Source: a virus
Reading direction: 5' to 3' (one strand)
Virus record (IMG/VR): IMGVR_UViG_3300048930_001387
Span: 1 to 31,062 of that record
Length of the DNA stretch: 31,062 bases
The notes under the pieces: generated by a model
The model's database searches: none
What the model saw: only the letters and a program-made list of their open reading frames with translations
Told to the model about the DNA's origin: nothing
Part shown: positions 1 through 31,062 of the stretch, piece by piece
How positions within the stretch are numbered: the stretch's first letter is position 1
Layout: every line of letters begins with the position of its first letter
Program-made: the position numbers and the translations under genes

Positions 1-41
1 TTACATGCGAGGGGTTCGGGGTTCGAATCCCCGTCTGCCCA
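1..41 (+). tRNA. 3' end of a tRNA gene (partial, 5' part outside the window)
   Basis: Bases 17-33 form a T-arm: a 5-bp stem CGGGG/CCCCG closes the loop TTCGAAT. Bases 34-40 (TCTGCCC) would be the 3' strand of the acceptor stem, with A41 as discriminator. CCA is not encoded. The anticodon lies outside the window, so the amino acid cannot be named. The prophage starts directly downstream, as expected for integration into the 3' end of a tRNA gene. Confidence 0.8.
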
Positions 42-45
42 TTAC
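1..45. other. Candidate left attachment site (attL core) in the tRNA 3' end
   Basis: The tRNA 3' end overlaps the end of the integrase gene, the usual arrangement when a phage recombines within a tRNA gene. The identity block cannot be delimited because the other copy (attR) is not in this window. The assignment is inferred from the tRNA, the adjacent tyrosine integrase and the prophage gene content. Confidence 0.5.
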
Positions 46-1494
46 AGGCTTCAAGTGTCCATCTGGGTCGGGCGTCGACGCGCTGGCGAGGGATCCCTTC
101 CCCTGTGCCTGCTGCATCCGACGCTCGAGATCGCTGACCAGACCTGGCGCGCTGTCGAATACCACTCCGGCGGCGTGGGGCCTGGTCTGGTCAGCGGAGT
201 CGAGCCGATTTGTGCGGTTGGGCTCCGCCGGAGTGGTTGCACGATGATGCCCACGCAGGACCTCGGATGTCAAGCGGTTATGGGATTCAATCGAGTTATC
301 CACAGACCTTGCACGTTTTAATCCCCCCTTCATCTGGGGCCACAGGGGCGGCAAGAGCGACAGAGCGGCGGCTTGTTCGGTAAGCGGCGGGTCGTAGTAG
401 CGGTGCTCGACGCGCCCGGCGTGGCGCATCAGGAAGTCGACCATCTTCTCGGGAACGCCCTGTGCTGTCAGCGTCGTCGAGAACCACTTGCGGGCGCTGT
501 GCGGCGAGAAGATGCGTCCGCGATAGTCTTCGTGGGCAATGCCGGCGCGGCCCTCGTCCTTCGGCCAGGTGTGCTTGCTCGGCGCGATGGGGAAGACCAG
601 GTCTGTTGGCCCCGCGGGCTTGAGGCTAGCCGCCTCGCGGTCGCGATCGACGTCGGCAAGGTGCGCGCGGAGCATCGGGACAAGCTCGGGCGCGAGCGCG
701 ACGTACTGATCGCGGTGCGTCTTGTTGATGTCCTGCGTCCAATGGATCTGCGGGATGGACTCCTCGAGGTGCAGGTGCTCACGCCGCCATCGCGTGGGCT
801 CCTCGAGCCGGCACGCGGCCGTGAAGAGCGTGTGCCAGTAGAGCGGGCGGTTGCCCTTGCACTTCGCGTCGGTCGTGTGCTTGCACCAAGCCTGCAGGAT
901 GAGCGCCGCTGCCTCCTCGGTCGTCGCGGCTCGTGAACCTTCCCCGCCATCGTGCACCGCACGCTCGGCACGCTCGAGCGGGTCGTCGTCGACGAGGCGG
1001 TTGGTGCGTGCCCACGCCGTGAACGAGCGGAAGACCGAGAGGTTCCGGTTGTACGTCGCTCCCGACCAATCACCCGAAGCACGGAAGGCGCCGAGCCAGC
1101 CCGTGACGGCGTCGTGCGTGACGTCCTCGACCGAGTGCCAGCCCGCGTCGGACGTCGCACGCCGGAAGATGGCGCGATAGTCCGTAAGCGTTCTCGGCGA
1201 GTGGCCGAGGCTTCGCATGTGAGAGAGCCATCGCTCGATCGCTTGGTGCAGATCCGTCTGCGCAGCGCTGATCGATCCGACGACGGGCTGGAACGAGGGA
1301 GCATCCATGCTCACGCCGGGAGTGGTGACGGCGGAGCGCATCGATTCGAGTTGACCACACAACGAGGGGAAACGCAACGCCATCGACACCAGTATCGCGC
1401 CGGTTGTTGGTTCCCGGACTATGAGTTCGAGCGCAGCCGGCGGTGCATCACGTCGTATCTCCCACCGGCTGTCGTCGTCTCGAACAAGGTGCAT
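1..1494 (-). CDS. int: Tyrosine-family phage integrase
   Basis: This site-specific recombinase would integrate and excise the prophage at the adjacent tRNA. From the ATG at 1494 it has 497 residues. An N-terminal SAM-like core-binding domain lies at about residues 80-165. The catalytic domain shows Arg229 (CRLEE), an HxxR box at His332-Arg335, His358 (RHAG) and the nucleophile Tyr366 or Tyr367 (RYYDP). The frame stays open upstream to a TTG at 1623, but no convincing ribosome site selects it. Two further internal ATGs, at 1383 and nearby, also precede the core domain. The last dozen codons are the antisense of the tRNA T-arm and acceptor stem, with the TAA at 1-3, so the C-terminus is encoded by the attachment core and would differ in the free phage. 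Residues 370-490 are a long tail of low similarity to known integrases. Family assignment is secure; the exact start is not. Confidence 0.92.
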   Translation of the reverse strand: MHLVRDDDSRWEIRRDAPPAALELIVREPTTGAILVSMALRFPSLCGQLESMRSAVTTPGVSMDAPSFQPVVGSISAAQTDLHQAIERWLSHMRSLGHSPRTLTDYRAIFRRATSDAGWHSVEDVTHDAVTGWLGAFRASGDWSGATYNRNLSVFRSFTAWARTNRLVDDDPLERAERAVHDGGEGSRAATTEEAAALILQAWCKHTTDAKCKGNRPLYWHTLFTAACRLEEPTRWRREHLHLEESIPQIHWTQDINKTHRDQYVALAPELVPMLRAHLADVDRDREAASLKPAGPTDLVFPIAPSKHTWPKDEGRAGIAHEDYRGRIFSPHSARKWFSTTLTAQGVPEKMVDFLMRHAGRVEHRYYDPPLTEQAAALSLLPPLWPQMKGGLKRARSVDNSIESHNRLTSEVLRGHHRATTPAEPNRTNRLDSADQTRPHAAGVVFDSAPGLVSDLERRMQQAQGKGSLASASTPDPDGHLKPVMGRRGFEPRTPRM

Positions 1495-1637
1495 ACGCCC
1501 CCCGGCGTTCGCGCGGCAGATGCGCGGCACGACGTTGTACCGCGCACGTCCATCAGCGGCGACACCGGGGAGAGCCAATATGTGCCACAGCGGCACGCTC
1601 TTTGAAGTGACGCATCGGGCCAACCGCTAGTAGCCCA

Positions 1638-1940
1638 GTGCACGAAGACACCATCGCGGTCATTGTTCTGAAGGAGCTGGCGCGGCGTCAGATGACGATC
1701 ACGGATCTCAGTCGCCTCGCCAACGTCGATCGATCCGTCCTCGGTCGATGGCTCTCTAGTCGAAGATCAATGCGAGTGCGCGAGCTCCTTCGTGTGATGC
1801 AGGTCCTGCACCTGGTCATCGTGCACGAAAGGGAGCTTCATGGCGAAACAGGTTCATCGCGTCGCAACCCCCCTGCGTCGGTTGCTCGTTCCGCTCGCGC
1901 GGCTTGCCCAGGATCCGTCGAACCTCCGCGTGCACGATGA
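1638..1940 (+). CDS. Small helix-turn-helix protein, possible Cro/excisionase-type regulator
   Basis: The GTG at 1638 opens a 100-residue frame. Residues 9-47 read as a helix-turn-helix (LARRQMTITDLSRLANVDRS then a recognition-like helix), resembling XRE/Cro-type DNA-binding domains. It diverges from the integrase, a common place for a regulator of integration or lysogeny, so control of the int-to-HTH interval is plausible but not shown. About 101 nt of its 3' end overlap the next gene in another frame. The overlapped tail is rich in Arg, Ala and Pro and has no domain character, so the functional part probably ends near residue 66. No close family is recognised beyond the fold. Confidence 0.55.
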   Translation: MHEDTIAVIVLKELARRQMTITDLSRLANVDRSVLGRWLSSRRSMRVRELLRVMQVLHLVIVHERELHGETGSSRRNPPASVARSARAACPGSVEPPRAR

Positions 1941-2445
1941 TCGCTCGTTCGACGCGATCGCCACAAGCCTGCGCAGGTTTGGCCAGCAGAAGCCCATCGT
2001 GGTCGACGCACGCGGCGTGGTGATCGCCGGCAACGGCACGCTCGAGGCGGCTCGCCGGCTGGGGTGGACCCACATCGCCGCGGTGCCGTCGTCGCTCGAT
2101 GGTGCTGAGCGCGTGGCGTACTCGATCGCGGACAACAGGACCTCCGAGCTCTCTCGCTGGGACACCAAGGCCCTGCAGGCAGTGCTCGACGCGTTCCCCA
2201 AGGACGCGCTCGCCGGCACGGGGTTCACGCTCGATGATCTTGCCGAGCTCGCAGGACGCGAGCCCGCAGTGATCGAGGACGAGGCGCCGACGCCCCTTCC
2301 CTTCGCGGTGACCAAGCTCAGTGACCAATGGGAGCTCGGCGAGCACCAGCTTCTCTGCGGCAACTCCAGGAGCTCCGCCGACGTCGCGACGCTGATGGTC
2401 CGACCGCGCGGCTCTCGTGGCAACCGATCCGCCCTACCTCGTTGA
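1840..2445 (+). CDS. ParB/Spo0J-like N-terminal part of a frameshifted DNA methyltransferase
   Basis: This 201-residue frame holds a ParB-like nuclease-type domain: residues 30-65 include IATSLRRFGQQKPIVVD followed by the VVIAGNGTLEAARRLG box. Phage adenine methyltransferases commonly carry this fold at their N-terminus. It continues into the start of the methylase module (WELGEHQLLCGNS, near residue 170), then leaves frame just before the catalytic motif. Skipping the single C at 2401 joins it to the downstream frame as MVDRAALVATDPPY. The ATG at 1840 has a good ribosome site (AGGGAG at 1829-1834). The parent enzyme would therefore be one protein of about 550 residues. The break is a one-base insertion, a sequencing error or a +1 shift site; the sequence alone cannot decide. 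Confidence 0.8.
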   Translation: MAKQVHRVATPLRRLLVPLARLAQDPSNLRVHDDRSFDAIATSLRRFGQQKPIVVDARGVVIAGNGTLEAARRLGWTHIAAVPSSLDGAERVAYSIADNRTSELSRWDTKALQAVLDAFPKDALAGTGFTLDDLAELAGREPAVIEDEAPTPLPFAVTKLSDQWELGEHQLLCGNSRSSADVATLMVRPRGSRGNRSALPR

Positions 2446-3514
2446 CTACACCGGCGAGCGACTTGGAAGCGGCAAGGACTGGACCCAGGTCTACGACGAG
2501 AAGGCGATGGGTGATCCCGAGGAGTTCTTCACCGATGTGTTCTCTCGAGTACTCGACGTCCTGGCCCCGCATGCCGCGGTCTACTGCTGGCACGCGTTCA
2601 AACGCTATCCGCTGCTGCAATCGGTCTGGAGGAAGCTGGGCCTGCTCGATCACCAGCAGGTGATCTGGGTCAAGCCCGTCGCGGTCGTCGGTCGAAGCCT
2701 CTACCACTGGCAGCACGAGCCGTGCCTGGTCGGTTGGCGCGAGGGCTCGATGCCGAAGCTCGATCGCAAGGAGGTCACCAGCAGCGTCGTCGTGATCAAC
2801 GCCGGCATGGTGCACGGATCCGAGGCCGCCGACGTGTGGATCCAAGACTGGGAAGGGCGCAAGCGTCCGGCCGGCAACGAGCATCCAACGCAGAAGCCCG
2901 TCGAGCTGTTCGCCAGGCCGATGCGCAAGCACACCAAGGAAGGCGCAATCTGCTTCGAGCCGTTCAGCGGATCCGGTTCTCAGCTCATTGCAGCCGAGCA
3001 GCTCAAGCGTCGCGTGCGAGCGATGGAGCTCGAGCCGGTCTTCGTCGACGTCGCGGTGCGCCGGTGGCAAGCGTTCACGGGCCAGGCCGCAACGCTCGCT
3101 GGTGATGGTCGCACCTGGGACGAGATCGCGTCGGCGCGTCGGCGTAGAACGAAGGCATGCCCACCAAGCCCCGACGCCCCTGTGCCCACCCAGGATGCCC
3201 ATCGCTCACCGAAGGCCGCTACTGCCAAGCGCACTTCCGAGAAAGCCCCAAGCGGCCGGCCTGGCCGACGTCGAAAGGATCGGCCTCAAGCCGCGGCTAC
3301 GGATCGAAGTGGCGAGAGCTCCGCGCTCGAATCCTCGCCCGCGATCCCGTCTGCAAGGTCTGTCGAGCAGCGCCGTCGACGTGCGTCGACCACATCAGGC
3401 CCAAGGCCGAAGGCGGCGGCGAAGGGGAAGCGAACCTCCGAGGGATCTGCAGGCCCTGCCACGATCGCAAGAGCTCAAGGGAAGGGGCCAAAGGCAAAGC
3501 GGCCCGGCGCGTAA
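2417..3514 (+). CDS. DNA N6-adenine (or N4-cytosine) methyltransferase, catalytic part, downstream of a frameshift
   Basis: The catalytic motif DPPY is encoded at 2426-2437, and the SAM-binding motif FEPFSGSGS comes later, around 2956-2982. This catalytic-first order is typical of beta-class amino-methyltransferases. The homologous part ends near 3150 (ARRRR). The frame then runs on for about 120 residues of Lys, Arg, Pro and Ala-rich sequence, lying over the HNH gene in another frame. The GTG at 2417 lies at the DPPY motif itself and lacks the preceding beta strand, so it is not a convincing independent start; the real N-terminus is in the upstream frame from 1840. The enzyme probably marks phage DNA against host restriction or acts as an orphan methylase; no partner restriction gene is visible apart from the neighbouring HNH nuclease, which is more likely a packaging factor. 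Confidence 0.85.
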   Translation: MATDPPYLVDYTGERLGSGKDWTQVYDEKAMGDPEEFFTDVFSRVLDVLAPHAAVYCWHAFKRYPLLQSVWRKLGLLDHQQVIWVKPVAVVGRSLYHWQHEPCLVGWREGSMPKLDRKEVTSSVVVINAGMVHGSEAADVWIQDWEGRKRPAGNEHPTQKPVELFARPMRKHTKEGAICFEPFSGSGSQLIAAEQLKRRVRAMELEPVFVDVAVRRWQAFTGQAATLAGDGRTWDEIASARRRRTKACPPSPDAPVPTQDAHRSPKAATAKRTSEKAPSGRPGRRRKDRPQAAATDRSGESSALESSPAIPSARSVEQRRRRASTTSGPRPKAAAKGKRTSEGSAGPATIARAQGKGPKAKRPGA

Positions 3515-3531
3515 GGCGCCGAGCCACGTGA
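3157..3531 (+). CDS. HNH endonuclease, probable DNA-packaging accessory nuclease
   Basis: The 124-residue protein has two zinc-binding pairs (CKVC and CRPC) flanking the HNH core: DHI at about residues 77-79 and the NLRGICRPCHDRKS box at about 93-106, preceded by YGSKWRELRARIL. A third Cys/His cluster (CAHPGC) is near the N-terminus. This is the HK97 gp74 type of phage HNH protein, which in characterised cos-type phages assists terminase in cutting and packaging DNA. Its place shortly upstream of the terminase genes fits that role. The ATG at 3157 has a poorly spaced GAAGG just before it, so translation may depend on the upstream gene. About 358 nt overlap the methyltransferase frame. Function is inferred from family and context. 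Confidence 0.88.
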   Translation: MPTKPRRPCAHPGCPSLTEGRYCQAHFRESPKRPAWPTSKGSASSRGYGSKWRELRARILARDPVCKVCRAAPSTCVDHIRPKAEGGGEGEANLRGICRPCHDRKSSREGAKGKAARRVRRRAT

Positions 3532-3537
3532 GGTCGA

Positions 3538-3891
3538 TCATCGCGGGATGCGGAACGCTTCGAACGTGACGCTGGCTGACGCGCTCCACGCCAGGGAGAA
3601 GCGGCTGTTGGTGTCGCGGAACGCCGAGGGCACGGGGCCGATCAGGCGGCTCGCTCCGGCGGGAACCGCCACGACCTGGTTCGAGATGGTCTGTGCAGGG
3701 AATCGCCCATCGCCCGGGCGTGCCGCCGAGACGACTGCGATGGTCGCATTGATCGATGCGCCCGACCCATTGGTCACTCGGAGCACGGTGTCGCCGTACG
3801 GGTCGTTCACCAGATCGCCTCCGGCGCTGGCCGCGTTGGCCGTAGGAGCCACGCCTGCGAGGGAGAGGTCTTGGGGTGTCACTGTCGCCAT
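3538..3891 (-). CDS. Small virion-like beta-rich protein, antisense to its neighbours
   Basis: The 117-residue product is rich in Ala, Ser, Thr and Val. Its alternating pattern (TVLRVTNGSGASINATIAVV, then VAVPAGASRLIGPVP, then SFEAF-like ends) matches small phage structural proteins of the decoration or minor-capsid kind. It has no signal peptide or membrane segment. The ATG at 3891 has a strong ribosome site (GGAGGA) and, 28-33 bases upstream, a TAGCGT box like those before the plus-strand late genes, suggesting that it is expressed with them despite its orientation. Its stop lies 6 bases from the HNH stop, so the two converge. A role in the head is inferred from composition and pattern only. 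Confidence 0.7.
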   Translation of the reverse strand: MATVTPQDLSLAGVAPTANAASAGGDLVNDPYGDTVLRVTNGSGASINATIAVVSAARPGDGRFPAQTISNQVVAVPAGASRLIGPVPSAFRDTNSRFSLAWSASASVTFEAFRIPR

Positions 3892-3918
3892 GTGCTTCCT
3901 CCGATGCCTGCTGGCCCC

Positions 3919-3924
3919 ACGCTA
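3919..3924 (-). promoter_or_regulatory. Promoter-like TAGCGT box for the antisense virion-like gene
   Basis: Read on the minus strand, TAGCGT is followed by GGGGCC and then A, the same six-base spacing to a purine seen at other TAGNNT boxes in the window. A ribosome site and the ATG at 3891 follow. No -35 element is evident. Confidence 0.4.
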
Positions 3925-3980
3925 GCCGCGGGGCGGGGCTGCAGCGGCGTTCGGTCCGCGTCACCCCGTCCGAGCCGTTC

Positions 3981-4148
3981 GGGGTCCGACACCCCCCCAC
4001 GTATCCGGGGGTACCCCCGCCGTTAGGGGTCCGGCACCCCCCGGGGGGAGGGGGGCAGGGGGGTGGGGGGTAAATCCCTCCTAACGGGCTAGGGGACCGA
4101 CTTGGGGGCCACGCTTTTTATCGCCGCAGGTTTTGGGGGGTGGGGGGG
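3981..4148. other. G/C-tract and hairpin-rich noncoding block, candidate cos or packaging-control region
   Basis: Two near-identical 17-mers, GGGGTCCGRCACCCCCC, start at 3981 and 4026. Each can fold as GGGGT-loop-ACCCC. Between them is the perfect palindrome GGGGGTACCCCC (4007-4018). The G-quadruplex motif at 4043-4070 and G6-T-G7 at 4135-4148 follow. The block lies just upstream of the terminase genes, where cos-type phages keep their packaging site, and an HNH nuclease gene of the cos-associated type is close by. Which element is cut, if any, cannot be told from sequence. Confidence 0.45.
4043..4070 (+). other. Four-tract G-quadruplex motif (G6-A-G6-CA-G6-T-G6)
   Basis: Four uninterrupted runs of six G are separated by loops of one, two and one bases. 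This is a near-ideal intramolecular G-quadruplex sequence on the plus strand, about 100 bases before the first small ORF of the packaging operon. The first run is directly preceded by C6, so a competing hairpin is possible. Confidence 0.75.
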
Positions 4149-4155
4149 TCGCGCC

Positions 4156-4161
4156 TAGTTT
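4156..4161 (+). promoter_or_regulatory. Promoter-like TAGTTT box five bases before an ATG
   Basis: TAGTTT is followed by GCGGC and the ATG at 4167. It belongs to the recurring TAGNNT set and would give an essentially leaderless transcript for the small ORF and terminase genes. No ribosome site precedes this ATG. Confidence 0.4.
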
Positions 4162-4166
4162 GCGGC

Positions 4167-4403
4167 ATGGCACGAGGTCTCCGTGTGCAGGTTCGCGTGG
4201 TGCGCCCGCGATTGTTTGTTGTGCTGGCGCACGCCCGCGTGCGCTTCGCTCGCCTCCTTCCGCGCGCGGTTCGGCCCGCTGGCATTCGCGTGATCTGCGA
4301 GTCCGTGTATCGACGTGGAGGCATGCGCGTGCGGGTCGCGTCTCGATTCGTTTGGCGTCGCGCGGACCTCAAGGGCCGGGACATCATCGCGACCTTCAGC
4401 TGA
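4167..4403 (+). CDS. Small, very basic protein of unknown function
   Basis: The 78-residue frame begins MARGLRVQVRVVRPRLF and contains about twenty arginines and almost no acidic residues. It ends 9 bases before the small terminase gene, whose ribosome site overlaps its last codons (TGAGGAGG). The promoter-like TAGTTT box five bases upstream and the absence of a Shine-Dalgarno site suggest leaderless translation. I recognise no family. A nucleic-acid-binding role would fit the charge. Because GC-rich DNA readily yields Arg-rich open frames, it could be spurious. Confidence 0.4.
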   Translation: MARGLRVQVRVVRPRLFVVLAHARVRFARLLPRAVRPAGIRVICESVYRRGGMRVRVASRFVWRRADLKGRDIIATFS

Positions 4404-4412
4404 GGAGGCGGC

Positions 4413-4973
4413 ATGGGACTTCGTGGACCGCCGCCAAAGCCGAGCGCGTTGAAAGCAGCCGCGGGGAATCCGGGCAAGCGTCGTCTCAATGAGCACGAGC
4501 CCATACCGCCGAGCGGAGACATCAAGCCGCCGCGGACTCTCACGAAGCTCGGGCTCGAGATCTGGAACGAAGTCGCGCCGGTGTGCATTGCGATGCGCAC
4601 GCTCACCACCGCTGACCGCATGACGTTCGCGCGCTACTGCGATCTGTACGCGCGGTTCCTCGAGCTGCGCCAGCTCGTGTGGTCGCAAGGCGCACTCGGC
4701 AGCACGTACCACGTCAAGGACGAGAAGGGCAAGCTCCGCTACATCGCGGAGATTCCGCAGGCCGCGGAGATCCGCCAGGTCGCTCGCATGCTCGTTGCGC
4801 TCGAGGATCGGTTCGGACTCAGCGCCGCTGCTCGCGCGCGTCTGCAGGTTCAGCCGGCGTCGCCGGCGGCCGTGATCGCATCGGCCTCTTCGGCTCAGTC
4901 ACCAGTCGATGCGGACGCTCGCGCCTTCTTCGCAGCCGGCGGGCGCTCGAGGCAGCCACCGCTCGTAGGGTGA
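4413..4973 (+). CDS. terS: Terminase small subunit, P27 family
   Basis: The 186-residue protein opens with the P27-type signature GPPPKPSALKAAAGNPGKR, followed by an acidic-proline linker (NEHEPIPPSGD) and a helical region (residues 45-135) that would form the DNA-binding and ring-forming part. The C-terminal 50 residues are Ala/Ser-rich and probably flexible. Small terminases recognise the packaging site and regulate the large subunit at the portal. The ATG at 4413 has a strong ribosome site (GAGGAGG at 4403-4409). The large terminase gene follows after 3 bases. Confidence 0.93.
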   Translation: MGLRGPPPKPSALKAAAGNPGKRRLNEHEPIPPSGDIKPPRTLTKLGLEIWNEVAPVCIAMRTLTTADRMTFARYCDLYARFLELRQLVWSQGALGSTYHVKDEKGKLRYIAEIPQAAEIRQVARMLVALEDRFGLSAAARARLQVQPASPAAVIASASSAQSPVDADARAFFAAGGRSRQPPLVG

Positions 4974-4976
4974 CGC

Positions 4977-6668
4977 GTGGCGCGTCGACCGGCGCACAAA
5001 CCCGCGATCGTGAAGAAGAAGCCGCGGAAGAAGGCCTCGACGCCTCGCGCGCCGATCGACCCGGGCATGCAGGGCTCGAGCGTCGAGCTCGCTCTTGATC
5101 GCAAGCTGCTGAAGCAGGGGTACTGGTTCGACGTCGCCGCGGCGGATCACTTCTGCGACTTCTGCTCGAAGTACATCCGGCAAAGCAAAGGCAAGTGGCA
5201 GAACCAACCGCTCGAGCTCGCACCGTGGCAGAGGCAGCGGGTGCGCCGCCTCTTCGGCTGGCGCAGGCCCGACGGCACGCGTCGATACCGCCGCACGTTT
5301 TGGTTCGTTCCCAGGAAGAACGGCAAGAGCACCATCGCGGCCGCGATCGCGCTGTACCTCACCACCGCGGATGGCGAGCTCGGTGCCGGCGTCTTCTGCG
5401 CCGCCAACTCGAAGGAGCAGGCGGCCGAGGTCTTTGCCGAAGCGAAGAACATGGCCGAGGGTTCTCCGGTCATCAACTCGATGTGCGAGGTGTACAAAGA
5501 CTCGCTCTTTGTTCCCGGCACGCTCTCGCGGCTGCAGGTCATCTCCTCGAAGCCGTCGACGGCGCACGGCAAGAACGTCCACGGCGTGGTCATCGACGAG
5601 ATCCACGAGTTCAAGACGCGCGAGCTTTATGACGTCCTCACCACCGCGAGCAGCGTGCGCGATCAGCCGCTCGAGTGCGTGATCACCACGGCCGGCCAGG
5701 ACCAAGGTGCGAGCACCATCTGCACCGAGATCTACGACTACGCCTGCAAGGTGCGAGACGGGATCGTCGAGGATCCGGAGTTCCTGCCGGTGATCTACCA
5801 GGCGGGTGAGGATGACGTCTGGACGTCGGAAGAGACGTTCGCCAAAGCGAACCCGATGTACGGGATCACCATCTCACGCGCGACCTGGGAGAGCGAGGTT
5901 CGCAAGGCGAAGGAGAACACCGGCCGCGAGCTGGCGTTCAAGCGGCTCTTCCTCAACCTCTGGACGCAGTCGCAGAAGAAGTGGCTCGACTCGATGGACT
6001 GGAACGCGTGCGCGGGTCCGCGACTCTCGCTCGAGCAGTTCGCCGGCCGCAAGTGCTGGGCAGGCCTCGACCTCTCCAAGACGACCGACCTCTCCGCGTT
6101 GGTCCTGGTCTTCCCTCGCGAGGACGGCGGGTACGACGTCGTCCCGTTCTTCTGGTGCCCGTCCGAGCAGGCGGAGCGGCGCAGTCGCAAGGACCGCGTC
6201 CCGTATGTCGAGTGGATCCAGCAGGGACACGTCCGCGCGACCGAGGGCAACGTCATCGACTACCGCCGCATCGAAGCCGACATCGTCGAGATCTCCAAAG
6301 TCGTCAAGCTGCAGGAGATCGCGTACGACCGCTACCTCGCAGCCACCATCGTCCAGAACCTGCAGGACGATCACGGCATCACCATGGTCGAGTTCGGCCA
6401 GGGGTTCCTGTCGATGGCGGCGCCTTCGGCGGAGCTCGAGCGGTTGGTCATCGCCCACCGCCTCAGGCACGGCGCGCACCCGATCATGCGTTGGATGGCG
6501 TCGCACGTCGTGGTCCGGGTGGATCCAGCCGGCAACATGAAGCCCGACAAGGAGAAGAGCCGCGAACGCATCGACGGCATCGTCGGCCTAGTCATGGCCA
6601 TTGGCCGCGCAATGGTGCGGACGGAGACCACGTCGGTTTACGAGGAACGCGGGCTCCGAACCCTCTAG
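4977..6668 (+). CDS. terL: Terminase large subunit (packaging ATPase and nuclease)
   Basis: The 563-residue motor pumps DNA into the prohead and cuts concatemers. Walker A is PRKNGKST (residues 112-119); Walker B with the catalytic Glu is VVIDEIHEF (Asp207, Glu208). The RNase H-like nuclease half begins around the metal-binding Asp365 in WAGLDLSKTTDLS. Length and motif order match the Terminase_1 family found with P27 small subunits and HK97-type portals. It starts at a GTG at 4977, three bases after the small-subunit stop, implying coupled translation. The TAG stop forms part of a promoter-like box for the portal gene. Confidence 0.96.
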   Translation: MARRPAHKPAIVKKKPRKKASTPRAPIDPGMQGSSVELALDRKLLKQGYWFDVAAADHFCDFCSKYIRQSKGKWQNQPLELAPWQRQRVRRLFGWRRPDGTRRYRRTFWFVPRKNGKSTIAAAIALYLTTADGELGAGVFCAANSKEQAAEVFAEAKNMAEGSPVINSMCEVYKDSLFVPGTLSRLQVISSKPSTAHGKNVHGVVIDEIHEFKTRELYDVLTTASSVRDQPLECVITTAGQDQGASTICTEIYDYACKVRDGIVEDPEFLPVIYQAGEDDVWTSEETFAKANPMYGITISRATWESEVRKAKENTGRELAFKRLFLNLWTQSQKKWLDSMDWNACAGPRLSLEQFAGRKCWAGLDLSKTTDLSALVLVFPREDGGYDVVPFFWCPSEQAERRSRKDRVPYVEWIQQGHVRATEGNVIDYRRIEADIVEISKVVKLQEIAYDRYLAATIVQNLQDDHGITMVEFGQGFLSMAAPSAELERLVIAHRLRHGAHPIMRWMASHVVVRVDPAGNMKPDKEKSRERIDGIVGLVMAIGRAMVRTETTSVYEERGLRTL

Positions 6669-6671
6669 GGT
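6666..6671 (+). promoter_or_regulatory. Promoter-like TAGGGT box six bases before the portal ATG
   Basis: TAGGGT (its TAG is the terL stop) is followed by GGCGGC and the portal ATG at 6678. No Shine-Dalgarno sequence is present, so a leaderless mRNA is the simplest reading. The TAG is also a stop codon, which weakens the inference at this site. Confidence 0.35.
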
Positions 6672-6677
6672 GGCGGC

Positions 6678-8015
6678 ATGAGCACGATCATCACCGGCCC
6701 CGGCATTGAGCAGTCCTCAAGCGAGAAGCGGAACATCGAGGATCCGAACAAGCCGCTCAACATGAGCCAGCTCGCCGAGCTGTTCAACGGCGGGCCCGGC
6801 CGGCGCAACGTCACGCCGCGGCGTTCGATGCGGATCGCAGCGGTATGGGCGTGCGTGGGAATCCTCGCCGAGACCATCGCCCGCATCCCGTTCCACCTGT
6901 ACAAGGCGAGAGAGGGCGGCCGTGATCGCGTGCGGGATCACCCGGTCTCACAGCTCCTCTCGGTGCGACCGAATCCCGAGAACAGTCCGTACACGCTCAA
7001 GACGTCGCTGGTTGCGAACCGTGCACTCTGGGGCCGCGGGCACGCGGAGATCGTCCGCAATGCGCGAGGCCTCGTGCAGGAGATCATCCCCATCGAGACC
7101 GAGCGGGTTCGCATTGGGCGCAGCAACGGCCAGCGGGTCTACGAGGTGCGCCGCGGGGCGGACGTCGTCGTGCTCCTGCCGCGAGACATCGTGCACGTGC
7201 CGGGACTGTCCTTCGACGGCCTCGAGGATCTCTCGGTCATTGGTCACATGCGGCGATCGCTCGGCGGTGCAGAGGCGATCGAGGAGGCAGGCTCTAGGGT
7301 CATGGAGAACGGGATGAAGCCCAGCGGTGCGCTGAAGCATCCGGGCAAGCTCGGGGATCAGGCGTTCGCGAGGTTGCAGGCAAGCTTTGCGTTGCAGTAC
7401 GGCGGCGCGGAGAATGTCGGAAAGACGATGATCTTTGAGGAGGGCATGGACTGGACCTCGTTCGGGTCGATGAACTTCGTCGACGCCCAGTTTATCCAGC
7501 AGCGAGAGTTCACGATTGAGGACATCGCTCGCATGTTCCGCGTGCCGCCGCACAAGATCGGGCACCTCGCGCGATCGACGAACAACAACATCGAGCAGCA
7601 GTCCCTGGACTTCCTCGGCGACACGCTCGACCCGTTGTTGATCGCGATCGAGGAGGAGCTCAACTGGAAGCTGCTGACCGAGGAGGAGCGTGCCGCCGGC
7701 ATCTACATCGAGGCCGCACGCCAGGCGGTCGTGCAGATGGATGCCAACGCTCGCGGCGCGCTGTACGAGCGGATGATCCGCGTCGGTGCGATGAACGCCG
7801 ACCAGGTCGCGGCGCGGGAGAACCTGCCGGCACTGCCTGACAAGCGCGGCGAGGTGTACACCCAGGCGTCGAGCCAGCAGCCCATGCCGACTCCGGGGCA
7901 AGCGGACGAGCTGGTGATCGCTCGCATCAAGAGTGGGGCGAAGTCGCCGGTGAACCCGTCGCCGGATCCTGCGAGCCCCTCGAATCAGGACCCCGCGAAC
8001 GACGCCAAGGCCTGA
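6678..8015 (+). CDS. Portal protein, HK97 family
   Basis: The 445-residue protein forms the dodecameric portal ring at one capsid vertex through which DNA passes. Family signatures are the N-terminal AAVWACVGILAETIARIPFH segment (about residues 54-73), the MKPSGALKHPGKL region, and the clip/wing boxes with FTIEDIARMFRVPPHKIG and NNNIEQQSLDF (about residues 278-317). The last 70 residues are Pro-rich and likely disordered. It lies between the large terminase and the prohead protease, the standard order. No ribosome site is seen before the ATG; the TAGGGT box six bases upstream suggests leaderless initiation. Confidence 0.95.
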   Translation: MSTIITGPGIEQSSSEKRNIEDPNKPLNMSQLAELFNGGPGRRNVTPRRSMRIAAVWACVGILAETIARIPFHLYKAREGGRDRVRDHPVSQLLSVRPNPENSPYTLKTSLVANRALWGRGHAEIVRNARGLVQEIIPIETERVRIGRSNGQRVYEVRRGADVVVLLPRDIVHVPGLSFDGLEDLSVIGHMRRSLGGAEAIEEAGSRVMENGMKPSGALKHPGKLGDQAFARLQASFALQYGGAENVGKTMIFEEGMDWTSFGSMNFVDAQFIQQREFTIEDIARMFRVPPHKIGHLARSTNNNIEQQSLDFLGDTLDPLLIAIEEELNWKLLTEEERAAGIYIEAARQAVVQMDANARGALYERMIRVGAMNADQVAARENLPALPDKRGEVYTQASSQQPMPTPGQADELVIARIKSGAKSPVNPSPDPASPSNQDPANDAKA

Positions 8016-8039
8016 GTCGCCGCGCCATCTCGAACCGTC

Positions 8040-8045
8040 TAGTCT
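8040..8045 (+). promoter_or_regulatory. Promoter-like TAGTCT box upstream of the prohead protease
   Basis: This box is the core of ACCGTCTAGTCTCGCGC (8034-8050), a 17-mer found unchanged before the tail-hub gene (20620-20636). A transcript starting about seven bases downstream would have a leader of about 30 nt with the ribosome site AAGGAGG before the ATG at 8084. Confidence 0.5.
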
Positions 8046-8083
8046 CGCGCGACGCGGACTGGACCACCGCAAGGAGGCGCAGC

Positions 8084-8743
8084 ATGGCGACGACAACCGA
8101 AAAGCTCCTTGAGTCTCGTATGGTGAAGGGCATCGAGATCCGCGAGGCAAAGCCTGGCAGTGGCTCTGTCGGCACGATCGTCGGGTACGCCGCGACGTTC
8201 AACGAGCTCTCCCTCGACCTCGGGTTCCGCGAGAAGATCGCGCCCGGCGCCTTCAAGGCATCGCTCGCTCGCGGAGACGACGTCCGCGCGCTGATTGACC
8301 ACAACCCCGAGCGGATCATCGGGAGGCGGAGCTCGAGTACGCTCCGCGTCACCGAGGACGAGAAGGGGCTGTGGGTCGAGATCGATCTCCCCGACACCCA
8401 GGCCGGCCGCGACATCCTCGCCTCGATCAAGCGCGGCGACGTCACTGGACAGTCGTTCAGCTTCTACACCATCGCCGATGACTGGAAGCGGGATCCGGCG
8501 ACGGGTCTTTGGGAACGGACTCTTCTCGCGGTCGACGCCGTCGACGTCGGGCCCGTCACGTTCCCCGCGTACCCGACGACGTCCATCGCCGCGAGGTCGC
8601 TGACCGAGGTCTTCAAGCGAGCCACCCACACCACCGCTCCCGCCGGGCCGATGAGCACGGAGGCGAAGGCCCGGCGGGACGCGTTGATCGGTCGTCAGAA
8701 GGCGTTGCGTTACGCGGTGGACCGGGACCGCAACACGATCTAG
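8084..8743 (+). CDS. Prohead (capsid maturation) protease, HK97/U35 family
   Basis: The 219-residue serine protease trims the capsid protein scaffold domain during head maturation. Signatures are the GTIVGYAATFNELS opening strand, His70 in LIDHNPERIIGR (catalytic), and the nucleophile region GDVTGQSFSF (Ser near residue 125), then VDVGPVTFPAYP. Length is typical. A strong ribosome site (AAGGAGG) precedes the ATG at 8084, and a TAGTCT box lies about 40 bases upstream. The capsid gene follows after 46 bases, which contain another TAGTCT box, so the capsid gene can be expressed from its own start. Confidence 0.95.
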   Translation: MATTTEKLLESRMVKGIEIREAKPGSGSVGTIVGYAATFNELSLDLGFREKIAPGAFKASLARGDDVRALIDHNPERIIGRRSSSTLRVTEDEKGLWVEIDLPDTQAGRDILASIKRGDVTGQSFSFYTIADDWKRDPATGLWERTLLAVDAVDVGPVTFPAYPTTSIAARSLTEVFKRATHTTAPAGPMSTEAKARRDALIGRQKALRYAVDRDRNTI

Positions 8744-8746
8744 TCT
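8741..8746 (+). promoter_or_regulatory. Promoter-like TAGTCT box upstream of the major capsid gene
   Basis: TCTAGTCTCGGCGC (8739-8752) is a near copy of the late-gene box; its TAG is the protease stop. A start about seven bases on would leave a 37-nt leader before the capsid ATG at 8790. Confidence 0.5.
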
Positions 8747-8789
8747 CGGCGCAGCAGGCGGATCGTCCAGCACGGACGCGGAGGCAACC

Positions 8790-10109
8790 ATGTCAAGGCT
8801 CGGAACTGTGTCGATTGATCTCGACAAGGTCGTTAGTGATCTGGAGTCTCAGCGTTCCAAGGCGGTCGACGCCGGAGACGCGATCACGGCGAAGGTGGTC
8901 TCGGAGGATCGAGACTTCACCAAGGAAGAGTCGGAGGCTCTTGCGGAGTCGCAGAAGACCGCCAAGAGCCTGGGCGAGCGCATCGACAAGATCAAGGCTC
9001 AGGTCAATGCTCGCAAGGGCATCGACGCGCCGGGCGAGTCCCGCACGCGCGAGGATCGCAAGCCTGGCGATCTCGCTCGAGACGCCGGTCTCAACGAGGC
9101 GGATGAGGCGACCAAGGCGGAGCGCAAGGCTTTCCGCAGCTACCTCCGTTACGGCTACGACGGCCTCAACCAGGAAGAGCGAGCGATCATGACTCGCCGT
9201 CGGGCACAGCTCGGCGAGGAAGAGCAGCGCGATCTGTCGGGCGTGACGGGGTCCGCTGGCGCCTTCACGGTGCCGCAGGGTTTCGTCGCCGAGCTTGAGA
9301 AGCAGATCAAGGACTACAGCGGCGTGATGGAATCGCCCACCCGCAAGCTGGTGACGGCGACCGGCAACGACCTGCCGTGGCCGACCGTCAACGACACGTC
9401 CAACACGGGCGAGCTCATTTCCGAGAACACCGCCGTGGCGGCCGCCGATCCCACCTTCGGCCAGGTGATCATCAAGGCGTACAAGTTCGGCTCGAAGCTC
9501 GTTCTGGTCCCGATCGAGCTGCTGCAGGACAGCGCCTTCAACATGGAAGCGGAGCTGGCGAGGCTGCTTGCCGAACGCCTCGGCCGCACCATCAACACGT
9601 ACACGACGACGGGCACTGGCACGAGCCAGCCCCAGGGCATCGTCACCGCGTCTGTCTTGGGCAAGACCGCCGCCGCGGCAGGCGCGATCACCTACGACGA
9701 GTTGGTCGACCTGCAGCACAGCGTTGATCCGGCATACCGCAGGATCTCGCCGGGCTGGATGTTCAACGACACGACCCTTGGCGCTCTCCGCAAGCTGAAG
9801 GACTCGGATGGTCGTCCGATCTGGCAGCCGGCGGCGGATGCGTCGATGGCCAATGGCGCGCCCGGCTTGTTGCTCAACGCTCCCTACCACATCAACCAGG
9901 ACATGGCCAACATCGCGACCGGCAACAAGTCTGTCATCTTCGGTTCGCTTCAGAAGTTCATTGTGCGTACCGCGCGCGATGTCACGATGGTGCGCCTCGT
10001 CGAGCGGTACGCCGAGAAGGGCCAGGTTGGCTTCTTCGCGTTCATGCGTGCCGACAGCCGCGCGGTCAACCCCGGCGGCGGAGCGATCAAGCACCTCATC
10101 CACCCGTAA
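8790..10109 (+). CDS. Major capsid protein, HK97 fold
   Basis: The 439-residue protein builds the icosahedral head. Residues 1 to about 145 are charged and helical (for example LAESQKTAKSLGERIDKIKA) and represent the delta domain that acts as internal scaffold and is removed by the neighbouring protease. The mature fold begins around GSAGAFTVPQGF, with DLPWPTVNDT in the N-arm/E-loop region and the conserved P-domain and A-domain boxes (FGSKLVLVPIELLQDSAF; RPIWQPAAD). The C-terminus VGFFAFMRADSRAVNPGGGAIKHL is typical. A promoter-like box precedes it and a hairpin terminator follows, consistent with separate, strong expression. Confidence 0.96.
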   Translation: MSRLGTVSIDLDKVVSDLESQRSKAVDAGDAITAKVVSEDRDFTKEESEALAESQKTAKSLGERIDKIKAQVNARKGIDAPGESRTREDRKPGDLARDAGLNEADEATKAERKAFRSYLRYGYDGLNQEERAIMTRRRAQLGEEEQRDLSGVTGSAGAFTVPQGFVAELEKQIKDYSGVMESPTRKLVTATGNDLPWPTVNDTSNTGELISENTAVAAADPTFGQVIIKAYKFGSKLVLVPIELLQDSAFNMEAELARLLAERLGRTINTYTTTGTGTSQPQGIVTASVLGKTAAAAGAITYDELVDLQHSVDPAYRRISPGWMFNDTTLGALRKLKDSDGRPIWQPAADASMANGAPGLLLNAPYHINQDMANIATGNKSVIFGSLQKFIVRTARDVTMVRLVERYAEKGQVGFFAFMRADSRAVNPGGGAIKHLIHP

Positions 10110-10147
10110 GCGGTCTGGATCAGCAACGAAGTATCGCGGTTGAGCTC

Positions 10148-10180
10148 GGCTCGCGCGTTCGACAGGACGCGCGAGCCTTT
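10148..10180 (+). terminator. Hairpin terminator after the major capsid gene
   Basis: GGCTCGCGCG (10148-10157) and CGCGCGAGCC (10168-10177) form a perfect 10-bp stem, extendable by three more pairs including one G-T wobble around a GACA loop. TTT follows. A second small stem (CGGCC/GGCCG, 10181-10195) lies just after it. Confidence 0.7.
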
Positions 10181-10210
10181 CGGCCAAAGAGGCCGGGAAA
10201 GGTTGATCCC

Positions 10211-10588
10211 ATGCGGCTTCGTTCCAAGGTCTCAATGGCTGGCCCGAACTTCTCGGTGAACCACGGCCAGGAGTTCGAGTTCGAGAACCCCGAGCAGATC
10301 GAACGCTGGCTCAAGGCCGGGTACGTCGAGGTCGTTGAGATCCCCGGCGGCGGCCGCCGCCTCGAGAACGCTGGCGCTCGCACCGCTCGCACCGACGCGC
10401 CTGCTGATCCGAAGCCGGCGACGGGCACGACGGAGCAGGCCTCGACGGATGAAGGCACGCCCACGACCGAAGGCGCCAAGCCCGCGGTCGACAGCGGCTC
10501 GCCCAAGGACGAGAGCCCCAAGACCAAGCCGGCGTCCAAGCCGGCGTCCAAGCCGTCGACCAAGCCATCAGGCAAGTCCAAGAAGTGA
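10211..10588 (+). CDS. Small head-region protein with a Lys/Pro-rich tail, function unknown
   Basis: The 125-residue product has a compact N-terminal part (residues 1-50, with NHGQEFEFENPEQIERWLKAGYVEVVE, here quoted only as the region around residues 17-43) and a long Ala, Thr, Pro and Lys tail ending in repeats of KPAS. Short proteins of this composition often sit between the capsid and connector genes of HK97-type phages, sometimes as decoration or head-completion proteins. The role here is unknown. The ATG at 10211 has a GAAAGG ribosome site. Terminator-like hairpins flank the gene. Confidence 0.65.
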   Translation: MRLRSKVSMAGPNFSVNHGQEFEFENPEQIERWLKAGYVEVVEIPGGGRRLENAGARTARTDAPADPKPATGTTEQASTDEGTPTTEGAKPAVDSGSPKDESPKTKPASKPASKPSTKPSGKSKK

Positions 10589-10595
10589 TCGCACA

Positions 10596-10618
10596 CGCGC
10601 CGGCGTGTTGCCGGCGCG
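10596..10618 (+). terminator. GC-rich hairpin after the small head-region gene, possible terminator
   Basis: CGCGCCGGC and GCCGGCGCG form a perfect 9-bp stem with the loop GTGTT, beginning 8 bases after the stop. No T-run follows, so termination is uncertain. Confidence 0.4.
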
Positions 10619-10718
10619 CCCGGCGGCGGGCAAACGAATCGGATCCCGCTTGCCTGCTTGCGGGTGAAGGTTGGTCCAGGAACTCCCGCCGCCGGGCTCT
10701 GATCGATCGAGGTGCACC

Positions 10719-11300
10719 GTGCGATACGAGATCATCACGCAGCCAACGCAGACGCCGGTGAGCCTCGACGAGGCAAAGGCGCACCTCCGCGTTGATCATC
10801 CCGACGACGACGCCGCGATCATCAACATGATCAAGTCGGCGACGTCGATGGCCGAGGAGTTCCTGCGGCGCGCACTGTGCACCCAAACCATCAAGCTCGC
10901 GATGCCGACCTTTCCTTCGGGTTCGATCGTCCTTCCGCGGCCGCCCATCCAGTCGATCGTCGCGGTCAGCTACTACACCGAGGACGACCTGTTGGCGTCC
11001 ATCCTGAACTTGCCTCCCGCCGCGATCTACACGCTCGACGAGTACGAGTATGCGGCCGTGCTTCTCCCGGGCAAGTCGTGGCCGGCAACCGCGACGCATC
11101 GCACCGCAGCGTTTGTCGAGTACATCGCCGGCTACGCATCGCCGGCCCTTGTCCCTGAGCCGATTCGGCAAGCGATCCTCATGACCGTTGGTCACTTCTT
11201 CGCCAACCGCGAGGACGTCATCACCGGCACGATCGCCGCCGCACTTCCCAGGAGCGCCGAGTCGCTCCTGTGGCCGTTCCGTCATTTCGCCATCGTTTGA
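10719..11300 (+). CDS. Head-tail connector protein, gp6-like
   Basis: From the GTG at 10719 the product has 193 residues. It begins with the family hallmark ITQPTQTPVSLDEAKAHLRV, followed by DDDAAIINMIKSATSMAEEFL, and a final helical segment with PEPIRQAILMTVGHFFANRE. These match the HK97 gp6 / phage connector family that docks under the portal. A longer frame opens at 10671, but its first 16 residues lack family character, and GAGG at 10709-10712 suits the GTG. A serine-hydrolase-like gene follows, with the overlap region carrying its ribosome site. Confidence 0.9.
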   Translation: MRYEIITQPTQTPVSLDEAKAHLRVDHPDDDAAIINMIKSATSMAEEFLRRALCTQTIKLAMPTFPSGSIVLPRPPIQSIVAVSYYTEDDLLASILNLPPAAIYTLDEYEYAAVLLPGKSWPATATHRTAAFVEYIAGYASPALVPEPIRQAILMTVGHFFANREDVITGTIAAALPRSAESLLWPFRHFAIV

Positions 11301-11314
11301 GCCATGGAGGCTTC

Positions 11315-12847
11315 ATGACCGCCAACGCCGCCGCCGTCCACTTCGCCTCCCGTCACATCCCGATCTGGCAGAGGTATACCGGTGACGTCATCGGCCGCGT
11401 TGTGCGCGTCGGCCTGGGCGACAGCAATCAGATCCACAGCGGCCACGGGTACGACTACGGCGAGCAGCAGGGGCTCATCAATGAAGGTGTGCCTCTCTTC
11501 TCGACCCATCTCGACTCGATCGCGAACAACGGCGGAGCTGGTTCGGGCACCGGGCTCGACACCATCTTCTCGGCAACTGCGAGCGACTCCTATGCCCTCG
11601 CGCCAGCGGCGGTACAGCCCTACCTGGTCAACCCAGCGGGATTCCTCAAGTACCCGATGTTGTGGAACGCTGATCAGAACAACTCCTCAGCGAAGGGCCT
11701 CGGGTGCTCCCAGTTGCCTGGTGAAGAGGCGCTCAACGGTCACATCTGGTACGTCCAGGATCCCGGGATGGGCGCGAGCTGGGAGTTCAAGTTCCGTCGC
11801 AACTCCTCGCCGTACACCACGTACGGGGCGAAGGCTCTCGTTCAGAACGCTGGCGCAACAAGCGTGCAGAGAGCAACGCTCGAGCTCGCCGCCGACGGCG
11901 CTCGCAGCGGTCTCGCTCTCGGACTGCTGGCCTACACGTTGAGCAGCTCCGCGCCCAAGGGCCCAATGGCGAAGCTCTTCATGGCCGTCGAGCGTGCCTC
12001 CCAGCTCTCCGGATTCATGTATGACACGCTGATCTTCTACGGCGGCAACGGCCTTCGGCAGTACTACAACGCCCTGGTCAACCTCGGCGAGCTCTATCTC
12101 ACGGCGTACTTCGGTGCGCTGCGCCACCTTGGCGGCTCGGACCCGGTCCTTGAGTTCAACCTTCGCTCCGGTCTCAACGACCGCAACGACACCAACGCCG
12201 CGATCGGATCTACCGCGCTGAGCAACACCCAGGGTGGCTACGAAGCCAACCTCCGAGCGTTGATGGAGCTGCTGCGCACGCGCGCGATCCAGGGAGGGTG
12301 GGCCAAGGACCAGATCTACTTCCGCCTTCGGCCATCGCACGTGGCCGACGCCACCGACGCAACCCAGGCTGGGTTCCGCCTGGCCGCACTCAATGTCGCT
12401 CGGGACAGCGAACGCACGATCTTCATCAACGACGCGACGCTCTTGCCGTATGGCGAGATCTCCGCGTACTACCAGTCGGGAGGCGCCGACGCCAACCACC
12501 TCCTGCAGGCCGGCCATCTCCTCGAGGCGACGGAGGCGCACGAGTCGTTCATGCGTGCGGCGAACAACGCGGCGATGGAACTTGAGGACGAGTTCGCGGG
12601 CGCGATCCCTGGCATCGACTCGCCGCCGGCACAGTGGGAAGCAGTCGAGCCCGACGACCACTACGACATCGTCGCGACGCGGTGCCTCTGGATCGGCCAG
12701 GCCGGCGACGTCGTCGTCCTCCCCGTCGGCGAGAACGCAACGGCAGTGAAGTTCGAGAGCTGCCCCGCCGGCATGCTGCTCCCTGGCCGGTTCCGTCGCA
12801 TCCTCGAAACCGACACGACCGCGACGGCGATCCTGGCGGGGAGGTAG
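11315..12847 (+). CDS. Virion protein joining an SGNH-hydrolase-like region to a head-spike-base-like C-terminus
   Basis: From the ATG at 11315 (ribosome site GGAGG at 11306-11310) the protein has 510 residues. Near the N-terminus VVRVGLGDSNQ supplies a GDS block I with nucleophile Ser37. GGN at 243-245 could be the block III Asn. DANH (Asp392, His395) matches the terminal DxxH of SGNH/GDSL esterases. The last 60 residues (GQAGDVVVLPVGENAT ... PAGMLLPGRF ... TDTTATAI) resemble the small beta domain of gene-transfer-agent head-spike-base proteins (RCAP_rcc01079 type). The gene lies inside the connector block, not in the tail-tip block. An envelope- or capsule-polysaccharide deacetylase on the virion is a reasonable inference; substrate and location are unproven. 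The spacing of block III is unusual. Confidence 0.7.
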   Translation: MTANAAAVHFASRHIPIWQRYTGDVIGRVVRVGLGDSNQIHSGHGYDYGEQQGLINEGVPLFSTHLDSIANNGGAGSGTGLDTIFSATASDSYALAPAAVQPYLVNPAGFLKYPMLWNADQNNSSAKGLGCSQLPGEEALNGHIWYVQDPGMGASWEFKFRRNSSPYTTYGAKALVQNAGATSVQRATLELAADGARSGLALGLLAYTLSSSAPKGPMAKLFMAVERASQLSGFMYDTLIFYGGNGLRQYYNALVNLGELYLTAYFGALRHLGGSDPVLEFNLRSGLNDRNDTNAAIGSTALSNTQGGYEANLRALMELLRTRAIQGGWAKDQIYFRLRPSHVADATDATQAGFRLAALNVARDSERTIFINDATLLPYGEISAYYQSGGADANHLLQAGHLLEATEAHESFMRAANNAAMELEDEFAGAIPGIDSPPAQWEAVEPDDHYDIVATRCLWIGQAGDVVVLPVGENATAVKFESCPAGMLLPGRFRRILETDTTATAILAGR

Positions 12848-12850
12848 CCC

Positions 12851-13189
12851 ATGGCCCTGCGCGCTGGCGAGCTGGACATGCCGATCACGATCGAGCACAA
12901 GGGCATCGCCCGGGACTCGTTCGGCGCACAGATCGAGACCTGGGGTCCGTGGGCTAAGTGCTTCGCGAAGTTCGAGCCGCTGAGCGGCGGCGAGTCGATC
13001 GAGGGAAGCCAACGCACGTCGGCGCAGACGGCGCGCTTCACGATTCGCTTCCGCCGCGGCGTCACGCCCGAGATGCGGATCCAGCACGACGGCCGGCGAT
13101 GGGACATCGTCGACGTCGCCTCGCCCGACCGCCGCGTCTCTCTCTTGATCACCGCCGTTTGCCGCGAGGTTGGTTCCGGCCGGAAGTAG
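12851..13189 (+). CDS. Head-tail joining (head closure) protein
   Basis: The 112-residue protein begins ALRAGELDMPITIEHKGI, matching the MxAGxLRxRVxIQ opening of the SPP1 gp16 / HK97 gp7 joining family, and carries the typical QTARFTIRFRRGVTPEMRI strand pair and DGRRWDIVDVASPDRR. It would plug the connector below the portal-bound ring. The ATG at 12851 has GGAGG in front. It lies 3 bases after the preceding gene and 9 before the next, within one operon. Confidence 0.88.
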   Translation: MALRAGELDMPITIEHKGIARDSFGAQIETWGPWAKCFAKFEPLSGGESIEGSQRTSAQTARFTIRFRRGVTPEMRIQHDGRRWDIVDVASPDRRVSLLITAVCREVGSGRK

Positions 13190-13198
13190 GAGCGAGCG

Positions 13199-13768
13199 AT
13201 GCGGGTGAACAAGGAGGTCCAGGTCATCGGCATGGACGAGGTACGAGCCGCGCTCAAACGCCTGCCAATGTCGATTCAGGTCTCCATCACCCGCTCTGCG
13301 CTTCGGGCCGGCGCCAAGGTCATGGCCACGAAGATCGCGTCGAAGACGCCGACCCGGAAGGGACAGGTTCTTCGCAAATCGATCATCGCTCAAACGCGCG
13401 TCATCAAGGGGAAGTCGCGAGATTTCCCCGAGTCGTATCGCGGCGAGGTCCTGGTCAAGAAGCGGCCTGGAAACAACCCCCGGAAGTACGCGCACCTGGT
13501 TGAATTCGGCACAAAGCCGCACGCGGTTGGAAAGCCAAAGAAGAAGAAGGCGAAGGCGAAGAAGGCCATGGGTGTCACGGTGAGGGCGATCGTGCCGACG
13601 CGCGGTCCCGGCATGCACCCGGGCGCGAAGCCCCACCGCATGTTCCAGGAGGGGTTTGACGAGGCGAAGCAGGCTGCTCTCGCCGCGGCTCTCGACGTCA
13701 TCAAGAAGCGGGTGCCCGCGGCGGTGCGCAAGGCACGCGGCGAAGTCAACGGGAAGGGCAAGTCATGA
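13199..13768 (+). CDS. HK97 gp10-like tail-completion protein
   Basis: The 189-residue protein shows the family pattern: an opening VIGMDEVRAALKRLPMS helix, LRAGAKVMATKIASKTPTRKG, a YAHLVEFGTKPH box near residues 98-109, and HPGAKPHRMFQEGFDE near 140-155. Members help attach the tail to the head. A Lys-rich insert (residues 112-125) lies between the two halves. The ribosome site AGGAGCG precedes the ATG, and the stop overlaps the next start (ATGA at 13765), showing coupled translation. Confidence 0.9.
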   Translation: MRVNKEVQVIGMDEVRAALKRLPMSIQVSITRSALRAGAKVMATKIASKTPTRKGQVLRKSIIAQTRVIKGKSRDFPESYRGEVLVKKRPGNNPRKYAHLVEFGTKPHAVGKPKKKKAKAKKAMGVTVRAIVPTRGPGMHPGAKPHRMFQEGFDEAKQAALAAALDVIKKRVPAAVRKARGEVNGKGKS

Positions 13769-14169
13769 AGATCGATGAAGCTCTCACCGCGTACTTGCAG
13801 ACGCTGCTCAAGAAGTGGGTGGACGACCGCGTCTACCCCGCCGAGCTCCCGCAAGGCGTGGAGTATCCGGCCGTGGTGTATCGCCAGCTCGACGACGAGG
13901 AAGAGATCAGCCAGGACGGGCCGTCGACGAAGCACCCCACGTACCAGTTCGAGTGCTACGCCAAGACGCTCGCCGCGGCGAAATCCGTGGCCGACGATCT
14001 CCGACTTGCTTTGAGCGGGTACAAGGGGAGAATGCCCGACGACCCAGGTGGCGTGCTGGTTGACGCGGCATTCTTTGTGAGCAGCAACACAAACTACTAC
14101 GACGAGGACGACGGGATCCGGGTGCATTGGGTAGCCGCTCAGTACGAGATCTGGTTCAACGAAGAGTGA
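13765..14169 (+). CDS. DUF3168-type tail terminator/completion protein
   Basis: The 134-residue product has the DUF3168 layout: an N-terminal helix (DEALTAYLQTLLKKWV), the VYPAELPQGVEYPAVVYRQL strand region and a C-terminal VHWVAAQYEIWFNEE strand. Proteins of this family (lambda gpU-like and HK97 gp11-like) cap the head-proximal end of the tail tube. The start overlaps the preceding stop by four bases. Order relative to gp10-like and tail-tube genes supports the call. Confidence 0.85.
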   Translation: MKIDEALTAYLQTLLKKWVDDRVYPAELPQGVEYPAVVYRQLDDEEEISQDGPSTKHPTYQFECYAKTLAAAKSVADDLRLALSGYKGRMPDDPGGVLVDAAFFVSSNTNYYDEDDGIRVHWVAAQYEIWFNEE

Positions 14170-14215
14170 TGGGCCGCCTGGACCGCGGCGCGAATGAGCA
14201 GGACAGGAGGTTGCG

Positions 14216-14650
14216 ATGGCGAAGACGAACGCGAAGACCGGTTTCGGCACGAAGATCTATCGCGGCGACGGCGCCACGCCCCAGGTGTTCGTCGCGATCG
14301 CCGAGATCGGCGATATCAGCGGGCCCGAGAAGCGCCTGCTGACCGAAGACGCAACGCACATGGAGAGCCCGCACGGCTATGTCGAGAAGATCCCGACGAT
14401 CCGTGAAGCCGGCGACGTGTCGTTCGACGCCCATCTGATCGAGGGCGATACCACGCATAGCCCGCTCTTCGAGGATCTCGACACGGGCACGGTTCGCGAC
14501 TTCCGCCTTGTCTTCCCTTCGGGCACGACCCGGATCTCGTTCACCGCGTTCGTCACGTCGATTGGACCGAGCTTCCCGGTGAAGGGCAAGATGGTCCGAT
14601 CGATCACCCTCTCCGTCACCGGCAAGCCTGTCGAAGAGCCCAATTCATGA
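14216..14650 (+). CDS. Major tail tube protein
   Basis: The 144-residue protein matches the tail-tube fold used by long noncontractile tails. It has a GFGTKIYRGDG start, AIAEIGDISGPEKRLLTEDATHMES, REAGDVSFDAHLIEGD, and a closing PVKGKMVRSITLSVTGKPVE. It would polymerise into hexameric rings around the tape measure. It has no C-terminal Ig-like add-on. AGGAGG precedes the ATG at 14216, and the stop overlaps the next gene start (ATGA at 14647). Confidence 0.9.
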   Translation: MAKTNAKTGFGTKIYRGDGATPQVFVAIAEIGDISGPEKRLLTEDATHMESPHGYVEKIPTIREAGDVSFDAHLIEGDTTHSPLFEDLDTGTVRDFRLVFPSGTTRISFTAFVTSIGPSFPVKGKMVRSITLSVTGKPVEEPNS

Positions 14651-15099
14651 CCAAGGCCAAACCCGCTATCGCCGTCGATGCCGCCCCCACCATCCCAACC
14701 GCCAAGTTCACGCTCGGCGGGAATGAGTACTCGATCGAGTTCAACCTCGATCACCTCCTCAAGATCGAGGAGGCGGCGAAGCTGCCCATCATGAAGCTCG
14801 CCGAGGAGCACCTCGACCAGCTCGCGGTGCGAGACGCGGAAGGGAACCCGGTCAAAGAGCCGACCGACGAGCAGAGCTCCGAACGCTTCAAGTCCGTGCC
14901 GGCGACTCGCATGCGCGCACTGGTTGCAGCGTGCATTCCGATGCCGGTAGAGACCGTGCCAATGGTCGGACTCGGCAACGCGTTCATCCGCCTCGCGACG
15001 ACGCTGAGTCAGGCGGTGAACCAGGTCATGGGAGCTGGCGACGAGGACGAAGACGAGGACGCGGTGCCTCAGCGCCCTACCGCAGCGTCCGGGAGCTGA
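14647..15099 (+). CDS. Tail assembly chaperone, gpG-like
   Basis: The 150-residue acidic protein carries a KFTLGGNEYSIEFNLDHLLKIEEA opening strand-helix (residues 19-42) common to tail assembly chaperones. It ends with an acidic DEDEDED segment. Such proteins bind the tape measure during tail assembly, and most siphoviruses make a longer form by -1 frameshifting into the next frame. Here the next frame continues in the -1 register past the stop at 15097. The ATG overlaps the tail-tube stop. Confidence 0.78.
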   Translation: MTKAKPAIAVDAAPTIPTAKFTLGGNEYSIEFNLDHLLKIEEAAKLPIMKLAEEHLDQLAVRDAEGNPVKEPTDEQSSERFKSVPATRMRALVAACIPMPVETVPMVGLGNAFIRLATTLSQAVNQVMGAGDEDEDEDAVPQRPTAASGS

Positions 15100-15371
15100 T
15101 CGCCTGGGCGCGGGTGGAGTTGCAGATGCCGGCGGCGGAGCTGATGGCCACGAGGCCCAGCGACATCGGCTACCTGGTCGACGCGTGGCGCGAGCGTGAG
15201 GAGCGGCTGGACATTCGTGCCGGCGTGGCGCTCAGCGCCATCGCCTTGATGAAGAGCGGCGGAAAGAGCCGCTGCGAGCCATGGGACTTTTACGCGAGCA
15301 TCCGGCGGCCGCCGCCGCCAGATGACGCCACGGTGGAGGCGAAGATCCGCGCGGCATTGCTTGGAGGGTGA
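15030..15371 (+). CDS. Tail assembly chaperone extension (gpGT-type, -1 frame)
   Basis: The recognisable part starts at about 15078 (YRSVRELIAWARVELQM) and ends with the small helical domain WDFYASIRRPPPPDDAT before the stop at 15369. It lies in the -1 frame relative to the upstream chaperone and has no good ribosome site of its own, so it is probably made as a fusion by ribosomal slippage, as in lambda G-T. The lambda-like heptamer is not present. GGGAGCT at 15030-15036, in the correct phase, is the closest match. An in-frame ATG with a usable ribosome site at the domain start was not found. The stop is 3 bases before the tape measure gene. Confidence 0.65.
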   Translation, partial: GSWRRGRRRGRGASAPYRSVRELIAWARVELQMPAAELMATRPSDIGYLVDAWREREERLDIRAGVALSAIALMKSGGKSRCEPWDFYASIRRPPPPDDATVEAKIRAALLGG

Positions 15372-15374
15372 GAG

Positions 15375-17351
15375 ATGTCTGAAGCAATCGGCGCAGTGCG
15401 GATCGACATTACCGCCAACATGGCGACGCTAGTGCGCTCCTTGAAGGAAGCCGACAAAGAGCTCAAGGTCATGCAGACGCAGATGAAGCGTCTAAGCGAC
15501 CAGGCCGCGAAGTCGTTTGATCAGATGACCAAGGGGGCCCAGGCCTTCGAGCGCGTCGGCAAGGACCTCACCAAGAGCGTCACTCTCCCTCTGGTAGCCT
15601 TCGCCGCGGCGGCGATCAAGGCGGCGGACCCGGCAGGCAAGTTCACCGAGCGGCTCAAGGACATGGGGATCGAGGCCCTTGTCACTTTGCAGCCGATTGG
15701 CAACGCGCTCATCTCCGCGTTCGACGCCTTCGAACCCACGATTCGGCGAGCTATCTCCGTCGTCGGATTACTCGCTGACAAGTTCGGTGCACTCAATCCA
15801 GAGACCCAGCGAATGGTCATCATCTCCGGCGCGGCGGCGGCGGCGCTTGGCCCGCTGATCATTGCGGGCGCGGCAACCGCCAAGGTCGTCGGCATCGCTG
15901 TCGCCGGCGTCAAGAACCTGGTCAGTGTTGCGAAGATCTTCTCGTTCGTCGTTTCGCCACCGATGCTCGTGGCGATCGCGGCCATCGGCGCCGCGCTGAT
16001 TGGCCTCGAGCTCGGCACGTACTTCTACGACGAGTTCAAGATCGTGCAGTTGGCGGCCGCAGCTGCGATCTCGTTTGCCGAGGAACAGTTCATTTACCTA
16101 GACGCGGCGTGGAAGGGCGTCGTTGCTGCGATCCGCGAGGCGTGGGATTCAACGATGGGGTTCGTGCAGGAGCGACTGGCCGCCGTGATTGAGGACGGCT
16201 CAGAAGCGCTCGCGTATGTCGGCCTCATAAGCGAGGAGCAGGAGAGGTCGGCAAAGGACTCGGCCGCGAAGATGCGGGCGGCATTCGGCAATTTCTCGTA
16301 CAAGGACGAGGTCGCACGCATCAACAAGGAGATGGCGGCAGGCCTCGAAGAGGTGCGCCAGACCTACCAGCGCACGGTTGAGCAGATCGAGAAAGAGTTC
16401 AACGGGCAGGATCGCAAGGGGCAGGACCCGCTGCAGCACCTCGGCAGCAGCTTCTCGAAGATCGGCGATCAGATCGAGCCGTTGCTCCAGCCGCTGCGGG
16501 ACAAGTTCGGCGCGTTCCTGGCGGAGGTCGACAAGTACGCCGCTGGCTCGCAGGATCGGGCGGCCGCGTGGAAGAGCGACGCGGACAGCGTGAAGGAGAT
16601 GACCAAGGCAACGGCCGATGCCAAGAAGGCCATGGAGCAGATGCAGAGCGAGGCAGAGCGGCTCCGCTTCGAGATCTACCCGGAGGAGAAGCTCCAGGCG
16701 GACATCGACCGGGTCTACGAGCTCGCCGCTGCATTCCCTGAGATCCTCGGGGCGCCGGAAGTTCAGAAAGCTATCTCGATGCTCACTGCGGATTACGAGA
16801 AGGCCATCAACAAGATCAAGAAGAAGACGGATACGTGGCAAGACAAGTTTCGCAACATGTTCAAGGACTTTGGTCGGGATGCGTCGAGGACCTTTGCCGA
16901 CTTCGCCACAGGTGCCGATGTTGCCTTTGACCAGGTGCTTCTGAGCTGGACGCGGATGGCGATTGAGATGGCGGCCCAGCAGTGGGTGTTTGGTCCGGCG
17001 TTCGGCGCGGTCGGCGAAAAGCTGTTCGGACCTGCGCCCGCGGCAGCGACCGCGCCGGTGGCGCTCAAGGCCAGCTCACCCGTGGCGATGGCGGCAACCT
17101 CTCCGCTCGACCACATGAGGCGCAGCTTCGGGTCCGACGGGCTGACGGCGGGCGGCGGTGTTTCGGTCCAGATCTACGACCAGCGCAGCGGCGGCCAGGC
17201 AGTGCAAACATCGGAGTCCCGCGGACCTGATGGCGAGAAGATGCTCCGCGTCCTGATTCGCGACGAGGTTGGGCAGATGGCCGGTGACGGCGGGATGGAT
17301 CGGGTTCTCGGGCCAACCTACGGCACACGCCGGCGTCCGAGAACGCGGTAG
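15375..17351 (+). CDS. Tape measure protein
   Basis: The 658-residue protein sets tail length and resides inside the tube. It begins with an amphipathic coiled-coil region (residues 20-60), continues with hydrophobic segments at about 150-225 (including AAAAALGPLIIAGAATAKVV), and has two further helical coils at 300-350 and 400-500. Near the end, DQVLLSWTRMAIEMAAQQWVFGPAFG is a common tape measure motif. At the usual figure of about 1.5 angstroms per residue the tail would be near 100 nm long. A ribosome site GGAGGG precedes the ATG. The gene directly follows the chaperones, which is diagnostic. Confidence 0.93.
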   Translation: MSEAIGAVRIDITANMATLVRSLKEADKELKVMQTQMKRLSDQAAKSFDQMTKGAQAFERVGKDLTKSVTLPLVAFAAAAIKAADPAGKFTERLKDMGIEALVTLQPIGNALISAFDAFEPTIRRAISVVGLLADKFGALNPETQRMVIISGAAAAALGPLIIAGAATAKVVGIAVAGVKNLVSVAKIFSFVVSPPMLVAIAAIGAALIGLELGTYFYDEFKIVQLAAAAAISFAEEQFIYLDAAWKGVVAAIREAWDSTMGFVQERLAAVIEDGSEALAYVGLISEEQERSAKDSAAKMRAAFGNFSYKDEVARINKEMAAGLEEVRQTYQRTVEQIEKEFNGQDRKGQDPLQHLGSSFSKIGDQIEPLLQPLRDKFGAFLAEVDKYAAGSQDRAAAWKSDADSVKEMTKATADAKKAMEQMQSEAERLRFEIYPEEKLQADIDRVYELAAAFPEILGAPEVQKAISMLTADYEKAINKIKKKTDTWQDKFRNMFKDFGRDASRTFADFATGADVAFDQVLLSWTRMAIEMAAQQWVFGPAFGAVGEKLFGPAPAAATAPVALKASSPVAMAATSPLDHMRRSFGSDGLTAGGGVSVQIYDQRSGGQAVQTSESRGPDGEKMLRVLIRDEVGQMAGDGGMDRVLGPTYGTRRRPRTR

Positions 17352-17378
17352 TCGCGTTACGTTCCCTCCGGTTGGTGG

Positions 17379-17384
17379 TATGCT
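17379..17384 (+). promoter_or_regulatory. Promoter-like TATGCT box for the lipoprotein cargo cassette
   Basis: GGTATGCT lies between the tape measure stop and the lipoprotein ATG at 17409. A start about seven bases on gives a short leader with GGAGG. The same octamer precedes the candidate RNA at 20122. Confidence 0.4.
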
Positions 17385-17408
17385 TGGCGACCACTCCGGA
17401 GGATCTCA

Positions 17409-17944
17409 TGAAGCTCACCACCGTTGCGTTCGCGTGTCTCACGGCGTCAATGCTTGGCGGTTGCGCTGGATCAGATCTAAACCCAATTCATCGTTCTGTC
17501 GCGTTCAACGAAGCCGAGTACATCGGTAGCGACGCGGTTGGCACGGGATCTGTCACTGGACAGGCGTTCCTCGTCACGCTTGGCGGCACTGTGAAGTATG
17601 GCGCAGGTCGCACGGTCTGCCTGGATCCGGTGACTTCTTACTCCACGCAGTGGTTCGATAACGCGGTCGTTGCGTCGCGGGCGATGAAGTCCGGCGATGA
17701 ACGAGCAGGCAAGTACAGGCGGTCCACAATTGCTGACGGGGAGGGACGATTCAAGTTCAAGGGATTGCCGGCAGGCGACTACTACGCGACGTGTCATATC
17801 ACCTGGTTCATCGACGCAATCACCGAAGTTGGTGGCACAGCTCACGCGAAGGTGACCGTTGTTGAGGGGCAGAACACAGAGGCGGTTCTCACAGAGCCCC
17901 TCGGCTCAATGAGGAAGACAGAGGGTAATGGACCTCGAAGGTGA
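17409..17944 (+). CDS. Lipoprotein with a carboxypeptidase-regulatory-like domain (cargo gene)
   Basis: The 178-residue precursor begins with a short signal peptide (MKLTTVAFACLTASMLGGC) whose lipobox LGGC places the lipidated cysteine at residue 19. The mature part has a beta-sandwich pattern: VTGQAFLVTLGGTVKYGAG, then GRFKFKGLPAGDYYATCHIT and a closing VTVVEG strand, like small Ig/carboxypeptidase-regulatory domains. It is not a standard tail protein and separates the tape measure from the minor tail genes. Its own TATGCT box and GGAGG site suggest a separately expressed moron. Prophage lipoproteins of this kind may alter the host surface or block superinfection; that is inference. Its stop overlaps the next start by 17 bases. 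Confidence 0.75.
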
Positions 17945-18521
17945 GACCTTCGAGCGTCGACACAACGATCAGGGGTGGATCATGGGTACCACGGTGGATC
18001 CAGAAGATTACGTGTTTCATGCTGTCGTCGAGGGGCTCAACGGCAAGACGGCCCGCGGCACCAAAAGGCTCGATGTCTTCCGTCGCCTACGAGAAGATGA
18101 TCCGCTGCTGCTTGTTCTCGATGATCGCGACGGGAAGGGCCGTGCATCGAGAGTTCTCGTGTACACACTTGATGGAGAGGACATCGGTCATGTTGAAAGC
18201 GAGTTCGCCCGTGGCGCCGCGCGCGGACTGAAGCGACTGGCCGTATACGAGGTGACCGTGCTCGACACGACGCCAAGCCACGGCGAGGACGAGCTGGTGA
18301 TTGATGCCGTCGCGATAGCTGCGTCAGACTCAAGAACCTCGCGAGACGATCGAAAGGCGGCGAAGCAGATCCTGAAGCGATACGCGAGCATCGACCATCC
18401 GTGGGCTAAGTGGCGTTCGACAGCTCCGCTTCCAGAGCAAAAGAGCCAAGGAGGCTTCTGCGGCTGCGTGATGCTCCTGGCGGCGGCTCTTGGCATCGCG
18501 ATGTACTTTGTTCTCCGATGA
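17928..18521 (+). CDS. Membrane-anchored HIRAN-like protein (cargo gene)
   Basis: The 197-residue protein has an N-terminal globular part and a C-terminal hydrophobic segment (about residues 176-196, GFCGCVMLLAAALGIAMYFV) preceded by Lys and Gln, consistent with a tail anchor. Residues 28-110 resemble the HIRAN fold: FHAVVEG, RLREDDPLLLVLDD, VLVYTLDGEDIGHV then a Gly/Ala helix. HIRAN domains bind DNA ends or stalled forks in other proteins, yet here the domain would be tethered to a membrane. The ATG at 17928 overlaps the lipoprotein gene; 17982 is an alternative start. With the lipoprotein it makes a two-gene cassette that interrupts the tail operon. The HIRAN call is by eye and moderate. 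Confidence 0.6.
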   Translation: MDLEGETFERRHNDQGWIMGTTVDPEDYVFHAVVEGLNGKTARGTKRLDVFRRLREDDPLLLVLDDRDGKGRASRVLVYTLDGEDIGHVESEFARGAARGLKRLAVYEVTVLDTTPSHGEDELVIDAVAIAASDSRTSRDDRKAAKQILKRYASIDHPWAKWRSTAPLPEQKSQGGFCGCVMLLAAALGIAMYFVLR

Positions 18522-18526
18522 CCCGG

Positions 18527-18532
18527 TAGTAT
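18527..18532 (+). promoter_or_regulatory. Promoter-like TAGTAT box before the tail-tip genes
   Basis: TAGTAT follows the cargo cassette stop by five bases. It is followed by a short GC-rich leader with GGAGG before the GTG at 18572, so it could restart late transcription after the cassette. Confidence 0.4.
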
Positions 18533-18571
18533 CCGCCGCGGCCCTGGACCGGCCGCCGCGGAGGGCTCGAC

Positions 18572-19498
18572 GTGGCAGACATCGTGTGGCCGGCTGGGTT
18601 GCCGCAGGCACCGTTGGTTCGCTCGCTCAGCGAAACGATGCAGGCGATCGCGATGCGCACCGAGATGGAGACCGGCCCGGCGAAGGTTCGCCGGCGCGTG
18701 ACGGCCGTGCCGCAGACGCTGGAGATCGAGCTCTCTCTCACGCGCAACCAGGTCGCACTCTTCCAGGAGTTCTGGACCAACTCCATCAAGCTGGGCGCGC
18801 TGGCGTTCGAGTGGAGGCACCCTCGCACCGGCGCAACCTGCGACATGCGGATCACGTCGACGCCGACCGCTCGACCCAAGGCGCCGCGGCAATCGGGCAC
18901 CGAGTACTGGTCGCTCTCGTTCGGGGTTGAGATCCTGCCCGTGCCGGCGGTCGTGATCCCTGGCGTGCAGTGCGTCTCGTTCTATGGCACAGGCGGCACG
19001 CCGGTCTTCGGCACGGACTCGTCGCTCTCTGTCGACCTGGCGTCGGCGTGTCGCACCGACACCACCCACTACAACGTCACGACGGTGACGCGCACGTTCG
19101 TGTTCGACGCGATCGTCAACGACGAGACCGATCAGCCGCTCTCGATCACCTGGAAGTTCACCAACGGCGACGGCACGAGCACGATCACCTGGCACCGTGA
19201 CGACGGCTGGTCCTGCAACATCATCCCGGAGCACTCGCCGGAGGTCTCCTGCGGCACCGACACCGACGTCCGCCCGGGCGAGCACAACGAGGCGACGGAC
19301 TTCCCCTACACCGCAAACACCAGCTGGGCCCAGGAGGTCCTCGAGCTCAAGTGGGCGGCTCCTGGTCAGACCGTGTTGAACGTGATCGAGCTCCTAGAGG
19401 CGACGGTCAGCTCCCCGAGCTGTGGCGAGCTCGGCGCCTCGACGCAGGGGTTCACGGTCTACGACGTCGTCGTCAGTGGCGGCGTCGGCGAGGCGTAG
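18572..19498 (+). CDS. Minor (distal) tail protein
   Basis: The 308-residue product starts at a GTG with GGAGG upstream. The N-terminal 130 residues (WPAGLPQAPLVRSLSETMQ, EMETGPAKVRRRVTA, EIELSLTRNQVALFQEFW, LAFEWRHPRTG) match a minor tail protein family seen in gram-negative lambda-like phages directly after the tape measure. The remaining 170 residues are Thr- and Cys-rich with a beta pattern, and form a phage-specific extension that I do not recognise. Location between tape measure and the DUF1833-type gene supports a role in the tail tip. Its TAG stop is part of a promoter-like box. Confidence 0.72.
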   Translation: MADIVWPAGLPQAPLVRSLSETMQAIAMRTEMETGPAKVRRRVTAVPQTLEIELSLTRNQVALFQEFWTNSIKLGALAFEWRHPRTGATCDMRITSTPTARPKAPRQSGTEYWSLSFGVEILPVPAVVIPGVQCVSFYGTGGTPVFGTDSSLSVDLASACRTDTTHYNVTTVTRTFVFDAIVNDETDQPLSITWKFTNGDGTSTITWHRDDGWSCNIIPEHSPEVSCGTDTDVRPGEHNEATDFPYTANTSWAQEVLELKWAAPGQTVLNVIELLEATVSSPSCGELGASTQGFTVYDVVVSGGVGEA

Positions 19499-19501
19499 TG
19501 T
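19496..19501 (+). promoter_or_regulatory. Promoter-like TAGTGT box six bases before an ATG
   Basis: TAGTGT overlaps the preceding stop and is followed by GGGCCC and the ATG at 19508. No Shine-Dalgarno site is present. Confidence 0.35.
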
Positions 19502-19507
19502 GGGCCC

Positions 19508-19987
19508 ATGGCACGATCTCTCTCAGCAGCGGCGCGGAAGGCCCTCTTTGCCCAGGAGACGGGCGAAGCGATCATCATCCTTCTCACCCTGACCGAGGCC
19601 TCGCTCCCGGCTCCGATCCGCGTCTGCACCGCCGGCGAGGACGTCGTCTCCAACGGTGAGACGTACCAGGCGTTCCCCTTCGAGATCACGATGCCGGACG
19701 ACACGGCCGACGCGCCGCCGACGGTGCGCCTCACGATCGACGCGGTTGATCGGAGGATCATCGAGGCGGTGCGCGCGGCAGACGGGGCGATCGCCGTGGA
19801 GATGCAGATCGTGTTCTCGAGCGATCTCGACCAGGTCGAGGTCGTGCCCGGGGAGTTCAAGCTCGGCGAGGTGGAGTACTCGGCGCTGAGCATCGAGGGG
19901 ACGCTGTCCTTCGAGCCGATCCTGGACGAGCCCTACCCGGCCGACACGTTCACGCCGGCGAAGTTCCCTGGAATGCCGAGAGGCTGA
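19508..19987 (+). CDS. DUF1833-type tail protein
   Basis: The 159-residue protein contains IILLTLTEASLPAPIRVC, GEDVVSNGETYQAFPFEITMPDD and FEPILDEPYPADTFTPAKFPGM, the characteristic layout of the DUF1833 tail family that lies upstream of NlpC/P60 tail peptidases. It probably belongs to the tail-tip complex, equivalent in position to lambda gpL. The ATG at 19508 lacks a ribosome site but lies six bases after TAGTGT. In related phages the peptidase gene follows at once; here a noncoding insert of 460 bases and a small ORF intervene. Confidence 0.85.
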   Translation: MARSLSAAARKALFAQETGEAIIILLTLTEASLPAPIRVCTAGEDVVSNGETYQAFPFEITMPDDTADAPPTVRLTIDAVDRRIIEAVRAADGAIAVEMQIVFSSDLDQVEVVPGEFKLGEVEYSALSIEGTLSFEPILDEPYPADTFTPAKFPGMPRG

Positions 19988-20047
19988 TTGACTGACACGA
20001 CGCTGTCAGCCGCATTCCACAGTTCATCCCCAAATGACAGGGTAAAT

Positions 20048-20063
20048 GTGCAGGATCCTGCAC
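20048..20063. promoter_or_regulatory. 16-bp perfect palindrome, candidate operator
   Basis: GTGCAGGATCCTGCAC reads the same on both strands. ATCCTGCA recurs at about 20074-20081 as an extra half-site, and a TATGCT box begins 47 bases downstream. This is the layout of a dimeric-repressor operator. The cognate regulator is unknown. Confidence 0.45.
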
Positions 20064-20109
20064 TCTGCGCCGAATCCTGCAAAGTGGGGACACACCGAAT
20101 AGCTCCGGG

Positions 20110-20115
20110 TATGCT
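20110..20115 (+). promoter_or_regulatory. Promoter-like TATGCT box in the noncoding insert
   Basis: GGGTATGCT resembles the box before the lipoprotein gene (17377-17384). A transcript would start near A20122 with no start codon in a good context for about 300 bases. Confidence 0.4.
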
Positions 20116-20121
20116 CTGCGA

Positions 20122-20262
20122 ACGCGCACGGACCAGCGCGAGTCGGCAGGAGAAAGGAGCTCTCGGAGCCACGACGAAAGATTGCCCAGTTCTTGGGCAC
20201 GACAGGTACCACTCAAGGCCAAAACGTGAACGAGCCGCGCTACCAACGCGGCCCGTTCGGAC
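20122..20262 (+). ncRNA. Candidate small structured RNA
   Basis: The interval runs from the predicted start after TATGCT to a strong two-part hairpin at 20228-20261 (GAACG-AG-CCGCG paired with CGCGG-CC-CGTTC). A smaller stem TGCCCA/TGGGCA lies inside. No ORF with a ribosome site is present. An RNA gene is inferred from layout only; no known RNA family is recognised. Confidence 0.3.
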
Positions 20263-20448
20263 AATCTAGCCCCGTTGCTGTTCACCACCCGTAGCTTTAC
20301 AGGTGTGGGCTGTGTGCTTGAATCTAGCGACTCAGCCTGCCCGCTGTCCAGTCCGTGAGCAAATTCTGTCGGCTCGCCGACGTAAGCCTCTGTGCCCGCT
20401 CGCGACTGGGCAGTCTCCACAAACAACTCACCGAGAAGGAGCATCCCC

Positions 20449-20574
20449 ATGGACTTCAAGGGACAGCTTCTCTTCGCGTTCGCCGAGGGCACCAGGCCCG
20501 CCGATGAACCGAAGATTGTCTTGGTGCCCGCGTACTTGCGGCGGAGGCCTCGCCCCCGTCGGAAGAGGCGATAG
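20449..20574 (+). CDS. 41-residue ORF with an Arg-rich tail
   Basis: The frame starts at an ATG with a well-placed GAAGGAG site. The product begins MDFKGQLLFAFAEGT, has a middle PKIVLVPAYL segment and ends in a run of arginines broken by Pro and Lys. It is followed after five bases by a strong terminator, so it sits at the end of a small transcription unit between two tail genes. I recognise no family. The Arg tail suggests nucleic-acid or membrane interaction. The ribosome site and terminator argue that it is real. Confidence 0.55.
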   Translation: MDFKGQLLFAFAEGTRPADEPKIVLVPAYLRRRPRPRRKRR

Positions 20575-20579
20575 CACGC

Positions 20580-20612
20580 CCGGCCCGCGCCCCAACCGGC
20601 GCGGGCCGGTTT
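20580..20612 (+). terminator. Strong intrinsic terminator before the tail-hub gene
   Basis: CCGGCCCGCGCC (20580-20591) pairs perfectly with GGCGCGGGCCGG (20598-20609) around CCAACC, followed by TTT. It ends the small transcription unit and isolates the hub gene, which has its own promoter-like box. Confidence 0.8.
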
Positions 20613-20625
20613 ACCTCTCACCGTC

Positions 20626-20631
20626 TAGTCT
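20626..20631 (+). promoter_or_regulatory. Promoter-like TAGTCT box six bases before the tail-hub ATG
   Basis: It lies in ACCGTCTAGTCTCGCGC (20620-20636), identical to 8034-8050. The ATG at 20638 falls exactly seven bases after the box, and a terminator lies directly upstream, so a start here is needed for the next gene. No Shine-Dalgarno site is present: a leaderless mRNA is implied. Confidence 0.6.
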
Positions 20632-20637
20632 CGCGCC

Positions 20638-23600
20638 ATGAGAGCGACCTCAACACCGGCGAGCTGGGCACGGCAGTACATCGGGATCCCGTTCACCATG
20701 AACGGACGCGAGCGGCGAGACGGCCTCGACTGCTGGGGCCTGGTCCGCCTCGTGTACGCCGAACGCCTGGGCATCATCCTCCCGAGCCATACCGACGGGT
20801 ACCAGGGGGTGGACGACTCCGAGGGCCTTCGCCGCGTTCTCGTCCACGAGACGCAGATTCGCCGAGCGTGGAGCCGCCGGGAGGTGGACGACATCCAGAT
20901 CGGCGACGTCGTCCAGCTCGACCTGTCGAAGCGTCCGCATGTGGGCGTCATGGTGAGCCGGGGCCAGATGCTCCACGCTTTCGAAGGGAGCGACTCGTGC
21001 ATCGAGCGGCTCGACGCGCCGCTCTGGGAACGGCGGGTCCGCGGCTTCTGGCGCTATGACGCTGGCGTGCAGGTCGCATCGCGGCCGAAGATCTTCGGGG
21101 AGCCCACGCGCCTCGAGCTACCGGCCGGCGCCTCGATCGATGAGATCCTTGTCGCCGCCGGCGTCAAGCCATCCCCGCACATCCGCGTCTTCGTCGGCGA
21201 TCGCCTGGTCCCGCGCGAGGTGTGGGCGCATGTGCGGCCGCGTGCGGGTCGCATGGTGAGCATCTCGTGCGTCGCCGCGGGCGGCGGCAATGGAGGAAAG
21301 ACGGCGCTCCGCATCATCGCGGCGATCGCCATCATCGCCGTCGCGTGGTACTTGGGACCCGTTGCCTATGGCGCGTACGCCGGCATCACGACAGCGGCGG
21401 CGGTTGGTACCCAGGGCGCGGCGATCGCCACCGGCATCATCGGCATGGCCGGCACGCTGCTTCTCTCGGCTCTCGCGCCGCCGCCGAAGTCACGCATCGG
21501 CGGCAACGACGCCGGCGTCTCGCCCGTGATCACCGGCGCGCGGAACGAGGCACGGCCGTTCGGCGTTGTCCCCGAGGTCCTGGGCGATCACGTCGTCGCC
21601 CCGCTCTACGCCGCACTCCCCTTCACCGAGATCGCCGGCGACGACCAATACCTCCGCCTGCTCTTCACGCCTGGCTATGGGCCTGTCGAGATCTCCGATC
21701 TCAAGATTGGCGACACCGCGCTCGACGAGTTCGAAGGCGTCGAGTACGAGTTCAGGCCCGGGCTTCCCGACGACGCGCCATGCGGGCTCTATTCGAACAC
21801 GATCCTCGAGGAGGGACTGTCGATCGAGCTCATCGCCGCCGACGGGTGGACGACGCGCACGACCAACACCAACGCGAGCGAGATCTCGATCGACGTCACC
21901 TGGCCCCAGGGCCTCGCCCACTACGGCGGCAACGGATCCCGCTCGAACCTCACCGTTGCCCTCGAGGTGCAGTACTCGCCGACTGGCGCTGGCACCTGGA
22001 CGTCGATCAACGTCGCATCGCCCAGCGAGCAGCGGACGATGGACTTCCTGTTCCGCACGCCGGAGGTAGTGCTCGGTGGGCAGGGATCGCACGGCACGAA
22101 GATCTCCTGGGGCGATGGTTTCCCCGATCCCAAGCCCGGGTATCTCCCGGCGAGCGGGTACTCCTGGGAGCTCACTGCCTGGCTCTACGCACCGACCGCT
22201 GGTGCTTACCAGTTCGGGCTCGACTCGAGCGACGGCGCGGAGGTGTGGGTCGACGGCCGGATCGTCGCGAGCTGGTATGGCTCGCACGCCACAGCCGGCG
22301 GCGGCACGCCCGACTTCGCGGCGCACGCAGGATCGATCACGCTGACCAAGGGCTATCACCAGCTCAAGGTCCGGATGGAGTGTCGCAGCGGCGGCGGCGC
22401 GATCGCGCTGGGATGGATCAAGCCCGGGGACGTCGCCTTTGAGATCGTGCCGGCGTCGAGGCTCAAGGGATCCGCCAACGGGAGCGGGTCGGCGAGGTAC
22501 CGCTGGTTCGAGACGTCGGTGTACACCAGCTCCATCGGGCTCACCTCGAACCGCGCGGAGCAGCTCCGTCGCTCGTTGGCCTGGGCGGTGGAGCCTGGTC
22601 AGTATGACGTGCGGGTTCGCCGCGTCACCGCCGACACGCCTTCGGACAGCGACGTCGACACCGTCTACTGGACGGCGCTTCGCACGATCCGCAACTCCGA
22701 TCCGATCAAGCTCAAGAACGTCGCGCGGATCGCGATGCGGATCAAGGCGACGGACCAGCTACAGGGCGTCGTCGACACGTTCAACTGTCGCGTGCGCCGC
22801 ATCATCCCCGACTGGGATGCAGAGACCGGCACGTGGATCACGCGCGCGACGTCGAACCCCGCGTCGTGCTATCGCAACGTTCTCCAGGGACCGGCGAACA
22901 AACGACCGCTCGCAGACGCCAGGATCGATCTGGCCACACTGCAGGACTGGCACGAACACTGCGAAGAGGAGGGCTTCAGCTACAACACGGTCCTGGACTC
23001 CACGGGCACGGTCTTCGATCGCCTGCAGGAGATCGCCGCAGCCGGCCGTGCGTCCTTCGGCATGCGCGATGGCAAGTACTCGGTGGTGATCGATCGACCG
23101 CAGACGGTTCCCGCCCAGCACCTCTCACCTCGAAACTCGTACGGGTTCCGCGGCCGCCGCGTCTTCCCCGAGCTCCCGCACGCGGTGCTCGTGCGCTTCG
23201 TGAACAAGGAGAACGGGTACCAGTTCGACGAACGCCCGGTGTACGACGATGGCCAGAGCGAGGAGACAGCAACCCTCTTCGAGTCGATGGAGCTCGCTGG
23301 CGTCACGAGTTGGGATGAAGCATGGAGGCACGGACGCTACCAGCTCGCGGCCGCGAAGCTGCGCCGCGAGGTGTACGAGCTGAGCTGCGACGCGGAGCAC
23401 CTGTCGGCGACGCGCGGAGACCTGGTCCTGGTGACGCACGACGTCATGCTGGTCGGCATCGCGAGCGGCCGCGTCGCTCATGTGGAGATCTCCGGTTCCG
23501 ACTGCATCGCGGTTCAGCTCGACGAGGAGATCGTGATGGAGGACGGGACGGACTACGTCGTCCGGTTCCGCCTCGAGGACGGCACCTCGCTCCTGTGCCC

Positions 23601-25212
23601 AGTGGTCACCGCGGCCGGCGCCTCGACGCGTTTGGAGTTCTCAACGCCGATCCCCACCGGCGATCCGCGTCCGAAGGTCGGAGATCTCGCCTTGTTCGGC
23701 GAGGCCGGGCTTGAGACGCGCGAGTGCGTCATCAAGGCGATCACGATGGATCGCGACCTGGCGGCGACGCTCACCCTCGTCGATCATGCCCCAGCGATTC
23801 ACGATGCCGACGTCGGCGAGATCCCCGCGTACGTCCCGGGCATCACCATCCCGCCGCTCTACCTCGATCGTCCTGCCGCGCCCGTGATCGAGTCGATCCG
23901 CAGCGACGACTACGTCATGATTCGCGACGCCGATGGAAGCTTGCGGCCGCGGATGGTCGTGACGCTCCTGCCGGCGAGCTCGAACCCGCCGAGGCCCACG
24001 CACTCGCAGCTGCGGATCCGCCTCAAGCCCGACGGCGGTGCGGATCCGGTTGGCCCGTGGCGGCACTTCCCGCTGCAGCCCATCGACGATCTCACGCTCG
24101 ACGCGGACCAGGTCGAGGAAGGCGCGACGTACCAGGTCGCGGTGCGCTACGCGACGGCCGCCGGCGTCACGAGCCTCTGGACAACGACCGAGCACACGAT
24201 CGTCGGGAAGGTCAACCCGCCGCCGGACGTCCAGGCGTTCGACGTCGTGCGCCTCGGCGACGGAACGCGGCGCTACACCTGGGACCTGGGCACGATCCCG
24301 CCCGACATCGCCGGCGTCGTGATCAGGTACGGGCCATCCGTCGCCGCGTGGGGCTCGCTCAGCCCGCTCCACACCGGGCTCCTCGAGGGCGCGTCGCCGA
24401 TTGAGCTCAACGTACCTCCGGCCGGCACGTGGTACTTCGCGATCAAGATGGTCGACACCTCCGGCAACGAGAGCGTCAACGCGCTGGGCATCACGCGCAC
24501 GCTCGGACCAGAGCGCCGCGAGGGCATTGCGTTCCTCGAGGACGCGAGGATCTCCGGATGGCCTGGCACAAAGACCGGCTGCTACGTCTCGAACGACACG
24601 TACCTCTGGAGCCAGGGCACGGAGACCTGGAGCACGCTGCCGGCGACGTGGGACGACTGGACGTCATGGACGATGGACCCAACGGACCCGATCGTCTACC
24701 AGCAGCAGGTCGACGTCGGCTACGTCTTCGACTTCTCGCCCTCGGTGTACATCTACGCCGACGGCGCCTCGATCACCGAGCTGCAGTACTCGACGGACGG
24801 TGCGACCTGGTCGGCGTGGGCGGTTGTCTCGAGCTTCCACGGCGTGACGATCCGCGCGAGGCACGTGCGGGTGCGAGCAACGGTGAGCAGCGCTGGATTG
24901 ACCACGGTCCCGGTGCTCCAGCAGCTGGTCCTCACGCTACGCGCCGAGACCAAGACGCACTCGATCGACAACCTCAACACGCTGGCCCTCGGCGGCACGA
25001 ACCGCATCGGGGTTGGCGATGTTCGCCTGCCGATCCCCGCCGGCGTCTTTGGCGTCATCCAGTCGGTGATGGTGAGCTTCAACGGAACCGGCGCGGGATG
25101 GACGTACGAGATCGTCGACAAGGACTGGCTGCTGGGCCCGCGGGTCCGCCTCTACAACGCCGCCGGCGAGCTCGCCGATGCGACGATCGACGCGACGATC
25201 CGAGGGCTCTAG
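20638..25212 (+). CDS. Giant tail-tip protein: NlpC/P60 peptidase, gpI-like segment and J-type hub with PA14-like domain
   Basis: The 1524-residue protein merges genes that are separate in lambda. Residues 1-140 form an NlpC/P60 peptidase with Cys32 (LDCWGLV), His101 (RPHVGV) and His113, probably cutting host peptidoglycan at entry. Residues 155-220 are a small beta-grasp-like segment and 221-281 a hydrophobic stretch, as in lambda gpI. The J-type hub follows (GARNEARPFGVVPEVLGDHVVAP-type region near residue 300). Residues 480-600 look like a PA14 domain (GYSWELTAWLYAPTAGAYQF, DSSDGAEVWVDGRIV, KGYHQLKVRMEC). After more hub sequence, Fn3-like modules span about 1080-1290, and a C-terminal receptor-binding part ends the protein. 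The ATG lies seven bases after a TAGTCT box, without ribosome site. The role is penetration and receptor contact. Confidence 0.9.
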   Translation: MRATSTPASWARQYIGIPFTMNGRERRDGLDCWGLVRLVYAERLGIILPSHTDGYQGVDDSEGLRRVLVHETQIRRAWSRREVDDIQIGDVVQLDLSKRPHVGVMVSRGQMLHAFEGSDSCIERLDAPLWERRVRGFWRYDAGVQVASRPKIFGEPTRLELPAGASIDEILVAAGVKPSPHIRVFVGDRLVPREVWAHVRPRAGRMVSISCVAAGGGNGGKTALRIIAAIAIIAVAWYLGPVAYGAYAGITTAAAVGTQGAAIATGIIGMAGTLLLSALAPPPKSRIGGNDAGVSPVITGARNEARPFGVVPEVLGDHVVAPLYAALPFTEIAGDDQYLRLLFTPGYGPVEISDLKIGDTALDEFEGVEYEFRPGLPDDAPCGLYSNTILEEGLSIELIAADGWTTRTTNTNASEISIDVTWPQGLAHYGGNGSRSNLTVALEVQYSPTGAGTWTSINVASPSEQRTMDFLFRTPEVVLGGQGSHGTKISWGDGFPDPKPGYLPASGYSWELTAWLYAPTAGAYQFGLDSSDGAEVWVDGRIVASWYGSHATAGGGTPDFAAHAGSITLTKGYHQLKVRMECRSGGGAIALGWIKPGDVAFEIVPASRLKGSANGSGSARYRWFETSVYTSSIGLTSNRAEQLRRSLAWAVEPGQYDVRVRRVTADTPSDSDVDTVYWTALRTIRNSDPIKLKNVARIAMRIKATDQLQGVVDTFNCRVRRIIPDWDAETGTWITRATSNPASCYRNVLQGPANKRPLADARIDLATLQDWHEHCEEEGFSYNTVLDSTGTVFDRLQEIAAAGRASFGMRDGKYSVVIDRPQTVPAQHLSPRNSYGFRGRRVFPELPHAVLVRFVNKENGYQFDERPVYDDGQSEETATLFESMELAGVTSWDEAWRHGRYQLAAAKLRREVYELSCDAEHLSATRGDLVLVTHDVMLVGIASGRVAHVEISGSDCIAVQLDEEIVMEDGTDYVVRFRLEDGTSLLCPVVTAAGASTRLEFSTPIPTGDPRPKVGDLALFGEAGLETRECVIKAITMDRDLAATLTLVDHAPAIHDADVGEIPAYVPGITIPPLYLDRPAAPVIESIRSDDYVMIRDADGSLRPRMVVTLLPASSNPPRPTHSQLRIRLKPDGGADPVGPWRHFPLQPIDDLTLDADQVEEGATYQVAVRYATAAGVTSLWTTTEHTIVGKVNPPPDVQAFDVVRLGDGTRRYTWDLGTIPPDIAGVVIRYGPSVAAWGSLSPLHTGLLEGASPIELNVPPAGTWYFAIKMVDTSGNESVNALGITRTLGPERREGIAFLEDARISGWPGTKTGCYVSNDTYLWSQGTETWSTLPATWDDWTSWTMDPTDPIVYQQQVDVGYVFDFSPSVYIYADGASITELQYSTDGATWSAWAVVSSFHGVTIRARHVRVRATVSSAGLTTVPVLQQLVLTLRAETKTHSIDNLNTLALGGTNRIGVGDVRLPIPAGVFGVIQSVMVSFNGTGAGWTYEIVDKDWLLGPRVRLYNAAGELADATIDATIRGL

Positions 25213-25215
25213 TCT
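25210..25215 (+). promoter_or_regulatory. Promoter-like TAGTCT box before the tail fibre gene
   Basis: CTCTAGTCTGGCGCGC overlaps the hub stop codon and matches the late-gene box (TCTAGTCTSGCGC). A start near 25222 would leave a 30-nt leader with the ribosome site AGGAG before the ATG at 25252. Confidence 0.5.
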
Positions 25216-25251
25216 GGCGCGCACTCGAAGACCTCACCAGGAGCACGCCTC

Positions 25252-26088
25252 ATGACTTCATGGCCAGCATCCGTCGGGTTCGGAACCACCAACGTCGACG
25301 CGGGGACCGACACCCCCTCGGTGGCGCGGGTCGACATCAAGAACCTGATGGACGACGTCGCCGAGATGATCACGGCGCGCGGCGAGCCCGACGGCGTTGC
25401 CGAGCTGGACTCCGGAGGCAAGGTCCCGGTGGCCCAGCTCCCCGCCGGCGCTGTCAACGGGGTCGCGTCCCTTGACGGGGCGTCCAAGGTGCCCGTAGCC
25501 CAGCTCCCTGCCCTTCCCGTCGCCAACGGGCTCCACGTGGTCGACACTCCGGGCTCGAGCACCTGGACCGTGCCAGCGGGCATTACGCGGCTCCTGGTCG
25601 AGGCGGTTGGCGGAGGCGGCGGCGGTGGGTTCAGCCTCGCCACGCCCCACGGCGGGGGCGGTGGAGCCGGCGGCGTGGCCATGAAGCTCCTGACCGTCGC
25701 TCCGGGCGACACGATCAACATCACCGCCGGCGCGGCGGGCACCGGGGGAGCCATCGGGCCCAGCGACCAGAACGGGGTGAACGGCGGGAATACCACGGTG
25801 GGCGTCAACGGCGTCACCGCGGTCACGGCGACGGGGGGTGGCGGTGGCGGGGGTGGAGGCACCGCGTACGGCGGCGGCGGCGGCACGCCCACGGGCGGGG
25901 ACGCCAACTACCCGGGGGGCGCGGGGCAGACCGGCGAGGACATCGGCGGCATGGGTGGCGCGAACGCCAAGACCGGAACCGCCGCTGGCGGGACGCCGAA
26001 GTGGGGCGGGGGCGGCTACGGCTCGGGCACGAGCGCCGGCGTGGGCGGGTACAACGGCGGCACGGGCGGCGTGATCATCTGGTATTGA
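25252..26088 (+). CDS. Glycine-rich tail fibre / adhesin
   Basis: The 278-residue protein has three parts. Residues 1-45 are a probable attachment and helical region. Residues 49-65 and 71-87 are two copies of the fibre repeat GVAxLDxxxKVPVAQLP. From residue 120 to the end the sequence is built of Gly runs (for example GGGGGGGG and GGGGYGSGTSAGVGGYNGG) spaced by short hydrophobic strands, like glycine-rich adhesins at phage fibre tips that stack polyglycine helices. It is therefore a likely receptor-binding protein. It ends in GVIIWY. Convergent genes and a hairpin follow. No fibre-assembly chaperone gene is recognised next to it. Confidence 0.85.
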   Translation: MTSWPASVGFGTTNVDAGTDTPSVARVDIKNLMDDVAEMITARGEPDGVAELDSGGKVPVAQLPAGAVNGVASLDGASKVPVAQLPALPVANGLHVVDTPGSSTWTVPAGITRLLVEAVGGGGGGGFSLATPHGGGGGAGGVAMKLLTVAPGDTINITAGAAGTGGAIGPSDQNGVNGGNTTVGVNGVTAVTATGGGGGGGGGTAYGGGGGTPTGGDANYPGGAGQTGEDIGGMGGANAKTGTAAGGTPKWGGGGYGSGTSAGVGGYNGGTGGVIIWY

Positions 26089-26090
26089 AA

Positions 26091-26110
26091 GAAGCCGCTC
26101 GCGCGGCTTC
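26091..26110. terminator. Bidirectional hairpin between convergent arms
   Basis: GAAGCCGC and GCGGCTTC form a perfect 8-bp stem with a TCGC loop, two bases after the fibre stop. On the minus strand it is followed by TTTC, so it suits leftward transcription from the right arm as well. Confidence 0.65.
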
Positions 26111-26165
26111 GTGTATGGAACTCTGTATGAGATCGGGCTGAAACAACAGCCGCGTTCGGGTGCCG

Positions 26166-26717
26166 TCAGATGCCGACGCCGACCCCGATGCCCACCTTCC
26201 CGGCGCGACGAACGACCTCAACGGGCTCCGTTCCGCCGCTGTAGGTGATCGTCATCTCGACGTCATCGACCTGGAACAACGCACCGGCGGTGATGTCGAC
26301 GATGCCGGCTTTGACGTGGCACCCGAAGGTCGCGGAGTTGACGTCCGCGACGGTGAGGTCAGATGACCACAGATCGTCCGCGGCTCCGAAGACCTGGTCG
26401 TCGAGTGTCTCGCTCGCGGGGTCCGCGGACTTGACGCCCTTGGTTGTCTCCCCCAGGACGAGGAAGATCGTGAAGGCCTCGCCCGCACCGAGCGGCTGCG
26501 CCGAGCACCGGAGCGTGACGGCGATCCCCTCGAGCGTGGCGTCCTCGGGGATCGCGAAGTCGAAGTCGGTGCAGAGGAGCAGGTTCGATTCCTGCCCGGT
26601 CTCGATGATCACCTGGGCGGGAACATCGTCGGCAACCGTCGCGTCCGCGGGGCTGGTCCACTCGATGCCTGTCGCGTCCTGGTCGATCGAGCTCGGAACC
26701 CTCGTTCTACTACCCAT
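26166..26717 (-). CDS. Virion-like beta-rich protein at the end of the leftward operon
   Basis: From the ATG at 26717 (AAGGAG upstream) the product has 183 residues. The middle contains FAIPEDATLEGIAVTLRCSA, a phrase typical of phage beta-sandwich proteins, and a later VDDVEMTITYSGG strand. The last residues are a Gly/Val run. No signal or membrane segment is visible. It resembles small structural or fibre-associated proteins and is next to the fibre gene but on the opposite strand, the second virion-like gene in this window that reads against the late operon. A longer frame starts at 26810 but lacks a ribosome site. Confidence 0.65.
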   Translation of the reverse strand: MGSRTRVPSSIDQDATGIEWTSPADATVADDVPAQVIIETGQESNLLLCTDFDFAIPEDATLEGIAVTLRCSAQPLGAGEAFTIFLVLGETTKGVKSADPASETLDDQVFGAADDLWSSDLTVADVNSATFGCHVKAGIVDITAGALFQVDDVEMTITYSGGTEPVEVVRRAGKVGIGVGVGI

Positions 26718-26751
26718 CGTCAGTTCTCCTTCCGGCCGCGGGCCTGGTTCG

Positions 26752-27177
26752 TCAGGATCGCGGTGAACCGTCGTCGCCAATCGGGCCATGGCGAGTGCGG
26801 TGCTCGTCATTCAGGTCCGTCATGATGCGCTGAATCTCTGGAGGAAGATCGCTCATGCTGGTCGCGCCCGTCTCTCTGGCCGCGGTTGCGATCAGCATCA
26901 CCGTGAGACGCTCGATGTTCCGCCCGATGTTCCGCTCGTTCTGCTCGATGCGAAGCTCGATGCGGCGCTGGGAACGACGCTGCTTTGCGAGCGCTCCAAG
27001 GAACTGTCGCCGTTGCTTTGTGAGCGACAGCTCGTGCTTGTTGGTGATCGCCAGGAGCGTGTCGGCGTACTGCTTGTCGCGAGCTGGGAGCACCTTTGCG
27101 ATGCCGTACCAGACCACGAAAGCGAGCAGCCCCATCGCGCCGCCCTGGATGACGAGATCGACGATGACCTTCTCCAT
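26752..27177 (-). CDS. Small membrane protein with a coiled-coil tail, possible holin-like gene
   Basis: The 141-residue protein has one hydrophobic segment at about residues 10-30 (IQGGAMGLLAFVVWYGIAKVL), then a long basic and acidic helix (residues 35-95, with KQRRQFLGALAKQRRSQRR). That architecture is seen in single-pass holin-like and spanin-like phage proteins. It lies between a lipoprotein gene and a structural-like gene. AAGGAG precedes the ATG. A lysis role is suggested by the neighbours; no holin family is actually recognised. Confidence 0.55.
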   Translation of the reverse strand: MEKVIVDLVIQGGAMGLLAFVVWYGIAKVLPARDKQYADTLLAITNKHELSLTKQRRQFLGALAKQRRSQRRIELRIEQNERNIGRNIERLTVMLIATAARETGATSMSDLPPEIQRIMTDLNDEHRTRHGPIGDDGSPRS

Positions 27178-27189
27178 GCAGGACGCTCC

Positions 27190-28044
27190 TTAACCGAGGG
27201 TGGTGCCGGGGGTGATCGCCTCGCCGCGCTGGGCGCGATCCACGAGCGCCTTGCCCGCGGCTCCCTGCCAGGAGCTCAGCAGGTCCTTGATCGTCGGGTC
27301 CTTCAGGGCCTCGTCTATCGCAGGCACCTTCGTCCGCAGCACGTCGATCGAGTCGACGACGCGCGTCGCGGCGTGCGACACCTGCGTCAGGGTTCCCTCC
27401 GCAGCCTCCGCACGCTCGGACTCGTCCGCGGCGTTCTCCTCCGCCTGCTGCGCCTTGGCCGCGAGCTCCTGCTTGCCGCGCCCAGCGACCACGCCTCCGA
27501 CCAGCGTGCCGCCGCCGCCAATGAGCAGCGCCTGCAGGATGGTGTTGATCGAGCTGAAGCCTGGCACCGCGGCGACACCAGGGATCGACGTCACCGCCCC
27601 GAGGATCGCGGAACGCTGGGCCTGCTGGCGACTCAGATCCGCGATCGCGAGCTCGACGCCATCGGCGATGCGACGCGCCTCGGATTCACGCCGAGCCTGG
27701 TTCGTGGCGACACGATCGACGACGTCGGCGACTTGGGCCTCGGTGTTGAGCCGGAGCGAGTCGAGCTCCTCCTCGGAACCGTTGGCGATTCGCTTCGCGG
27801 CGATCTCCGTCTGGGTGCGAAGGCGCCGGAGCTCCGCCTCTGCTTCCTGCCTCTCACGCGCGTCGGCCTGCTCCTGCTCCGCCGCGTAGGTGATCCGTTG
27901 CAGCTCGATCTCCGCCGACGTCGCCGGCTGGCCCGTGTAGGGGCTTGTGGTTCTGGCCTCGAGCATGCTGCAGCCAGGCGTGAGGACGCCGACGCTCACG
28001 GCCGCAGCGCCAGCGAGTACGAGCAGAATTGATGTCCACTTCAT
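27190..28044 (-). CDS. Coiled-coil lipoprotein, possible spanin-type lysis protein
   Basis: The 284-residue precursor begins with a hydrophobic signal (residues 5-21) and a weak lipobox ending TPGC, placing the lipidated residue at Cys25. Residues 43-146 are a long charged coiled coil. A hydrophobic Gly-rich segment follows at about 150-190 (LLIGGGGTLVGGVVAG), then a second coiled coil to residue 235. Lipoproteins with long coiled coils act as outer-membrane spanins in gram-negative phages, but spanins are usually smaller and lack an internal hydrophobic stretch, so the role is open. The ribosome site AAGGGAG lies in the stem of a large inverted repeat (28051-28090). Confidence 0.65.
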   Translation of the reverse strand: MKWTSILLVLAGAAAVSVGVLTPGCSMLEARTTSPYTGQPATSAEIELQRITYAAEQEQADARERQEAEAELRRLRTQTEIAAKRIANGSEEELDSLRLNTEAQVADVVDRVATNQARRESEARRIADGVELAIADLSRQQAQRSAILGAVTSIPGVAAVPGFSSINTILQALLIGGGGTLVGGVVAGRGKQELAAKAQQAEENAADESERAEAAEGTLTQVSHAATRVVDSIDVLRTKVPAIDEALKDPTIKDLLSSWQGAAGKALVDRAQRGEAITPGTTLG

Positions 28045-28050
28045 GCAAAC

Positions 28051-28090
28051 GCTCCCTTGGCCCAGGCGTCGCAGCCTAGACCAAGGGAGC
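28051..28090 (-). promoter_or_regulatory. 17-bp RNA hairpin that would bury the lipoprotein gene's ribosome site
   Basis: On the minus strand, GCTCCCTTGG and CCAAGGGAGC are a perfect 10-bp inverted repeat. TCT/GGG can pair through wobbles, and AGGC/GCCT continues the stem to a TGCGAC loop. The Shine-Dalgarno AAGGGAG is in the 3' arm, six bases before the ATG at 28044. Transcripts arriving from upstream genes would fold it away. It could also be a terminator, although no T-run follows. Confidence 0.6.
28073..28078 (-). promoter_or_regulatory. Promoter-like TAGGCT box inside the hairpin
   Basis: TAGGCT on the minus strand would start a transcript near 28066, after the 5' arm of the hairpin, so its ribosome site would be free. 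The -10 assignment is by resemblance to the other TAGNNT boxes. Confidence 0.4.
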
Positions 28091-28112
28091 TATTCGTTCC
28101 TCTGACCAGGAT

Positions 28113-28262
28113 TCAGGTCAGGCCGGTTTCCGCAACGAAGTCCCGCAAGCCGACCAAGGTCTGCGACATCCACCGCGACTCGTCCTTGGTGCGCATCGAC
28201 CCCCAGACAACGATGTCCTCAAAGCCCCATGCCGCGGCTTGCGTCACGACCTGGCGGAGATG
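28113..28262 (-). pseudogene. C-terminal remnant of the glycoside-hydrolase-like gene, out of frame
   Basis: Read from about 28262 the frame gives WEGEHLRQVVTQAAAWGFED and IVVWGSM, then KDESRW and a final helix. This is the natural end of a TIM-barrel-like protein and joins the upstream frame if one T is added in TTTGGG near 28258-28263. The GTG at the opening of the longer frame is not meaningful. Confidence 0.6.
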
Positions 28263-28918
28263 CTCACCTTCCCAAACACGTCGGAGCCCACCGAGATCAG
28301 GCCGTACGTCTTGAGGCCCGACGCCTTCGCCGCTCGCACCGCGGCAAGCCGTTCGCCAAACCAATGGTTCCAGTTCGCCTCGTAGCTGGCCCAGGGTCGA
28401 CCTTGCACGAGCAGCTTGGTGTAGACGTAGAGCGAGACGAAGCAGCAGGACGCGAGACCGCTGGGGGCGGTCTTCACCGCGATCCGATCGTTGTTGTTGT
28501 ATCGGAAGTCGTGGTAGAAGCCGATGTCGTTGCCCATCCCTCGGTCGATGATGGCGCGCACGAGCTCCGCGAGGTACGGCTTGGCGGCCGGATCGTCGAG
28601 TGGCAGGCTCTCGACGTTGAGCATCACCGGGCCGTCGAAGTCCTTGGGGAGCTCGCCGCGGACATACCCGTCGATCGAACCCGACAACGCCTTGAGGTTG
28701 CCGGATCGCCAGTCGCCGCCGGCCTGGTACACCGTGCCGTCGTCGTCAACCCGCACGCCCTTCTTGCGGATGGTCTCGACCTGATCGGGTTTGCACGTCC
28801 ACTTGTGCGGCATCGCGGGAACGAGGTGCTGATAGATCGTGTGCACGCGGAAGAATCCGGGAGGAACGACCACCTCCTGGATTCCCACTGCGTGATTGAT
28901 CGCCGTGTGCAGACGCAT
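28244..28918 (-). CDS. Glycoside-hydrolase-like protein (possible endolysin or depolymerase), frameshifted near its end
   Basis: The 224-residue frame has a strong ribosome site (GGAGGG) before its ATG at 28918. Its pattern suggests an alpha/beta barrel: DGPVMLNVES near residues 115-124 with a candidate acidic catalytic residue, NDIGFYHDFRYNN, and after the frameshift GFEDIVVWGS, a phrase reminiscent of hyaluronidase-like barrels. Reading through the frameshift near 28260 adds about 48 residues and completes the barrel. The gene lies just upstream of the membrane-protein and lipoprotein genes, so it could be the lysis enzyme, but no standard endolysin motif is visible. Function is therefore tentative. 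Confidence 0.5.
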   Translation of the reverse strand: MRLHTAINHAVGIQEVVVPPGFFRVHTIYQHLVPAMPHKWTCKPDQVETIRKKGVRVDDDGTVYQAGGDWRSGNLKALSGSIDGYVRGELPKDFDGPVMLNVESLPLDDPAAKPYLAELVRAIIDRGMGNDIGFYHDFRYNNNDRIAVKTAPSGLASCCFVSLYVYTKLLVQGRPWASYEANWNHWFGERLAAVRAAKASGLKTYGLISVGSDVFGKVSISARS

Positions 28919-29135
28919 GTTGAGGCCCTCCGATTGCCTTGGGCTTGATCAGCCGGCTCGGCCGTGGCGTGGGCTCGAACCGCTCGGTGACGCGCGTCAC
29001 CGGCCAGTCTCTAGGCGCATCGACGCACACCTTCCGCCGCTTTCCTTGCTTGTAGAAGTACAGCTTCACCGGGCCCGACGGCGTCTGGATCACCGCCGTC
29101 ATGTCTTTGGTGATCGTGAGGATGAGATGACTCAT
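28746..29135 (-). CDS. CsrA-like RNA-binding regulator with an overlapping tail
   Basis: The first 52 residues align by eye with CsrA: HLILTITKD for the opening strand, SGPVKLYFYKQGKRRKVCVDAPRDWPVTR for the central strands (residues 20-48, split here only for description), where CVDAPRDWPVTR matches the VNAPKEVAVHR stretch and Arg48 corresponds to the RNA-contacting Arg44. The N-terminal Arg6-Arg7 pair is absent. CsrA dimers bind GGA in mRNA leaders and control translation. The frame then continues for about 75 more residues rich in Arg, Pro and Gly, of which 173 nt overlap the next gene; these are probably nonfunctional. The start overlaps the RusA stop (ATGA). Homology is moderate and the function inferred. 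Confidence 0.6.
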   Translation of the reverse strand: MSHLILTITKDMTAVIQTPSGPVKLYFYKQGKRRKVCVDAPRDWPVTRVTERFEPTPRPSRLIKPKAIGGPQHASAHGDQSRSGNPGGGRSSRILPRAHDLSAPRSRDAAQVDVQTRSGRDHPQEGRAG

Positions 29136-29644
29136 GCGAGCTCCTGTTCAGTGAGTTTCCAGATGCGGATGATCGCGCCGGGCGTTCCGCCTGGTGGCGC
29201 GTAGTCCTTCGCGAGCGATTGCCGAATGACCTGGGCGTCGTCGGCCCAGACGACTTTGGTCAACGCGTCCTCGGTGGAACGCATGAGCTTGAGGACGTCG
29301 GGCTTCACACTCGGGTACCGCGGTGCGGAGGGCTTGAGCTCGCCGCGGCTGTTGAGGTGCGAAGCCGGCCGCTTCATGATGAACTCGGCGATGACGACAA
29401 AGGCTCCGTCCATCGGCTCAGCCAGGTCGCGAGCTCGCATCGCGATCGCACCGTGCGAGCGGACGACGTCCTTCCAGGCGGCGTTGCCCTTGCCGTCGTC
29501 GACCAAGCGCACGATCGGCCGGCCGTTCTTCGTGATGTACTTGCCGCCGCGCTTCAGCGGGAACGCCGACTTCGAACCGCCCGGCGCTGGGATGCCGCGA
29601 ACCGCGATCCGGAGATCTGGTTCACGGGTTGGGAGTGGGACCAA
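29132..29644 (-). CDS. rusA: RusA-family Holliday junction resolvase
   Basis: From a TTG at 29644 the product has 170 residues; the frame is open from an ATG at 29668, but that ATG lies in a hairpin without ribosome site, whereas AAGGAGG sits seven bases before the TTG. The N-terminal strand IAVRGIPAPGGSK and the KPDVLKLMRSTEDALTKVVWADDAQV region (from about residue 114) identify the family. The usual PDxDN motif reads PDVLK, so the second metal-binding Asp is missing, while Asp116, Asp126 and the DD pair remain. It would resolve recombination intermediates in phage DNA. It is coupled to the CsrA-like gene by an ATGA overlap. Confidence 0.82.
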   Translation of the reverse strand: MVPLPTREPDLRIAVRGIPAPGGSKSAFPLKRGGKYITKNGRPIVRLVDDGKGNAAWKDVVRSHGAIAMRARDLAEPMDGAFVVIAEFIMKRPASHLNSRGELKPSAPRYPSVKPDVLKLMRSTEDALTKVVWADDAQVIRQSLAKDYAPPGGTPGAIIRIWKLTEQELA

Positions 29645-29663
29645 TGGTTTCCTCCTTGGAAAT

Positions 29664-29693
29664 GCCATCCACGTCCCGTCGGTCGTGGATGGC
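29664..29693 (-). promoter_or_regulatory. 10-bp perfect inverted repeat in front of the resolvase gene
   Basis: GCCATCCACG and CGTGGATGGC flank a 10-base loop between the preceding stop (29706) and the resolvase ribosome site. It covers the ATG at 29668. It could be a regulatory hairpin, an operator or a weak terminator. Confidence 0.45.
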
Positions 29694-29705
29694 GTATGGG
29701 GTTGG

Positions 29706-29897
29706 TCACTCAGTGGGGGAGATCACTTCGAGACGAGACATCGTGAACCAATTCTCCTTCGGCTCGTTCTTTTCGCCAACGGGCCCTTCGACGCGATACC
29801 GATCCTGCTCGTTGAGGTAGTGGCAGTGCGCCGTCACCACGCCTTGAAACCCCGTGATGCGATCACGAACATGATCACCGAGATCAACCTTCTGCAT
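29706..29897 (-). CDS. Small conserved phage protein with a GDxVxDxxTGFxGxVT motif
   Basis: The 63-residue protein reads DLGDHVRDRITGFQGVVTAH followed by CHYLNEQDRYRVEG. This short beta-barrel-like pattern is common among small early proteins of many prophages and recalls KOW/SH3-type folds. Its biochemical role is unknown. The ribosome site is GGAGA, and an inverted repeat lies in its leader. It is part of the leftward early operon just upstream of the resolvase gene. Confidence 0.75.
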   Translation of the reverse strand: MQKVDLGDHVRDRITGFQGVVTAHCHYLNEQDRYRVEGPVGEKNEPKENWFTMSRLEVISPTE

Positions 29898-29914
29898 TCG
29901 CGAATCTCCAATGC

Positions 29915-29936
29915 GCGTGCCGCCTATTCGGCACGC
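29915..29936 (-). promoter_or_regulatory. 8-bp perfect inverted repeat at a gene junction of the early operon
   Basis: GCGTGCCG and CGGCACGC enclose CCTATT (plus-strand reading). The hairpin spans the stop codon of the upstream gene and lies 18 bases before the next ATG, outside its ribosome site. Terminator-like or leader structure; no T-run. Confidence 0.35.
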
Positions 29937-30145
29937 AAATCCCGCTCGGGCCCGGGTAGAGCCGGCGCGGGTTCAACTTGATTGAGGAGCGCCGCCGCCG
30001 CCCGTAGCTGGCGAGCTCGGAGGTTTCGCCAACGGATGACAGAGGCGCCGGGCACATACGGGAGACGCCGCGCTTGCTCCGCCTGGGCCTCTTCGTCCTT
30101 CGCCAGGTCGACAAGGAACGCGGCGAGCTTCTCCGGCGTGGTCAC
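29924..30145 (-). CDS. Small helical early protein, unknown function
   Basis: The 73-residue product starts at a GTG with AAGGAG upstream. It is largely helical (TTPEKLAAFLVDLAKDEEAQ, then RNLRARQLRAAAALLNQV) with a Pro-rich end. A longer frame extends to 30493 but has no ribosome site and overlaps two other genes, so the short form is preferred. The start overlaps the preceding stop (GTGA at 30142-30145). No family is recognised. Confidence 0.65.
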   Translation of the reverse strand: MTTPEKLAAFLVDLAKDEEAQAEQARRLPYVPGASVIRWRNLRARQLRAAAALLNQVEPAPALPGPERDLRAE

Positions 30146-30300
30146 TTGATCTCCTTCAGCTTCGATGCGACTCGATCGATGGACTGGTGTGTGCGGCGCT
30201 GGAGCCGGCGTGACTCGACGCCGATGCGCCAGCACGCGTACTCGGAACCGACAACGAACGCGGCGAGGATTGCCGCGAAGAGCCAGGCAGCCGGTGTCAT
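30142..30300 (-). CDS. 52-residue single-pass membrane protein
   Basis: The ATG at 30300 overlaps the preceding stop (ATGA). Residues 5-20 (AWLFAAILAAFVVGSE) are hydrophobic and the rest is basic and helical (RIGVESRRLQRRTHQSIDR), giving a short N-anchored membrane protein. Such genes are frequent among phage early clusters; the function is unknown. It lacks a clear ribosome site of its own and is likely translationally coupled. Confidence 0.6.
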   Translation of the reverse strand: MTPAAWLFAAILAAFVVGSEYACWRIGVESRRLQRRTHQSIDRVASKLKEIK

Positions 30301-30515
30301 CCTGCGGTCCTCTCTCCCGCTGGCAGCTGGGAGTCGTTGTCGGCGTCGCGCCACTTCGCGTGTACGCGCTTGGTGTGGAGCTCGACCATCGCATCGCCGC
30401 GGCGAAGCACGACGATCGAGGTGTTGATGGAGACGATCTCGCCGGCGAGGATGCACGTGGGGCTCTCTCGCCACCATGCGAATATGCCGGCACGGAGCTC
30501 GGGGGCAGTGCTCAT
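30297..30515 (-). CDS. Small early protein with a beta-barrel-like pattern
   Basis: From the ATG at 30515, preceded by GGAGGTGGAG, the product has 72 residues. The centre reads CILAGEIVSINTSIVVLRRGDAMVELHTKRVHAKW, with short strands resembling a small SH3/KOW-like barrel (quoted as the region of residues 20-54). The family is unknown. Both ends overlap neighbours by four bases. A longer frame from 30560 is less likely because the ribosome site fits 30515. Confidence 0.6.
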   Translation of the reverse strand: MSTAPELRAGIFAWWRESPTCILAGEIVSINTSIVVLRRGDAMVELHTKRVHAKWRDADNDSQLPAGERTAG

Positions 30516-30826
30516 GCTCCACCTCCACACCTGCGACACCGCAGCAACCCGTCCGTGCACGTAAAGACCTCCGCGTTAGCATCGCGGCAGACCGCGCACT
30601 CGGCGTTCTCGTCTTTGACATGCTCGACGCGTGTGAGACGATCGACATGCTCGCACGCCGCGACGCACTGGTAGATCTCCGTCCATCGCCTGATCAACAC
30701 ATCGATCGAGTCGGTTGGATCGCCCCTTTCGGTGAAGTCGCTGCGATCCCGGTAGCACGAGTTGATCTGGTCTTGCACCATGCGACGCATCGCGTCGTAC
30801 TCGGATTGGGTTGGCTTGTCGCTCAT
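30512..30826 (-). CDS. Small early protein with a C-terminal zinc ribbon
   Basis: From the ATG at 30826 (GGAGG upstream) the product has 104 residues. The first 70 are helical and charged (SDKPTQSEYDAMRRMVQDQ and RRWTEIYQCVAACEHVDRL). The C-terminus has two Cys pairs, CAVC and CRRC, about 20 residues apart, which would bind zinc. Nucleic-acid or protein binding is plausible. Start and stop overlap neighbours by four bases. A longer frame from 30982 overlaps the next gene and lacks a ribosome site. Confidence 0.65.
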   Translation of the reverse strand: MSDKPTQSEYDAMRRMVQDQINSCYRDRSDFTERGDPTDSIDVLIRRWTEIYQCVAACEHVDRLTRVEHVKDENAECAVCRDANAEVFTCTDGLLRCRRCGGGA

Positions 30827-31062
30827 GACGTGCCTCCGATCCGCTTGATGTCTCCGCCTCTCACCCACACTGCAACGGTCCACTGGTCCTCGTTCGTCAT
30901 GAAGTTGAGCGAAGGGTGGCAGTCGACGACGAGGATCGACGGGAGCTCTGGATAGAACGATGGGCGAACCCTGTGGATCCACACGATTAAGCCCGCATCA
31001 TCTCCATTGATAATCTCGCACCTGTCGCCCACGATGATTTCGGCACCATTGCTGTCCTTCAT
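30823..31062 (-). CDS. Small early protein with a KOW-like start, at the window edge
   Basis: The 79-residue frame begins at an ATG that coincides with the last base of the window, so a further upstream start cannot be excluded. It opens MKDSNGAEIIVGDRCEIING and continues DDAGLIVWIHRV, a pattern seen in small SH3/KOW-like phage proteins, followed by a Trp/Val-rich half ending VRGGDIKRIG. Role unknown. The stop overlaps the next start by four bases. Confidence 0.65.
   Translation of the reverse strand: MKDSNGAEIIVGDRCEIINGDDAGLIVWIHRVRPSFYPELPSILVVDCHPSLNFMTNEDQWTVAVWVRGGDIKRIGGTS

Follow-up and report, generated by a model that had tools for sequence, protein, structure and literature searches.

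What do two small, overlapping genes do between the tape measure gene and the minor tail genes of a phage, and do they belong to the tail operon in more than position? The question is raised by IMG/VR virus record IMGVR_UViG_3300048930_001387, which was analysed over its whole length of 31,062 bases (hereafter the window). The phage is considered temperate because the window contains a tyrosine integrase gene (1..1623, minus strand; phrog_1, E 3.3e-22; Phage_int_SAM_1, E 1.1e-6), which reaches the window edge. The original prediction saw in the two genes a lysogenic-conversion or anti-phage unit, in which a surface lipoprotein and a membrane-tethered protein with a DNA-binding HIRAN fold would act on incoming DNA.

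The cassette and its neighbours

Directly upstream of the cassette lies the tape measure protein gene (15375..17351, plus strand; phrog_1533, E 4.6e-16). It is followed by an intergenic leader of 56 bases, as calculated from the coordinates (17352..17407, plus strand), by LIP (17408..17944, plus strand), which encodes a 178 amino acid lipoprotein of the PA1324 family (phrog_14789) with a transthyretin-like/CarboxypepD_reg-like domain, and by HIR (17928..18521, plus strand; 197 amino acids), whose start overlaps LIP by 17 bases. Downstream there is a virion structural gene (18572..19498, plus strand; phrog_384, E 2.2e-22), then a DUF1833/minor tail gene and a J-like gene. The predicted place of the cassette between tape measure and minor tail genes was confirmed by the two overlapping plus-strand ORFs found there and by the PHROGs and Pfam matches of the neighbours.

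The base composition of the cassette is 58-60% G+C. GC3 is 0.65 in LIP as well as in HIR, whereas it is 0.82-0.91 in the six other window genes measured. Extra DNA of foreign composition between genes that adjoin in a relative is one of the marks of a phage moron; the composition of the cassette does differ, and the search by flanking genes for relatives spanning the cassette site returned a single contig, which ends within the tape measure gene. The cassette DNA had no match in the phage collection. No factor-independent (intrinsic) terminator was found for the cassette by scanning, and the hairpin 3' of HIR is without a run of T residues and is no more stable than shuffled sequences (z -0.38).

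Two observations were made elsewhere in the window. The J-like tail protein (20638-25212) combines an N-terminal NlpC/P60 peptidase with an internal PA14/GLEYA match, an architecture that suggests a fusion protein of the tail tip in which the insert may bind carbohydrate. At 1840-3514 a ParB-like ORF adjoins an ORF for an N6/N4 DNA methyltransferase; both match neighbouring parts of phrog_498, as if one fused protein had been split in two.

LIP is a lipoprotein of the PA1324 family

The assignment of LIP to the PA1324 family is based on its matches to phrog_14789 (E 1.7e-37) and, over residues 32-161, to the PDB entries 1xpn and 3qec of PA1324 from P. aeruginosa (E about 1e-13; 6.6e-14 for 3qec). 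The only Pfam match, CarboxypepD_reg (E 0.0013), was below the cut-off. From these similarities the fold of LIP is expected to be transthyretin-like. The N terminus has a signal peptide and the lipobox LGGC, with Ala at position +2, and a lipobox was found in 24 of the 25 representative LIP proteins, so the predicted lipoprotein character is well borne out. Residue +2 of lipoproteins governs outer-membrane sorting, and because this residue is Ala, LIP most likely goes to the outer membrane. LIP and PA1324 share the sequence family, the lipobox and a mature domain of about 150 residues, but LIP is phage-borne in a tail operon, whereas PA1324-like genes can be cellular. Neither LIP nor HIR had a match in NCBIfam or in PADLOC, which has no model for either protein.

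Among the phage records, 18 of 50,697 contain a relative of LIP, 17 of them being from Pseudomonas and one from Pasteurella; the plasmid collection gave 35 of 72,556 records, and IMG/VR gave 47 loci. The genome scan added two loci in Pseudomonas and a single weak match in a planctomycete. The plasmids include an 89.7 kb E. coli and a 110.8 kb Klebsiella record (L006 and L007), in which the gene lies amid phage genes and which we infer to be phage-plasmids; further relatives are on Pseudomonas plasmids with no phage genes within the annotated stretch. One P. aeruginosa record shows a PA1324-like gene in a cellular setting, beside cyo genes and a gene for a TonB-dependent receptor. The family is therefore not solely phage-borne. 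The receptor is one for siderophores, with the PA1324-like gene lying two genes further on, which we mention as a lead only. The LIP-like ORF annotated in Pasteurella phage Pmp3 (L004) has no lipobox; a lipoprotein-like start lies just upstream of position 4932 in another frame, and we take the recorded start or frame to be wrong. We found no paper in the open-licence PMC literature that treats PA1324-like lipoproteins as prophage genes.

Location of the LIP relatives

In 40 of the 47 IMG/VR loci an ORF for a CI-like repressor lies within 3.5 kb of LIP, with the limits that many of the 47 differ little from a single P. aeruginosa type, and that the eight repressors of LIP loci from which the repressor model was built match by construction. 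Among the seven loci without a CI-like match, L053 has a different repressor upstream (phrog_769), and L055 shows the same stretch; L050 was left unassigned, and the other four (L042, L048, L049 and L019) are taken up below with the tail operons. The repressor gene is immediately followed by LIP in three annotated P. aeruginosa phages. In some loci the interval between repressor and LIP is occupied by other accessory genes: the BstA abortive-infection gene in L043 (6856-7770; phrog_6287, E 1e-103; PADLOC, E 1.5e-116), the candidate defence pair PDC-M24A/B (DUF6978, DUF1828) in L041 (6526-7787), and a YafO toxin gene in L045 (7336-7776); YafO was matched in L039, too. According to passages of PMC7067206, the region after the repressor is a common site of accessory loci, and the cI-bstA operon is highly expressed in lysogens.

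Besides the window, a few LIP relatives are in tail operons. In L042 the gene precedes J, and in L048 and L049 it precedes tape measure genes. The tail label of L019 is tentative: its tape-measure match is 8 kb upstream, and the two nearer neighbours had no PHROG match. In a tree of the 25 LIP proteins the five tail-located ones were not grouped (5 changes), with only one change forced by well supported branches.

In five loci (L043, L045, L046, L047 and L058) we noticed a second conserved lipoprotein-like gene, on the minus strand and convergent to LIP, about 500 bases past the start of the LIP match. The members scanned did not match any curated family above the cut-off.

A recurrent promoter element before LIP

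The TATGCT box that had been proposed as the cassette's own promoter is present at 17379-17384, as part of the extended -10 element TGGTATGCT (17376..17384, plus strand), from which transcription would start near 17391. This is the sole occurrence of TGNTATNNT on either strand of the 31 kb window, where 1.54 would be expected. The same kind of element recurs in the family: TGNTANNNT starts 28-45 bases before the start codon in 13 of the 25 representative LIP genes, i.e. in the window and in 12 of the 24 others, a position range and a pattern that were chosen after a first look at the leaders. Dinucleotide shuffling gave a mean of 0.46 and a maximum of 4 in 1000 runs, and among control ORFs of at least 100 amino acids in the LIP loci 4 of 370 had TGNTANNNT at the same place. 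The excess over shuffled sequences and control ORFs indicates that a promoter of its own commonly accompanies LIP. We conclude that this recurrent putative promoter is the strongest new support for the cassette being a separate unit; as for the own promoter expected of a phage moron, the sequence element found is the recurrent extended -10. The element is absent from 12 of the 25 representatives, the P. aeruginosa phage type among them, in which LIP is likely co-transcribed with the repressor gene. A sigma-70 scan requiring a -35 element did not detect a promoter at the cassette.

The second box of the original prediction, TAGTAT, which was thought to restart late transcription, does exist in the gap before the next tail gene (18527..18532, plus strand); it is a consensus match only, and no sigma-70 site was detected there by scanning. 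Boxes of these types are strongly depleted in the window, in which TATNNT was found 3 times versus 24.65 expected, and TANNAT twice versus 24.56 expected, one of the two being the TAGTAT box. Two of these five copies are in the two gaps flanking the cassette.

Structure of the LIP leader

RNA reading through from the tape measure gene is predicted to fold into a hairpin (CCTCCGG...CCGGAGG; 17365..17402, plus strand), in which CCTCCGG at 17365-17371 pairs with CCGGAGG, the Shine-Dalgarno sequence of LIP. The fold of 17340-17410 had a z score of -3.36, and one of 200 shuffled sequences was as good. In read-through RNA the pairing of the LIP Shine-Dalgarno sequence was 0.97, the highest among 18 window genes, whereas it was 0.36 in RNA starting near 17391, which is without the 5' arm of the hairpin. 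It is thus possible, on this folding model, that late read-through RNA silences LIP by hiding its Shine-Dalgarno sequence. When the folded stretch was cut to 60 upstream bases and about 12 of the gene, the z score was only -1.29, and the pairing varies between 0.19 and 0.86 across the LIP relatives. Because of these two results we regard the hairpin as a local, unproven feature; the mixed values in the relatives ruled out a hidden Shine-Dalgarno sequence as a trait of the LIP family.

The -10 element is spanned by a perfect 5-10-5 dyad, GTGGT-N10-ACCAC (17375..17394, no strand assigned). A 5-10-5 dyad over the -10 is found in four representatives (the window, L019 at 7965-7984, L042 and L048), as compared with 0.78 expected, and is absent from the other 21; it was noticed after the fact, with 10 being the best of 13 spacers tried. 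All four LIP leaders with the dyad are tail-located, L019 tentatively. The dyad may be an operator or an RNA hairpin. The window has no second exact, mismatch-free copy of it, and dyad-like patterns were in no clear excess over the control in the records of L019, L042, L048 and L049.

HIR: a membrane protein with a doubtful HIRAN domain

The view that HIR is a real gene rests on the length of its ORF, which was reached by 5 of 1000 shuffled sequences, on a fair Shine-Dalgarno sequence and on its membrane helix. GC3 was dropped as a proof, since it is 0.65 in both cassette genes. The predicted C-terminal membrane anchor was found as a hydrophobic segment at residues 178-196 (Kyte-Doolittle mean 2.36). 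No signal peptide was seen by eye. With a single C-terminal helix and no signal peptide, the N-terminal domain of HIR should face the cytoplasm.

The HIRAN-like domain of the original prediction is a weak call. HIRAN (PF08797) was the sole Pfam family to match HIR at E values up to 1, over residues of about 42-124, but with E 0.11 and 12.8 bits the match is below the gathering cut-off of 24.7 bits. For a closer comparison we used HIRAN models built from 27 of 29 sequences extracted from genomes, HIRAN proteins having been found in 31 of 398 genomes. HIR scored 7.7 bits with the full model (1 of 2000 shuffled sequences scored higher; hhalign probability 38.9), 6.0 bits with the model of subgroup A (one shuffled sequence higher), and 1.6 bits, within the range of shuffled sequences, with that of subgroup B. 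In the alignment the N-x-Y/H-D motif of the genome HIRAN proteins is replaced in HIR. The tyrosine of N-x-Y-D is, we presume, Y93 of HLTF. Y72 and Y93 of HLTF stack with the bound dinucleotide, as described in a passage of PMC4666394, and bacterial HIRAN domains occur in HipA-type toxin-antitoxin proteins, some of them without the DNA-binding motifs, according to a part of PMC8262856. AlphaFold2 runs without relatives on whole HIR and on residues 23-138 both had a mean pLDDT of 41.3, too poor for a fold search. HIR thus resembles the HIRAN proteins (HLTF, HipL, HipN) in a weak collinear match over about 75 residues, and differs from them in scoring below the cut-off, in the missing N-x-Y-D, in its membrane anchor and in having no relatives. 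On the sequence comparisons we give a HIRAN origin of HIR about an even chance. DNA binding by HIR is unsupported, since the match is sub-threshold and the motif is absent, and so is the idea of a DNA-sensing HIRAN protein.

No relatives of HIR were detected in IMG/VR or in the genome contigs by protein scans, or in phages and plasmids by tblastn. The matches listed in 24 of 398 genomes of one phylum (best E 0.001) fell on scattered short stretches of the query and were taken as chance. When the 60 LIP loci were searched by tblastn, the only HIR found was the window's own. The two genes had been expected to occur as neighbours elsewhere; as no other LIP locus carries a relative of HIR, LIP and HIR are not a conserved unit.

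Discussion

It is very probable that the cassette is accessory or lysogenic-conversion cargo. The fuller statement, that it is a moron cassette in which LIP has its own promoter, HIR is coupled to LIP and the envelope of the lysogen is changed, is one that we favour by a small measure. The original prediction of a lysogenic-conversion or anti-phage pair is supported for LIP, in view of the repressor in 40 of the 47 IMG/VR loci, the defence genes lying between in some of them and the recurrent promoter element, but not for the pair. We propose that LIP is transcribed from the extended -10 promoter, probably in lysogens in which the other tail genes are not expressed, and that HIR would be made by translational coupling to LIP. 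LIP would be exported and lipidated, most likely to the outer membrane, where its PA1324-like domain would alter the envelope. HIR would be tail-anchored in the inner membrane, its N-terminal domain facing the cytoplasm; we see it as an addition specific to this phage, and its HIRAN-like domain is without the known DNA-end motif.

Superinfection exclusion, to which we assign slightly less than an even chance, is our leading guess for the function of LIP because small phage lipoproteins are known to act in this way and because LIP relatives accompany defence genes. By analogy with T5 Llp, Cor and mEp Lpp, LIP might bind a receptor or a transporter from the periplasm and so exclude other phages. 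T5 Llp jams FhuA, as stated in a part of PMC9586334, and a passage of PMC11893012 describes mEp Lpp genes that exclude phages and are, like LIP, in the structural gene cluster. All of these are phage lipoproteins, but LIP is larger and PA1324-like, and its PDB matches, taken up to E 5, include no Llp chain; by sequence LIP falls outside the Llp family, Llp being the one compared.

The most serious competitor, which we think rather unlikely, is that LIP serves the fitness of the lysogen instead of defence: it would be a sugar or envelope binder like PA1324 that changes adhesion or biofilm, and would be spread by phages because it is helpful to the host. Such a role would agree with the name that the depositors gave to 3qec, putative carbohydrate binding protein, with the PA1324-like gene in a cellular neighbourhood and with the relatives on Pseudomonas plasmids that lack annotated phage genes nearby. 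It is harder to reconcile with the repressor-linked position of most IMG/VR copies, several with defence or toxin genes in between, in a seat that is known for exclusion genes. The suggestion that LIP and HIR form a two-part anti-phage unit, in which HIR would use its HIRAN domain to hold or detect incoming DNA at the membrane and LIP would work at the cell surface, is improbable in our view. The overlap of the two genes speaks for it, as do HIRAN being the only Pfam family of HIR and the result with the model of 27 genome proteins; the sub-threshold match, the absent N-x-Y-D, the 1.6 bits with the second subgroup model and the failure to find the pair together elsewhere speak against it.

Still less probable, and to be accepted only with great reluctance, is that the two cassette genes encode minor proteins of the virion or of its assembly and are transcribed solely with the late tail operon. 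Their position between tape measure and minor tail genes is what one would expect in that case. Against it we can set the lipoprotein signal of LIP and its relatives in immunity regions, the extended -10 before LIP, the deviating codon and base composition of the cassette, and the predicted hiding of the LIP Shine-Dalgarno sequence in read-through RNA.

Returning to the moron cassette, accessory phage cargo of this kind is well known, and it is the LIP family that seems to have been overlooked as a conversion gene. The accessory loci linked to cI include rexAB of lambda. Most LIP relatives hold the same seat downstream of the repressor as rexAB and the bstA gene of BTP1, one of them directly after BstA, whereas LIP of the window, placed in the tail operon, apparently relies on its own promoter. 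A more daring extension, which as a whole we consider a long shot, would see in the PA1324-like lipoproteins a widespread class of exclusion proteins of prophages that has been overlooked. With a transthyretin-like fold they would clamp outer-membrane transporters from the periplasm, and their genes, each with its own promoter, would move among repressor seats, tail operons and phage-plasmids. In the present phage LIP would have gained a partner in the inner membrane, derived from HIRAN, that raises a second barrier against incoming DNA, and LIP would be silenced in the read-through tail mRNA by its hidden ribosome site.

The LIP family is widespread and little studied, with PA1324 as its solved member; its phage copies lie by the repressor, in some cases with established or candidate defence genes close by, and are often preceded by the same type of promoter. 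The function of PA1324-like proteins, be it phage exclusion or a change of the lysogen envelope, thereby becomes directly testable in P. aeruginosa.

Follow-up and report, generated by a model that had tools for sequence, protein, structure and literature searches.

A predicted hairpin over the ribosome-binding site of a 284-residue open reading frame in a G+C-rich phage genome, and its likeness to the leader hairpins of phage T4

A hairpin on the minus strand at positions 28090–28051 encloses the Shine-Dalgarno sequence (SD) of a 284-aa open reading frame (ORF; 27190–28044, minus strand), and the reading we favor, to which we give slightly better than even chances, is that it is a cis-acting RNA element masking the translation start of this ORF in read-through RNA. 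The nucleotide sequence, the predicted fold, the overlap with the SD, and the exceptional strength of the SD occlusion carry this reading. The window, by which we mean the whole stretch of DNA analyzed, is an IMG/VR virus record of 31,062 bases with 66% G+C.

The plus-strand genes of the window extend from approximately 1.6 to 26.1 kb and include those coding for a methyltransferase, the large terminase, and a lambda-J-like tail tip protein. The leftwards-oriented genes on the minus strand include an integrase (1–1623) and a RusA-like resolvase (29132–29668), with further genes down to 26166, and the hairpin is placed in this leftward cluster, between a gene at 28113–28918 and the 284-aa ORF. 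Positions 1–40 of the window and the start of the related contig L002 resemble the 3' end of a tRNA (GGTTCGAATCC...TGCCCA) and overlap the 3' end of the integrase gene; this start is common to the two sequences, which diverge beyond it, as is expected of an attachment core. No repeat of this tRNA-like sequence occurs at the right end; the record may therefore not be complete. At −38 kcal/mol, the fold that ranks first in stability among the 50-nt folds of the window is at 10148–10177 on the plus strand, a 13-pair hairpin followed by TTTCGG and located directly after the ORF at 8790–10109 (probably the major capsid gene); it is likely a terminator or an attenuator. Approximately 650 bases before the J-like gene (19988–20637) are without a clear gene and hold two strong hairpins (20228–20258 and 20580–20609) and several TANNNT sites; the ORFs in this segment have no family match, and it is possibly a small inserted gene.

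The minus-strand hairpin at 28090–28051 consists of a 6-nt loop on an uninterrupted stem of 17 pairs, of which 15 are Watson-Crick and two are U-G. Its outer stem consists of ten perfect pairs between the 5' arm GCTCCCTTGG (28090–28081), designated the anti-SD arm from its sequence, its fold, and the folding of RNAs with different starts, and the 3' arm CCAAGGGAGC (28060–28051). In the upper stem TCTAGGC (28080–28074) faces GCCTGGG (28067–28061) in seven pairs, including the two U-G pairs at 28080/28061 and 28078/28063, and the loop, TGCGAC, occupies 28073–28068. The SD, AAGGGAG (28058–28052), is contained in the 3' outer arm, which is followed directly by GTTTGC and then the ATG at 28044–28042. 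A preliminary description of this DNA had proposed ten perfect pairs plus seven more with two U-G wobbles on the minus strand, and both the sequence and the fold match it exactly.

The MFE of the 69-nt minus-strand stretch is −39.7 kcal/mol, compared with −20.2 ± 2.9 in shuffled sequences (z = −6.6), with none of 200 shuffles as stable as the native hairpin; these and the other folding energies were modeled at 37°C, which may not be the growth temperature of the host. The hairpin is the longest uninterrupted one in the window on either strand (the runner-up has 14 pairs) and ranks second in stability among its 50-nt folds. When the whole window was shuffled 400 times as a single strand, runs of at least 17 pairs arose in 7 of the shuffles (approximately 2%) and runs with at least 15 Watson-Crick pairs in 5; a 17-pair hairpin anywhere in the 31 kb, with both strands counted, has a chance of a few percent before its position on the SD is asked about. 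The hairpin is real as a predicted fold and notable for its position, in that it fills most of a 68-nt intergenic gap and lies over the SD, in a minus-strand cluster that is otherwise tightly packed. The plus-strand RNA of the same region has two mismatches and an energy of −28.3, so that only minus-strand RNA pairs without a mismatch; this and the two U-G pairs argue for a function in minus-strand RNA and against a DNA operator, a candidate that was rejected with the dyad being imperfect as DNA (15 of 17 positions) and complementary as RNA.

AAGGGAG is the sole SD of the 284-aa ORF, 7 nt before the ATG. Freeing it costs 22.0 kcal/mol, the highest value among 166 ORFs from the window and related phage contigs (next-highest 15.7, mean 6.5, s.d. 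3.3), these being SD-bearing ORFs of coding-like codon composition taken by a simple filter rather than a curated set. When RNAs with different starts are folded, the cost stays at 17–20 kcal/mol for those beginning at 28090 or upstream, and is only 2.4–6.7 kcal/mol for those beginning between approximately 28083 and 28061. In read-through RNA the SD is predicted to be fully paired, at 17–22 kcal/mol, as in a switch of the T4 gene e type. Two claims of the preliminary description, that AAGGGAG would be locked in read-through RNA and that an RNA without the 5' arm would have a free ribosome site, are therefore borne out by folding, the first with the strongest occlusion among the 166 ORFs.

We propose that RNA would enter the hairpin from the leftward minus-strand gene cluster, that CUCCCUU in the 5' arm would pair with the AAGGGAG once this is transcribed and block ribosome entry, and that in the cell the 284-aa ORF would be translated poorly or not at all for as long as the 5' arm stays paired. 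Relief would come from removal or opening of the 5' arm, whether by a downstream RNA start, by cleavage, or by a factor. The final stop codon of the upstream gene (28115–28113) is 22 nt ahead of the stem, so that a terminating ribosome with a typical footprint would not be expected to reach it; translational coupling to the upstream gene was rejected with this distance judged too great.

The 284-aa ORF has a G+C content by codon position of 0.72/0.51/0.85, which is coding-like and resembles that of TerL and J of this phage. Hydropathy indicates an N-terminal hydrophobic segment and a further hydrophobic stretch at residues ~145–187, and the structure model is mostly helical with long helices, at low confidence (pLDDT 64). 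No match was found in Pfam, PHROGs, or NCBIfam. Atypical lipoboxes exist, and that presumed for this ORF, TPGC, would be one of them. It departs from the spanin lipobox consensus, [LVI][ASTVI][GAS]C (PMC6139136), and the hydrophobic stretch is central in the 284 residues rather than a C-terminal TMD, so that the ORF does not have the features of a spanin lipoprotein (o- or u-spanin). With this lipobox and no family match, its earlier designation as a lipoprotein is unproven. The next gene downstream (26752–27177, minus strand) codes for a 141-aa product with one N-terminal hydrophobic segment (residues 4–22, by hydropathy) and no family match, which appears i-spanin- or holin-like in topology only; the two genes together are a possible, putative lysis cassette that matches no family model. 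The upstream gene (28113–28918, minus strand) is split between two frames, 28918–28244 and then the −1 frame from ~28262 to 28113. Both frames share coding composition (GC3 0.86 and 0.84), the second reads ...EHLRQVVTQ..., and no canonical slippery heptamer was seen at the junction near 28262; the split may reflect a sequencing error, decay, or a programmed frameshift. The structure model of the upstream protein has a pLDDT of 38.

The preliminary description had also placed a promoter within the stem, with TAGGCT as its −10 box, giving a T4 gene e-type switch in which an RNA without the 5' arm is made and translated later and would time a possible lysis gene, a proposal that we consider unlikely. 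TAGGCT does lie where it had been located, at 28078–28073 on the minus strand, with one base belonging to the loop and the others to the 5' arm. RNA starts between approximately 28083 and 28061 would free the SD (2.4–6.7 versus about 20 kcal/mol), which makes an internal start physically possible, if still unproven. TAGGCT is moreover unique in the window and, in the interval 24939–31062, the sole minus-strand TANNNT site; the 18 TANNNT sites in 31 kb correspond to approximately a 4% chance of one falling in the 68-nt gap, and this rarity is a faint hint in favor of a promoter. However, TAGGCT matches TATAAT at only three of six positions, the best −35 at a spacing of 15–19 nt matches at two of six, and there is no extended −10; the total of 5/12 is at the common noise level in the window. 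A consensus promoter scan of 26000–31062 was likewise negative, as judged by the sigma-70 consensus, which may not be that of the host or the phage, and on these counts the start at TAGGCT was not upheld. The best site nearby, CTGACC-18-ACGAAT (7/12, with the −10 at 28097), would start an RNA near 28085, but approximately 220 sites per strand attain 7/12 and we regard it as noise. Nor was a phage sigma factor or late-transcription gene recognized among the ORFs tested, and the lysis function of the 284-aa ORF is itself putative. We give a low probability to the stronger form of this proposal, in which a G+C-rich phage would have independently evolved the gene e solution, with a non-sigma-70 start in the stem giving late expression of a membrane or lysis protein while the read-through RNA stays silent.

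The hairpin could instead be a terminator or an RNA 3'-end stabilizer of the upstream gene that abuts the next ATG by chance, and to this we assign the same standing as to the promoter switch, that of an unlikely alternative. The stem is highly stable and G+C-rich and begins 22 nt past the upstream stop codon, but its tail, GTTTGCATG, is poor in U. The U-tract score is 2.8 on the minus strand and 3.3 on the plus strand, compared with 5.5 for a control, the classic-looking terminator in contig L031 that has nearly the same arms; on neither strand does a U-tract directly follow the G+C-rich stem, and neither was called as a terminator when this alternative, named in the preliminary description, was checked. 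An SD at the correct spacing within the arm would also have to be an accident. The hairpin may act as a U-poor terminator, a class with which it shares a strong stem between two genes; it differs in overlapping the SD of the next gene and in being without a U-tract. An RNase III-type double-strand processing site, where cutting of the 17-bp stem would remove the 5' arm and activate translation, agrees with the long uninterrupted duplex, perfect only in minus-strand RNA, and with the freeing of the SD on folding without the 5' arm; to our knowledge such sites cannot be recognized from sequence alone, and we think it improbable. A chance hairpin without function is the least probable of these explanations. 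Equally long runs do occur in approximately 2% of the single-strand shuffled windows, and the homologue searches, being empty, offer neither conservation nor covariation in support of a function; but the hairpin coincides with the SD, on the coding strand, within an intergenic gap of 68 nt, and the joint chance of these is far smaller than a few percent.

Searches for relatives returned no homologue of the 284-aa ORF in the viral contigs, genome contigs, or phages, and no homologous leader in the viral, genome, phage, or plasmid collections. Neither the neighboring genes nor TerL and J led to leader-bearing relatives that reach the hairpin; the only close phage relatives are L002 (matching window positions 1–15977) and L019 (ending just past J), neither of which covers it. 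A relative of a 214-aa protein in L040 was rejected as a source of a leader homologue, its gene context being different. There is no second copy of the hairpin element in the record and no plasmid match to it. Rfam gave no match in the window at the gathering score, the best sub-threshold match being a frameshift element (23.2 bits, where the cut-off is 43), which is taken as generic hairpin similarity.

A scan of all viral contigs for the arm pattern found 20 loci, most of them unrelated to the hairpin; among the 20 are the terminator-like hairpin of L031 and one independent SD-masking hairpin. The latter is present in three contigs of the same virus (L022:7984–8028, L032:1363–1407, and L034:2366–2410), where a 112-aa ORF has its SD covered by nearly the same arms (CTCCCTTGG/CCAAGGGAG); the opening cost of this SD is 18.6–19.6, or about 2 once the 5' arm is left out. 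The genes are unrelated to those of the window, the 112-aa ORF being just downstream of a GroEL-like gene. In both cases pairing with an AAGGGAG SD is enough to account for the arms, and the second case was found by pattern, so we regard the similarity of the arms as convergence and the two hairpins as convergent rather than homologous. The GroEL-linked hairpin further differs in carrying TATAGT, which agrees with the −10 consensus at five of six positions, just inside the stem at the top of the 5' arm, and judging from these motifs it would fit the promoter-in-hairpin idea better than the hairpin of the window does.

Most of the good documentation of SD-masking hairpins that time gene expression comes from T4-like phages. 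The structurally clear example described here, from a phage that is rich in G+C and has lambda-like tail genes, together with the second, unrelated one in the GroEL-bearing contigs, suggests that the same device is found repeatedly among unrelated phages; the folding of leaders offers a way to look for more of them. A promoter inside the stem would, if true, be a neat case of convergence, one that is not established for the window hairpin. In T4, the SD or start codon of genes e, soc, 49, and I-TevI is masked in long early RNA, whereas late gene e RNAs that start within the 5' arm are translated; sequestration in gene e cuts lysozyme synthesis about 100-fold, and the late promoter is TATAAATA (PMC3014915). 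Leader hairpins that sequester the ribosome-binding site are also present at mobE and segB (PMC2988022). The window hairpin resembles those of e, soc, 49, and I-TevI in that the SD of read-through RNA lies within a stable stem and that, on folding, RNA without the 5' arm leaves it free. It differs in that the T4 genes have mapped late RNA starts and TATAAATA in the 5' arm, where here there is a candidate, TAGGCT, known from its sequence, and in that gene e codes for a proven lysozyme, whereas the 284-aa ORF matched no family. The gene e logic that the preliminary description invoked therefore stands in part: the masking of the SD agrees with the fold and the opening cost, but the late promoter does not, as nothing similar to TATAAATA is present at the hairpin and there is no acceptable sigma-70 site. 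In its masking the window hairpin would work like the known sequestering hairpins of T4 e, soc, and I-TevI; it is not put forward as an established case of the early/late switch.
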